Positions 1-64,000 of a DNA stretch of 64,000 bases are shown piece by piece. The DNA comes from Chionoecetes opilio (taxonomy: Eukaryota; Arthropoda; Malacostraca; Decapoda; Majidae). Position 1 is the first letter of the stretch. Each line of letters opens with the position of its first letter. A model generated the notes under the pieces. It was not told where the DNA came from. It did no database searches and saw only the letters and a list, made by a program, of their open reading frames with translations. Made by a program: the position numbers and the translations under genes. The DNA lies in assembly GCA_016584305.1 (NCBI GenBank), contig JACEEZ010010165.1:47253-111252 (forward strand). The letters run 5' to 3'.

Positions 1-163
1 AGGCTTGATGCGCCTGAGTCTGGCTGCCCTTAGTAGTGTGGTCCAGGAGTCGAGATCCCGAGGTGATGTAAGGCCAGCGTGAGGATCTTCATCAGTTGTG
101 TGGATAATACAAACAGGAATTGTCTCATCCATGGCTGATTAGCTTCTCATTCACAAGTGTTAC
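1..163 (-). CDS. Partial exon of a multi-copy arthropod-type protein, N-terminal part
   Basis: On the minus strand an ATG at 132-130 opens a 44-codon frame that runs off the window edge. It begins MDETIPVCIIHTTDED and continues with SPRDLDSWTTLLRAARLRR. Upstream, a pyrimidine-rich stretch ends in CTTTGCAG, a good 3' splice site, so the exon would start at 163 with a short 5' untranslated part. The S-x-x-DL-SW-TLL-AAR pattern resembles the N-terminal part of a large uncharacterised, probably transposon-related protein family that I recall from arthropod proteomes; this is memory, not a search. No function is assigned. Only the first piece is visible, so length and intactness cannot be judged. 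Confidence 0.45.
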
Positions 164-1298
164 CTGCAAAGATAAGAAATAAACTTAAGAACACTTGCAA
201 TTATTGGCAATTAGCTGATATTTTTTCTAAACATATTATATGCTGCTGTTGATTTGCTGCAAAATTCAAAATATTATGGAAGGATCAATAGTGGCTGCAT
301 TCGATTCCTTGTATCTGAAAATGTATAACAAACTATTTTATTTATGTCATTATCACATATGGTTGCTAAGATATGACGATAAGTCGATTTTCAATATTTA
401 TCTGGTGGCCATCCTGGATTTTGGCTCAAAAAGTACAAAATCTTTTGATTTGACCAAACTTGTTGCTACAATGGCATTATATGAACATAATTAAAGCTAG
501 AAAAGAAAAAGACACTTGGTATACCATGTAGAATCATGACATGCAGTCCTAACATGAATGTACCCCTTACAGGTTTTACCGCATTTGGCGCGATTTGTTT
601 GCTGATAGGTGGTCTGTTCAATAGGCGATAAAAATATGAAAGCTGCTAAATCCAGACTGCTACCAGGGCAAAATGAGTTCCTGAATAATATACCTTTCAA
701 ATGATACCAATGAGCCTTTGCCATCTTTTTGGTACCGACAGCCCTATACCTGACGGACTAAGCGGAGGTGGAAGCGTTGTTGTGGTTGGCGTCAAGTGGG
801 TTTTCACACCAAGTTATCCATGACGCGAAGCTATAATCACTGTGTCGCTAAGACACGTCCTTTGATTTAAAACTATGTGCAAAGAGTCTATATACAAGCA
901 CGTATAAATTAGTAAGAGATGTTAACTCGGTGAGGGCTGGTAGTGAACTGACCTCCCTGGTGGGCAGCGAGTCCCCCGCTACCAATATCTAGCCACGTGT
1001 ATACATTTCAGTGGCTATAGAATCTAATGGGCGGCGGCCAATGACCGCGCTTCAAACCAAGGTGCTAATTATTTAAAGGTGCAAATGCTTAATAATAATG
1101 GGAATGTTCAATTATCCATCCCAGTATTTATCATTTACTTAAATTACCTTAATTATTACCCATTACCATTATAATTATATATATACATCCCTACGCACCC
1201 TCCTATGACGAGCGGAAAATACCTCACTCACAAGGGGGGGGTGAAACAAAACCACCACTCTACCAATTATGAGAGGGTGGTTGGTGGATAATTTCCAC
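164..1298. other. No gene seen; unique-looking AT-rich sequence
   Basis: Short open frames at 240-494 (+) and 497-724 (-) have no recognisable motif and no codon pattern of a real protein. Nothing supportable is seen here apart from general AT-rich intergenic or intronic sequence, possibly including intron of the DXO-like gene that starts before 1840. Confidence 0.5.
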
Positions 1299-1347
<49 letters not shown>

Positions 1348-1348
1348 T
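1299..1348. repeat. (AGT)n microsatellite
   Basis: About 16 uninterrupted AGT units. A shorter, imperfect array of the same trinucleotide lies near 14620-14680. Confidence 0.95.
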
Positions 1349-1419
1349 AGTAAGTAGACAATTAGCTCACACACACTCTGTAATTACTCACACCACACTT
1401 AGTGGCCATTAAAAAAATA

Positions 1420-1555
1420 CGATAGGAATATAAAAACATAAGAAAATAAGGAAGCTACAAGAGGTCGCGAAACCTACACGAGGTAGTTCCTGTTACTTAA
1501 TACTACCTATATCCACCTTTCATCCCCATATCCACCTTTCATCCATGAATTTATT
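1420..1555 (-). mobile_element. 3' end of a CR1/L2-like non-LTR retrotransposon
   Basis: Read on the minus strand this ends in AGCTTCCTTATTTTCTTATG, an imperfect version of the repetitive 3' tail seen at 35900-35975 (plus) and 61021-61090 (minus). All three copies share the block around GGAAGCTACAAGAGG (or its complement) and a nearby block around AGTTCCTGT. The copy at 35650-35975 carries coding sequence of a reverse transcriptase C-terminus, which identifies the family. Confidence 0.7.
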
Positions 1556-1585
1556 TATCTATCTTTAACCTTCTATTATCTATCT

Positions 1586-1799
1586 TTAACCCTTGAGGCC
1601 CAGAACGTAATTTCCATTGTAAATTAGGTGTCATTAGACGATTTTTAGTGACTTTAAGCAATATTTTATAGATATGATCTGTTTAGTATCCTTGTCGACT
1701 AACTAATTTGGTATATTTAGTGACTTTTCTTAATTTTATGGCTCGACAACATACAATTTTTTTCATAGCAAAGGAAAGATCTGGGCGTGAATGGGTTAA
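1586..1799. mobile_element. TTAA-flanked MITE, piggyBac-like, copy 1
   Basis: The element starts TTAACCCTTGAGGCCCAGAA and ends CTGGGCGTGAATGGGTTAA. The outer TTAA is the piggyBac-type target duplication and the ends are imperfect inverted repeats of about 20 bp. Further copies of the same length class lie at 36722-36933 (opposite orientation) and 59238-59436. There is no coding capacity. Confidence 0.8.
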
Positions 1800-1839
1800 A
1801 GCTCCCTAATGACACTTACTTTTAATTTTTTTTTCCTAG

Positions 1840-2119
1840 GCGACAACAGCAGTAAGGCGAGGCGAACCATCCCTTTCCCGGGACAATACTGGCAGGTGTA
1901 CTGGGGCGAGGTGGATGGCCTGGGCCTCTTCTACTCCTCCCAGGTGGACATGATGGACCGCGGTGCCAAGGCCACGGACGACTTGCTCTCCAATCACCCC
2001 CAGTTCGAAGGTCTGATGAGGAAGGTCGTGTCTAAACGCCACTTTATGTACCGAACACACCTCTACCAGCCGCCCAAGAACACGGTGGCCTGGAAGGAAG
2101 AGATGTGGTGGGGGATGCA
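1840..2119 (+). CDS. Exon a of DXO-like gene (GEVDG motif)
   Basis: The acceptor is TTTTTTTTCCTAG at 1827-1839. The exon starts in phase 1 (GC completes a split codon) and encodes 92 full codons plus CA. The donor is GTGTTT at 2120. The residues include [18 protein letters not shown], with the acidic pair E24 and D26 that corresponds to the metal-binding E-x-D of DXO/Rai1. Codon use is GC-rich compared with its AT-rich surroundings, which supports real coding. A read-through frame continues to 2144 but encodes nothing familiar after the donor. Confidence 0.72.
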
Positions 2120-5100
2120 GTGTTTGTTTTGTGTGGGACATTAAGGGGGAGGGATATATATTAAGAGTTTAGTTTTTAGTAGTTGGGTGAAAAGATAGGT
2201 TTAGTTGGGAGTATGAATAGTTTGATTGTAGGTAAAAAAAAAAAGCTCCTCTACTGGTTGGGTTAAAATATTGGCATAGTAAATGCCAATCTTACACCTG
2301 GTTGGGTGTAAATAGTTTGATTAGAGGTAAAAAAAAAATATAAATAAAATATCATCTGTGTACTAACAAACAATATTGGTTTCCGGGGGGTCGACTGTAT
2401 GCAGCAGCAGTGGCGTAGCTATAGGTCTCTATCAATGAGGGGGCACCTGGGGGCACAGCTGTGTATATGGGGGCACTATGGCAAGCGGAGCTCAGGGGCA
2501 TTCTGATGCCACAAAGAAGGGTATTAGGGCATATCGTCAGTCACAGGTCCAAGCAGATTACGGCAGCCATGGCCAGTGGGGGTGTGCACATGGGGGGCTC
2601 CGGATTCTCATGGGGGGCACGTGCCCCCCGTAGCTACGCCACTGGCTATAGCCGATCTGACGTTATATAAAGCAGAAAGATAACGAGGCAACAACCATTA
2701 CTTTGCAGGGAGGACTAAAAAAACTCAAATCACACGTAAGCTCTCCCTCCCTCCCCATTCACAGTGGCGCCGCCAAGACATGGTGACTGGGGTGGCCAAA
2801 GCTGAACCCATATCTAGTTTGGGGTGGCCATGGCATAGCCGCTAAATAATGGTTGAATTTTTTTAGAAGTCTGACTCAGATCTGGGGTGGCCAATGAGAT
2901 TTCAGGGATGGCCGTGGCCACCCCTTAGATCCGCCACTGCCCACTCATTCCTATCCCTCTCTCTTCCCACTCCCTCCCTTTCTCTACTTACTGACCTTAC
3001 GCTGTAGAAATATGACGAAAAGCAACAAAATATAGCGTTGTTTGGCCAAAAATCACAATCTTCCTCCTCCCAGCTGCCTCCACACGCGTCCTGCCCCCTT
3101 GCCGACTCGCTCTCGATTGTCGCTCGTCCCGGATTACTCAAAGAACTTAACACTGCCTCGAAACACTAAACCTTTCCCATATTTCCTTCCCACGCCATTA
3201 CCTGTTTGACCTTTGACCAATAATTTTTAATTTTTGACCTGTAACGTTAGCTAAGTCTTGAATGTTAGTAAATGTGAGTTAGTAATAGTGTTGGTATAGT
3301 TTTGCAGTATTTTTTTGTACAGCTTATATTGATAGGGTTCGTTAGTGCTTCGAACTCATTAACAGCGTCGCAGAGGATTGTGGGTAGGATATAATCTTTT
3401 TTTTTTTTTTGGCTACGTAGTTTGTGGGTTGTTAAAGGTCTCGATTGCTTTGCTAGCAGTGGCGTAGCTAGGTATATATCAATGGAGGGGTTACCTGGGG
3501 GGTCACAGCTGTGTATGGGGGGGGGGCACTAGGCATGTGGAGCTCAGGGGCCACTCTGATGCCACATAGAAGGGTAGCTATAAGGGCATATTCTAAGATC
3601 CGATCAGTGGTGGGTATCAGAGCATTATACAGAATACGGCAGCCATGTCTAGTGGGGGGCATAGGATTCTCATGGGGGGCACGTACCCCCCATGTTAACT
3701 ACGCGACTGACTGTATGTTTTTTTGTTTTTTTTACATCACAAAGGACTGGCCACGGGCACAACAAAAATGGGTAACACAAAGCCCGCTTAGTTGCCAGTC
3801 CCTATAAAGAAGACAGTAAGAGAATAAAATAAAAAAGAGGGGTGAGCCGATTTAGTTCGGGAGGTGTCTTGTTACTCTTCTTTTGAAAAGATTTAAGTCA
3901 TAGGAAAGTGGAAAAATAGAAACAGGAAGAGAGTTCCAGAGTTTATCAGTGAGAGGGATGAAAGAGTAAAGATACTGATTAACTCTTGCATTAGGAAGAT
4001 GGACAGAATAGAGATGAGAATGAGTAGAAAGTCTTGTGCAGCAAGGCCGCGGGAGGGGGGGAGGCATGCAGTTAGCAAGTTCAGAAGAGCAGTGAGCATG
4101 AAAATAACGGTAGAAGAGAGCAAGAGAAGCAACATTGCGGCGGTGATTTAAAGATTGAAGACAGTCCAGTCAGAGGAGAGGGATTGATGAGACGAAAAGC
4201 TTTTGACTCAACCCTGTTTAGGAGAGCTGTATGAGTGGATCCTCCCCAAACATGTGAGACATACTCCATACATGGGCGGATAAGGCCCCTGTAGAGAGCA
4301 AGCAATTGGGAGGGAGAAAAAAATGGACGCAGACGCCACAGCACACCTAACTTCTTAGAAGCTGTTTTAGCAAGAGATGAGATGTGAGATTTCCAGTTCA
4401 GATTTGTAGTAAAGGATAGTCCTAGAATGTTCATTGTAGAAGAAGGAGACAGTTGAGTGTCATTGAAGAAGAGGGGATAGTTATCTGGAAGGTTTTGTCG
4501 AGTAGATAGGTGAAGAAATTGGTTTTTTGAGGCATTGAACAAAACAAGGTTTGCTTTGCCCCAATCAGAATTATAGAAAGATCAGTAAGTTAGGCGCTCG
4601 GTGGCATCTCTCCGTGAATCACTTAGTTCCTGTTGAGTTGGACGTCTAATAAACGACGTTGAAAAATGCAGGGTAGAATCATCACACGTAGGAGTAATAG
4701 GGCTTTGAGTTAGACTTAGAAGATCATTAATGAATAATAGAAAGAGAGTGGGTGATAGGACAGAACCCTGGGGAACACCACTATTGATAGATTTAGGAGA
4801 AGAACAATGTCCGTCTACAGTAGCCTGCAATATACGGTTTGAAAGGAAACTTAAGATGAAGGTACAGAGAGAAGGATAGAAACCGAATGAGGGTAGTTTG
4901 GAAATTAAAGATTTTGTGCCAGACTCTATCAAAGCTTTTGATATGTCAAGGGCAACAGCAAAAGTTTCACCGAAACCCCTAAAGGAGGATGACCAAGATT
5001 CAGTTAGGAAAGCTAGAAAGATCGCCAGTAGATAGCCCTTTACGGAAACCGTAACTGACGATCAGATAGAATATTGTGAGCAGATAGATGCTTAAGAATC

Positions 5101-8100
5101 TTCTTATTAAGTATAGATTCAAAAACTTTAGAAAGGCAAGAAGTCAAGCTATAGGACGGTAGTTTTTGAAGGATTAGAACGGTCACCGTTCTTTAGGAAC
5201 AGGTTTGGATGTGAGCAAACTTCCAGCAAGAAGGAAAGGTGAAGTAGATAGACAAAGACGGAAAAGTTTGACCAGGCAAGGTGCAAGCACAGAATGCACA
5301 GTTTTTGAGAACAATAGGAGGGACTCCGTCAGGACCGTAAGCCTTCCGAGGATCTAGGCCAGAAAGGGCAAAGAAAACATCATTCCGAAGGATCTTAATG
5401 ACAGGCATAATATAGTCAGAGGGTAGAGGAGAAGGAGGAACAAGCCCTTCATCAACCAGAGTGGAATTTTTTAGCAAAGGTTTTGAGCGAAGAGTTCAGC
5501 TTTAGAAGTAGATGAGACAGCTGTGGAGCCATCTGGGTGAAGCATAGGAGGGAAAGATGAAGAAGAAAAATTGTTAGAGATGTTATTAGCTAGATGCCAG
5601 AAGTCACGAGAGGAATTTGATTCAGAAAGATTTTGACATTTTCTATGAATGAAAAAGAGTTTTTGGGTAAGTTGAAGTAAAGATTTGGCATGATTACGGG
5701 CAGAAATATAAAGGGCATGAGTTTCAGGAGATGGATGCTTACGGTACCGTTTGTGAGCCACCTCTCTATCTCGGACAGCATGAGAACAAGCAGAGTTAAA
5801 CCAAGGTTGACGGGCTTTAGGATTAGAGAAAGTGTGTGGAATGTACGCCTCCATGCCAGAGACTATGACCTCAGTTATGCGCTCTGCACAAAGAGATGGG
5901 TCTTTGACATGGAAGCAGTAATCATACCATGGAAAATCAGAGTAGTACTGCCTTAGGTCTTCCCACTTAGCTGAGTTGAAGTGCCAAAAGCACCTCCGCT
6001 TAGGTGGGTCCCGAGACGGTACCGGAGCGATAGGACAGGTTACAGAAATAAGATTGTGATCGGAGGAACCCAACGGAGAGAATAGTTTCACAAAGTAAGC
6101 AGAAGGGTTAGTAGTTAGGAAAAGATCAAGAATGTTGGGCGTGTCTCCAAGGCGGTCAGGAATACGGGTAGGGTGCTGCACCAGCTGCTCTAGGTCTTGG
6201 AAAATAGAAAAGTTGTAGGCTTGTTCACCAGGTTGGTCAGTGAAAGAAGATGATAGCCAAAGCTGGTGGTGAACATTGAAGTCCCCAAGAATGGAAATTT
6301 CAGCTAAAGGAAAATGAGATGAGATGTGCTCCACTTTTGATGTTAAATAGTCGAAGAATTTTACATATTCAGAGGAATTGGGTGAGAGATATACAGCACA
6401 GATAAATTTAGTAAGAGAGTGACATTGAAGTCGAAGCCAGATGGTAGAAAATTCGGAAGATTCAAGGCCGTGGGCACGAGAGCAAGTGATGTCATTGCGC
6501 ACATATACGCAACAGCCAGCTTTGGATTTAAAATGAGAATAGAGACAGTAAGAGGAGACAGAAAAAGGTCTGCTGTCAGTGCTCACAGACAACTGAGTTT
6601 CGGTGAGGAAAAGAAGATGAGGTTTAGAGGAGGAGAGATGATGTTCAACAGATAGAAAGTTAGATCTAAGGCCGCGAATGTTGCAGAAGTTTAAGGAGAG
6701 AGAATAATGTAAGAATAATGTATGTCAGTAGAGAGAAGTGTCTGCAGCTACATCATTTTCTTGCTTTCAGGTTGACGCTGTTGGAGTGGTGGGCAGATTA
6801 TCAGTTTGGGAAGGTGCCTAACATCATCGGCGGGGAGATAGAGGGCCAGGAGGTGACGGCTTTGAGGCTGTACTGCCCTCAAACCCTGCCACAGTTAGCT
6901 GAAGCTTGGTGTGACAAGGTACTACTCTCTAACAACAAGCCTGCAATCACCTCACTACAGCTACAGGCTTACCAAACAATTTCCTCCTTCTCTTCAATCC
7001 CATACCGTCTTTACATTATCATCCTCTTTACTTTCCTTTAATTCCATACTCGTAATCTATCCTCAGTTCAGTTCAGTTGTTGGTCGGGGGGGAGATGCTG
7101 AGAAGTGCCATAGAGGTAAGGCGAAAAGAGCGCTTTACCGGTCTTCAGGCGCTTTTGTAACGGGCCCGGCTAAGGCACCGGCTCAAGCCCATGTACAGTC
7201 GATATTTCAGGCGCTTTTGCCCTGCCATACACCTCCAAAGCCCAAGGTGTGGGCGTGGTCCGAGAATCCTATTAGCCAATCACGCTGCCTGTCTGAGCGC
7301 TGCTTAGGCAGCTTTGACCAATCACAAGGCTTGAACACTTCTCCACCAAAACAAGAATTTTTGTCCCTCCCTCCCTCACATCTGCACTAAGGTAACGCTC
7401 GCCCCGCGGCCCGCCGAAAACTGTTTGTCACATGTATGACATTCATCAGAGGTTTTGACCACCTAAACATTTTTGCATTGGGACGTGCCACATACCATGA
7501 TAAGCGGAAAACTGTGCTGATTCCGAGACTGTGAGTGAAATTTTAATGCAAGCAAAATTGCAGGAATAAGGAGAAGTTGAATAAAAAAAGTGAAAGAAAA
7601 AAATGTTTATACACGATTTCATTTTGCTCTCATTATCTTATTATAGGTATAGTTTACTGTATTTTTTATACATTCATGATATGCACTAATGTCTTGTGAA
7701 GATGATAGTATGTTCAGTTGTCCTAAATATCATCTGGTAGTATGATAATACCGTGTATTAGTACAGCATTTTAGTGCGGGCGGAGCACCCTTGGTGACAC
7801 TTGTCGTCGCTTAGCCCGCCGCCCGCCCGCCCGCCAACCAACACACAACACAACATTTCTATCGTAAGCATATAACACCCTATAATGCCGCATTTAATCT
7901 TTAACGATCAATTCATACGCACCTTGCAATACTATTATTACGTAAACACCAATTGTTACGTTGTAGGAACTGAAACAAGGCTGTATTTGCCTTATAAACA
8001 GAAGATAAATGTCTGTCAAAGGCCCACAGCACCTCACTAAGTCAGGGTCTGACCATGCCTTAGTTTTCAGCGCCTTTAGCGTTGCCACTAAGGCAGCATT

Positions 8101-9387
8101 CTCGACTGAGCATAGCGGTGGGAGGGCGTTTCGCCTTACCACAGGCGCCCTAGTGGATAGGGCGCCCTAGCTCGCTCTCAGCATCTGGCCCCGGGAGTCT
8201 AGCCTTTTTCAACGGCACTCTCTGACGAGTTTCTTCTTGCTATCTGGGTCTTTAGTTAGTTGTCTTCTCTTATTCTGTCTTTTAATTTCTTTCTTTTCTT
8301 TCCTCTTATTTATCCTATCTTCCCGCTTTCTCCCTCCGCCTTCCAGCCTGCGTGGGACACTGGCCTGTGTGAGCGTTTCCTGTCGTCCGTGCTTCGCTTC
8401 ATCAAGTACTGGTGCAACAAGAGGCCGAGAGAGACCCTGTCCTTCGAGCTGCAGGAGAATGGTGACGTGCTCTGCTGCAAGAGGAAGGTCAAGATCGCCA
8501 GCCACCACTTCCTCGTCAATAACATCTTGCCGGACGCGTTTATCAGAGACGTGTATCCCGCCCCGCCGCCCAAACCCAAACCCACCTGGCCGGGAAAACG
8601 GGGGCGTAAGTGTAAACCTCGCGTCCTTCGTAACCCGACGCGCCCCAGACGTAAGATGTGTTACTGGAAGCTGCCCAGATACCACGAGGTAGAGAAACAC
8701 CCGCCCTGCTCCCCTCCACGCTGCGTCATCCGCCCGGAGTCAGGGGAGGAGGACGAGGACACGAAGACCGCCAAATGCCAGGATTCAGTTGATGATTTTC
8801 TCTACTCTGACCCCAAGTGGTGGAAGAAGGAAAGACCCAAGCATCGGAAGATACCCAAACGCACCCACGAGATACCCAGGAGGAAGCACCCGTCTCGCCC
8901 TAAGCCGCCCCGACCCAGGACGACAGACCCCAAGAGACCTTCGGGTGGTCTGACGAAGGCACACATCCGTAGGTGGGTGGACAAACGCGCCCGTGACTGG
9001 TACAAATCAAGCGTGCCGAATGACATCCTGAAGAAGACATTCACGTTTACGACCACACAGCAGGTCAAGGCCGTGAGCCGATCTCCTACCTCCGGGGATG
9101 TGAACGAGGACATCAGCAGCGCTAAGAGGAACGAGATCCTGTTTGCCCCACTGCCGGAGAGGAAACGCCGAGGCACCAGGCATAAACATGGACAGACCCA
9201 GAGCAAGCCCCCCATCAGGGAGGACGATGAAGCCTACGAGAGGTTTAGAGACCAGCACTACGTTCAGCCCCCCACCAGGGTAGCACAGCCCAGGACCAGG
9301 ACTAGGAAGGTGAAGCCCGTGCCGCCAGTGCCTGAGGACGACGCCAGCTACGTCAAATACAGACGCAAGACAACCAAATCTTACTAA
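1840..9387 (+). CDS. DXO/Rai1-like protein with long basic C-terminal tail (N-terminus outside window or unseen)
   Basis: Three exons, 1840-2119, 6771-6918 and 8347-9387, join in frame (phases 1, 2 and 0 agree) to give 489 residues ending at TAA. The first 213 residues match the C-terminal half of DXO/Rai1 decapping exonuclease-type proteins: a GEVDG motif at residues 23-27, the LLEWWAD...KVPNIIGG segment at 97-114, and a closing helix [17 protein letters not shown] enzymes remove incomplete caps from RNA and degrade it 5' to 3'. Here the expected E-x-K motif (VELKTS in human DXO) seems replaced by VDMMDR at 36-41, and the residue after WWA is D instead of Q, so activity may be lost or changed. 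The tail (about 276 residues) is rich in K, R and P and is unusual for the family. Introns carry a Jockey-like element and MITEs. The N-terminal exons were not found. The family call rests on remembered motifs. Confidence 0.72.
2220..2407. other. Intronic sequence with a degenerate direct repeat
   Basis: AGTTTGATTGTAGGTAAAAA near 2218 and AGTTTGATTAGAGGTAAAAA near 2313 are direct repeats about 95 bp apart, each followed by an A-run. They may be two decayed retroelement tails. No gene is seen. Confidence 0.3.
2408..2644. mobile_element. hAT-like MITE, CAGTGGCGTAGC family, copy 1
   Basis: Terminal inverted repeats are CAGTGGCGTAGCTA at the left and TAGCTACGCCACTG at the right. The interior is rich in GGGGGCAC blocks. 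Related copies are at 3457-3709, 15181-15499 and, truncated, 23848-23927. The 8-bp flanks do not match each other. The ORF across it has no known motif. Confidence 0.75.
2762..2939. mobile_element. hAT-like MITE, second family, with near-perfect 8-bp target duplication
   Basis: It begins CAGTGGCGCCGCCAAG and ends TAGATCCGCCACTG. The flanking octamers are CCCATTCA (2754-2761) and CCCACTCA (2940-2947), 7 of 8 identical, as expected of hAT insertion. The GGGGTGGCCA block occurs three times inside. Confidence 0.75.
3457..3709. mobile_element. hAT-like MITE, CAGTGGCGTAGC family, copy 2
   Basis: The left end is CAGTGGCGTAGCTAGG and the right end is AACTACGCGACTG. It shares GGGGGGCACGT and CATGGGGGGC blocks with the copy at 2408-2644. 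It lies just upstream of the poly(T) that marks the 3' end of the minus-strand Jockey-like element. Confidence 0.7.
3852..4542 (-). pseudogene. Jockey-like RT, C-terminal region
   Basis: Translates to [17 protein letters not shown], then [20 protein letters not shown], then [15 protein letters not shown] and [13 protein letters not shown], the typical sequence after the RT palm and thumb in Jockey, CR1 and related elements. A frameshift near 4150 splits off the last part (RRVTRHLPN at the end). The copy at 37412-38101 is intact across the same region and shows the unbroken reading. Confidence 0.85.
4582..5470 (-). pseudogene. Jockey-like RT, palm region with frameshifts
   Basis: Recognisable pieces in order: [20 protein letters not shown] (about 5370-5310), an [20 protein letters not shown] block (about 4795-4715), and CDDSTLHFS, a decayed Y-x-DD site, near 4685. 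The Y-A-D-D of active RTs is altered here (TCDDST). Frame changes occur near 5210, 5030 and 4940. Confidence 0.85.
5471..6693 (-). pseudogene. Jockey-like apurinic endonuclease domain
   Basis: The open frame runs from about 6693 ([12 protein letters not shown], then [15 protein letters not shown]) to 5471. Endonuclease hallmarks: TET near the start, [16 protein letters not shown] motif reading [22 protein letters not shown], and the catalytic GSSDHNLIS. Downstream the frame enters the RT linker ([20 protein letters not shown]). This 400-residue stretch is free of stops, so this part has not decayed much. It would nick target DNA to prime reverse transcription. Confidence 0.9.
6771..6918 (+). 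CDS. Exon b of DXO-like gene (WW and GG segment)
   Basis: The acceptor is TTTTCTTGCTTTCAG at 6756-6770 and the donor is AAG|GTACTA at 6919. One base completes codon CAG from the preceding exon, then 49 codons follow: [20 protein letters not shown] and onward to LAEAWCDK. This aligns with KLLKWWAQSFLLGVPRIVAG of human DXO (from memory). The Q after WWA in human DXO, near the active site, reads D here. The acceptor is only about 55 bp from the Jockey-like element boundary. Confidence 0.75.
7090..8188. mobile_element. TIR-flanked non-autonomous DNA transposon in intron
   Basis: GAGATGCTGAG...GTAAGGCGAAA at 7092-7125 is inverted relative to TTTCGCCTTAC...CTCAGCATCTG at 8129-8187, giving imperfect inverted termini of about 35-60 bp. 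The interior contains no transposase. Superfamily is not clear; the flanks show no clean target duplication. Confidence 0.5.
8347..9387 (+). CDS. Exon c of DXO-like gene (C-terminal helix and basic tail)
   Basis: The acceptor is CCGCCTTCCAG at 8336-8346. The exon begins in phase 0 with [18 protein letters not shown] and runs 346 codons to TAA. Residues 1-70 of the exon finish the DXO-like fold (ending [10 protein letters not shown]). The rest is K/R/P-rich with PPPKPKP, PKRPSGG and [18 protein letters not shown] runs, and repeats an acidic-tyrosine motif ([11 protein letters not shown], then [11 protein letters not shown]). The tail looks disordered and strongly basic, as in nucleic-acid-binding or nuclear extensions. 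A 1041-base stop-free exon with even codon use supports true coding. Confidence 0.75.
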   Translation, partial: PAWDTGLCERFLSSVLRFIKYWCNKRPRETLSFELQENGDVLCCKRKVKIASHHFLVNNILPDAFIRDVYPAPPPKPKPTWPGKRGRKCKPRVLRNPTRPRRKMCYWKLPRYHEVEKHPPCSPPRCVIRPESGEEDEDTKTAKCQDSVDDFLYSDPKWWKKERPKHRKIPKRTHEIPRRKHPSRPKPPRPRTTDPKRPSGGLTKAHIRRWVDKRARDWYKSSVPNDILKKTFTFTTTQQVKAVSRSPTSGDVNEDISSAKRNEILFAPLPERKRRGTRHKHGQTQSKPPIREDDEAYERFRDQHYVQPPTRVAQPRTRTRKVKPVPPVPEDDASYVKYRRKTTKSY

Positions 9388-9391
9388 TAAA
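9386..9391 (+). terminator. AATAAA poly(A) signal overlapping the stop codon
   Basis: The stop TAA (9385-9387) shares bases with AATAAA (9386-9391). A T/GT-rich stretch (GTTGTGTCG) follows about 20 bases later, so the 3' UTR would be very short. Confidence 0.6.
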
Positions 9392-10838
9392 GAACTGTTG
9401 AAGAGTGTTGTGTCGCTACGCTTGACCACAAGGGACAAGCCGTGATTTAGGGGGTGTAAAGTAGGACTCATAAGTACAGAAAAAGCCATGGCCGGCCAAA
9501 GGCATAAACGAACTAATACAGCGACTACCTAAGGCCCCATTGCCATCAGTGGGCTCCCAAAGAGCACCTATAATGTCCTAGTACTACATAAGAGAACTTG
9601 AATTTGGGTTAAGGGATGGGGCCAAAATCTATTTCTGCTTAGAGCACCATAAGGCTTAGGCTCTGGTAAGGGCTGTCCTGACTTTAAAGTTGACGGATAA
9701 AGTTGTCAACAGTTGTTAGTTTTGTGTTAGTATTAAGATAAGGAATCGTATACACTATACGTGTATGTAGATGTGAAATAATTGAGGACATGGATTCCTT
9801 TACTCATGCATGCAGACAAGTGAAAACGGTGAATAATAAGGCAAAACGCGGTTATATATTTTTTCTGTAGCTTATATAAGGCTGAAAAAGACAAGTAGTA
9901 ATGATGGAAAATACTTTTTGTTAAATACTTTCCAGATAACTAATAACGAAGGATAACAAATACTGAACTTTTCTTTAGATAAATGAGATTCTACGACTCG
10001 GAATTTTTCGTTTGTATTCAATAATTTGTATACAAAGTTCGTTCATTTATCTATTGGTTCAAACTTTTGCCTTTCCATTATAAGAATTGACGATTGCTTT
10101 TCTCCTGTCCATCACAAACACTTCCAGGAATCATAAAACACTGTAACCTTCTCTCGTGTTGGAAATAAACCATACCCCAGTACGAGCCCCGCGCATTGCT
10201 TACATTCATCTTGGAGTGGTAGCAAGTTGCATCGTCAATCACTTTCTTCTTGGCACGCACGAATTTTTGTCTAGACAAGATCCATGTATCACATCTTTTT
10301 TTCATCATTATTGCAGTGGTCATTATGTAAGTCTTGGTCTGAATACTTTGTCGTAACAACCAATACAACACGAAAACGGAAACTCAAACTTGGTAACAGT
10401 GTACAGTCGGTGGTCAAAGTGAAGTCTGAATTGTCGTAACAACCAATACAACAAGCGTGGTAAACATGTCAGCTATCGAGCCAGGAACCCCAGGGAAGCG
10501 TGGTGGCATTAAGAGACAGTTCCTAATACTGTGACAGAACCCTATTTCTGCACGTATGAAGGCACAAAATGAACCCAAAATGAAGTTTATAAAAGAAAAA
10601 GAAAGATATTAATAATGATTTGTAAGAATTTTTATGTAGGGATTCCCTGAGACATGAAAATTATTGCAAGGGTTCCTTCCACAAGGGTAAAAAGGTTGAG
10701 AAACGCTGCTCTAGTCTATCAATATCATTAGTTTACCACATTGTGAAAAACGTAATGCTTTCTATTGAGTGTATATTGGTATGGTTATTCAAAAACTATG
10801 TTAGAACACCTGTGGGTAATCACGGTACGTGGATAATA
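9392..10838. other. No gene seen; intergenic
   Basis: No ORF here has a recognisable domain. The only structure I see is a direct repeat of GTCGTAACAACCAATACAAC (10350 and 10433 areas, about 85 bp apart). The frames at 10078-10371 (-) and 10156-10356 (+) are unassigned and probably chance. Confidence 0.5.
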
Positions 10839-11033
10839 GCGTAAATTTATAATTTTGATTTGTAAAGGTTTATTGTACAATTAAAACATACAGCATATAT
10901 ATAATACAGTACAAGCATGTACAACATAAATATACATAGTACAGCAGCAAAAAAGTACAAAGCGGGCATCAGCCCGCCGGTGAGGAGATTATCCCGTCAA
11001 GCTACGGGAGGGTAGCGTGCGTAAATTTATAAT
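10839..11033 (-). mobile_element. Short retroelement insertion with perfect 15-bp target-site duplication
   Basis: GCGTAAATTTATAAT occurs at 10839-10853 and again at 11019-11033. The 165 bp between read, on the minus strand, as a GC-rich stem-forming head (GCGGGCTGATGCCCGC), an AT-rich body, an AATAAA and a tail ending ACAAATCAAAA next to the duplication. That is the pattern of target-primed insertion of a SINE or of the 3' end of a LINE. The family is not identified. Confidence 0.8.
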
Positions 11034-11468
11034 GGGGAGTTTTCTAATAAGCTCACGCTCAAAACCTGTCTCTCAGGCTGTCACATCCTCTGCTCTGTGA
11101 GGCTGAATGATCTATCATTTACCGTAAATTCTCTGTACTTCTTTGGGACATATCAGAATTACCCTTCAATACAACAACTGAAACAGTTCTTAATAAAAAA
11201 TGTAGTTTATCATTTTATTTATCTACACTTGGTGAAAATATTGGCAAAACAATTGAATACTTGAAAACTCAATCTTTAAAAATCGTCTTTTCATAAAAAA
11301 ACACAAGTTCAAGCAGAATGAGGCTTCAGGAAATATCTACTTGTATGTAAGCATTCACTGAGTACCTATTTTGGGTGTATATGTCTATCTTACGACGAAC
11401 ATTTAACCAAAACAGAGTGTGGCGTTCAGCATCTCCACAGAAACCATCCCGCCGGCAGGATCTGCTAG

Positions 11469-11735
11469 GATCTGCAGGACGCCGATCCCGCGACCTGGCT
11501 GGAGCGGGAAGACTTCCGGACAGCGGCGGCCTTCGTGCAGGGGATAATGGTCATCAACGACCACGCGGAGCGAGGAGTTGCCCTCATCCAGGAGTACAAC
11601 CGAAGGCTAACTCAGGATGAGGAGCAACTGCAATTTCTCCTCCAAGTTGTCTCTCGTCATCGCGCGGAGTTCCCGGACTCCAGAAAGAAGACCGTGGCTG
11701 CTGGTGTGGCGGCCCACCAGGAGCAGGAGCACTAA
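11469..11735 (+). CDS. C-terminal fragment of a multi-copy arthropod protein (AERGVALIQ family)
   Basis: An 88-codon frame after a possible acceptor (CTGCTAG at 11462-11468) reads DLQDADPATWLEREDF, then GIMVINDHAERGVALIQEYN, then QLQFLLQVVSRHRAEFPDSR and ends at TAA. The NDxAERGVALIQ...DEEQ...FLLQVV pattern is the conserved C-terminal end of a repetitive, uncharacterised arthropod family I recall as transposon-associated. The stop TAA is also the left copy of a 3-bp duplication of the adjoining MITE. No function is claimed. An in-frame TAG lies just upstream, fitting a spliced exon or a decayed copy. Confidence 0.6.
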   Translation, partial: DLQDADPATWLEREDFRTAAAFVQGIMVINDHAERGVALIQEYNRRLTQDEEQLQFLLQVVSRHRAEFPDSRKKTVAAGVAAHQEQEH

Positions 11736-12230
11736 TAGCGCATTTTCGTGACGTTCACCGCCCTGGTTCAGTCCAGTCCGGACCGGGTCAGGGTGGACTG
11801 ATGGTCGCGAAAATACATCGAGACTGGCCCCGTCCCATTCGCCGTTCCTATTGGCTGGGGGATCGAGTGGGCGGTACTGAACTGAACTGTGGAGGCGGCA
11901 GGCGTCCATCTTGTCAATATCCTTTTTGTCGTCCGCCTTTTAACCTGTGCTGAAGACTTTACAACTACCACGCCTGTGATACTTTAGTCTTATGGTCGGC
12001 CATCATGGTGTTGCATGTCTTATCAGCAGCACGAGAAGCTCCTGGTCGCCTTCCCCGCTGACTGTAGTGCGCATGCGCCAGTTCTCCCCACACTAGTCCA
12101 ACCTGGTCCTGCTATCTGGCCTAGCCCGGCCCAGTCCGTTCCAGCCCGGTCTAAACTGCCTCGCAAAAACAGTGGCCGCCCGGGACTAGCCCAGTCCAGA
12201 CCGGGCCAGAGCGGCCGCGAAAATGCGCTA
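11736..12230. mobile_element. PIF/Harbinger-like MITE with TAA target duplication
   Basis: Ends are TAGCGCATTTTCG and CGAAAATGCGCTA, perfect 13-bp inverted repeats. TAA flanks both sides (11733-11735 and 12231-12233), as in PIF/Harbinger insertions. The interior has repeated CAGTCCAGACCGG-type blocks in both orientations and is GC-rich. No transposase. Confidence 0.75.
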
Positions 12231-12233
12231 TAA

Positions 12234-12734
12234 GTCGGACGGGCCTAGGAGCCTTGTGAGTAGTCTGTTAGTCTTCTAAAGAGACTCAGATTGTGTTCAT
12301 GGAACAAAAATTATACTTCCATGTTGTGTTAAAATATACTGCAGTTACACTTGATTTACGTTGGGCTACAGCCGCTACAAACTATGTGTTTGAGGTAGAA
12401 AGACATTTTGCTTAAGATTTGTGAAGTTCGAAAATGGTCAAATTTTCGGGTGTTTCTTTTTTCACTGATATTAACTGTGGATTGTGGTCATTTAACTGTG
12501 TAATGAGGTAACCATTTATAAAACACTGTATGTTGTGTGTTATAAGCTAACATTTTGGGAATGAATGGCACAATTTTTTTTTAAAAGGATTGTTGTTTTT
12601 GATCCTCAGGGTGAAACTTCAAGGTCGATGAGGGAGGGGTAAACGTTGTCAGATTGAGAAAAGAATTCTCCAGGAGAATTTTCTTGACTATTCCAAATAA
12701 TCCCGGGGGTTGGAGCTTAGACTTTCCGAGTTTC
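12234..12734. other. No gene seen
   Basis: AT-rich sequence without recognisable coding or repeat structure. It ends at the AATCAATCAATCA tail of the RTE-like element. Confidence 0.5.
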
Positions 12735-12746
12735 AATTTTAATCAA

Positions 12747-13277
12747 TCAATCATTGGGGGCATACGCCGGGGGGCGCGTCGCCTCACCCACCCTACGACG
12801 CCACTCCCGGGGGTCACCACGCGCGAGTTCCCATGCAGGCTCCTTTCCCATACCAAGCAGCTCTCGACAAGAAGCATCAACTTGCCCCAGCCACGAGCCT
12901 TGTGGGCGCCCCCTTGGCCTCCTCCACGCCGGATTGTCTCTTACAGATACAACCCGATGGGAAGGATCGGTTTCAGGGTAGCGTGCCACATGCCCATATA
13001 GCCGAAGTTGGCGCTGACGGACTATGCAGGTAATAGGCCTCGATTCAATCTCACGGTGCAATCGCTGATTTGACACGTAATCATCCCAGCGATACCCCAT
13101 GATTCTGCGAAGACACTTATTACCAAAGGCATTGATTCGTCTCTTCAAGTCACTATTTAGTGTCCATGTCTCACAACCATAGAGTAAGACAGGGATCACA
13201 AGCGACTTGAAGATCCGGATCTTTGTCCTCCTGCACAGGTACCGACAACGCCAAATACTCCCGCTGAGCGAGTCCAT
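12747..13277 (-). pseudogene. RTE-like RT C-terminal domain
   Basis: Reads RTKIRIFKSLVIPVLLYGCE, TWTLNSDLKRRINAFGNKCL, RRIMGYRWDDYVSNQ, then RQLRLYGHVAR and WRRPRGRPQGSWLGQ. LYGCETWT and a GHVxR-type element followed by a RPRGRP segment are hallmarks of the region after the RT thumb in this clade. It is one intact 176-residue frame ending at the 3' tail. Confidence 0.85.
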
Positions 13278-13357
13278 AACACCGTGGGCTATGCCAATCC
13301 ACCGTAAGGCTTCTTGACGTGACCCGCCGTCATTATGGACTGCGCTATCAAGGTAGG

Positions 13358-13633
13358 CTATGTAAAACTTTCCAAGATCTCAATGTCCTCGCCACACGCA
13401 TGAACAGACTGTACTGCTTCATCTAGTAAGTCTCCAAACACCTGGACCTTGGTCTTGAGCCAGGAGACCTCAAGTCCCAAAGGCTTTGCCTCCTCGTGCA
13501 GCGCCTCGAGAGCCGTCACCAGGACCTCCAGCGACTCAGCAAAGATTACTGCATCATCGGCAAAAACAAGATCAGTGATCTTGGTGTTGCCGACGGATGC
13601 TCCACAATCACTTTGATCTACAACCTTGTCCAA
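13358..13633 (-). pseudogene. RTE-like RT, FADD active-site region
   Basis: Reads NTKITDLVFADDAVIFAESL, the FADD catalytic motif, followed by EVLVTALEALHEEAKPLGLE and LKTKVQVFG. A frameshift near 13358 leads into the YLGS-type segment, which is damaged. Confidence 0.88.
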
Positions 13634-13816
13634 TACTCAGTCCATACAAGCGTTGAAAAGTGATGGGGCAAGGACGCATCCTTGCCTCACTCCTGTATTC
13701 ACAGGAAAGAAGCTGGATACACCTGCCCCACACTTCACAGCACTCTCAGTCCCAGAATACAGACCAGTTATCAAACCAATAGTCCTTGCAGGAATCCCTC
13801 CAAGTCGCAGAAGATC

Positions 13817-14575
13817 CTAGAGTGACTCACGATGCACTGAGTCAAACGCCTTCTTGAGATCAACATAGGCTGCAAGCATCCCCTGTCGAAACTCACGTCG
13901 GCGTTCCACCAGGACACGAAGTGCTAGGATACGGTCCGTTGTTGACTTACCAGGCGTGAACCCAGACTGCTGAGGTCTCTGATGCTTCACCAGATGACTG
14001 CGAATTCGTGTCAGCAATAGATGGGCAAGCACCTTGCCTGGTACGCTGAGCAGTGTAATACCGCGGTAATTGTTGCAGTCCTGACGGTCCCCTTTCCCTT
14101 TCCAGATAGGGACGACCAGCCCCCTTTTCCAGTCAGGAGGAATGGTACCTGATTGCCACACGGCAGTCAGGACAGCATGCAACCCGCGGATCATGGCCTC
14201 ACCCCCAGCTTTCAGGAGCTCCGCATTGATATTACAAACACCAGCTGCCTTTCCACCCTTCAACTTTGCTGCAGCCTCTCTGACTTCGTCAAGAGAGGAT
14301 GCGGTTTCGTCAATGGGAGGATCGGCATCCACTTCCTGTAACCCAGTGGTGTGAAGCTGCTCAGTTGGAGGGTCCACCGTGAACAACTGCCCAAAGTACT
14401 CAGCCCAACGAGCCAATTGTCCATCCATGTCCGACACGAGGCGCTCATCTGCTGTTCGAATAGCACTCGCCCGAGAAGGAGACTTCTAACGGAGCTTCTT
14501 CAGGGCTCGGTAGGCGGGTCGGAGGTCATTAGCGTTCAAATGACCCTCGACATCCTCAGCGAGACCAATTTTAAG
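13817..14575 (-). pseudogene. RTE-like RT, fingers and palm
   Basis: Reads IGLAEDVEGHLNANDLRPAY upstream of an in-frame stop near 14487, then MDGQLARWAEYFGQLF, LKGGKAAGVCNINAELLKAG (normally G-x-DG), CNNYRGITLLSVPGKVLAHL and AAYVDLKKAFDSVHRESL, the YVDLKKAFD catalytic aspartate motif. The order matches the RT domain 1-3 blocks. Confidence 0.88.
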
Positions 14576-14619
14576 GACCACCCTAAATTATTTATGATAG
14601 ACTTGTACTTATTTCTTGA

Positions 14620-14785
14620 AGTAGTAGTAGTATATAATAGCTTAGAGTATAGTACGTAGTAGTAGTAGTAGAGTAGTATCTAACTTAATGGGCAAGGTAA
14701 ATAAGGAGAGAGAGAGAGAGAAAGAGAAAGGAAGAGACAGGATGGTGGAGTAGGGAAAGAAAGAAGAAAGAGAGAGAGAGAGAGT
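14620..14785. repeat. (AGT)n and (GA)n low-complexity tract
   Basis: Interrupted GTA/AGT triplets (14620-14680) followed by purine-only GA runs (14705-14785). Confidence 0.85.
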
Positions 14786-14834
14786 GCATAGCAGAAGTTG
14801 TGAAATATTTGAGTTAATCTCTTCCACTAACCCC

Positions 14835-14995
14835 GCCACCACCCTTCATATGGCGCTAGGTTAATCCAGCTGGGATCAGAAGAAGGTGGAAAGTTGAGTG
14901 GAAAAGGGACAGGTCCGGGGTCCATGAATTTGCAGATTGAGTGTACTTGCAAAGTGTCTAGATAGGATCAAAGTATCTTATCTTATCTTTTCCTT
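14835..14995 (+). mobile_element. SINE-like fragment sharing a tail with the 40.7-kb SINE
   Basis: GTACTTGCAAAGTGTCT then GTACTTGCAAAGTGTCT-AGATAGGATCAAA-type sequence followed by repeated CTTAT units (14940-14995) matches the tail at 40835-40877. The upstream part is not clearly tRNA-like. Orientation is assumed from the tail repeat being 3'. Confidence 0.5.
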
Positions 14996-15180
14996 GTTAT
15001 CTCGCTTCCCTGGTGCAGCCTTGGCCAGCCTTGTTAGTACGTGGCTTTACTCCTTGCATTGCTGCCTCGCATCACGGTGACCCTCCATGTTAGAGCACCA
15101 CCACCAACAGTAAGTACGCGTGTATATATATAGCCTTGTGCATGAAAGCCACAGTACTAAGGCTACGTAGAGTCCGGGGG

Positions 15181-15499
15181 CAAGGGCGTAGCCAGAGGGG
15201 GGGCCAATGGGGCCATGGCTCCCCCCAATTCAACACATCTACTTTAGGAGTGTATGGTATAATTTCATCAATTTTACTATATTGAATATCATGCAAAGAA
15301 CTAATAAATGACCCCCCATAGGGCTCAATTAATATGCCCCCAATTAAGTCATATCTTCAAAAAAAAATTCTGGGGGGCTTATATATATACAGCGCCTCCC
15401 AGACCCCCAGCTGATAAGGCTGGCTTCGCTCGCCACCCATCCCTCAACCATCATTGGGGGGTGCCCCCCCCACAATTATTTTTCCTGGCTACGCCCTTG
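15181..15499. mobile_element. MITE of the GGCGTAGC class, diverged copy
   Basis: Starts CAAGGGCGTAGCCAG and ends CTGGCTACGCCCTTG, 15-bp inverted termini. Interior G-runs facing C-runs resemble the copies at 2408 and 3457. RT coding begins immediately at its right edge. Confidence 0.75.
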
Positions 15500-16691
15500 A
15501 TTGAGAAAGCATACGACTCGGTTGATAGAGGAAAATTAATGAGACTCTTGGCACACCTAGGAGTAGATGATAAGGTGGTGCAGGTAATTAGGGAGTTGTA
15601 TAAGGAAAATGAGGTAAAGTTCACACTAGGAGATATCAGCACAGGATGGATGAAGAATAACATAGGAGTCCGGCAGGGATGTGTTATCTCTCCAACACTC
15701 TTCAACATCTACATGGAGGAACTGATAGTGAGGATCAGAAAGTCAGAGAAGGGAGTCAGAGTGGGGAATAGAAAACTAGGATGTTTAGCCTATGCAGACG
15801 ATGTAGTTCTCATGACAGAGAGGAAGGAAGACATGGAGGAGTTGCTGGGAATAGTCAACAGTTATGGAAGGGAATGGAACATTAGGTTCAGTGTCAGGAA
15901 GAGTAAGGTGATGGAATTCTACAGCAGAGGGGAAGGTCAATGGGTTCTAGGGAACAACATTCTAGAGGTGGTAGATAGGTATACATACTTAGGACTGGAA
16001 GTAAGTAAGGAAGAAGTTGGAGGAGAAAGACAAAGGAAAACTAATGAGGGAAAGGCTAGGAGGATGACAGGCATGATCATTAACGGGGGAAGTAGGACAA
16101 TTAACAAATATGAAGTAGGTAGGAGTCTTTGGAAAGGAATGGCAGTGCCATATTGCTTGTATGGGTCTGAGATAACCTATTATCGGGAGGGAGACATTAC
16201 TAAGCTAGAGAGGACACAGAACATTATGGGGTAGATGGGGATTAGGAGCCCCAACCAGCACAGCTGTGGAGGCCATTCGAGGAGATATGGGGTGGAGCAC
16301 ATTCAGGGAAAGGATTTTAAAAGGGAAACTTAACCTGCTAAAGAAAATAGAGGGACTTAGTGAGGATAGATGGGTGAAGCAGATCCTGAAGGAGGTTGGG
16401 ACAAGCTCAACAATCATGGATAAAGGAATTAGAGAGGTGGAAAAGGAGGGAAAACCTAGTAGAAACCTGGGACAGGATAAGAACCAAGGAGGTAAGATAA
16501 GAATAGAAAAAAGGGATAGCTGGGTGGAGACGGGTATGGGGGGAAAATCCACTTTTAAAGTGGTATGTAGGAAAGAGAAGAACTTGACGGGCTGCAGGGA
16601 TTGGGGAAGCGATGTTGGTGAAGGCAAGGGGCGGGAACACGAGGTAAAGGCTGGGAGTAGGGAGGGGCAGGCCCGGGCCCTTATTTTGTAG
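15500..16691 (+). pseudogene. Non-LTR reverse transcriptase, one frameshift, 5'-truncated
   Basis: Starts abruptly at IEKAYDSVDRGKLMRLLAHL (catalytic AYDSVDR block), then NNIGVRQGCVISPTLFNIYM, KLGCLAYADDVVLMTERKED with the YADD site, FSVRKSKVMEF and VVDRYTYLGLEVSKEE. The frame breaks near 16231 (stop TAG at 16232) and resumes one base over with RWGLGAPTSTAVEAIRGDMG through ARALIL and a stop at 16689. The tail region with GAP..AVEAIRGD..W is common in arthropod and cnidarian elements annotated only as RT domain proteins. Everything upstream of the RT palm is absent, with a MITE at the breakpoint. Confidence 0.87.
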
Positions 16692-17149
16692 AGGAAAAAG
16701 GGAAAATTTAAACACTTGAAAATAGAGTGGCAGTTTGACAGGAGAGGGGGAGGCTGATACACCATATTGGGAGTGTAGGAGACGGGAAGGGGGATAGGGG
16801 ATACACGAGGGGGGGGGGGAATCCTTTTTTTACTTGCTAATGATGGGAGAAATGAAGAGAGAAAAAATAGTAAAAAAAACTAAGGTTTTTAAAGCAGGTT
16901 GGGGATAAAGATTGCGGGGGAATGTAGGCTATGGAGGGTAGGTATGGGAGGACTTATGTCGTGTCTATACTCCCCTGTTATGCCCTTCTCCCCCCACGGT
17001 GGGGGGGAAAGAAAGGGCTACAGGAGGAAAGAAGGGAGAAGTTTCGTTCGCCCCCGATTTTGACAATTCTTCTAGGTGGGAGCTAAACCCGGTTTTTTCA
17101 GTCGCATTTCAAAGCCTATTTTCCGGCTGCTCCCTGGGGCTTGTAGATT
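16692..17149. other. No gene seen; G-run rich sequence
   Basis: Contains homopolymer G and A runs (16808-16822, 16984-16990) but no recognisable protein or paired repeat. Possibly 3' UTR of the upstream RT merging into the decayed RT that follows. Confidence 0.4.
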
Positions 17150-19480
17150 AGGCCCTAACTCTCTGTCTTTTTACCAAGCCTTTTCAAAATTTTTTAACCC
17201 TTCAGATTCTTCTTTTGGGTGCCCTGTACCCTACTCAACCTAAAAGAAATTCCATTATCCCATCTATTTTCCCCTCTGCCACTCACCCACTGATCCCCCC
17301 TCCTCCCGTGCCATATTGTATAAGCCGCTCTTTTTCCCTCATCATCCCTTGGACCATTTCCCAGGTGATCTACAGTTTCATTAGTTACCCATACACTTTT
17401 GACATATTTTGCTTCCTTCTTTCCCCCATCTATATGTTCTACTATTGACCCCCAGAGTTTTGTCCTTGCTTTAAATAAAACCCACTCCCCAAGCTCCATC
17501 ATAAAGACCCACATTTTGGTGTGGTTTCCCCCTTGTCCCAAATTCAGAAAAATTTTACCCTCCTCCCTGTCTCCAATCCCCCTCCCCTCCTCGAATTTGG
17601 GTCTTCCCCTTTCGCTTTAACCCCCCCCACTAGACTGGGTACCTATCTGTGAAACCCCTGTAACCCACACTTCCTCCCCCACCTTTTGCTTGATCTATCC
17701 CTTTACTACTCTGTCCTATCCACTCTAAACTTTTCGAGCCCCTGTTTTTTCATCCATTTTCTAAGCCTGTTTTGAAATTTAAAGCACTGATTTCCTTTCC
17801 CCCCAAAAGGGTATCCACCCTGCCTCCCCCGTTTCCCTCCACTGCACATCCCTTTTTCCCTCTAGGAAAGTCTCCTCCCTTTTCTGTACTACCCTAACTT
17901 GTCCACTCTCCTCCCGTCCCCTCATACACTTGCCCCATACATGAGCTCGGTAGCCATGCCTTTCCACAACCCTTTTCTACCTCATACCTTTTTTCCCCTA
18001 CATTTCCCTAATACCAAGCCTTCCCCCCCCCTGATTGCTTTTCCTTTTTTTATCCTTTTCGTCCTTCGCCCCCTCCATCTACCGTGATACCTAGGTATTT
18101 TATTGACTCGGGGCGCCCTATCCTCAGTTCCCATTTCCCAACCCCACCCTCTCTCCCCGCCTCTCCATTTTAACCAGGACCCGACTTTTTTCACTGTTAA
18201 ATTTCATCCCCAAAAACCCTCCCATACTGTGCGACTATATTAGCTCTCCCGAAGTTTCTCCACTGTCCTCCTCATACAACTATGCGTCAGCATGTGAGCT
18301 AACGCTCAATTTTTTCCCCCCAACCCTTATCCCATAGCCGAATTTCTCAACCTAATTGCTAAATTCCCCTTATATAACCAAAAAAATAACGGTGTAACAC
18401 GCAGCCCTCCTTTAACCCCCCCTTTGCTACCTCCCCTCTGTTTAGTCCCCAACCTGTACATGCCCGTGTGTCCTCAACATACTATCATTATGCTGATTTT
18501 GTCACTAATCCCAATTCCCAACGTAGTCTACAAAACAAAACCCTATTACCCTATCATAAGCCTTTTAATGTCAAGGGAAAGCAAGGTTTTGCTTCCACCC
18601 ATCCCATTCATTTTTTCTATCACTGAAATAAATACGAACTGTTTCCTCACCCCTCCTATCCCTGCGAAAGCCATTCTGTTCCTCCCCCTATCTATTTCTC
18701 TCAAACATTTACTTTCCTACCATTTAAACCCCTGAATATCTTTCCCACCGATCCATTACTGTATTGGTCGATAATTTTTCAAGGCTTCTACTTTTTTTTG
18801 ACCTCCCCTTGGTAATGAGTAACCCTCCCCCCATTCCATTTTTTGGGACTCTCTTTTCCTGCCCAAAACTGCCAAAAACCTATACAACCCCCTCCACCAT
18901 ACCCTCACCCCCTTCTTTAACAATTCGTTTTGGTTACCACCCTGCCCGCTGCTTTCCCATTTTTTAGCTTTTTTAAGAACTCCTTTTTTCTTTTCCCTTT
19001 CTGAAATGTTTTTCCATTTCCCCATCTATCCCTTTCCTTTTACTTCTATATTTCTTCACCTAACTACCTGCTCATCATGCCCCCCCCCCCTCCCCCAAAA
19101 ATTCTTTACTCCCCCTTTTAAACTCTCAGGTCCTTTCACCACTTCGTCTCCCACTAAAAATTTAAACTACGACGGTTGCTCCCTGTCTCCTCTCCTCTAA
19201 GAAAAGTATACCAATCCCCACCCCCCCTCCCCTTCTCCCTTGTTCCTCTACAATTTCCCTCCATGTTTGCCCTAGCCTTTCCCAATAAGCGCTTTTACTT
19301 CTCTCTGTTTTTTTTTTATCCATCCCCTCCTCCCCATATTTAACCTTTTCCCCTATCTCCATCTACTTCCTTTTCATCTCTTTCGTCCCTGTTTTGTCCT
19401 TTTTTCCTTCCTCGCCCTTTAATCTCACATTTCCCCCACCATTGCACTTTTTCCCCCTCCTTTGCTTCACTTTACCCATC
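17150..19480 (-). pseudogene. Very decayed non-LTR reverse transcriptase, minus strand
   Basis: On the minus strand isolated RT blocks survive in the right order: ALKNYRPIQ (about 18770), LSLDIK followed after a frame shift by AYDRVIGF (about 18570-18530), LKEGCVLHRYFFGY (about 18415-18375), SHADA-stop-LYEED (about 18290, a ruined YADD block) and APRVNKIPRYHGRW (about 18110, the KYLGI block). The coding strand is almost all purine, so plus reads as C/T-rich sequence. Every block is in a different frame. It may be an old, inverted relative of the RT at 15500, but that needs an alignment. Confidence 0.65.
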
Positions 19481-20826
19481 CCTTCTAGCTATTCCTCTAT
19501 TGTCTCCCACGACTTGGGGTTTATTTTATCCCCCCCCTTTCTCCTTCCAAATACCCGTTTTAAATCCCTCCTAAAAATTTTCCCGAAAAACAGAGACGAC
19601 CTACAAAACGTAATAACAGAAAAGGTCACAAAAGAAGAAGAACAACCTGTCCTGGGAAAGGGTTGCAGCCTTGTTTTAGCGGGACAATACGCACCCAACA
19701 AGCCTTTGGGGGCCGCGGGGAGGGGTGTGTGGGAAGGTGGGGGGTGTGTGAGGGTGTGTGGGAGGGCGGGGAGGGGGAAATAGCAGCGGCGTTGTGTGGG
19801 GAGGTGTAGGAAGGGACGGGTTACACTTCCCCCTTTTTGCCGTGACGTCGAATAACAAAAATTGGGGGGGGGCAGAGATTTTGACACAGTGAGGGATCGG
19901 CGTAGAAAACTGTAATTACAGATAACAGGACCAAGTAACACTAGATGTACATTAGAACGGACATACCTTAAGACCCGAACAAGAATATACAAAGGTTAAT
20001 GACACGACAGGACAAATTTAAACTGGTGAAAGAAGATCATGTCTTATCAGGGTGACGATAGGGCCTAGCTGCGAACGTTAGTTTTTTGCTAAATTTCACT
20101 GATAATATGGCAGAAAGTAGCCTGATTTGTACATTTAGTAGCACGGGCTTAACTTTCGGACCACACTAATAAAAGCTAAATGAATGACATGGTGATAGGA
20201 GAGCGTCGTCTGGTGAATCACCACCTCGAGTCTTTTAAAACATCAACACAAGACGTTTTTTTCTAATTTACTAATTATGAAAATCAAAACCAGACCGGAA
20301 ACGTTTTCGCTGATTCATTATGCCCCAAATTTTTGGGTTTTCTTAAGATCTCTCACACTTGTTGAGAACGTGAAAAGGTTGGAACTCTCGCCGACGGAGA
20401 CGAGAGAAACCATAAACCTTCACCATCATCCGAATTTCCCAAACCACAAACATTGCAAGATATCTAAGTTTTCATTACTTACTTTTTGACGGACATGAAC
20501 AATATTAATGTGTAGGTAGAGTGGATAGGTATTGTGGAAATGACTAGCATTGCGTTGGGGGAAAATCTTAAAAACCAGGGCCCCAAAGGTAAGCGACCCA
20601 AATGTTGGCTCTATGTGTTATACTTACTGTCCTTAACACATCTGTTTAATTTTAATGAGTGCCGATCCTTACTTTGCCTACATGGCCGATATTAAATTTC
20701 AGGTTCTTGAGAAAAACAAAGCCCAGTAGGTTAGGTCAGGTCAGGTTAGGTTAGGTTAGTGCACAGCTCGATGGGCTCGAGGGGGGTGCTGGGTTTGGGG
20801 TCTGAGAGTTTTGTCATCTTTAGAAT
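19481..20826. other. No gene seen; contains a G-rich tract and TTAGG-like repeats
   Basis: 19700-19790 is a GTGTGGGAGG-type G-rich tract. 20727-20759 holds several GGTTAGG/GGTCAGG pentamer-type repeats. The frame at 20277-20489 has no known motif. Confidence 0.45.
20727..20759. repeat. Short interstitial TTAGG-like array
   Basis: Six to seven consecutive imperfect (T)TAGG/TCAGG units. Similar clusters, in both orientations, occur near 25840-25880, 26960-27005, 28100-28140 and 35320-35375. TTAGG is the arthropod telomere unit, but these are too short and scattered to be telomere. Confidence 0.7.
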
Positions 20827-21092
20827 AAAGGCTCAACCTCCTATCTTCTTCTTCTTATGACAACAAGCTTGGGACATGGTGGAAACCGGGGTTTTTGGGT
20901 GGGGGAGCCCACATATAAGGGAAATAGGGGCCCCGATAAAGTCTATGAACTAGGGAAATTTCCCTAGTTTAGGTTTTTTTTGTGGGGGTCATATTTCCCT
21001 TATGTGTTGTGCTCCCCCACCCAAAAACCCCGGTTTCCCCATGTCCCCAAGCTTGTTTGGCTATAAGAAGAAGAAGATAGGGGGTGGAGCCC
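20827..21092. mobile_element. Hairpin MITE, about 266 bp
   Basis: The left arm AAGGCTCAACCTCC..CTATCTTCTTCTTCTTAT faces the right arm ATAAGAAGAAGAAGATAG..GGTGGAGCCCTT, and the inner arms (AAGCTTGGGACATG, GGGGTTTTTGGGTGGGGGAG) also pair, so the whole unit folds on itself around 20955. No coding. Confidence 0.85.
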
Positions 21093-21116
21093 TTGTTCTT
21101 AAGATTAATATTACAT

Positions 21117-21175
21117 AATATATATATATAAAATATATTTTAATTATTATATATATATATATATTATATATATAG
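21117..21175. repeat. AT-rich microsatellite
   Basis: (AT)n blocks on either side of an ATTTTAATTATT core. Confidence 0.9.
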
Positions 21176-21299
21176 GGTTGTATTTCTGTATATTTTGGTT
21201 AAATTAGAAATGTTTATAAAAGAAGGATTAATGGCTTTTTTTTGGTGTACCTGATTTTTATGTTGACATATAATTAATGGTGTAAATGATTACTCTCGC

Positions 21300-21445
21300 T
21301 TTGACGAAACAAATTGGGGAAGGATGCGGGGTTTTAAAATTATCCGAGTGTCCGAATTTTTTCGCACATAGCAAATTGTGGTTGTTATATGAGGTGAAGT
21401 TCCTATTTCCGACTAATTCCGTGTATCGTGAACTTTGTCCGTTAC
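21300..21445 (+). mobile_element. Fragment of the Tigger-like element seen at 63515-63703
   Basis: TTATCCGAGTGTCCGAATTT, GGTTGTTATATGAGGTGAAG and CCTATTTCCGACTAATTCC match the complement of 63525-63640 block by block. Termini are not preserved here. Confidence 0.55.
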
Positions 21446-21639
21446 ATCTGACGAAAGTTCGTACACTTACATACATGCAGCCATCACAAATACTACACAA
21501 TACAGGGCAATTAAAAACAATCAGAACCGCACAACGCTATACTGAACTTATTCGTAAAAGCACGCATATCCCGGGACTGGCAGAAAAAGTGTTGAAGCCG
21601 ATATTTGTTATTTTAAAGGCCCCGTAAAGCGAGGGTTGT

Positions 21640-22270
21640 GTGTATACACTAAACTTTGAAAAAGTACTACAGGAGCATCAGTGTATAACCTAATACTTTC
21701 GGTTTGGTGACATTAAGTAGGATTAGGTTATGGTCAAGAGTTTTTTCTGCATATAGGAAATACAAAATTATGAAACTAGTTATAAGAAATTGTTTTTGTT
21801 GAATATGAATGTTAATCGTATTTACTAGCTACTTTGGTTGCAATTATCTGACCAATCAGTATTACACTGGCCCTTTGTGCATTAAAATCTGAGGTTTAAA
21901 TAAAATTTTTATTTTAGTGTATAGTTTTGGGTTATTTGCTTCTGTTATTAATTTTTACTTGTCCTTATAAAACTTCTATAAAGGTACACATCAACAACAT
22001 ACTTTTTATATTATTTTGCATTTCCTTGTATATTTACCCTGTTTATCTATAAAGGTGGGAAACATCGGTAAAATTTTAGGATGAAACTATGAACATGACT
22101 ATTGTCATGTATGAACAAACACTCATAATGCTGTGCTGTCTCTATTTCCTTTCATAGCAAGGTTTAATCTGCAATAGTAACAGGGCTATGTTTCAAGTAT
22201 GTATGTGCCGGTTGCATGAAGTGTTATCCGACCCCAAGATGAAGGAGAAGACTCTGAGAGAAAGAGTGAG
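21640..22270. other. No gene seen
   Basis: AT-rich unique sequence; nothing recognisable on either strand. Confidence 0.45.
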
Positions 22271-22279
22271 AGGGGGGGT

Positions 22280-22915
22280 AAAAAAATAAATAAATATCTT
22301 ATTGCCATGGAACATGGTGTTACTATCAAAAATTACATCACAGATGTTCTATGCAATATATACTAAAAATGAAACTTCTGAAAGTCACGCAAATAAAAAA
22401 AAATACATAAAAAAAAAGTCAAACGAAAAATTAAAGGGAAAATTTAATTATAACATTAAACAATAAGAACTAAAAGTCACTTCAAATACTTTTTAAAAAA
22501 ATACAAAATATGCAACTGCTATTTGATATGGGGAAACAAATTATAGTTTTACTTAGGGTCAATTAAAGTAAATTTATAAGTCAAGACTTAAAGTATAGAC
22601 CTCCATAATTAATGATGCATGAAGGCAAATTGTTCCATAGTTTTTAAAGGGCCCTTTTTACAGTGATGGGTCTTTGGGACCAGTCTGTTCTGGCTCTTGG
22701 CCCCATAAAGGTCTTTTTAGCTGCCTTGTTGTACTGGGGTGTATTTTCCCTGACAATGGAAAACTAGATACCACTCCCGGGTCAACCCATTGACAGCCTT
22801 ATAAAAAGCGAAACATTTTTCATAAATATATCTGTCTTTAATTGTTAACCACTTTAACTCTTTTATATAGGATAACGTGATCCTTCTTTCTAGCTCCTCC
22901 AATAGCTAGTTTAGC
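22280..22915 (-). mobile_element. L2/CR1-like non-LTR retrotransposon, 3' terminal part
   Basis: The minus frame at 22902-22717 reads ITLSYIKELKWLTIKDRYIY then FAFYKAVNGL, the conserved LxWLPIxxRI...xFKxLNGLAP segment that ends CR1/L2/Rex-type RTs. Continuing, with a stop, it reads RLVPKTHH and KKGPFKNYGTICL, matching the usual R-S-F-x-x-x-G-xx-xWNSLP end. It finishes at a GATATTTATTTATTT tail, the short-repeat 3' end of this clade. Confidence 0.7.
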
Positions 22916-23520
22916 TGCAATATTTTGCAGTTTTTAAAACACTAAAAAGTAAAGTTGAGAAAGTATTTTTTTGAGTCCCATATACCCATACAGTAATTCC
23001 CTTAAGCTGAGAGAGAGAGAGAGAGATTAATTTAATGCCAAAAATTTGCCAGAATGAAAAACAGCCCCCTATCTTCCAAGCAAATATAAATCACCCAACC
23101 CCCCCAAAGCGGAAAATCCCGGGCACTGGCGGCAGATGATGGCCAGTTAATGAATCCCTCATTAATACCTGCCCTTGCCATCAGGTGCAAACAGTTAATA
23201 AAAAAAATAAGTCACTAATGTGGAAAATCGACCCGCCAGCCCCATATGATGTCCGTAGGTGCCCGCCTCTTTACCTTGCCCTATTAAAAGTCCCTTGGTT
23301 TATGGAGAAAAAAACCATTAATGTGAAGGATATGTGTTGTGATCCATTCACAATATCGTCAGTCAGTTATCGTAACTTATTAATGGCTTTCATTCGACGT
23401 ACACTTTCGTCAGTGGGGGCTGTTTTGTTTACAGTTATCAGCTGTGAGCGCCGAGCGGGCGAGCCTCGAACACCACTGTCAGCCGTTCTGGCGAGGCACG
23501 AAAACGAGAGAGAAGCCGCA

Positions 23521-23554
23521 AGAAGCCGTAAGAAGCCGGCTTCTTACGGCTTCT
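23521..23554. other. Perfect 34-bp palindrome
   Basis: AGAAGCCGTAAGAAGCC is followed at once by its reverse complement. It is preceded by partial copies of AGAAGCCG. Confidence 0.9.
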
Positions 23555-23577
23555 CTCACCAAAATTCGCCTAATCTC

Positions 23578-23713
23578 TGTGCCTTGGCTGTGGCTAACTA
23601 GCGTGTGTGCCTTGTCTGTGGCTAACTAGCGTGTGTGCCTTGGCTGTGGCTAACTAGCGTGTGTGCCTTGGCTGTGGCTAACTAGCGTGTGTGCCTTGTC
23701 TGTGGCTAACTAC
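23578..23713. repeat. 28-bp minisatellite, five copies
   Basis: The unit is CCTTGGCTGTGGCTAACTAG followed by CGTGTGTG; alternate units carry GGCTG or GTCTG. It follows directly after the palindrome at 23521. Confidence 0.9.
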
Positions 23714-23847
23714 CGTGGGAACATTGGGGGTTTTGGCTCGGCAAATACAAAGCCAGGAGCGAAAAGGCTACATTTCTAGCGTTTGCCTAGACTCTCCCCC
23801 TTCCCCCAACAACACACACACACAATCTAGCCCCATCCCATAAACCT

Positions 23848-23927
23848 AAGGGGGGCACTGCCCCCCCACTGTGGGGGGCTCCGCATTTTCATGGGGGGGG
23901 GGGCACGTGCCCCCCGTACCTACGCCA
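23848..23927. mobile_element. Truncated MITE of the CAGTGGCGTAGC class
   Basis: Keeps the GGGGGGCTCCGCATTTTCAT and GGCACGTGCCCCCCGTA blocks and the terminal TACGCC found at 2580-2644; the left end is missing. Confidence 0.65.
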
Positions 23928-24279
23928 GGGCAGCAAAAAGCCTTGGGCCGCTGCCAGCCTCCCGGTGACGTCATGACTTAGGCTCCGCCCACGTAAATAT
24001 ATTAAAAAAAAAAAACTTGTTCCTGGTTCAATCTTGGATCTGATTACAGTTTTAGAATTGGCATTTCATATGATGAATTTTGATATCTACCATGATTTTT
24101 AATGCGATATTTAAAAAGTCGATAAAAATTAGAAGAAATATGGCGCTGGTGGCGCCCCCTATATAGTCTGTTTATTTTTATCATTTTCCCGCCAATTCCA
24201 GGTTTATGAGGCTTTTCTTGTTTGTCTGATTTATATCCAAAATTTCCATATAGACTGATTTCGACAATAGACGGCATTT

Positions 24280-24520
24280 CCATGCCGACCGGGGTAATTT
24301 GGTCCTGGTTTTGACAAACTTTGATCTAGTTTCCATATCTATTGAAATAAACAAGCAAAAATTTAATACAATCATAGGAGGGTCACTACCTATATGACAT
24401 TAAAGTTTGAACAAATTTCCATTATAGCTCTGTTAGCAATACACTTGAGAAGTGCGGATCGCATTGTTACACTAAATGGGGTAAATCGGACTTAACTGGG
24501 GTAAATCGGTCCTATATACA
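24280..24520. mobile_element. Unclassified GGGGTAA-type repeat, copy a
   Basis: Contains CCGACCGGGGTAATTTGGTC at the left and GGGGTAAATCGGTCC at the right; the whole block is repeated in reverse complement at 27425-27670, including AAACTTTGATCTAGTTTCC and GAACAAATTTCCATTATAG. Confidence 0.7.
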
Positions 24521-25470
24521 AAACTTGTCGGTATAAACAAAACTTCTTTTTTTCTTCAAAATTTGACAAACCTCCAAAAACTTAAACAACGTTTCATACC
24601 ATGCCCATGGACATTGTCAAACATTCTGTGAGCTGTTCTTCACATTCTCTGGGGAGGCGGAAAAGATGACCAAGATGTGGAAATTATCCACTAAATACCG
24701 CTCTAATTTTGAGTAAGGTTAATTTGAATGGTGGAATTTGGCGCCTACCGTCAGGAACTCGGGATACGAACACAAATTCCACCTATGTATATATTATAAT
24801 AGATTTGGGTATATTAAGATGTAATTAGATATAAATTTGGTGGTATTCATCTATAATACCACAATTAATCAAAGGATTAACATAGTATAAGAATTGTGAG
24901 TGACCCACGTATGGGAGTAAAATATTATTGGAACAAATACGTGGCGGTCACGAGCCAAGCTGAAAGTTTATTTCAGTGGAGGTAATTTAGTAACGCGTCA
25001 GCCACTACGACATGAGGTCGGAGTGAGTGGTTTGATGATACACTAAGGTGTAGTCAACTCATAATAATAGGAGTACATTTTAACCGATCAATCGGTTAAA
25101 AAAGGACAAAGTGTAAAACACACTTTGATAATATCGGCTCAGCTGTGAAAAGCTTCGTCGGCCGACCAACCATCGCGGCCATTTTAGGTGGAGTTTTCAA
25201 CCAGTCACCACGAAAGCCACGAGTTCCACTCCCAGCCTGTTGCAACTCTGACCACATCGACATCCAATACTTCCCCAAGGATAGAGATCAAGCCAACGCA
25301 TAATACAACCCACCTGCCACTGCTGAGTATACCTTAGTTACAGCTAAATAGGGTATCATAGCAGATTAAGGTAGAATTGGGTTATCGCATGGCGAGTTCA
25401 CATTAATCAACATTATAATTTTAACAGTTGTTGTCGACCATCAATTGGTGGTGGATAATTCCAACACGCA
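24521..25470. other. No gene seen; part matches 27270-27400 inverted
   Basis: 24590-24665 (CATGCCCATGG..CACATTCTCTGGGGAGGCGG) recurs inverted at 27290-27365. The rest is unique AT-rich sequence without a supportable gene. Confidence 0.5.
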
Positions 25471-25582
25471 CACGTTTGGGTTCCAGTCTTGAGTTCCTAG
25501 TCTTTCTTCTTTTTCTAGGTCTATGTTAGTTTTTCTTTTATAATTTCTAGGCATTGTTACTTAATTTAGTATTATTTTACAC

Positions 25583-25898
25583 TAGGGCCAGAATTCCCTA
25601 CACAATTGGGAGTATAGTTTCTGTTTACCTTATTGGATTCTAGGAAACATTCTCTATGAGCTTCCGCCACAAATCATTACTTTTGGAGATATGACATGTT
25701 GTTTATAGAGAGGCGAGAGACAATTGTTTACGTGCGCCTCACTCTTCCTCTTGTGACCTGCATTGCCTCTGTTCTTACCTTGCCATGGACACTTTTTAAT
25801 GAGGATTTTGCTTTAGTTAAGAGGTTAAAACGTGGGGTTAGATTAGGTTAGGTTAGTGAGTCAAAAGGTTGGGTTAGGTTAGTTAATTTTCATATCTA
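25583..25898. repeat. Direct extra copy of the palindrome-arm segment 26703-27020
   Basis: Starts GGGCCAGAATTCCCTACACA and runs through GCGCCTCACTCTTCCTCTTG and TTAGGTTAGGTTAGTGAG to TTAATTTTCATATCT. The first 120 bases of this segment recur at least seven times between 25500 and 28680 in both orientations. Confidence 0.8.
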
Positions 25899-27424
25899 CT
25901 ATAGTACCGACTGGGGTAATTTGGTCCTTCCAACGGACCGGTTCTATTCGGACCGCCATCTTTGCTTTGGTGTTTGTTTCAATATAAATAAGAGTGTAAC
26001 AGTTTTGAATATCCCATGTAGTAAAACAACCATTTTAACATTTCTAGTATTAATATGAATATAAATATCAATATGTAACTGAACCCAGGAACCAAAATAG
26101 AAAAAGAGTAAAATGACAGCAAAAAAAAGTTGCGGCAAAGTTTGTTTACAAAATCAGCTGATTTGGCGAATTTTCATGGGATTCAAATACGAGATGGAGT
26201 ACATTCTTGTAAATAAGCGTATATAGAGTGTTTTTCCTCTACTTTAACATGAATATATCAGAAATGCTCTATCTTGTCTCATTTTCGTATGATCAATGCT
26301 CAGTTTGGGTCCGTATTTACCCCGGTGACAAAAACACTCGCGGGGTAAATTGGACCCAGTGTAATGTACCCCTCACGGCATATCACGGTGAGGATTAACT
26401 GCTTATTTGCACTTGTTTCTTTTGTTTCAGGTTGTTGAATGCTAATATGGAATTAGTTTAAGGGTGCTGGTATATAAATTAAGGGTAAATTTTTACTCAA
26501 GGACCAGAATTCTCTACACAATTGGGAGAATGATTTCTGTTTACCTTAATGGATACGGTATATGTGCAGTTTCAACCAATACTTCCTATAAACCAATACT
26601 CTCCTGACATAACTGGGGGGCTATGCACCCCCATACCTCCCTGCTAGTTAACTAATCTAACATGGGCATTGATTACGTAGCCTAACGGTATTATTTTACA
26701 TTAGGACCGAAATTCCCTACACAATTGGGAGTGTGGTTCTGTTTACCTTATTGAATTCTAGGAAACATTTTCTCTGAATTTCCGTCGCAAATCATTACTT
26801 TCGAAGATAATGACATGTTCATAGGGAGGCGAGAGCCAAGTGTTTACGTGCGCCTGACTCTTCTTCCTCTTGTGACCTGCATCGCCTCTGTTCTTCCCTT
26901 GCCGCGGACACTTTTTTAATGCAGATTTGACTTTAGTTTGGAGGTTAAAGCGTGGGTTAGCTTAGATTAGGTTAGGTTAGTGAGTCTAACGGGGGGGTTA
27001 GGTTAGTTTAATTTTCATATCTCCTATACACTCCTTCCTATTAAAAACATCTTATATCTCCGAAAGAAGTGCCTTGTGACGGAAGCTCATACAGAGAATG
27101 TTTCCTAGAATCCAATAAGGTAAACAGAAACCATACTCCCAATTGTGTAGGGAATTCTGGCCCTAGTGTAAAATATTACTAAATTAAGTAACAATGCTTA
27201 GAAATTATAAAAGAAAACTAACATAGACCTAGAAAAAGAAGAAAGACTAGGAACTCAAAGACTGGAACCCAAACGTGTGCGTGTTGGTCATCTTTTCCGC
27301 CTCCCCAGAGAATGTGAAGAACAGCTCACATAATGTTTGATAGTGTCCATGGGCATGGTATGACATGTTGTTTAAGTTTTTGGAGGTTTGTCAAATTTTG
27401 AAGAATTTTTTTTTTTTTTTATAT

Positions 27425-27670
27425 ATATATATATGACCAATTTACCCCAGAGTTAGGTCCGATTTACCCCATTTAGTGTAACAATGCGGTCCGCACTTCG
27501 CAGTGTATTGCTAACAGAGCTATAATGAAAATTTGTTCAAACTTTAATGACACATAAGTAGTGACCCTCCTAGGATTGTATTAACTTTTTGTTTGTTTAT
27601 TTCAATAGATATGGAAACTAAATCAAAGTTTGTTAAAACCAGGACCAAATTACCCCGGTCGGCACTACCC
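27425..27670. mobile_element. Unclassified GGGGTAA-type repeat, copy b (inverted)
   Basis: Reverse complement of 24280-24520. It lies in the palindrome spacer and ends CCAAATTACCCCGGTCGGCA. An AT/poly(T) tract (27405-27435) lies at its left side. Confidence 0.7.
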
Positions 27671-28415
27671 TCTCCTTCACATAAAAAATATTTTATCTCC
27701 AAAAGTAGTGATTTGCGGAGGAAGCTCATAGAGAGAGTATTTCTTAGAGTCCATGGTATAGGTGCAGTTTAAACCAATACACGCTGGGTGGTTTTAAATA
27801 TCCTAAACGTTTCGTTTTCATCATAAGGAATATTTCTAACCCCTACAACAGCTGGCGGAAATGAAAAATAGCAGAAGGGGGTTATGGGGGGCGAAACCCC
27901 CCCAGTGAGGTTAGGTTGGTAAATGTCTACACTAGGACCGAAATTCTCTACATACTCGGGAGTATGCTTTCTGTTTATCATATTGGATTCTAAGAAACAT
28001 TCTCTCTATGAGCTTCCATCACAAAGCACTTCTTTCGGAGATATAAGATGTTTTTAATAGGAAGGAGATCCGAGTGTATAGGAGATATGAAAATTAAACT
28101 AACCTAACCCCACCTTTTGACTCACTAACCTAACCTAACCCACGCTTTAACCTCCAAACTAAAGTAAAATCTGCATTAAAAAAGTGTCCGCGGCAAGGGA
28201 AGAACAGAGGCGATGCAGGTCACAAGAGGAAGAAGAGTGAGGCTCACGTAAACACTTGGCTCTCGCCTCCCTATGAACATGTCATTATCTCCAAAAGTAA
28301 TAATTTGCGACTGAAACTCAGAGAAAATGTTTCCTAGAATCCAATAAGGGAAACAGAAACCACACTCCCAATTGTGTAGGGAATTTCGGTCCTAATGTAA
28401 AATAATACCGTTAGG

Positions 28416-28535
28416 TTACGTAATCAATACCCATGTTAGGTTAGTTAACTAGCAGGGAGGTATGGGTGGGCATAGCAGGTTACGTAATCAATACCCATGT
28501 TAGGTTAGTTAACTAGCAGAGAGGTACGGGTGGAC
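28416..28535. repeat. 60-bp tandem duplication in right palindrome arm
   Basis: GGTTACGTAATCAATACCCATGTTAGGTTAGTTAACTAGCAG-type sequence occurs twice in tandem here but once in the left arm (26640-26690), so it arose after the arms separated. Confidence 0.8.
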
Positions 28536-28676
28536 ATAGCCCCCCAGTTATGTCGGGAGAGTATTGGTTTATAGGAAGTATTGGTTGAAACTGCACATTT
28601 ACTGTATCCATTAAGGTAAACAGAAATCATACTCCCAATTGTGTAGAGAATTCTGGTCCTTGAGTAAAGATTTACC

Positions 28677-30664
28677 CTTAATAAAGCCTTTAATGGGCAC
28701 TTACAGAGTTTGTTTAGGAAACAAATATTTAATGCCATTTTCCTTTATTTTGATCAGTAAGAAACAACTTTCACTAGGAACGTTTTTGTTCATATGTTAT
28801 GAACCTCTACAATTTTGTTGAGCTGCCCAGTTATGGTTACTTACTCAATATTTTTTATTTATATTTGTAACTAGGAAAACACAAGAAAACTAAGTTTTTT
28901 TTAGGTATTTGATATCTCTATAAGCTGATGTTGTATTTTTCTTTGTTTAAGTAATGAAACAACGACATATGGAAATGCAGATTCGTTTTTGAAGAAGAAA
29001 AGAATCCTTCTCTTTTCACAAAAAATCTATATAAATATTTGTTAATCCCAAAATACATAATTGAGCATTAAAAAACTATCACTATAAATAAATGAGAAGT
29101 CAAATCATTTTGAGGCAATTCCTTATCTAGTTGATATTGAAAGACCCTGTGTTGAAATTGAAAGATCCAATATTTTCGCCTATAAATAGAATTTTTTTTT
29201 TTTCGTCCAAATCATCATCCAAATCAGTACATTCCAGTACATAACGTAGTTTTGCCTTGGTATTAGAGCAGATCATGAATGATTCCAGAAGAACATGACC
29301 TGCAACAGATTTTGTAACCCCACTTTTGGGGCTAAATTTTCATATACTGTCGTAGTTTTTCTGCTTTTCTACCTTTATAAGGAGCCAGTCCTCATCAATA
29401 ATATGCTATTTGCTGCATTTTGTATTCTTGCACTCTTCACGAAATATTTCAAACAGTGGCCTCACCTTACAGAATTTATCTTCACTATTCTCAATATCAT
29501 TATCTGAGAAATGTATGTACCGTTTGAGGAATTTTAACCGCTTAGAACTCATGATATCAGCAACTAGGGAGTAACGCAGCTGTGCACTCCAGTAATCATA
29601 AGCTGCTGGTAATTTGCATATGCCCGTGTAAAGTAGCACTGCAAGACATTTTAGGATTTGGTCTTCATCTGTTTTGATGCTGTTGGACAACTTTTGCACG
29701 GAGTACAAATTTGTCTGGTGCACTATGTGGCTAACCATTTTAGGGGTAAAGAACAGAGAAAAGTAATGGTAATTAAGGTGTTTAAAGATCATTATGGCAT
29801 GGTATATTCAGTCTCTTGTGGATAGAGATTATCAGTATCCCTCCTCCAGAGTCGTTCTCGCAAAATAATCTTTGGGAATTTCAGGATTAGGATTTTCGAC
29901 AACCAAATTTTCATTACTTACAATACGATTTTTGGCATATGGTTTCTGAGGCTGTTGAATAGCAGCACTTTCTTGTTCATGAGTACGTATAATTTGATAA
30001 TCATCTTTATATGCTCTCATCTTCATTACTTTCACCCAAAAAAGGATTGAAATCTGAATCATCAACATCATCATCATTGTCCAGGCCATCATCAGAATTA
30101 TCAGCATTATTTGGAATTTCAGCCTATAGGTTCTTGTGTCTGGTCCCATAGAATGATTTTGGTTCTATCTTGTTGTCTGTGGAAAACTATATATTATCAA
30201 TTTTATGAATTATCAACATGACAACAATTTTGTTGAGCCGCCCCACTACCCACAAATTTTTTCCATAACTGGGCCGCTCAACAAAATTGTTGACTAACAT
30301 TTAGAGCGCCGGTATTATATCATAGTCATCACAATTCAAACAAAATTACTACTCATTATTGTCACCGACATTTAAATGTCAAAATATGAACAAGAAAAGA
30401 ATGATTACTTACCTATATCACACGAAGATGAGGAGAGAAACACAAAGAAAATCTACAGAGTCCACCTGGCCGTGTTCCCTTTTTTACAATGAGTCGTATC
30501 CTCAACGCAAAGCCTTATATTGGGAAACTTATACACTAGGCTAACATCTATAATGCTGTTGAACAGCCTGAACAAGGATACTTCATTCAGAACCTGCATT
30601 AAATTTGTTTTTATAATGGCTGAATGTGCCTCAACAATTTTGTTGAGCAAACCAGCTTAAGGGT
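28677..30664 (-). mobile_element. piggyBac-like DNA transposon inserted at TTAA in the palindrome arm
   Basis: Comparison with the uninterrupted left arm (26467-26500) places the insertion at TTAA. The right junction reads GGGTTAATTTATATAC. An ACAATTTTGTTGAGC motif sits near both ends and in inverted pairs (28810, 30228, 30280 complement, 30631), a subterminal repeat pattern. The interior encodes remnants of a piggyBac-type transposase on the minus strand. The left terminus is less clean (CCCTTAATAAAGCC). Confidence 0.75.
29150..30149 (-). pseudogene. piggyBac-type transposase (DDE_Tnp_1_7-like), broken
   Basis: The first frame (30149-29832) is an acidic N-terminal part ending NPNPEIPKDYFARTTLEEGY. 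The second (29792-29406) reads HLNYHYFSLFFTPKMVSHIV, DEDQILKCLAVLLYTGICKL, PAAYDYWSAQLRYSLVADIM and FLKRYIHFSDNDIENSEDKF followed by KVRPLFEIFREEC. Yxxx-DYWS, the MS-x-x-R-x-x-xL-RYIHFxDN block and DKxxKVRP are signatures of piggyBac transposases. Further down, frames shift but LRQYMK and KWGYKI...SSGIIHDLL...YQGK match the QYMPxKPxKWGxK region. Catalytic residues cannot all be traced; it is a pseudogene. Confidence 0.82.
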
Positions 30665-31246
30665 TAATTTATATACCAGCACCCTTAAACTAATTCCATA
30701 TTAGCATTCAACAACCTGAAACAAAAGAAACTAAGTGCAAATAAGCAGTTAATCCTCACCGTGATATGCCGTGGGGGGTACATTACACAGAGTCCAATTT
30801 ACCCCACGAGTGTTTTTGTCACCGGGGTAAATACGAACCCAAACTGAGCATTGATCATACAAAAATGAGACAAGATAGAGCATTTCTGATATGTTCATGT
30901 TAAAGTTGAGGAAAAGCACTCCATATACGCTTATTTACAAGAATGTACTCCGTCTCGTATTTGAATCCCATGAAAGTTTGCCAAATCAGCTGATTTTGTA
31001 AACAAACTTTGCTGCAACTATTTTTTGCTGTTATTTTACTCATTTTCTATTTTGGTTCCTCGGTTCAGTTACATACCGATATTTATATTCATATTAATAC
31101 TAGAAATGTAAAAAGGGTTGTTTTACTACATGGGATATTCAAAACTGTTACACTCTTATTTATAAAGAAACAAACACCAAAGCAAAGATGGCGGTCCGAA
31201 TAGAACCGGTCCGTTGGAAGGACCGGGTTACCCCGGTCGACACTAC

Positions 31247-32099
31247 TTAGTGAGGCGCGTTATGAGGCTATGGACGTGAAGGCTCGCAGTCATGGTCTGG
31301 CAAGGCAACTCCGCAAAAAAACTTTTTTTTTATTCTTGGGTTTGAGACAATAATTGTGTTAGATAATTAAGCCAATATGTTTGTTATATTTTTTAGATAT
31401 GTTATCATGCTTGTTTCACGGTCCTAAGTTCGGGCTTGGCGTAACCCTTATGTATGTTTTTTATTCCATTTTTTTCCCCGTCTATCCCCTAAGCTTAGAT
31501 GTATTAGGTTTTATGTTTCTTGATTTATTGGAAGGTTTGTTCATTCATTTCAGCCGCTATTTACGCCGTCATGATGTCTGGGTAGCGGAAAGTACTCTCG
31601 GTGTTCACCCTGTGACGTCACCACTTGCCCCCGATAACACTGGTCGACAAAAAAAAATCGAAGATATGGTTCAGGACTAAATGAAGCTGATTATAGGTAA
31701 ATCGACCCTGCTGAACTCGAATCTGATGTTCAATTAACTCTATCACGTCCAGTTTTTGAGAACCAGACGCAATTCATGAAAAAATATGGGTAAAATCAGC
31801 AGAAATAGGTTTCACCAATGTTTTCATTTTAAACTCTTAATCTTTTCTTTTCTCAAGCCTATTTAGGGCAGTGCAGTGTTTTTGAGTCAGTGTGGTTTGT
31901 GCAGTGAGCAGAGGAGGGTGTGCGCTCTGCGTATTGGCGAGGGGTTAGCAGGCTGTGTAGTACATTTTTACCTACTGATCGTACAGTTATTGACATATGT
32001 TTAAACATTTTATTTTTCTTTGCAGATATGATGTGTTTGATTTAGTAGAGTCCTAATTTTAGTTGGTTTACCATATATAGTACCTTGTACCGGGCTGTG
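31247..32099. other. No gene seen; upstream of the 32.1-kb ORF
   Basis: AT-rich sequence with a frame at 31381-31680 that has no recognisable motif. The stretch 31860-32030 would be the promoter or 5' UTR region of the following ORF if it is expressed; no TATA or initiator is convincing. Confidence 0.4.
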
Positions 32100-33232
32100 A
32101 TGGAGCGCCGTAACTGTGTGAATGCATCGGACAGTTTTTTTTACATATGTGGAATTTTTACCCCTGACAGTCTGAAGAAACCTCTTACAAAGAATGTTAA
32201 AGCAGCTTATCTGCATTACTTCAAGTGCCGTATAGGTGATCAAGATAAGAAGTGGGCCCCTCACGTAGCATGCAACCCCTGTGTGAACCACTTGAATGAA
32301 TGGATGCGTGGCAAACGGCCATCAGGCATGGCATTCGGCATCCCAATGGTTTGGCGTGAACAAAAGGATCACAGTACTGACTGCTACTTCTGCCTCACTA
32401 ACATCAAAGGATATTCAGTAAAAACGCGAGCTAAAATCAGGTATCCTGACGTACCTTCTGCCATCAGGCCTGTGCCACATGGTCCTGATCTCCCAGTTCC
32501 AAATGTTCCAATTGCAAGTGCTATAAGTGAATCAGATTCGAACGAGGAGGATAATCCCATGGATAAAGACTTTCAAGAAATGGCAGACAACAGAGAGCCC
32601 AAATTCATCAGTCAGGAAATGCTACATGACCTTGCTAGGGACCTAGATCTACCCAAGGAGAAAAGTGAAGTCCTTGGATCTCGTCTCAAGGAATGGAATT
32701 TGCTACAAGAAGGAGTTCTCATCACCACGTTTCGTCGTAGACATAAAGAACTTTCAAGCTTCTTCAAGATGGAACATAAGCTCTGTTACTGCTTTGATGT
32801 TGACACACTCATGGAACAACTTTGTGAGTCTCACACTTATGATAAGAGTGAGTGGCGGCTGTTCATAGATTCAGGAAAAAACACGCTAAAGGCTGTTCTT
32901 CTGCATAAAGGAAATAAGCTTCCGAGTGTTCCAATTGCGCATGGCCATGAAATGAGTGAAACTTATGAAACCATGAAGACTTTGTTATCTGCTGTTAAAT
33001 ATGAAGAACATCAGTGGAATCTGTGTGGGGACCTGAAGGTAATCTCCTTGCTTCTAGGACTCCAGTTAGGTTACACTAAGCACATGTGTTTTCTTTGTTT
33101 GTGGGACTCTAGAGCGGACAGCAAACATTACAAACAAAAGGAATGGCCAGCACGACCGAAAGACTCACCTGGCAGGTTCAACTGTATGTACAAACCTCTT
33201 GTTGACAGTGAAAAAGGTGTATATATAAAGTA
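32100..33232 (+). CDS. Uncharacterised multi-copy arthropod/cnidarian-type protein, probably transposon-derived, truncated
   Basis: From ATG 32100 the frame gives 377 residues. The N-terminal 110 residues are Cys/His-rich (FFYICG, APHVACNPC, DHSTDCYFCLTNIKGYS), suggesting a zinc-binding domain. A short acidic linker (SESDSNEEDNPMDKD) follows. The C-terminal half has LFIDSGKNTLKAVLLHKGNK and WNLCGDLKVISLLLGLQLGY then MCFLCLWDSR: two aspartates on predicted strands, like an RNase-H/DDE fold. I recall a large, unnamed family with this layout in arthropod and hydra proteomes, where the protein continues past this point. Here the frame ends soon after VDSEKG. AAAAAG|GTGTAT at 33217 could be a splice donor, or the copy is truncated. 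Function unknown. Confidence 0.75.
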
Positions 33233-33432
33233 AAAATTTACTGTGATTTGGCATATTTTCGGATATTTCCAAGATGTGGCACATTTTCGGATATATTTGG
33301 AACATAATTTAAGTATATTTTTTGCCAGATATGTACATTAGGTCCTAATAAAGCCGCAGGCACCACCAGAATTTAATTACGAGTAATATATATTAACGTG
33401 GGGGGATTGTTTCGATTAATTATATAATTATA

Positions 33433-33539
33433 CACACAAACCTCGATTTCCCGGACCTCGATTTCCCGGATATCGGATTTGCCGGACAAAATCCGAGGTC
33501 CGGTGAAAAATAATTATGTCAGTCTCGGACAATTTTTTT

Positions 33540-33576
<37 letters not shown>

Positions 33577-34498
33577 CCGTTGAAATCCTGGTTCCTGTTC
33601 GTAAATTGACCAAGTTGGTCCGGGGTCCGAGCGTCTCCTGTCACCCCTGGTCAATGTCCGCGCCTCCCGCCAGGTGGCAGCATGCTCAGCGTTCGTATTG
33701 TTTACATTTGGGCACACAACATTCACGGTTCACCTGCACAGCCTCCGTCAGTCACCTGACTCCCACTGCCCTGGTGCAGGAACGTCTCTTGGACTATTGA
33801 ACACTTTCTGCTGCCATCCCGCCAGGTGGCAGCATGCTCAGCGGTCGTATTGTTTACATTTGGGCACACACATTCACGGTTCACCTGCACAGCCTCCGTC
33901 AGTCACCTGACTCCCACTGCCCTGGTGCAGGAACGTCTCTTGAGACTATTGAACACTTTCTGCTGCCTCCCGCCAGGTGGCAGCATGCTCAGCGGTCGTA
34001 TTGTTTACATTTGGGCACACAACATTCACGGTTCACCTGCACAGCCTCCGTCAGTCCCCTGACTCCCACTGCCCCTGGTGCAAGAACATTTCTGAGACTA
34101 TTGAACACTTTCTGCTGCCTCCCGCCAGGTGGCAGCATGCTCAGCGATCGTATTGTTTACATTTGGGCACACGACACTCACGGTTCACCTGCACAGCCTC
34201 CGTTAGTCCCCTGATCCCCACTGCCCCTGGTGCAGGAACGTCTCTTGAGACTATTGAACACTTTCTGCTGCCTCCCGCCAGGTGGCTGCATGCTCAGCGG
34301 ACGTAAAAGTCCGCGGCGGGGTAGTTGATATTGGCGGTTGCCGGACAGTAAATACTAGAGTAGGATAAACGTCCGGGGGTGGGTAATGGCATCGTATTTT
34401 TTTTTTTTTTTTTTTTTTTTAAATTTGCGATTCCCGGACTTTTGCGGTTCCCGGACCAGTGCTCCCCCCTATTAGTCCGGGAAATCGAGGTTTGTGTG
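33433..34498. mobile_element. Tigger/pogo-like non-autonomous transposon with internal minisatellite
   Basis: Inverted termini begin CACACAAACCTCGATTTCCC at 33433 and end with the complement at 34498; TA flanks both sides. The AAACCTCGATTTCCCGGA motif repeats just inside the left end. Two poly(T) tracts (33541-33576, 34399-34421) lie subterminally. The centre is a 151-bp tandem repeat. No transposase. Confidence 0.85.
33660..34310. repeat. 151-bp tandem repeat, about 4.3 copies
   Basis: Each unit runs from CCCGCCAGGTGGCAGCATGC through TTGTTTACATTTGGGCACAC and TTCACCTGCACAGCCTCCGT to GACTATTGAACACTTTCTGC. Small indels distinguish units. ORFs across it are translations of the repeat, not a gene. 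Confidence 0.93.
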
Positions 34499-34512
34499 TA
34501 TATACGTATATA

Positions 34513-35171
34513 CAGGGAGGTCCCGTTATACGAGCATTCAGTATACGAGAATCCGATGATACGAGATGTGTAAATTAGGGTCTATTTTCAATATACGAGA
34601 TCGAAAATCCAATGATACGACATTCAAACTGGGGTGAGTAAAATTATCAAGTTCAAAATACACGCCCTACCACTCCAGGGCTGGACAAAGGGGATTTGGT
34701 TGACCCCAGTGAGGTCAACCCTAGCAAGCCGTGACCTGAAGGGTAATTAAGCATATGGCGCTGCCTGACATTTAGAGGTAATTAGCAGGTGTGCGGCCCC
34801 AATTGGGATCGTACACTACCTTCTCTTGTATCAGGCGGGTCCCCTACAGTACAACGTCTTTTTGCTTGTTATTTTTGTTTTTATTTTATTAATGTGCAGT
34901 TATGTTATTTTGTGTGCTATTTTGTCTTTCAGAATGCTTTCTCTACAGAAAAAGGTAGTGCAGTGTGGGTAATATAGACGCTGTGTGTTTGTTGTGTTTG
35001 CTATAGTATATTTTAGCTTGAAAAAAAAAAAAAAAATCTTTTTTTTTCAATTGATGGGGTCCTGGAACCAAACCTATATTTTACCATTAGTTATGTGTTT
35101 CGTTATACGAGATTTTGCTTTACGAGTATGCCAGGTGGAACCTAACTGCTCGTATCTTCGGGACCTCCCTG
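34513..35171. mobile_element. Second Tigger/pogo-like non-autonomous transposon
   Basis: Termini CAGGGAGGTCCCGTTATACG (34513) and the complement of CAGGGAGGTCCCGAAGATAC (to 35171), each flanked by TA. ATACGAGA motifs recur inside both ends. 659 bp, no transposase. Confidence 0.85.
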
Positions 35172-35319
35172 TAATTATAATAGCTATTAAAATTTAAAAT
35201 GCCGATATTTCAAAAACTATACGTGCTAGAGAAAAAGCAATGCCATTTTTTAAATCAGCAGCAAAAATGCTTTCCAACCCACACACAATGAACTCAGAAC
35301 CATTTTTGGTGTCGACCAG

Positions 35320-35500
35320 TGTAATCTAACCTAACCTCCGCCTCATCAAATCTAACCTAACCTCCTTCAGGGGAGGGTTCCGTCCCCCTCGACCCTCCGG
35401 TAATCTAACCTGACCTCTTAACAGCCCCCTAGACTCCCTCCCACCCCCCGGTAACCTAACAAAATTGTGCCTAACCTCTTAGCGGGGGGGGGGGGGGTTC
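35320..35500. repeat. CCTAA-rich degenerate repeats
   Basis: Three or four copies of TAATCTAACCTAACCTC with intervening C- and G-rich text (35466-35500 is a G-run). Confidence 0.6.
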
Positions 35501-35649
35501 TCGACACTCCGGTCAACATTCTATTGGTGAGGATCGTCAGGTTTACACGTCTCTGGACTCGGAAGAAATCCAATCCATTTTCCCTTGACCTAGGGAATGT
35601 TTACAACACCCCTAACTCACAAACTATGTGGTTGTGACGCATATTACAT

Positions 35650-35975
35650 TATATTAAATACAATACAGGCGATGTAGGAAAAGCTCTTACAGCTAGTAAG
35701 CAGGGTAGAACAAGAAGTAACGGATTTAAGCAGGAAAAGCTTTGATTTAAAAAGGAAATAGGGAGAATCTGGTTCACAAATATGGTGGTGAATGATTGGA
35801 ATGGATTCAGTCGTCAGGTGGTCAATGTGGAGTCTATTGGGGTCTTTAAAAGGAGGCTGGATCTCATGGAGGCATGGCTGGGAATGAAAGGTGGATGTAG
35901 GTAGTGTTAAGTAACAGGAACTACCACGTGTAGGTCTCACAGCCTCTTGTAGCTTCCCTATGTTCTTATGTTCTT
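35650..35975 (+). mobile_element. CR1-like non-LTR retrotransposon, C-terminus and 3' tail
   Basis: The plus frame from about 35760 reads RIWFTNMVVNDWNGFSRQVV, NVESIGVFKRRLDLMEAWLG and stops at TAG 35902. This is the standard FxxRVVxxWNxLPxxVVxAxSxxxFKxxLD end of CR1-group RTs. The 3' UTR ends in repeated ATGTTCTT units. Two tail-only copies exist at 1420-1555 and 61021-61090. Confidence 0.8.
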
Positions 35976-36015
35976 ATATCTCAATGCTTTACTGACCGCA
36001 ACCTTCAGGGGGGTG

Positions 36016-36241
36016 CAGTCAGTTCGTACACAAGTTGTTTCGTACACCAGTAGATTCGTACACCAAAAAGTTGTTTCGTAGTCTATATGAAACCATAGTC
36101 GTTTCGTACACTCAGCTCAGACTTGAACTTGACTACTAGAGTTACGAAACGACACCAGGTATGTACGAAAAAACTCAAAATCAGTGTACGAAACAACTAA
36201 CAAAACCTGGGTACGAAACAACTTGTGTACGAAACTCCCTG
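36016..36241. mobile_element. MITE with GTACGAAAC-rich termini
   Basis: Left CAGTCAGTTCGTACACAAG and right CTTGTGTACGAAACTCCCTG are imperfect inverted ends of about 30 bp, continuing as GTTGTTTCGTAC. The motif TTTCGTACAC or its complement occurs about ten times in 226 bp. Confidence 0.75.
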
Positions 36242-36341
36242 TAACCCTTTCAGGTGGCGTGAAGTTTGAGTGTTATTTATTAGTGTCAAACCCGTGATTG
36301 TGAGCTGTTGGTATCTGTTGGTATCTCGGCGCCCCAATAGT

Positions 36342-36345
36342 AATA

Positions 36346-36386
<41 letters not shown>

Positions 36387-36390
36387 TGTA
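36342..36390. repeat. (AAT)n microsatellite
   Basis: Uninterrupted AAT/TAA units; a shorter run is at 36500-36522. Frames on both strands here are translations of the repeat. Confidence 0.95.
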
Positions 36391-36721
36391 TTCTCACCCG
36401 AAGGCATATAAGAAAAACAAAAAATAATATTATGGACGAGGGAATGAACTTAAGTACTAAAGCAAATAATTGGTAATAGCTATAGACCTCTATAGTAATA
36501 ATAATAATAATAATAATTTTAATATCACCCGGAGGCATACAGGCAAAAAAGCAACAACAACAAGACAAAGAGTTAAGTGAAGTACTACTAGTAATAATAG
36601 TGTTGTGATGATAACTTATGCAATATAGATTTTGATGTGCGGGTATTATGTATTTATTGATAGGTTTTTTATATTATGATGACGGTATTTTGGTACTTTC
36701 AACCAGTCATTGAGTAAGAGG

Positions 36722-36933
36722 TTAACCCCTTCACGCCCAGATCTTTCCTTGGCTATATAAAATTGTCTGTTGTTAGCCATAAAATTACAAAAAGTCACTG
36801 AATATACCAAATTAGTTAGTGGACAATGATACTAAACAGGTCATAGCTATAAAATATTGCTTATAGTCACTACAAATCGTCTAATGGTACACAAATTAAA
36901 ATGGAAATTATGTTCTGGGCCTCAAGGGGTTAA
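36722..36933. mobile_element. TTAA-flanked MITE, piggyBac-like, copy 2
   Basis: Reverse orientation of 1586-1799: starts TTAACCCCTTCACGCCCAGA and ends CCTCAAGGGGTTAA. Both outer tetranucleotides are TTAA. Confidence 0.85.
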
Positions 36934-36984
36934 GCTGATGTATCCCTCTCTCCAAACATTTAGTGATAAGTTTTGACAAAGTCA

Positions 36985-37269
36985 GTGCCAGATTATTTGA
37001 TCAAGTCATCCAAACCCATCATGGAAGCTATTGTCTGCTTTGGAAGTACACAGTCTGTTCTTTATTCACCCTGTCAAGCTCCTCTCACTGTCCAACATGT
37101 CCTAATATCCTGCCCCCATCTTACTCCTGACAATTCCAGTTCCTTCCCTCGTTTGTCCTCCCTTTCCCGACCTCCCTGTCATGCGGACATTCTCCCGGAA
37201 TCTCCCTCCTTCTCCCTGGAAAATTTAACCTCCTTCCTCCGACAAATCCACATCCTACATCTGATCTAA
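36985..37269 (+). pseudogene. Non-LTR retrotransposon RNase-H-tail fragment (Cys-His motif)
   Basis: The frame reads CQAPLTVQHVLISCPHLTPD followed by a stretch to FLRQIHILHLI. The C-x-x-x-x-T-x-x-H-x-L-x-x-CP pattern is the C-terminal Cys-His motif of I, R1 and Jockey-type elements that carry RNase H. Both ends are truncated; the poly(T) of the neighbouring Jockey-like copy follows immediately. Confidence 0.65.
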
Positions 37270-37272
37270 CCA

Positions 37273-38693
37273 CTTTTTTTTTTTTTTTTTTTAACATCAC
37301 AAAGGACTGGCCAAGGGCACAACAAAAATGGGTAACACAAAGCCCGCTTAGTTGCCAGTCCCTATAAAGAAGACAGTAAGAGAATAAAATAAAAAAGAGG
37401 GGTGAGCCAATTTAGTTCGGGAGGTGTCGTGTTACTCTTCTTTTGAAAAGATTTAAGTCATAGGAAAGTGGAAAAATAGAAACAGGAAGAGAGTTCCAGA
37501 GTTTACCAGTGAAAGGGATGAAAGAGTAAAGATACTGATTAACTCTTGCATTAGGAAGATGGACAGAATAGGGATGAGAATGAGTAGAAAGTCTTGTGCA
37601 GCGAGGCCGCGGAGGAGGGGGAGGAATGCAGTTAGCAAGTTCAGAAGAGCAGTGAGCATGAAAATAACGGTAGAAGAGAGCAAGAGAAGCAACATTGCGG
37701 TGGTGATTTAAAGATTGAAGATAGTCAGTCAGAGGAGAGGAGTTGATGAAACGAAAAGCTTTTGACTCAACCCTGTTTAGGAGAGCTGTATGAGTGGATC
37801 CTCCCCAAACATGTGAGACATACTCCATACATGGGCGGATAAGGCCCCTGTAGAAAGCAAGCAATTGGGAGGGAGAAAAAAAAGGACGCAGACGCCACAG
37901 CATACCTAACTTCTTAGAAGCTGTTTTAGCAAGAGATGAGAAGTGAGATTTCCAGTTCAGATTTTTAGTAAAGGATAGTCCTAGAATGTTCATTGTAGAA
38001 GAAGGAGACAGTTGAGTGTCATTGAAGAAGAGGGGATAGTTATCTGGTAGGTTTTGTCGAGTAGATAGGTAAATAAATTGGTTTTTTGAGGCATTGAACA
38101 AAACAAGGTTTGCTTTGCCCCAATCAGAAATTATAGAAAGATCAGAAGTTAGGCGCTCGGTGGCATCTCTCCGTGAATCACTTAGTTCCTGTTGAGTTGG
38201 ACGTCTAATAAACGACGTTGAAAAATGCAGGGTAGAATCATCAGCGTAGGAGTGGATAGGGCTTTGAGTTAGACTTAGAAGATCATTAATGAATAATAGA
38301 AAGAGAGTGGGTGATAGGACAGAACCCTGGGGAACACCACTATTGATAAATTTAGGAGAAGAACAATGTCCGTCTACAGTAGCTGCAATAGAACGGTTTG
38401 AAAGGAAACTTAAGATGAAGGTACAGAGAGAAGGATAGAAACCGAATGAGGGTAGTTTGGAAATTAAAGATTGCCAGACTCAATCAAAAGCTTTTGATAT
38501 GTCAAGGGCAACAGCAAAAGTTTCACCGAAACCCCTAAAGGAGGATGACCAAGATTCAGTTAGGAAAGCTAGAAGATCGCCAGTAGATCGCCCTTTACGG
38601 AAACCGTACTGACGATCAGATAGAAGATTGTGAGCAGATAGATGCTTAAGAATCTTCTTATTAATTTATAGATTCAAAAACTTTAGAAAAGCC
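37273..38693 (-). mobile_element. Jockey-like non-LTR retrotransposon, second copy, 5'-truncated
   Basis: Very similar to 3717-5130 in sequence and order, including the same 3' UTR after the poly(T) (ACATCACAAAGGACTGGCC). It breaks off at about 38693. Compared with copy 1, small indels differ (for example near 38480). Insertion is in opposite sense to the neighbouring plus-strand fragments. Confidence 0.9.
37412..38101 (-). pseudogene. Jockey-like RT C-terminal domain, unbroken in this copy
   Basis: 229 residues without stop: [20 protein letters not shown] at the start, [57 protein letters not shown] and an end at [11 protein letters not shown]. It shows what the frameshifted copy at 3852-4542 once encoded. 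Without the RT palm it cannot act alone. Confidence 0.85.
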
Positions 38694-38699
38694 GGAAGC

Positions 38700-38858
38700 C
38701 CCCCACCCCCCTGCGGTAACATTCCGTTCTTTCCCTTCCCTCACCGTTTCGCTATTTCTCTTAACCCCTCCCCTTTTTATGCTTTGCCATAGTGCCATAT
38801 GACCTCTGATGTCTGGCACATTCACCTTTTTGGCTTTAAAATAATCAATCAATCACGT
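38700..38858 (+). mobile_element. RTE-like 3' UTR and tail
   Basis: Sequence through TATGCTTTGCCATAGTGCCA, GATGTCTGGCACATT and GGCTTTAAAATAATCAATCA, ending in an AATC-type repeat like the complement of 12735. I recall this kind of 3' end from crustacean RTE elements. Coding part absent. Confidence 0.55.
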
Positions 38859-38967
38859 GGTGGTCAGGGTATGTGGAAGTGCCCGTACAAATGTCACATT
38901 ATTTGAATGGGATATTTGGATGAGTCTTGTGTAATACTGGTGAATGGTGAGGCTGTGTTGTAGTAGT

Positions 38968-39072
38968 TGTGTGAGGCAGGAGGCAGGGTGTGGAGGCGGG
39001 AGGCAGGGTGTGTGAGGCAGGAGGCAGGGTGTGGGAGGCAGGAGGCAGGGTGGGGGAGGCAGGAGGCAGGTG
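38968..39072. repeat. 20-bp minisatellite
   Basis: About five units of GTGTGGGAGGCAGGAGGCAG with variants. Confidence 0.9.
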
Positions 39073-39085
39073 TGTACAGTGTGTG

Positions 39086-39310
39086 GTGACTGTGACCACT
39101 GTTGCAGGTGCTGAGATCACAGTCCCAGCTGGCTCTCTGTGTCCTGACTGTGACCACTGTTGCAGGTGCTGAGATCACAGTCCAAGCTGGCTCTCTGTGT
39201 CCTGACTGTGACCACTGTTGCAGGTGCTGATATCACACTCCCAGCTGGCTCTCTGTGTCCTGACTGTGACCACTGTTGCAGGTGGTGAGGTCACACTCCC
39301 AGCTGGGTTT
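39086..39310. repeat. 58-bp tandem repeat, four copies, each with a splice-acceptor-like site
   Basis: The unit contains CTGTGACCACTGTTGCAG|GTGCTGAG and CAGCTGGCTCTCTGTGTC. It lies directly upstream of the zinc-finger ORF, so it may be duplicated intron-exon border sequence. Confidence 0.85.
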
Positions 39311-39371
39311 CTGCTCCATACTAAGGCATCTCGTGCCGGCATCCCTAAAGCTTCCTGCAGGACCGGCCACC

Positions 39372-40492
39372 ATGTGTTGCTGCCGCGAGTATTGCTGCGC
39401 TGGGGGTTTGTGGCAGGAGGCAGCAGCACCACCAGTGGCCGGGAGCAGCAGCAGCAGTCTGCCTCAGCTGTGGGGAGGCGCAGGGGAGGGCAAGAATCAC
39501 CTGGAGGCAGCAGCTCAGGCCAAAAAAGGGAAAGAGGCAGTTTTGCTCACATGTACTAAATCATTCAGATACAAGAGTCTGCTTGAGAGACATTTCCTGA
39601 CACACAGTGGTGTCAAGGATTATGAATGTATAGAGTGGGGGAAAATTTTTTTAAATTTGTATGTCTCATCTCAACCAACACACCCTGACACACAGTGGTG
39701 TCAAGAATCATCAATGTCTGGAGTGTGGGAAAAGATTTACTCAGAATTTTTGGGCCTCACCCGACACACCCTGACACACAGTGGGTTTAAAATTCACCAA
39801 TGCCCTGGTTTTTGGGAAAAAGTTTTACTCGCAAGTCTGTCCTCACCACGCACGCCTTGACACACAGTGGTTTGAGGGAGTTCAAATGTGATGTTTTTTT
39901 GGCAAGTTTTTTCAAGACAAAGAGGGATATTGCCAGCCACGTGAAGATTCACATGAAGCACTTGTGCAACCTGAGTACAAACATTTGGTGACAAGAATCA
40001 CCAATGTCTGGAGTGTGGGAAAAGATTTACTCAGAATGTGCCTCACCACACACACCCTGACACACAGTGGTGTTAAAAATTATGAATGTGTGGAGTGTGG
40101 GAAAAAAATTTATTCAGAAGTTCTGTCCTCACCACACACACCCTGACACACAGTGTGTTAAAAATTATGAATGTGTGGAGTTGGGAAAGATTTACTCAGA
40201 AGTCTGTCCTCACCACACCAAACCCGGGACACACAGTGGTGTTAAAAATCACCAATGTCTGGAGGTGTGGGCAAAGATTTACTCAGAAGTCTAACCTCAC
40301 CCAACACTCCCTGACACACAGTGGGAAAATAAGAAATATCAATGTCTGGAGTGTGGGAAAAGATTACTCAGAAGTTTACCCTCACCATACACGCCTTGAG
40401 ACACGTGGTTTGAGGGAGTTAAAATGTGATTTTTGTAAGAAGTGTTTCAAAACAAGAATGATATTGCCCAGCACATGAAGATCCACTTTTGA
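39372..40492 (+). pseudogene. C2H2 zinc-finger protein gene, many frameshifts
   Basis: The ATG at 39372 has a strong context (GCCACCATG). The N-terminal part is Ala/Ser-rich without a known domain. Fingers begin near 39542 (CTKSFRYKSLLERHFLTHSG) and continue as repeated HTLTHSGVKNYECVECGKK-type units. Two blocks are visible, 39542-39960 and 39990-40492, each ending in a variant finger (REFKCD...FKTKRDIASHVKIH, then LKCDFCKKCFKTR). About ten fingers in all. Frames change every one to three fingers, mostly by one-base indels in A, G or T runs, so this may be a real gene seen through poor sequence, or a pseudogene. Zinc-finger arrays bind DNA; the target is unknown. Confidence 0.8.
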
Positions 40493-41432
40493 GGGTGGTG
40501 TGTTGTGGGACAAGTGTGGTGGTAGGCGTGTGGCAATTGGTTGGTGGGGGTTTGGTGGACAGTGTGTTACATGTGTGGTGGTAGGCGTGTGGCAATGTGT
40601 GGTGGTGGTGGTGGACATTGTGTTACATGTGTGGTGGCAGGAGTGTGGCAATGGGTGGTGGTGGTGGTGGACAGTGTGGTTACATGTGTGGTGCCCGTCA
40701 GGGTGGCAAGGGTTTGGTAGAGACGTGAGTTCGCAATGTGCAGCGTCCCTGTGCATTCGGTCAGCGGTTCGAGTCCGCCTAATTCTTTGCTGACGTGCGG
40801 CGGCTTTGTATAGTCAAAAACCCTTGTAGTTTGGTACTTGCAAAGTGTCTGGGTAGGATGAAAATCTTTCTTATCTTACATGTGGGGTGGCAGGAGTGTG
40901 GCAATGGGTGGTGGTGGTGGTGGACAGTGTTTTATATGTGTGGTGGTAGGAGTGTGGAAATGGGTTGTGGTGGTGGTGGACAGTGCGTTACATGTGTGGT
41001 GGCAGGAGTGTGGGCAATGGGTGGTGGTGGTGGTGGACAGTGTTCCCTGTGTGGTGGCAGGAGTGTGGCAATGGTGGTGGTGGTGGTGGACAGTGCTTTA
41101 CATGTGTGGGGGCAGGAGTGTGGCAATGGGTGGTGGTGGTGGGACAGTGCGTTACATGTGTGGGGGCAGGAGTGTGGCAAGGGGGTGGGGTGGTGGACCA
41201 GAGTGTTACATGTGTGGTGGCAGGAGTGTGGCAATGGGTGGTGGTGGTGGACACAGTGTTACATGTGTGGTGGCAGGAGTGTGGCAAGGGGGTGGTGGTG
41301 GTGGTGGACAGAGTGTTACATGTGGGGTGGCAGGAGTGGGGCAATGGGGGGTTTGGTGGTAGGGGACACAGTTTTTACATGTGGGGGTGGCAGGAGTGTG
41401 GCAATGGGTGGGGGACAGTGTTACATATAATA
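40493..41432. repeat. About 57-bp minisatellite, interrupted by a SINE
   Basis: Units of GTGGTGGCAGGAGTGTGGCA, ATGGGTGGTGGTGGTGGTGG, ACAGTGTTACAT. About 13 units, two or three before and ten after the SINE. Long Gly/Trp/Val ORFs on plus and His/Thr/Pro ORFs on minus are translations of the repeat. Confidence 0.93.
40690..40877 (+). mobile_element. tRNA-derived SINE inserted in the minisatellite
   Basis: Contains a B-box match GGTTCGAGTCC at 40766-40776 and a weak A-box upstream. The tail TACTTGCAAAGTGTCTGGGT then AGGATGAAAATC and CTTATCTTA matches 14940-14995. The repeat array resumes right after. Confidence 0.65.
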
Positions 41433-41589
41433 TTTTGCTTAATTGTGATATAATAAGTGTATGAAATTAACACCTTTGCCCGTCTCATTTCCTGGTTTTT
41501 GTATCATATGTTTAGTCTTTGATAGCTGTAATCCGCACCGGGGCGGCACATTTTGTTTTGTAAGCAGTATCTCGCCTGTGAGGTTTCAG

Positions 41590-43640
41590 AATTAGATGTC
41601 TCATTTACAGATCAAGTTTGGTTTTAAGCTGAAGTGTGTTCCAGGTGTGGTATTTGGTTTTTGCTATGTACCACCTTCTGACTCTCCATATTTTAATCAT
41701 GCTTTGTTAAGTAATATACAAGAAAAAGTTAAGACCACCCACTATGATCATGATGACTGTGTGTTGATGGCGATATGAATGCTCGTTTCGGCACCGCTGT
41801 GTGTCATTTGGGCCTGTTACCCTTGGTTTGGATCATTATTCTTATCCGAATATTCCGACCGGATTCAGCCCAACGATAATGCTAATGCTCTACTTGGTAT
41901 TTGTTTTGATGAAAGATTATTAATTGTGAGAAACTTTGTTGTAATGAAAATATGTACTCTAGCAATTTAACTATCATCAAGGCAGAGTGTGGGTATCTGA
42001 ACTAGATTCTTGTATTACATCTTCTAGTAGGGTTGAACAAGTATGTATTTTTAACGTTAATCAAGATTAACGTTACCCTCGGACCATGCGCCCGTTTCTG
42101 TTGTATTCAAAGCACATCGTATTAACTTAGAGAGTCTTGTTACTCGTGCCTCACGGTTAGGGGATCACGTCTCCCTTATATAATAGACAACTTGTAAACT
42201 AATGAGAAGTCCAGTAAAATTTAGCACCATAGACGCTGATCAATTTATGAATGCATTGCCCACAGTGTAGTCAGCCCCTGCTTGGTAATGACACTGACGC
42301 GGAAGTGGATGAGTTTGAAATACGATATACGTGTGTGCCCGTAATAGTAAGTCTCGAAATCGTGCCCCTGAAGATGATCTGATTGATAGGTGGGAGTGCT
42401 TGTTAAAGGAAAATGATCAGGCGCAGTTTATGGCGGGGCATTTAATTGGCGTGGTGAGGTGGAGCCGACGCCTGTTGCGTCAAGCGTGGCTTCACCTCCT
42501 ACTGATGAAGATTTTAAGGATTATTTTGAACACATATATAACCCTCCCGATGTGTGTGTACCTAACATTGACACTTTGTACAGTGATGTATATATGCCGG
42601 TGTTGGACGACCCAATAATGCCGCAGGAAGTACTGGAGGGTTAAAGAGGCTGAATGTAACAAGGCGTGTGGTCCCGATGGCACACCCCCGGGTATTTTTT
42701 AAGTTATTACCACCTCTATGGATTCTAACTTAGCAATGTTTTTTAAATAATATTTTCAGGGCCCGCTGCGTACCCATCGTCATGGGTCACGGCCAAACTA
42801 TTTACAGTTTTTAAGCGAGGTTCTCGTTCAGTAGTATCCAATTATAGAGGAATCAATGTCATCAACAGCTTTGCTAAACTCTATGACATGGTGCTAGTAG
42901 TAGATTGAACGAGTGGTTTACCCTTACCGTGAACAAGCAGGCAGCCAGGCAGGAAGAGGATGCCTTGAGCATATAGTGACTTTGCTTTGCTTTGTGACGT
43001 GGCAAGAGAAAGAAATTCAAGCTATACGTTACGTTTGTCGACTTTTCACAGGCGTATGATAAGGGCCACGCGATGTTTTGTTTGGTGTTTTAAAGCGTAT
43101 AGGATGCGGTTGCTACCATGCTGTTGGCCTTAGCTGCTGGGGTACAGGCTTACGCTCGCTGTTTTTGGCTCCGCAATTGTCTCGGCTACTGTAGGCGTGC
43201 GTCAGGGATCTCCGACATCATGTTTATTATTCATAATATTTGTGAATGATTTGATTAGATTAATCAAGCAGAACTGTGACATGGATGGCTTCCTGGCATG
43301 GCTGCATGTACTCGTCCTCATGGATGATACTGTGCTCTATCCACAAGTAAGAAAATATGATAAAAAAAATTAGAACTTCTGAATCAGTTTTTGTACGTCA
43401 CATAGGATGAAAATCACAGGAGCAAGACTAAATTTTTTGTGGTCAATGGGAATGATGCCGACAGGGAAGCCATGCACGTCGATGATGTAAGTGTGAGTGC
43501 GTGCGAGCATTATATATATTTAGGCAGCCCCTTTGCTGCTGATGGTTCAACAAGTACAGCCATTAAGCTGCACGCACAGAGTAAGATGTGTCACGCCAAA
43601 GACTACTCTATACTGGACTTGCTACTCATTTTGGGCTATT
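41590..43640 (+). pseudogene. Non-LTR retrotransposon ORF2 (endonuclease and RT), frameshifted
   Basis: In order on plus: GVVFGFCYVPPSDSPYF and DDCVLMAI, a decayed GDxN endonuclease block (41640-41780); PNDNANALLGICFDERLLIV (41870-41930); RNRAPEDDLIDRWECLLKEN (42350-42410); FKDYFEHIYNPPD and ACGPDGTPPGIF with the GPDG motif (42670); TVFKRGSRSVVSNYRGINVI (42805-42865); TFVDFSQAYDKGH (43030); GVRQGSPTSCLLFIIFVNDL (43195-43250); LMDDTVLYPQ, an altered ADD block (43320); and YIYLGSPFAADGS (43515). This is the full RT domain order. At least five frame changes. The end is cut at the hairpin element at 43712. Confidence 0.85.
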
Positions 43641-43711
43641 TCCAGTGGAGGCCAGTTTTGCGATTCCTGCCATTTTCGAACATCACTCCCTTTTCCCTTC
43701 CTATGGTTTAT

Positions 43712-44307
43712 CAGTATATATGATATACCGTTATCTTCGTAAATTTTTGTTCTATAATATTATCAATAAAAAACAGTAAAATGCAATAAAGAAATGCCAT
43801 AATGAGAGAGTTAAGAAATATGCATGAACTTAATATTCACTTGAACTCATCGCCATTTAATATTTTGCAAGAAAACATTCTAGATGCTAGCGATAGAAAG
43901 AAGCAGATTTTCATTAGCTTTCCATTGCTATATTTCGTTTTCTGATAAATGAATCATAACCATGCATAAATTAGCGTTAACTAAAAAAATAACGTCATCT
44001 ATCGGGATAATTACCCGATGGATGATGTTATTTTTTTAGTTAACGCTAATTTAGGCATGGTGGTAATTCATTTATCAGAAAACGAAATATAGCAATGGAA
44101 AGCTAATGAAAATCCGCTTCTTTCTATCGCTAGCATCTAAAATGTTTTCTCGCAAAATATTAAATGGCGAAGAGTTTAAGTATATATTGAGGTCATGCAT
44201 ATTTCTTCACTCTCTCATAATGGCATTTCTTTAGTGTATTTTACTTTTTTTTATTTGATAATATTATAGAACAAACAGTTACGAAGATAACGGTATATCA
44301 TATACTG
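43712..44307. mobile_element. 596-bp near-perfect hairpin element
   Basis: Arms of about 298 bp pair around 44010 (ATCGGGATAATTACCCGAT). Ends CAGTATATATGATATACCG and CGGTATATCATATACTG. Arms differ by only scattered bases, for example CTAGATGCTAGCGATAGAAA against its partner near 44130. No coding. Confidence 0.9.
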
Positions 44308-44759
44308 TCGGACCCCGCCGAACACGACAGTTACGGTCCTGACCCCGTCGTGCACGGCAAAATTCATGTTCGGCGAATAACAGGTTCAATAGGAAAATAG
44401 GGGTTACGTTCCCAGACCATCACTTTTTGGGGGGTCAAAAAAAAATTTCACTTTTTTTTTATAAGTAAAAAAATAGGTTACGTTCCCAGACCCTCATTTT
44501 TGGAGGGTTTAAAAAATGTTTACTACTATTTTTTGGGTGAATAAGATGAAGGAAACAAATGTTATTACAATTAAATATTTTTTTTTAATAATAAAAAATA
44601 CCTTTAAAACTAGAAAATGGTTTTCATTAACTATAAAAAAAATAGAGGTAACAGGCTGCTTTGGCTGGTGTAGCAGGAGGCATGGCTGGTGTGCTGGGTG
44701 GAGATCACTCACTGTCTGTATCATCGGATCATCAAAGCCACATAATGGGATGGGAGAGC

Positions 44760-46330
44760 AGATGACATTGATGAGGTAGTATTACTGGTGTAGCAGGAGT
44801 AACAGGCTGCCTGGCTGTGTAGTAACAGGAGGTGTAGCAGGTGTAGAATGCTTCTTGGCTGGTGTGCTGGGTGGAGAGGTTTGAAGAAAGCTGTGATGGC
44901 TTTTGGCAAGCAGAGGCCTCCATGCTCCTTAAAGTTTTCCCTTTTAGGGTATAAGGCCTTCATCCACAACTCTCTTGAATTTATGCTCCTCTCCTGTATG
45001 GGGTCTTGGTCAGTGAAGAGCTCTGTCAAGTTATTGCTTCCCTCAGCAAGTTTCTCAATTTCATGATGGTAAAAAACAGGCCTTGTCTCTGTGTCGTCAT
45101 CTTCATCAGCATCATCCCCCTGCTTGGGTCATCCTCATCTGGATAATCTCTTCCACTGAAGGCTCTGCTCCATGGGAGTCAATGATTCTGCCAATCCTCC
45201 TCAGTCATGTCAGAGAAGCCTTCACCCCCAACAGTGGGGTGCCAGGTCTACAATGTCCTTCATTTGCTGAGTGACGCAGGGAACCCATTGAAGTCGTTGA
45301 CAAAACTCAGGCCCGAGTGCATACCAACAGGCATTAAGGGTGCTTGGCTTCACTTCATCCCATGCCTGCTTGATGGTCAAAAGAGCATGTCGGATGTTTG
45401 TACTGCTTCCAGAAGTCCATGAGAGTCATCGTGCTGTCGTCTTCCATCCTCTTGAGTGCTTCTCTGTACACAGCCCTCTGGTAGTTGCACTTGAATGTCT
45501 TGATCACACCCATGTCCATAGGGTTTTTAAAAGGGAAGTTGTCCTTGGGGAAGGTAGGAAACGCACACATTCGGATGGTCCAGGTTTAAGTGCCTGTGAA
45601 GTGTGTTTCCCCCAGCATTATCCACTAGCAGAACTGCCTTAAAAGCCAGATTTTTCTTGGACATGTAGAGCTGCACTTCTGGCACAAAATGTTCATGGAA
45701 CCACTCCTCAAACAACCTTCGCTGTCACCCATGCCTTCTTGTTTGATTTCCATACCACTGACAGAAAACGCTTGTGAGTCCCTTCAGACACGTGGGTTGG
45801 CAGCACGATACACAAGGAGCGGTTTAATCTTGCGTCCCCTGCAGCATTCCCACAAACAGCAGTGTCAGACGGTCCTTAAATGCCTTGAATCCTGGTAACT
45901 TCCCTTGACTTCCTTGTTGGGTTTTAAGTCCTATTGCCCATTTTCTGTAAAATAGGCCATTTTCGTCCGCATTGACACCTGCTCAGGTAGGTAGTCACTG
46001 TCTTCAATCAGGGACTTGAAGGTGCTGAGGTTATGCCGCGCCCCTTCCTTATCAGCTGACCCACTCTCACCTGTGAAAAAAACGAAGAAAAAACCTTTTT
46101 TATTATGGGAATATGGCAATCAATAGATAGATTTGATAGAAGTGTGAAAAAATATTTAATGCTCTTCATTACGGGAATATAGACGAGTCAATATTAGATA
46201 GATAGAAGTGTGAAAATATATTGAATGTTTTTACCTGTGCGAGCAATGTTGTGCAGGCTAAAAACGCTGCATGAATCTATGGAACCACCCATGGGGTGGC
46301 AATAAACCCGGGGGCAGGGGGGGATCCGAA
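44760..46330 (-). pseudogene. Tigger/CENP-B-type DDD transposase, frameshifted, one intron
   Basis: On minus the first exon reads WFHRFMQRF, then (one base shifted) SLHNIARTG to a donor GTAAAAAC at 46233. After a 160-bp intron ending TTTTTTTCACAG, it reads ESGSADKEGARHNLSTFKSL and YLPEQV. The catalytic blocks then follow: VNADENGLFYRKW (about 45975-45940, frame shifted), AFKAVLLVDNAGGN (about 45640-45600) and NPMDMGVIKTFKCNYQRAVY (about 45520-45460). These are the three Asp-bearing motifs of Tigger/pogo DDE enzymes. The helix-turn-helix DNA-binding N-terminus is not found. It would cut and rejoin transposon ends; this copy cannot be functional as read. Confidence 0.83.
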
Positions 46331-46499
46331 GGCTCCTTCTCTGCTAGGTGGTCGTAGATGTCCTCGCCTTTTCCTGATGGCTAACGGGCCCTCCACGTTG
46401 CTCTTCCGCTGTCCACTTGCTCTGATATCCACCTGTTATGCGTAAATGACAAGAAAAAAACAATGCGTAAATACAATGGTATGTACAACGGTATGCCTC

Positions 46500-47220
46500 A
46501 ACACACACCCCACCCCATGCATGCATGCTAACACACCTGCACTACACCACACACACACACACATGCATGCATTAACAAAACTAAGTAGCAACAAACACAC
46601 ACACACAACACCAACAACACCACACAACAACACACACAACACACACACACACACGCCTCAAAACAGCCCAAAAACCACCCCCACTGTTAACACACCTGCA
46701 CGTAGCACGAACAACACACACACACACACACAGCCCCAACACAGCCACACCCCCGCAGCACCTGTTAACACACCTGACGTAGCAAAAACAACAAAACACA
46801 CACACACACACAACACAACACACCAACACAAACACACAAACACACACACACATGCCTCAACACAAACCCAAACACGCAGCAAACCCTTAACACACCTGCA
46901 GTAGCACGACACACACACACACACACAAATGCCTCAACACCAGCCCACCCACCACCAGACACCTGTTAACAAACCTGCAAAGTAAAACACAACACACACA
47001 CACACATGCCTCAACACAGCCCACACCACCGCAGACTGTTAACACACTGCCCCGTAGCACAAAAACAACACACACAACACACACACACCGTAGTTTAAAA
47101 TCGTAGTAACATAGGTAATAAACATACTTTATTCATATGAATATAATTAATCACCCGTAAAACCCTTACACACCCCCGAGCACCTGTTAGCACACCACAT
47201 GTAGCAACACACACAATAAC
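46500..47220. repeat. CA-rich minisatellite, units of about 75-95 bp
   Basis: Each unit has a (CA)n block, then CCTCAACACAGCCCA-type text and TTAACACACCTGCAGTAGCA. About seven units. ORFs on both strands are repeat translations. Confidence 0.9.
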
Positions 47221-47799
47221 ATAAACTTTAAATTATATGAAAAACATTAACTCCACCGTTTATATTTCTCCATCTTCTCTAGCAGCGGGTCACGTCGGCT
47301 CACAGAAGCCCTGCTAGAGACACAGCACTCCCCTCGCACGCTTTGTCTTATTTTTCACCGGGGCTTCCAGATGGTACGAACAGTGGCCCCTCATGCAGGC
47401 CAAAACTTTTGCCCTAGCAGACCAGCCAGGCCACTACAATCACAACAAGCACATCCATCTCCTCCGCTAGGAAACACTTTCCTCTCTTTGCTTGACCCCG
47501 GAGTAGGTGGAGCCGAACGCTTGAAAGACATGGCCAGCAGGGCAGCACGACGTGAGGCACAGCGCACGAGCAGGAGAGAAGACTACGTGTAGCAGCTCTG
47601 GCGCCCAGGGTGAGCGTTCCCAGCTTGTCCGGCCCAAAATGCCGCCGACAGCATCCCCAAAAACATCCCCGGGAAAATTAAATTGTGTTATCGCGAGTAA
47701 AACTCGTTTCGGCAAATATGGATATTTTACCCATTCGTGTAAAGGGGAGTTTCCCGGCAGGGCGAACTCGTGTTGGCGGGTCCGACAGTTACGAAAACC

Positions 47800-48755
47800 T
47801 TAGGAAAGGAAATAGGGTGATGTTAAAAAATGGCAGAATCCAAATGGCCTCCCCTGGTCATGGGGGGTTGGCGCGGGGCACGAGTAGCAAGTTCAGTATA
47901 GAGTAGTCCCCCTTGGTCCTGCACTTAAGTTTATATCTTTATCAGTAAAATATGATATCCTTTTTTTGTCAAGGTCAAATGTTTCAAGCGGCCTTTATGT
48001 GACTATTTTATACGGTGTGATCTTGGTTGAATGGCGATATGAAACCTGTCAACAATTATACATGTGGTGTATCAAAACAGAGTTGGTGTTAAGAAGACAA
48101 CATGTAACGAGCTGGTTAGCGGAAAACTCGGCTATCCCCTTACTGCTCTCATCCTGGCTAAACAGCGCAAATTTTTCAGGGAAATGGGGAGAGAGAAGAA
48201 GGGGAATGGCTGAAGACCTTGGTTCATGCCATGCATATCACGCTCGTCACGCCTGTCATATCTCACGCTATTTAGAGGGCATCCTCAACAACGGAAGGAC
48301 GTGTGCACATTGCATGGAGAAAAGAAAGCAAAAATATTAAATCACAGCGAATAAATGATCATCTATATTCAAACTATATTCACGATTAACCCTGACCTTT
48401 CTGTACATGAAATATATAGATCAAAAGTAGTTAAGAAAACAAAGAATCTCATTTGGACTCGCTTTAAAAAAATGAGTGCGCACTCTCTCGCTGTTGAGGA
48501 GGCGATGGAAACGGGAGGCCCGAGTCGTCTGCCACTAGAAAAAGTCTGTGTTCCTGTGGACACATTCAAAACGACAAAAATGTTTTAAGGGATTGTGGTT
48601 TTTAACATCAATATACGCCACAATTTTATGTGTCGACGTTGAAAACTTAATGCTGGAGAGGAATGACTTTGCCAAATGTAGTACTATCCTACACCGTATC
48701 CTTTCAGAGTTTATATAGTTTTTTGTTTTATATTAGTATTTAGTTCTTGTTGTTT
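47800..48755. other. Two unassigned frames, no supportable gene
   Basis: Frames at 47966-48340 and 48355-48588 (+) are the longest. The first ends HARHACHISRYLEGILNNGR then CAHCMEKRKQKY; the second reads KKTKNLIWTRFKKMSAHSLA then VEEAMETGGPSRLPLEK. Neither matches a family I know. They could be decayed or very young exons; chance is as likely. Confidence 0.3.
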
Positions 48756-48760
48756 TAGTA

Positions 48761-50440
48761 CAGTCAAACCTCGATATAACGGACTAAGGGGGAGGAGGAA
48801 ATCCATTAAAATAGCCCGATTGTCCGTTATTAGCGAGGGTATTTTCCCAAGGGGGAAAAAAATATGAAAAAACGGAAAAATTGTGAAAAATGAGAAATTT
48901 AAACACAAACACAACCCGACTGTGTAGCTATGTTTGGAGGTAACACAACAGCCCGGCACACTCTGAATTTGGTCCGCTCCTACACGTGAAATAATGAAGA
49001 AATAATCACAAAACAACCAGAACGTGTTAGTGTAGTCAAACTCAAACTCTAGGAAGGTAAGCAATTACTACGAGCAGATTCAGCCGTTTGGGTTCCAAAG
49101 GGATTGCTATTATCATGCTATTCATTATTTATATATATTATAGGTTGTGAACTGAGTTCTATACAGTTACACTATTTAGGTCAGTGTAGCACTGCGTGCG
49201 CCTTAGTAAGGGTGTTTAGGGTGTTGAGGTTAAGGGGAGACGTTAGCACGGCCACGCCATAACACTAATAGTCACTGTTTTAAACAATACAGCCCAAATC
49301 CCAAACATCCGGGCTTTTCCAAACAACCGACTTTTTCACCACCACATTGTGTCTTGTTTGGCCATTTATTTTACTTAGTTTTTTTTAGTTTTAGAAAGTA
49401 TTGTTGTGGCTTATTTATGCATGGAATTTTTCTTTAGCGATACCACGGGTCGGCCCTTCAAGAGCTGACTTTTATGTTCTATCCATTTTGTCCTTACGTT
49501 TATGGTACTGTGATATTCCGAACACCGACTATTCCAATTTTTGGGCCTTTCCTTCGGTCCCCCAAAGGGCGGTAATTAATTACTTAGCTGTACACACCTT
49601 CTACCACTAAATCAATAGCAACACAGGCTCCTTTAATATTATATTAACACCTTCACTGCAGATATCAAATCAAGGCCTACTCCCCTGTGCGGCAGGTTTA
49701 ATTAAAATTAAAATAATTTTTCTGATCATAATTTTAAAGGCCTAAAATGGAATAGAATGCTCATTCCATACCAGAAATCTATGTTTGGTCTTGGTGGAGG
49801 TACCAGCTAAGTTGAAAGTTTCCCTTTAAAGTGCAGCAACAAAGGGCGTGAACGTGCTGCCAGACGCACAATTTAAACTACTTTCTACTCAACATAATAC
49901 AGCTTATTTGTACATAATGCTTTCATTCAGCATTCATTCCATACATCTGTTTAATCCATCAAGAAAAATTTGAATATCTTGCTATTTAGCCTCGCCATTG
50001 AATAGGAGGGCGAGCAGCGTTTAACACGTCGTTTCTGTAACGTTGACCTTATTAGTCCCCTCACTCCGCAAGCAGAAAAAGATTTTATTATATCACAACA
50101 TTGACAAATGTTGCCATACAAGCCTATTACAACAATATTTACCATAATATCATGAGCAACGCATTTAAATACAGAAACCATATATGTACCAGCCGCAGTG
50201 AACCCTTAAATAGCTGAGAGACCGTATTTGTACCAGCCGCAGTGAAGGGGTTAATATGTGATACATCAAAACTCATTAAAACCCAAGCATTCCAAAATAA
50301 AATGAGAAAATACAATAATGTTAGTGAAAAATTTTTCGAAAATGGCGATAACGGGCTAATATGCAAAAAAAAAAAAAAAAAAAAAAAGTCACGCAAATGG
50401 AGTCCGTTACATCGAGGTCCGTTATATAGAGGTTTGACTG
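48761..50440. mobile_element. Tigger-like non-autonomous transposon, 1.68 kb
   Basis: Termini CAGTCAAACCTCGATATAAC (48761) and the complement of CAGTCAAACCTCTATATAAC (to 50440), with TA on both sides. The CCGTTAT/ATAACGG motif repeats inside both ends. A poly(A) tract (50366-50386) lies near the right end. It contains another MITE. Confidence 0.88.
49644..50254. mobile_element. TTAA-flanked MITE nested in the Tigger-like element
   Basis: Starts TTAACACCTTCACTGC and ends GCAGTGAAGGGGTTAA; 611 bp. GTACCAGCCGCAGTGAA is repeated inside the right end (50187 and 50230). Termini resemble the 212-bp TTAA family but the interior is different. Confidence 0.78.
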
Positions 50441-51270
50441 TACTCGTATTTTCGTCTTTGATGTTTTATTGCTTGTCTGATTTTATTGATGTTTTGTGGT
50501 ATTCGTGATGGCGTTTTTTTTTGTGTAGTTTTCAGTTTTTTATAAAAAAGAAATAATAGTTTTTAATATTCCATTTAAGTATTTTCCATTTTTTAGTATT
50601 CTGTTTTAGTATTTTCAGTATTTTAGTATTCAGTTTTTAATTGTTTATTGCTTGTTTAGGTTTTTACAAATTTATTGTAGTTTTCATTGATTCTTTTTCA
50701 TTGATGCTCATAATTATTGCACTGATTTTTGTAAAAGGAAAAATTTCTTGCGTTTTAGTGTTTGAGTGATGATTGAAGACCTCATTGTCAGAAAGTAGAT
50801 TTGAAGGATTATATGTGCGCATGTGAGAAACTGTTTTTTGTAAACTTTACTGTTAAAACACTTTTGTGGACCATTTAACTGATTATTATGTGTTGTTGCA
50901 CAAGCTTTGTAAATTGTGGTCAATAAATGATCTATCTATCTATATATCTATCTGTGGTTGTAGGAGTGGTGGGTGTGTGAGTAGGAGTGTTGTAGGTGAT
51001 GACATGCATGGTGGTGGTGGTGAGGTATTGTCGGCTGGCTTGGACCTGGGGCATAGGATTTTTTTTTTAAAATTTTTATTATTATTATTATTATTATTTT
51101 ATTTTTACAGAACAAAAGACTGGCCAAGTTTTTTTTTATTTTTTAGTTTTTTATAAATAACTATACATGTTTGTCTTGTTTAGGTTTGTTTATAGTTCAT
51201 GCTTTAGTGTTGTTTACCGTGCACACCACCACCTTAAACAGGTCATGTCTATGTAATACAAGGATATTAA
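50441..51270. other. No gene seen; retroelement tails
   Basis: Contains a TCAATAAATGATCTATCTATC tail (50920-50950), typical of a LINE 3' end, and an (ATT)n run followed by AGACTGGCCAAG (51075-51127), similar to the Jockey-like 3' UTR start. No coding sequence. Confidence 0.5.
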
Positions 51271-51318
51271 ACAGGTTATTCCTACAGCAGCATTTCCCCG
51301 CCACTACTTACATGACTT

Positions 51319-54300
51319 CACTGAGATATTTCTACTGGGATATTTATAGGAGCACTGAGATATTTCTACTGGGATATTTATAGGAGCACTGAGATATTTC
51401 TACTGGGATATTTATAGGAGCACTGAGATATTTCTACTGGGATATTATAGGAGCACTGAGATATTTCTACTGGGATATTTATAGAGCACTGAGATATTCC
51501 TACTGGGATATTTATAGGAGCACTGAGATATTTCTACTGGGATATTTATAGGAGCACTGAGATATTTCTACTGGGATATTTATAGGAGCACTGAGATATT
51601 TCTACTGGATATTTATAGGAGCACTGAGATATTTCTACTGGGATATTTATAGGAGCACTGAGATATTTCTACTGGGATATTTATAGGAGCACTGAGATAT
51701 TTCTACTGGGATATTTATAGGAGCACTGAGATATTTCTACTGGGATATTTATAGGAGCACTGAGATATTTCTACTGGGATATTTATAGGAGCACTGAGAT
51801 ATTTCTACTGGGATATTTATAGAGCACTGAGATATTTCTACTGGGATATTTATAGGAGCACTGAGATATTTCTACTGGGATATTTATAGGAGCACTGAGA
51901 TATTTTCTACTGGGATATTTATAGGAGCACTGAGATATTTCTACTGGGATATTTATAGAGCACTGAGATATTTCTACTGGGATATTTATAGGAGCACTGA
52001 GATATTTCTACTGGTATATTTATAGGAGCACTGAGATATTTCTACTGGGATATTTATAGGAGCACTGAGATATTTCTACTGGTATATTTATAGGAGCACT
52101 GAGATATTTCTACTGGGATATTTATAGGAGCACTGAGATATTTCTACTGGGATATTTATTTGGAGCACTGAGATATTTCTACTGGGATATTTATAGGAGC
52201 ACTGAGATATTTCTACTGGGATTTTTTATAGGAGCACTGAGATATTTCTACTGGGATATTTATAGGAGCACTGAGATATTTCTACTGGATATTTATAGAG
52301 CACTGAGATATTTCTACTGGGGTATTTATAGGAGCACTGAGATATTTCTACTGGGATATTTATAGGAGCACTGAGATATTTCTACTGGGATATTTATAGG
52401 AGCACTGAGATATTTCTACTGGGATATTTATAAGAGCACTGAGATATTTCTACTGGGATATTTATAGGAGCACTGAGATATTTCTACAGGGATATTTATA
52501 GGAGCACTGAGATATTTCTACTGGTATATTTATAGGAGCACTGAGATATTTCTACTGGTATATTTATAGGAGCACTGAGATATTTCTACTGGGATATTTA
52601 TATGAGCACTGAGATATTTCTACTGGGATATTTATAGGAGCACTGAGATATTTCTACTGGGATATTTATAGGAGCACTGAGATATTTCTACTGGGATATT
52701 TATAGGAGCACTGAGATATTTCTACTGGGATATTTATAGGAGCACTGAGATATTTCTACTGGGATATTTATAGGGGCACTGAGATATTTTCTACTGGGAT
52801 ATTTATAGGAGCACTGAGATATTTCTACTGGGATATTTATAGGAGCACTGAGATATTTCTACTGGGATATTTATAGGAGCACTGAGATATTTCTACTGAG
52901 ATATTTATAGGAGCACTGAGATATTTCTACTGGGATATTTATATGAGCACTGAGATATTTCTACTGGGATATTTATATGAGCACTGAGATATTTCTACTG
53001 GGATATTTATAGGAGCACTGAGATATTTCTACTGGGATATTTTTATAGCACTGAGATATTTCTACTGGGATATTTATATGAGCACTGAGATATTTCTACT
53101 GGGATATTTATATGAGCACTGAGATATTTCTACTGGGATATTTATAGGAGCACTGAGATATTTCTACTGGGATATTTATAGGAGCACTGAGATATTTCTA
53201 CTGGGATATTTATATGAGCACTGAGATATTTCTACTGGGATATTTATAGGAGCACTGAGATATTTCTACTGGGATATTTATAAGAGCACTGAGATATTTC
53301 TACTGGGATATTTATAGGAGCACTGAGATATTTCTACTGGGATATTTATATGAGCACTGAGATATTTCTACTGGGATATTTATAAGAGCACTGAGATATT
53401 TCTACTGGGATATTTATAGGAGCACTGAGATATTTCTACTGGGATATTTATATGAGCACTGAGATATTTCTACTGGGATATTTATATGAGCACTGAGATA
53501 TTTCTACTGAGATATTTATAAGAGCACTGAGATATTTCTACTGGGATATTTATAGGAGCACTGAGATATTTCTACTGGGATATTTATATGAGCACTGAGA
53601 TATTTCTACTGGGATATTTATAGGAGCACTGAGATATTTCTACTGGGATATTTATAGGAGCACTGAGATATTTCTACTGGGATATTTATAGGAGCACTGA
53701 GATATTTCTACTGGGATATTTATAGGAGCACTGAGATATTTCTACTGGGATATTTATATGAGCACTGAGATATTTCTACTGGGATATTTATAGGAGCACT
53801 GAGATATTTCTACTGGGATATTTATATGAGCACTGAGATATTTCTACTGGGATATTTATATGAGCACTGAGATATTTCTACTGGGATATTTATATGAGCA
53901 CTGAGATATTTCTACTGGGATATTTATAGGAGCACTGAGATATTTCTACTGGGATATTTATATGAGCACTGAGATTTTCTACTGGGATATTTATAGGAGC
54001 ACTGAGATATTTCTACTGGGATATTTATAGGAGCACTGAGATATTTCTACTGGGATATTTATAGGAGCACTGAGATATTTCTACTGGGATATTTATATGA
54101 GCACTGAGATATTTCTACTGGGATATTTATAAGAGCACTGAGATATTTCTACTGGGATATTTATAAGAGCACTGAGATATTTCTACTGGGATATTTATAT
54201 GAGCACTGAGATATTTCTACTGGGATATTTATAAGAGCACTGAGATATTTCTACTGGGATATTTATATGAGCACTGAGATATTTCTACTGGGATATTTAT

Positions 54301-54488
54301 AGGAGCACTGAGATATTTCTACTGGGATATTTATATGAGCACTGAGATATTTCTACTGGGATATTTATATGAGCACTGAGATATTTCTACTGGGATATTT
54401 ATAGGAGCACTGAGATATTTCTACTGGGATATTTATAGGAGCACTGAGATATTTCTACTGGGATATTTATAAGAGCACTGAGATATTT
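51319..54488 (+). repeat. 34-bp satellite, left arm, about 93 copies
   Basis: The unit is ACTGAGATATTTCTACT + GGGATATTTATAGGAGC, two related 17-bp halves sharing GATATTT. Variants of the AGGAG position are GGAG, TGAG and AAGAG. The outer third is nearly all GGAG, while the inner half mixes the three. Confidence 0.97.
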
Positions 54489-54829
54489 CATGTTATTTAT
54501 TGATCAATATTTTGTTGCCATGACAGTTTGTGTGTGGCATGAAGGAGTGATGGAGTGAAGAAATGGTGTTGTCTTAAGGCCGGTTCCCACCAGTCCCCTT
54601 GTACGGCCGCCGCTGCCGTTCCCCGCCCAACACTGACGTCACCATCACCACCACTGGAGTGGCTGTAGTGGTAACCGGCCTTTAGGGGTCAAAATGCAAC
54701 ACTGGCCTGTACAAGATGACCTCTGATGACCTCTAAGGTGTTGCAGGGTCATTCACAAGCCAGGTGACAGGTGAGAGGAGGAGAACTGTATGTTTTGTTC
54801 TATTGTATGTACAGATTTTACTACCGTAC
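54489..54829. repeat. Unique arm sequence of the foldback element, left
   Basis: Reverse complement of 58240-58550 with few differences (for example GTCCCCTTG against CAAGGAGAC). It contains a small PIF/Harbinger-like MITE. Confidence 0.92.
54574..54684. mobile_element. Small PIF/Harbinger-like MITE inside the arm
   Basis: TTA flanks AGGCCGGTTCCCAC at the left and GTGGTAACCGGCCT at the right. It is present in both arms (partner at 58357-58468), so it was there before the arms were duplicated. Confidence 0.65.
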
Positions 54830-55072
54830 ATAACACTAAAGTCGCCAGTCACTCGCCACTGCACTAATGTCGCCAGGCACAACATATTCAAATTTTAGCA
54901 TCACTACAGCCTTTTATGTGTCACTGAAGAGACATGCACAGTAGTTTATATTATGTACATCACACTACATATCTTCAGTGGCACATAAAAGGCTGTAGTG
55001 ATGCTAAAATTCATAATGTATTGTGCCTGGTGACATTAGTGCAGTGGCGAGTGACTGGCGACTATAGTGTTA
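54830..55072. mobile_element. Hairpin MITE in left arm only
   Basis: TAACACTAAAGTCGCCAGTC and its complement close to 55070 form the ends; arms pair around 54950. Absent from the right arm. Confidence 0.85.
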
Positions 55073-55295
55073 TCTAGGGTGGTAATGCTATGCTAGATTA
55101 ATAGAGGATCAATTGTCAAAGAGCTGCTCTAGATATTTATCAGATATTTTCTTAAATATATTTATAAAAAAAACTTATGAACATCAATATTTTATGAGCT
55201 ACATATATTTAGAAGTAAAAAACCATGAGTTAAATTCTCGAGTGCTGATTCATAATTGCTTTAAAAAATATAGTGTATAGCCTAGTCTATTTTTT

Positions 55296-55634
55296 TTATT
55301 ATGGTCAAAATGCAGTAAGGAAGCCATGCCCCCTGCCTGCCCTTCTATTCTACAGGGCAGCTGATTGGTGCATTCCTCGTATCATCACTACCAATCACAA
55401 TATCTTCACTACTTAACAGCAGCGTGACCACTGGACAGCAATCTTCACTACAGAGGGTGACAAAATCAAAAAACCCTTTGTAGTGAAGATTGCTGTCCAG
55501 TGGTCACGCCGCTGTTAAGTAGTGAAGATATTGTGATTGGTAGTGATGGTACGAGGAATGCACCAATCAGCTGCCCCGTAGCATAGAAGGGGAGGCAGGG
55601 GGCGTGGCTTCCTTACTGCATTTTGACCATAATA
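55296..55634. mobile_element. Hairpin MITE in centre of the foldback element
   Basis: TTATTATGGTCAAAATGCAG faces its complement at 55615-55634; arms of about 165 bp meet near 55465. Arms are about 95 percent alike by eye. Confidence 0.9.
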
Positions 55635-56091
55635 AATAAAATGGACTCTAGTATCAAATGTGTGAGGGAGTTAAGACAAAAATAATGGTATAAAAATAAA
55701 AATAAAACTTTGGATCTATAGAATAAAAATAAAGTTACAGCCAGACAAGAACAGATCAGTTCCATAAAACAATACATATATATTATACTAATTCAATATA
55801 TTATTATAATCATATAATAGTAATACAATTTAATATAATAATCAAATAAATAATACTCTATAGTGAGGCAAAAGTTGAGGTTTTTTAGTTAAATATTTAT
55901 CACAAAAAAAATAGCAAAAATACCAAAAAAGTAACAAAAAAAAGTCAACAAACTGTATTAAGTCTAAAATGCCTCCCAACCTCTCCGGAGACAGACTGAT
56001 GGAATGATTGAAGACAAAGTAATATGCTGGAGCAAGTTTATTTACACGTAAAACACATAATGTACATTGCTACAGGCATAGACTGTCATGA

Positions 56092-56265
56092 TTATGTGTG
56101 TAGTGAGTGTGTCTGTGAGGGAGGCTGTGTGTCGCCTGTGTCTGTGAGGGAGGCTGTGTGTCTCCTGTGGTGTTTTATATACTGTGGGGAGACATACTGT
56201 GGCTCCTGTGGCTGTGGTGAGAGAGAGAGAGAAAGAAAAGAGAGAGGAGAGAGAGAGAGAGAACT
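56092..56265. repeat. GTCTGTGAGGGAGGCT repeats and (GA)n
   Basis: Two to three copies of GTCTGTGAGGGAGGCTGTGT followed by a (GA)n tract at 56218-56265. Confidence 0.85.
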
Positions 56266-56308
56266 TATATGTTCAGACAATTTCATATATTTCCTAAACA
56301 ACAACAAC

Positions 56309-56925
56309 TCGGATCTTCAAGTCGCTTGTGATCCCTGTCTTACTCTATGGTTGTGAGACATGGACACTAAATAGCGACTTGAAGAGACTAATCGATGCCT
56401 TTGGTAATAAGTGTCTTCGCAGAATCATGGGGTATCGCTGGGATGATTACGTGTCAAACCAGCGATTGCACCGTGACACTGAATCGAGGCCTATTACCTG
56501 CATAGTCCGTCAGCGCTAACTTGGGCTACATGGGCATGTGGCACGCTACACTGAAACCGATCCTTCCCATCGGGTTGTATCTGTAAGAGACAATCCGGCG
56601 TGGAGGAGGCCAAGGGGGCGCCCACAAGGCTCTCGTGGCTGGGGCAAGTTGATGCTTCTTGTCGAGAGCTGCTTGGTGTAGAAGGCAGCCTGCATGGGGA
56701 CTGCTTGGTATGGGAAGGCAGCCTGCATGGGGACCCCCTGGTGTGGGAAGGCAGCCTGCATGGTGACCCCCTGGTGTGGGAAGGCAGCCTGCATGGGGAC
56801 TGCTTGGTATGGGAAGGCAGCCTGCATGGGGACTGCTTGGTATGGGAAGGCAGCCTGCATAGTGACCCCGGGAGTGACGCCATAGGGTGGGTGAGGCGAT
56901 CAATCCCCAATGATTGATGTACAGT
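56309..56925 (+). pseudogene. RTE-like RT C-terminal fragment with an internal coding-derived minisatellite
   Basis: Reads VIPVLLYGCETWTLNSDLKR, CLRRIMGYRWDDYVSNQRLH to RPITCIVRQR, almost identical to 12747-13277 complement. After a stop at 56518, the frame continues with SVRDNPAWRRPRGRP-type text and VDASCRELLG. Then a 33-bp segment is amplified six times. It ends GATCAATCCCCAATGATTGA, the RTE tail. It lies in the centre of the foldback element. Confidence 0.85.
56681..56878 (+). repeat. 33-bp in-frame minisatellite, six copies
   Basis: Unit GAAGGCAGCCTGCATGGGGA + CTGCTTGGTATGG; it encodes GSLHGDCLVWE or GSLHGDPLVWE. It derives from the ELLGMGKEPAWE segment of the RT. Confidence 0.92.
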
Positions 56926-57024
56926 AAGGACACACTGTTGTCACTCTAGATGTACTGTAAGGACATACTGTTGTCACTCTAGATGTACTGTAAGGACATG
57001 CTGTTGTCACTCTAGATGTACTGT
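56917..57024. repeat. 33-bp tandem repeat, about three copies
   Basis: Unit GATGTACTGTAAGGACATAC + TGTTGTCACTCTA. It begins at the RTE tail and may have been seeded by it. Confidence 0.88.
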
Positions 57025-57407
57025 TAACACGGCAATAATACGTCTAATACAAATACACACGGCAAGCGAGTTTAAGTTCTTTTCATGATTTCCTTTTGCC
57101 TAATCTCTGGACGCTCTTCTAAGTATTATGACTTACAAAAGTAATATTGTTTTACTTCTAAATATATGTAGCTAATAAAATAGTTCTAATTTACCGTATG
57201 AATAATGGACTTTTACTAACTAACTAAATAACTCATGGTTTTTTACTTCTAATATATATAAATATTTATATATCTAAATATCTTTAAAATAAATATATAT
57301 CTAATAAAATATTGAAGTTCATAAGAATTTTTTGTTATATATGTAGTGAAAATATCGAAGTTAAATGTCTTGATTACGGCTCCAAAAACTGATCCTCTAT
57401 TAATCTA
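57025..57407. repeat. AT-rich right arm segment of the foldback element
   Basis: 57220-57407 is the reverse complement of 55080-55250 (CTCATGGTTTTTTACTTCTA; TGATCCTCTATTAATCTAG). The part at 57150-57190 repeats some of it. Confidence 0.75.
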
Positions 57408-58240
57408 GTCTAGCATTACTAGTAACAACTGTCTGTACACTAGAATGAGCAGCATAATGACAGTGTGGGAAGTCTAGTCTAGCATTACTAGTAACAACTG
57501 TCTGTACACTAGAATGAGCAGCATAATGACAGTGTGGGAAGTCTAGTCTAGCATTATTAGTAACAACTGTCTGTACACAAGAATGAGCAGCATAATGACA
57601 GTGTTGGAAGTCTAGTTTAGCATTATTAGTAACAACTGTCTGTACACAAGAATGGCGCATAATGACAGTTTTGGGGGAAATTTTATCTAGCATTATTAGT
57701 AACAAATGTCTGTACACAAGAATGAGCAGCATAATGACAGTGTTGGAAGTCTGTCTAGCATTTACTAGTAACAACTGTCCCGTACACAAGAATGAGCAGC
57801 ATAATGACAGTGTGGGAAGTCTAGTCTAGCATTTCTAGTAACAACTGTCTGTACACAAGAATGAGCACATAATGACAGTGTTGGAAGTCAGTCTAGCATT
57901 ACTAGTAACAACTGTCTGTACACAAGAATGAGCACATAATGACAGTGTGGGAAGTCTAGTCTAGCCTTACTAGTACCCAAATGTCCCGTACACAAGAATG
58001 AGCAGCATAATGACAAGTGTGGGAAGTCTAGTCTAGCATTATTAGTAACAACTGTCTGTACACAAGAATGAGCAGCATAATGACAGTGTTGGAAGTCTAG
58101 TTTAGCATTATTAGTAACAACTGTCTGTACACAAGAATGAGCAGCATAATGACAGTGTTGGAAGTCTAGTCTAGCATTACTAGTAACAACTGTCTGTACA
58201 CAAGAATGAGCAGCATAATGACAGTGTGGGAAGTTGTTAC
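57408..58240. repeat. 69-bp tandem array, about 12 copies, right arm only
   Basis: Unit GTCTAGTCTAGCATTACTAG, TAACAACTGTCTGTACACTA, GAATGAGCAGCATAATGACA, GTGTGGGAA. The first base block derives from arm sequence. Units at 57640-58020 carry many small indels. Confidence 0.93.
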
Positions 58241-58550
58241 AGCAAAAAATACAGTTCTCCTCCTCTCACCTGTCGCCTGGCTTGTGAATGACCCTGCAAC
58301 ATCTTAGAGGTCATCAGAGGTCATCTTGTACAGGCCAGTGTTGCATTTTGACCCCTAAAGGCCGGTTACCACTACAGCCACTCCAGCGGTGGTGATGGTG
58401 ACGTCAGTGTTGGGCGGGGAACGGCAGCGGCGGCCGTACAAGGAGACTGGTGGGAACCGGCCTTAAGACACCATTTCTTCACGCCATCACTCCTTCATGC
58501 CACACACAAACTGTCATGGCAACAAAATATTGATCAATAAATAACATGAA

Positions 58551-59150
58551 ATATCTCAGTGCTCTTATAAATATCCCAGTAGAAATATCTCAGTGCTCCT
58601 ATAAATATCCCAGTAGAAATATCTCAGTGCTCATATAAATATCCCAGTAGAAATATCTCAGTGCTCCTATAAATATCCCAGTAGAAATATCTCAGTGCTC
58701 CTATAAATATCCCAGTAGAAATATCTCAGTGCTCTTATAAATATCCCAGTAGAAATATCTCAGTGCTCCTATAAATATCCCAGTAGAAATATCTCAGTGC
58801 TCCTATAAATATCCCAGTAGAAATATCTCAGTGCTCCTATAAATATCCCAGTAGAAATATCTCATTCCTAAAATTCCCAGTAGAAATATCTCAGTGCTCA
58901 TATAAAATCCCATAGAAATATCTCAGTGCTCATATAAATTCCCCGTAGAAATATCTCAGTCTCCTATAAATATCCCAGTAGAAAATTTCCCGTGCTCCTA
59001 TAAATTCCCCTAGAAATATCTCAGTGTCATAAAAATCCCAGTAAAATATTCGTGCCCCCTAAATATCCCCGTAGAAATATCTCAGTGCTCCTATAAAATC
59101 CCCGTAGAAAAATCTCAGTGCTCCTAAAATATCCAGTAGAAATATCTCGG
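58551..59150 (-). repeat. 34-bp satellite, right arm, about 17 copies
   Basis: Same unit as 51319-54488 in reverse complement. The first nine units are clean; from 58860 outward units carry frequent single-base losses. Confidence 0.95.
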
Positions 59151-59237
59151 TGAAATCATGTAGTAGTGGCGGGGGGAAAAGCTGCTGTAGAATAAACATT
59201 AAATATAACTAAAGGACTTTTTTCCCATCAATCTTCT

Positions 59238-59436
59238 TTAACCCCCTTTGGGGGCCCGAACAATTTCCATTGTAATTTTGGGGACCATTAGACGATTTTT
59301 AGTGACTAAGTTATTTTTTAAACTAGCCGTTTTGACCTTTTCCATAACTCATTTGGTTATTTAGTTATTTTTGTATTTTAGGGTAACAACGACCATTTTT
59401 TATAGCAAGGAAAGATCTGGGCGTGAAGGGGGTTAA
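59238..59436. mobile_element. TTAA-flanked MITE, piggyBac-like, copy 3
   Basis: Same orientation as 1586-1799: TTAACCCCCTTTGGGGGCCC at the start and GGGCGTGAAGGGGGTTAA at the end. More diverged or more error-laden than the other copies. Confidence 0.75.
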
Positions 59437-60149
59437 AGTTTGCACATAAACCCTAGTGGCGAAAAAATAATTTGATATGAACAAAACTCATTCATCTTAA
59501 GGTCTCATGCTTAAAATTGCCTTGTTTTTCCTATAAAGGGGGCAACTAAGGGCTTAAAAAAAATTTTTACAAAAACCTTTTTTTTCCCCAAAAAACTTTT
59601 AAGGAAAAAAAATTAGTATTCCCTTCTCCCCGGATCAAAAATCTCATGATGCCCATGTTTACCTCAAATAGGGTTAACTATGATAAAAAACAGCGACTTA
59701 AGAAGAAAAAGTAGTATTCCCTTTTGGCACAAATATCAGTCAGTAAACAGCAAGGGGGCACCTTTTTCACCTCATTAAAAAAAAACTGTCTAGTTATTCA
59801 CTTATAACCTTAAATAATTATAAAACTAAACCCCACACATAATATACACTTAGTTTTCTGTAGACAATATGGGGGGGTGTGTGAGGGGGGGGGGGAGGAA
59901 ATTTTTTTTGGGGAAAATTATGGTTAACTTTGGCCGCCCTTTTTTTTTTTTATTTTTTTTAAACCGGACCGGGATGTGGGTTTTTTAGTTGGTTTGGGTT
60001 TTTGTGGGTTTTTGTTTTGTTTTTTGGGGTCCCAACCAACCCCCACTCGGGGGGGCCAACCATCGGTTCCTGCCTTTTGGGGGGGTGTGGTGGGGGGCTG
60101 TGGGGGGGGAAGGCAGGGGGGGCCCCTTTTTTGTTAAAGGGGGGGGGGT
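59437..60149. other. No gene seen; low-complexity
   Basis: Homopolymer-rich AT and G tracts. ORFs at 59959-60296 are translations of G/C runs. Confidence 0.5.
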
Positions 60150-60845
60150 GAGTCCACCCCCACACTCACCACCATGGGCCTGCCTGGCTTTTTGTGGGGA
60201 AGGGAGGGGCTGTGGTGGTGAGTCCACCACCACACTCCCACCATGGCCTCCTTGGTTTTGGTGAAGGAGGAGTGTGTGTGGTAGTCCACCACCCACTCAC
60301 CCCATTGGTCCTGCCTGGCTGTGGGGGTTTTTGGTGAAAGGGGGGACTGTGTGTGGTGAGTCCACCACCACACTCACCACCATCGGTCCTGCCTGGCTGT
60401 GGTGACTGTGGTGAAGGCGGGGCTGTGTGTGGGAGGCCACCACCACACTCACCACCATCGGTCCTGCCTGGCTGTGGTGACTGTGGTGAAGGCGGGAGCT
60501 GTGTGTGGTGAGTCCACCACCACACTCACCCCCATCGGTCTGCCTGGCTGTGGTGACTGTGGTGAAGGCGGGAGCTGTGTGGGGTTTGAGTCCACCACCA
60601 CACTCACCACCATCGGCCCTGCCTGGCTGTGGTGATTGTGGTGAAGGCGGGAGCTGTGTGTGGTGAGGCCCCCACCACACTCACCCCCATTGGTCCTGCC
60701 TGGCTGTGGTGTTTGTGGTGAAGGGGGGGAGCTGTGTGTGGTGAGGCCATCACCACACTCACCACCTTTGGGTCCTGCCTGGCTGTGGTGGTTGTGGTAA
60801 AGGCGGGAGCTGTGTGTGGTGAGGCCTGGCTGTTGAGTCTTCTGT
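60150..60845. repeat. About 77-bp minisatellite, nine copies
   Basis: Unit GGCTGTGGTGACTGTGGTGA, AGGCGGGAGCTGTGTGTGGT, GAGTCCACCACCACACTCAC, CACCATCGGTCCTGCCT. ORFs on both strands are repeat translations. Confidence 0.93.
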
Positions 60846-61020
60846 CTGTTCCTCACAGGATGGAAACAGGGAAAGATAAAAACACTTGGTAATTGAAGGC
60901 AACAGCTGCCTAATGCAACCATGGTTTTGCTTTACGCCAAATGATACTTTGAGATATTAACAGACAGACAGACACATTTAGAAACAGACATAGACAGATA
61001 GATACTTAGAGAGACAAACC

Positions 61021-61090
61021 TATAAGAACATAAGAACATAAGGAAGCTACAAGAGGCCGTCAGACCTACATGAGCTAGTTCCTGTATACT
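61021..61090 (-). mobile_element. 3' tail of CR1-like element
   Basis: AAGAACATAAGAACATAAGG followed by AAGCTACAAGAGGCC and AGTTCCTGTA; complement of the tail at 35900-35975. Confidence 0.75.
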
Positions 61091-61877
61091 TATATATTTA
61101 CTATAATGCATTCAGCTCACAACTTGTTTCCCACACAGCAACACTTACCCATCAAAAGTTATTGTAAATGGATGGATCTACAATTGTATCCCTGGCATTT
61201 CCATTTATCTAGCGATAAAACAACTTTTGGATTTCTGGCTATTCCAAAATTGACGAAAATCAGATTTCTGTTATTTTGCCGCAAAACTATGAGTCGTAAG
61301 AAAACTTATCGCAGTAGCAAAGGTTCATCTTGAGGTGTTCTACATGAGGCAGTAATCGGCTTGGCAAAACACCTCATGGTTGTCGAGAAAATTGACATTT
61401 TACATAAATGTACGAATATGCTATTTTCTCGGTTATTTACCAATCAATATTTTTCCCCTCTACGCCAAATGATAGCCCTTGATCTAATTCATATTTACTT
61501 AGCTATTCATGTTGCAACTATTTGCCATAGTTTTTGAGTTATTGAAAGAAAACGTGATTTAGAACAAAAAATAAAGGCATACCTTGCAAAATTTGCAATA
61601 TTTTTTTTGAAAAATAAATTTGCTTGAAAATGAGTTCCTAGCAGTTATCGGGCATGCTGAAAACAAATCTGGAGTCAGTTTTCAGTTACCATGATTAGAA
61701 GTCCCTATTTCAGCCAATTCACAATGACATGATACGTACTTTTATCGTGAAGGGTTTTCTGCATGCACGAGTCGGAGAGGATGTCAGATGGCATAAACAA
61801 GAGGCCCTGGTGGAGGCCATGTGTTCCCGTGATCTTAAACTTGATATGATCCCTTCACATAACAGATAGCTGAGTTA

Positions 61878-61912
<35 letters not shown>

Positions 61913-63231
61913 CCTCGCCAGCTGAGTATGTTTGTAAACAAAAAACGGGGTTTTTGCGTTCCATTTGTGACACGCGAACCCAACCCTGAACCCAGAACCC
62001 AACCCTGAACTGAAAGAACTGGTTCATGCAGCTTGGGCACAAATGGAAGAGGCCTTAAGCGACAAAGGTCACAAGAAGAAGTTCTGTCCTGGTGCAGGAT
62101 CCTTCCCTCCCCTCCCCAACACTTGCTGCTGCAGTGTCCACGCCACTGAGCTCTATATGAGCTGGAGGGGCGCTCTCCTCTCGGAGCGCGTAACTTCGGG
62201 CAGCCATATTGAAACACCACCGGCGCACCGCACAATAGTCCCAAAGCCTTAATGCTGCACTCAGCTTGTTTTTTCTTCCTCCTTTAACAATTATATGTGT
62301 ATATCCTTATTAATAAAGATAAATGAAATATTACTATATAGTACCTGCTTCGAAATATTACCATTTTGAGGTATTTGTAGTCAGAATATTGCGTCGTATT
62401 GATCGAAGTAATTTTTTTTCTCTCTCTCTCTCTCTCTCTCATTGTTAAAACCAAGCTATATATCGAAAATTCACATTATCGGTAGTGAAAATAACTTAAG
62501 TAGCAATTTATATGGAGAAATAAAAATTAGGCATTGATCGACATAATCGTGCTGACTATAAATGTTCACAATATTTTCATACGTTGTGAAAAATTTCCAC
62601 CTAAAGAACGAAGTATGTGACAGTCAACGCTGGGTGATGAAGTAACCTGATGTATTTCAGCTTTAATGGAAACAAATTCAAGCATCTCTAGTTACGTCCT
62701 AAGACTGTAGCATATTACACTGATCCGTGGACTTTATTTATCCCTTGCCAGGTTAAATTGACATAGACTAGGTTGAAACGCTTCAGTGTATATAGATATT
62801 GCATATATGCATCCATGTCATAAAATTTAAAAACATACGACATGTTGACAGAAGCAGTTATACCTACCGCTAAACATCAATTATTAATAGCGAGCAAAAT
62901 ATGGCATATATATGAGTAGTGAAGTCATGATTTTTAAATATATATGGTCACTGCACTTATGTATCCGATATATCACTGTAACATCACTGTAAAACCCGCT
63001 GACAATATCAAACATGTTGACAGAAACAGTGTATCTATTGAAACAAGGGTATATTTTCGACTCCTCAATATTCGGGATAAATAGGACTAAGTGTGGGTTT
63101 GCTTACCTGTGAAACGTATCCCAATTTTTTTTTGAAGTATTCTTGTGCCCCTTTTTGCAACCGTAGGCTGCAAAATGCACCCTCTTGATTGTAATTCAAG
63201 AAATAATTTCCAATAAACACAGGGCAGCAGT
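61091..63231. other. No gene seen; unique AT-rich sequence with two (CT)n tracts
   Basis: (CT)n at 61880-61911 and (TC)n at 62420-62440. GAACCCAACCCTGAACCCAG is a short direct repeat at 61976-62010. The frames at 61855-62244 (-) and 62043-62252 (+) overlap each other and have no known motif. 62030-62240 is GC-rich and might be exonic, without other support. Confidence 0.4.
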
Positions 63232-63440
63232 TCAACTTCCGCGGCTGAGTGGTGTCTCGAGATGGCCGTCAAGTGCGAGAGCGCCGCCCTGGTGGTGACA
63301 CAACAAACTGCGCGGTGCTGACAGATGATAGCCCCTCCAGTTATTATAGAACTCAGTGGTCCACGCCCTCAACTCCTTGCCCTGGCCCCTGAACGTCACC
63401 ACCTTTGACCTGCTGGCGTCCAACACGACACGCTGTCCTC
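63232..63440 (-). CDS. Possible coding exon, family unknown
   Basis: The minus frame reads GGGQRVVLDASRSKVVTFRG, QGKELRAWTTEFYNNWRGYH and on to a stop at 63232. The first half looks like alternating beta-strand sequence and is GC-rich in an AT-rich area. An AG-preceded start (CACAGGTGAG near 63447) is possible. No family recognised; chance cannot be excluded. Confidence 0.3.
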
Positions 63441-63514
63441 CGCCTCACCTGTGCCTTCCTCCAGGAGACAGGGCAGCTGTGATGGCAATTTGTGATGGCT
63501 GCATGTACATAAGT

Positions 63515-63703
63515 ATACAAACTTTTATCTAATGTAGCAAAGTTCATTATTCTCGCAGATGGTCGGAAATAGCAAATTTTTACCTCATATAACGAACAAA
63601 GTTTGTTATATGCAAAAATATTGGATCCCTCGGATAAAACAGACTTTCGGATATAACGTTGCCCCTTTCCCAGCAATTGGTTCGTTGAAGTGAGGGTTTA
63701 CTG
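63515..63703. mobile_element. Tigger-like element end
   Basis: Ends GGTTCGTTGAAGTGAGGGTT + TACTG then TA, the complement of a CAGTAAACCCTCACTTC terminus. Interior matches 21300-21445 inverted. The left terminus is not visible. Confidence 0.6.
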
Positions 63704-63814
63704 TACCTAAATTAAATGACGTAGAAAGTGGGATATTTGTAACTTAATCAAAACATTAAAAAAAATCAAAAGTTCATAGCAAATTTTCTTTTTTAATTGG
63801 TCTAGTTATAGATA

Positions 63815-64000
63815 GACTCCGTAGTGTAGTGGTTAGCACGCTCGGCTCACAACTGAGAAGTCCCGGGTTCGATCCCCAGGCGGAGCAAAGATAGATGGGT
63901 GGTCTTTCTTAAAACCCGAGCCCCTGTCCACCCAGCAGTGAATGGGTACCGGGTGTTAGCTGGGGGTTTGTGACCCCCCTCCCGGGGTGGTGGCTTCGGC
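63815..64000 (+). mobile_element. tRNA-Val-derived SINE, cut by the window end
   Basis: The head (63815-63887) folds like a tRNA: A-box TAGTGTAGTGGTTAGCA, anticodon stem CTCGG/CTGAG with loop CTCACAA (CAC, Val), B-box GGTTCGATCCC at 63866-63876. Acceptor ends GACTCCG and CGGAGCA mismatch at the outer two pairs and no CCA-type end is expected. The body contains CACCCAGCAGTGAATGGGTA, which I recall from crustacean SINEs. Confidence 0.85.

What the first reader, a model, noticed from the sequence alone, without database searches (positions are those of the whole stretch)
51275..59203. Giant foldback element with 34-bp satellite in its inverted arms
Outer ends, satellite arrays, unique arm sequence and inner AT-rich arm sequence all pair across about 7.9 kb. 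Order on both sides is terminus, satellite, 340-bp unique block, then an AT-rich block. Insertions differ between the arms, so the structure is old enough to have gained separate events. The design matches Foldback (Drosophila) and Galileo-type elements, which have long, internally repetitive terminal inverted repeats, but I know of no described element with this satellite. No transposase is visible, so it would be non-autonomous.
Basis: partly seen in the sequence, partly recalled or inferred. Interest (0 to 1): 0.92.

Follow-up and report, generated by a model that had tools for sequence, protein, structure and literature searches.

The report
Satellite-bearing palindrome beside zinc-finger genes
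A big DNA palindrome in an animal genome (probably a crustacean's) sits behind one branch of a large zinc-finger gene family and seems to have been copied along with those genes, while its two arms appear to copy each other and to grow short tandem repeats.

Summary
The inverted structure is real: arms 51264-55231 and 57139-59206 share terminus, 34-bp array, unique block and AT-rich block (416 bits without the arrays; at most 28.3 in 100 shuffles).

The mobile-Foldback reading is partly supported. Relatives lie on at least 57 contigs, the window's included; 17 of 18 close pairs of a junction motif are inverted. But independent sites were not found. In 15 of 28 copies read, a C2H2 zinc-finger array and a 56-bp minisatellite lie upstream on the same strand; 10 more share part of a flank of this context; one is cut off by LINE-like sequence; two share a second context. 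Zinc-finger and palindrome contigs coincide in 15 of 36 cases (0.1 expected). No convincing target duplication was found.

The arms seem to exchange sequence: separate left and right lineages are rejected (p 1e-4), and a 105-bp insert is in both arms of ten copies, neither arm of five, one arm of two. Homogenisation is uneven. In 22 of 29 arms measured only 27-74 bp lie between terminus and unique block, so the long array is not a family feature.

Best reading: an old foldback-like palindrome spread with a zinc-finger gene branch, its arms partly homogenised by gene conversion.

The parts
51264..51318 (+). left outer terminus of the palindrome (about 44-55 bp), paired with 59153-59206
   Evidence: present in many copies
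51319..54489 (+). left 34-bp array, about 93 units, 97% matches
   Evidence: unit variants
54489..54829 (+). left unique block of the arm
   Evidence: tree
54577..54681 (+). 105-bp inverted-repeat insert (MITE-like) inside the left unique block, TTA on both sides; empty site read in L013, L015, L017 (both arms) and L024, L026, L028 (left arm)
   Evidence: end coordinates read off the sequence
54825..55085 (.). palindromic insert (MITE1), left arm only in the window; related inserts in some other copies
55082..55231 (+). left inner AT-rich block, paired with 57139-57182 and 57290-57419 (77-86%)
   Evidence: shuffle control
55284..55647 (.). 364-bp palindromic insert (MITE2) in the middle domain, shared with many copies
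56290..56670 (+). fragment like the 3' end of a non-LTR retrotransposon in the middle domain, shared with many copies at about 87-95%
   Evidence: named from its likeness by eye to the frame at 12747-13277, which lies near a frame with an RVT_1 match; the fragment itself has no Pfam match
56669..56869 (+). 33-bp tandem repeat next to the retrotransposon fragment
57139..57419 (-). right inner AT-rich block
57404..58234 (+). 69-bp array, about 12 units, right arm only; about one unit in most other copies compared, some 45 by span in L014
58236..58550 (-). right unique block of the arm (carries the same 105-bp insert at 58359-58463)
   Evidence: insert coordinates read off
58548..59152 (-). right 34-bp array, about 18 units, many single-base losses in its outer half
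59153..59206 (-). right outer terminus
51008..51272 (+). left flank shared with other copies (A flank), 84% to L022
59207..60892 (+). right flank shared in pieces with other copies (C flank, then a 78-bp minisatellite)
39276..40478 (+). C2H2 zinc-finger array upstream of the palindrome, spread over broken frames in the window copy
   Evidence: long open arrays in relatives
40510..41426 (+). 56-bp minisatellite that follows the zinc-finger array in related copies too

Best explanation
It is an old foldback-like palindrome fixed downstream of one branch of a large C2H2 zinc-finger gene family. Its copies spread mainly because the gene with its downstream region was duplicated again and again, not because each palindrome jumped on its own. 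Inside a copy the two arms can overwrite each other by gene conversion, and short units in the arms expand into minisatellites. In the window copy a 34-bp unit, flanked by a 14-bp direct repeat in ordinary copies, grew to about 93 units in one arm and 18 in the other. Shown: shared gene context in 15 of 28 copies, arm pairing, lack of separate arm lineages, an insert found in both, one or neither arm, and unequal expansions. Inferred: duplication of the whole unit as the spreading mechanism, conversion as the homogenising mechanism, slippage or unequal exchange for the arrays, and an original DNA transposon as the source of the palindrome.
For: Zinc-finger array and 56-bp minisatellite upstream on the same strand in 15 of 28 copies read. 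Of 36 contigs with the best 40 zinc-finger 3' ends, 15 (the query's own contig included) carry palindrome hits, 0.1 expected, p 3e-30. Copies collinear beyond the palindrome: L009 with L012 in blocks from 194 to 9506, partly through simple repeats; L022 with L027, possibly alleles, over 13.2 kb at 94%. Arms: holding all left arms together is rejected (log-likelihood 104 lower, p 1e-4); WIN_L, WIN_R and L014_R form one clade (97/95), L013's two arms another (99/96), the four arms of L015 and L017 another (95/83). The 105-bp insert is in both arms of ten copies, in neither arm of five (L013, L015, L017, L042, L043), and in the right arm only of L024 and L026. Different expansions: 34-bp in the window and L014, a variant of about 8 units in L012's right arm, 20-bp in the right arms of L015 and L017, 29-bp in an arm terminus of L045, 69-bp in the window and L014.
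Against: 13 of 28 copies do not show the zinc-finger array in the DNA fetched: 5 reach only the minisatellite or part of the A flank (L011, L015, L017, L046, L047), 5 only the right or another shared flank (L013, L014, L021, L023, L044; in L021 and L023 little more than 30 bp of it beside a dispersed repeat), L016 is interrupted, L043 and L045 lie in another context. Two of three further zinc-finger loci have no palindrome in about 3.7 kb. Homogenisation is uneven. Of 15 copies with both arms, against copies I did not count as sisters, the own arms are the most alike in 6 (window, L012, L013, L015, L017, L022), mixed in 3 (L009-L011), and in 6 (L018, L019, L020, L024, L026, L027) the left arm is nearer another left arm. 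L014, with one arm only, was not in that comparison; its right arm is 99.0% like each window arm, which are 98.0% like each other. Side labels are somewhat clustered on the tree (15 and 11 of 500 shuffles as low), which near-copies also cause. Some pairs may be alleles.
Confidence: 0.68

Rival explanations
1. A non-autonomous Foldback or Galileo-type transposon family in the full sense: each copy is an independent insertion moved in trans by a transposase that recognises the arms.
For: Architecture; many copies with inverted arms 1.3-5.9 kb apart; TTAA close to both ends in many copies and a 7-of-8 match ATTAAACA/ATTAAATA at the window's ends (read by eye); two different contexts, the zinc-finger one and that of L043 and L045; zinc-finger loci without the palindrome.
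Against: Flanks are shared among copies; no constant target duplication established; no copy read was shown to lie in a site of its own.
Confidence: 0.14
2. A giant mobile element that carries the zinc-finger gene as cargo; the palindrome is one internal part and the true ends lie beyond the DNA read.
For: Homology between copies runs past 13 kb for one pair and copies lie on many contigs.
Against: No common outer end was found; zinc-finger loci without the palindrome exist; different copies break off at different points.
Confidence: 0.08
3. Two independent copies of a satellite-bearing unit landed in inverted order by chance, or the right arm is a fold-back read chimera.
For: The right array and right flank look like a low-accuracy consensus.
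Against: The same inverted order recurs on other contigs, and the window's arms carry different inserts.
Confidence: 0.02

Closest known systems
Galileo (P superfamily, Drosophila mojavensis; PMC3573991, passages read)
   Same: Long inverted arms, tandem repeats in the arms that differ in number between the two arms of one copy; the authors propose that long arms attract recombination and conversion.
   Different: Most Galileo copies have 7-bp target duplications and the family has a transposase; here flanks are shared, no transposase is known, and copies are linked to a zinc-finger gene.
Tetris (Foldback-like element of Drosophila virilis; PMC4079207, passages read)
   Same: Apparently non-autonomous, arms with a terminal part, tandem repeats and an inner part; the arm repeats expand into longer arrays.
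   Different: Tetris has 8-10 bp target duplications and about 220-bp units; here 34-, 69-, 20- and 29-bp units and no established target duplication.
Sea urchin TU elements (recalled; the search found no paper on them, only PMC4079207, which names sea urchin foldbacks)
   Same: Recalled: arms with an outer tandem-repeat domain and an inner unique domain.
   Different: Recalled: mobile with 8-bp duplications and 15-bp units; not compared by sequence.
Gene-converting palindromes, e.g. a human Y palindrome (PMC3723533, listing and start of abstract only) and Caenorhabditis inverted repeats (PMC1803023, abstract and outline)
   Same: Arms kept alike, in the human case by gene conversion.
   Different: Those inverted repeats include genes or gene pairs (for the human Y partly recalled); here the arms look non-coding and lie behind a gene.

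Membership tests
Foldback-type transposon (FB, Galileo, Tetris, TU) | long inverted arms with internal tandem repeats | tested here: met
   dozens of 34-bp units only in the window copy and L014 among arms measured
Foldback-type transposon (FB, Galileo, Tetris, TU) | copies in unrelated genomic sites | tested here: not met
   25 of 28 copies read share at least part of one flank of the zinc-finger context, 2 share a second context, 1 cannot be judged; copies not read are untested
Foldback-type transposon (FB, Galileo, Tetris, TU) | target-site duplication of constant length | tested here: inconclusive
   window ends ATTAAACA/ATTAAATA (7 of 8) or TTAA, by eye; other copies differ by several bases at the junction; no clean empty site found
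Foldback-type transposon (FB, Galileo, Tetris, TU) | transposase in some copy | not tested
   open frames of nine loci were printed (output partly cut) but not searched against transposase families
Foldback-type transposon (FB, Galileo, Tetris, TU) | middle domain of variable size | tested here: met
   spacing between the two junction motifs 1.3-5.9 kb in 17 pairs
Gene-converting palindrome | arms of one copy more alike than same-side arms of different copies | tested here: inconclusive
   so in 6 of 15 copies with both arms, mixed in 3, not so in 6; all-left-arms-together rejected
Gene-converting palindrome | mutations passed between arms | tested here: met
   same 105-bp insert at the same place in both arms of ten copies, in neither arm of five, only in the right arm of L024 and L026; repeated insertion at one base is the alternative
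C2H2 zinc-finger gene family unit | C2H2 array upstream | tested here: met
   in 15 of 28 copies by motif scan or blastn; Pfam zf-C2H2 with 12 and 14 separate stretches in L041 and L035; weak, below cut-off, in the window's broken frames

The most novel reading that the evidence does not exclude
The palindrome is not a passenger: its hairpin-forming, self-converting arms make the locus break and re-duplicate, and so drive the amplification of this zinc-finger gene branch.
Probability: 0.12. Interest if true: 0.75.

Novelty: new variant of a known kind. Interest (0 to 1): 0.5.

Why it matters
It gives a natural series of dozens of palindromes of one descent, with arms caught at different stages of exchange, next to a large family of DNA-binding proteins. 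That makes it possible to test how often palindrome arms convert each other, how arm repeats seed satellites, and whether palindromes help gene families grow.

Tried and rejected
Exact search of 26 bases of the satellite in viral contigs and genome contigs: nothing. Rfam on the window at gathering threshold: one tRNA only. Read artefact and chance pairing were set aside because of other copies and shuffles. The reading of 51275 and 59203 as true element ends was dropped when flanks proved shared. A clean empty site was sought in three zinc-finger loci chosen from then on contigs without a palindrome hit: L048 does carry the left arm; L049 and L050 carry no palindrome but differ too much to mark the joint. 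The outer pairing of L043 at 849-924 with 3178-3095 was set aside because that stretch lies in a high-copy repeat. The species was not identified: the protein search found 561 proteins among 7961 scored candidates, 120 listed, one of them from Procambarus clarkii at 52%; a crustacean genome is my impression.

Rows left out: L021, L023 and L025, with short unique blocks, were not in the tree of 33 arms; L014, L016 and L028, with one arm each, were not in the comparison of 15 copies. DNA searches score only 40 candidates, so their counts are lower bounds. Literature: five searches of an open-access library listed no account of this satellite or of such a palindrome beside zinc-finger genes; subscription journals are mostly missing.
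Full report
Observation. Minus-strand blastn pairs 51264-51962 with 59206-58531, the inner array end and unique block with about 59152-58238, and the AT-rich blocks within 55082-55231 and 57139-57419 at 77-86%. TRF gives 93.4 units of 34 bp on the left, 18.4 on the right and a 12-unit, 69-bp array in the right arm alone. The unique plus inner blocks score 416 bits, against at most 28.3 in 100 dinucleotide shuffles.

Relatives in the host genome. The genome is held (1.94 Gb, 20818 contigs). A terminus query gave 63 matches on 34 contigs, many of them within the window's own arrays; the unique block gave 41 matches on 29 contigs, with 1400 first-look candidates of which 40 were scored. A 26-base junction motif with up to two mismatches gave 68 matches, 34 on each strand, none for the reversed control, on 49 contigs. 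Together these are 57 contigs, the window's included. Of 18 neighbouring pairs closer than 10 kb, 17 are inverted, 1.3-5.9 kb apart. Many copies share the same middle: a 364-bp palindromic insert, an AT-rich stretch and a fragment like a retrotransposon tail.

The flanks. DNA outside the supposed ends is shared between copies. I read 28 copies: the window, L009-L028 and L042-L048. In 15 (window, L009, L010, L012, L018, L019, L020, L022, L024-L028, L042, L048) a C2H2 zinc-finger array and a 56-bp minisatellite lie upstream on the same strand. Five reach only the minisatellite or part of the A flank (L011, L015, L017, L046, L047). Five show the right or another shared flank only (L013, L014, L021, L023, L044); in L021 and L023 that is little more than 30 bp beside a dispersed repeat. 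L016 shares 35 bp and then runs into DNA that reads, by eye, like the retrotransposon frame at 5471-6592. L043 has the first 99 bp or so of the C flank on both sides; L045, of which one end was fetched, shares L043's outer right flank, and that 631-bp stretch matches over at least 592 bp in four loci. L010/L011, L015/L017, L019/L020, L022/L027 and others may be alleles of one locus.

Test of the gene link from the other side. A 156-bp query at a zinc-finger 3' end of L022 gave 168 matches, among them 40 loci matched over 154-156 bp on 36 contigs; 15 of these contigs, the query's own included, carry palindrome hits, against 0.1 expected (p 3e-30, and 3e-15 if only 2000 contigs counted). Of three such loci on contigs without a palindrome hit, one (L048) has the left arm and two (L049, L050) have none in about 3.7 kb. 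So the link is with part of the family. Relatives hold long open zinc-finger frames of 444 and 542 residues, whose true starts are unknown; the window's frames are broken.

The arms. A tree of 33 unique blocks does not separate left from right arms: 8 changes of side, at least 5 forced by supported branches, though sides are somewhat clustered. Holding all left arms together costs 104 log-likelihood units, p 1e-4. The window's two arms and L014's right arm form a clade (97/95), L013's two arms another (99/96), and the four arms of L015 and L017 a third (95/83). Among 15 copies with both arms, compared with copies I did not count as sisters, a copy's own arms are the most alike in 6 (window, L012, L013, L015, L017, L022), mixed in 3 (L009, L010, L011), and in 6 (L018, L019, L020, L024, L026, L027) the left arm is nearer another copy's left arm. 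The window's arms are 98.0% alike, against at most 95.7% and 96.4% in that set; but L014's right arm, outside it, is 99.0% like each.

A 105-bp insert with TTA on both sides is in both arms of ten copies (window, L009-L012, L018-L020, L022, L027), in neither arm of five (L013, L015, L017, L042, L043), and only in the right arm of L024 and L026; the empty site was read letter by letter in L013, L015 and L017 and in the left arms of L024, L026 and L028. One insertion copied between arms explains this more simply than repeated insertion at one base.

The satellite. Of 29 arms in which terminus and unique block were both found, 22 have 27-74 bp between them, about one or two units; the others are the window (3177 and 611 bp), L014 right (1744), L015 right (380), L016 left (293), L012 right (292) and L017 right (154). 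The units differ: 34-bp in the window and L014, a variant 34-bp in L012, 20-bp in L015 and L017; L045 has a 29-bp array in an arm terminus and the window and L014 the 69-bp array. The innermost unit types of the window's two arrays and L014's agree at the first two units, as copying between arms would leave them, but this is short.

Verdict. It works like the arms of Galileo and Tetris, whose arm repeats also expand and, for Galileo, whose long arms are thought to attract conversion (passages of PMC3573991 and PMC4079207). I do not file it as a Foldback transposon, because independent sites were tested in 28 copies and not met and no target duplication was established. An origin as a transposon remains open. 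The most economical account is an old foldback-like palindrome that spread with a zinc-finger gene branch and is partly homogenised by conversion.

Noticed in passing
58870-60150: Right half of the right array and the right flank look like low-accuracy consensus: many single-base losses and long homopolymer runs (by eye).
   Followed up: no
41430-50945: About 9.5 kb lies between the minisatellite and the A flank in the window but not in L009, L018 or L022; it ends in an (ATCT)n tail like that of a non-LTR retrotransposon (by eye).
   Followed up: partly
L043 (C4863:14300-18700), L045 (C9004:226000-228500): Second context: L043 is a compact copy with part of the C flank on both sides, bounded by GA/TC microsatellites; its outer right flank recurs in L045 and two more loci.
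   Followed up: partly
L045, about 1230-1460: 29-bp tandem array inside an arm terminus, another separate repeat expansion.
   Followed up: partly
59237-59440 and many loci: Roughly 110-210 bp repeats beginning TTAACCCCTT, lying at TTAA next to the palindrome ends in several copies (lengths by eye).
   Followed up: partly
63815-63887 (+): tRNA gene by Rfam.
   Followed up: no
13817-14437 (-), 15308-16234 (+), 5471-6592 (-): Retrotransposon frames: RVT_1 twice and Exo_endo_phos_2.
   Followed up: no
32085-33233 (+), 8260-9387 (+): Open frames of 382 and 375 aa without a Pfam match at E 0.001.
   Followed up: no
L049, L050: Zinc-finger loci without the palindrome have a different minisatellite and an AATAAA signal about 400-420 bp after the stop codon (by eye).
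   Followed up: partly
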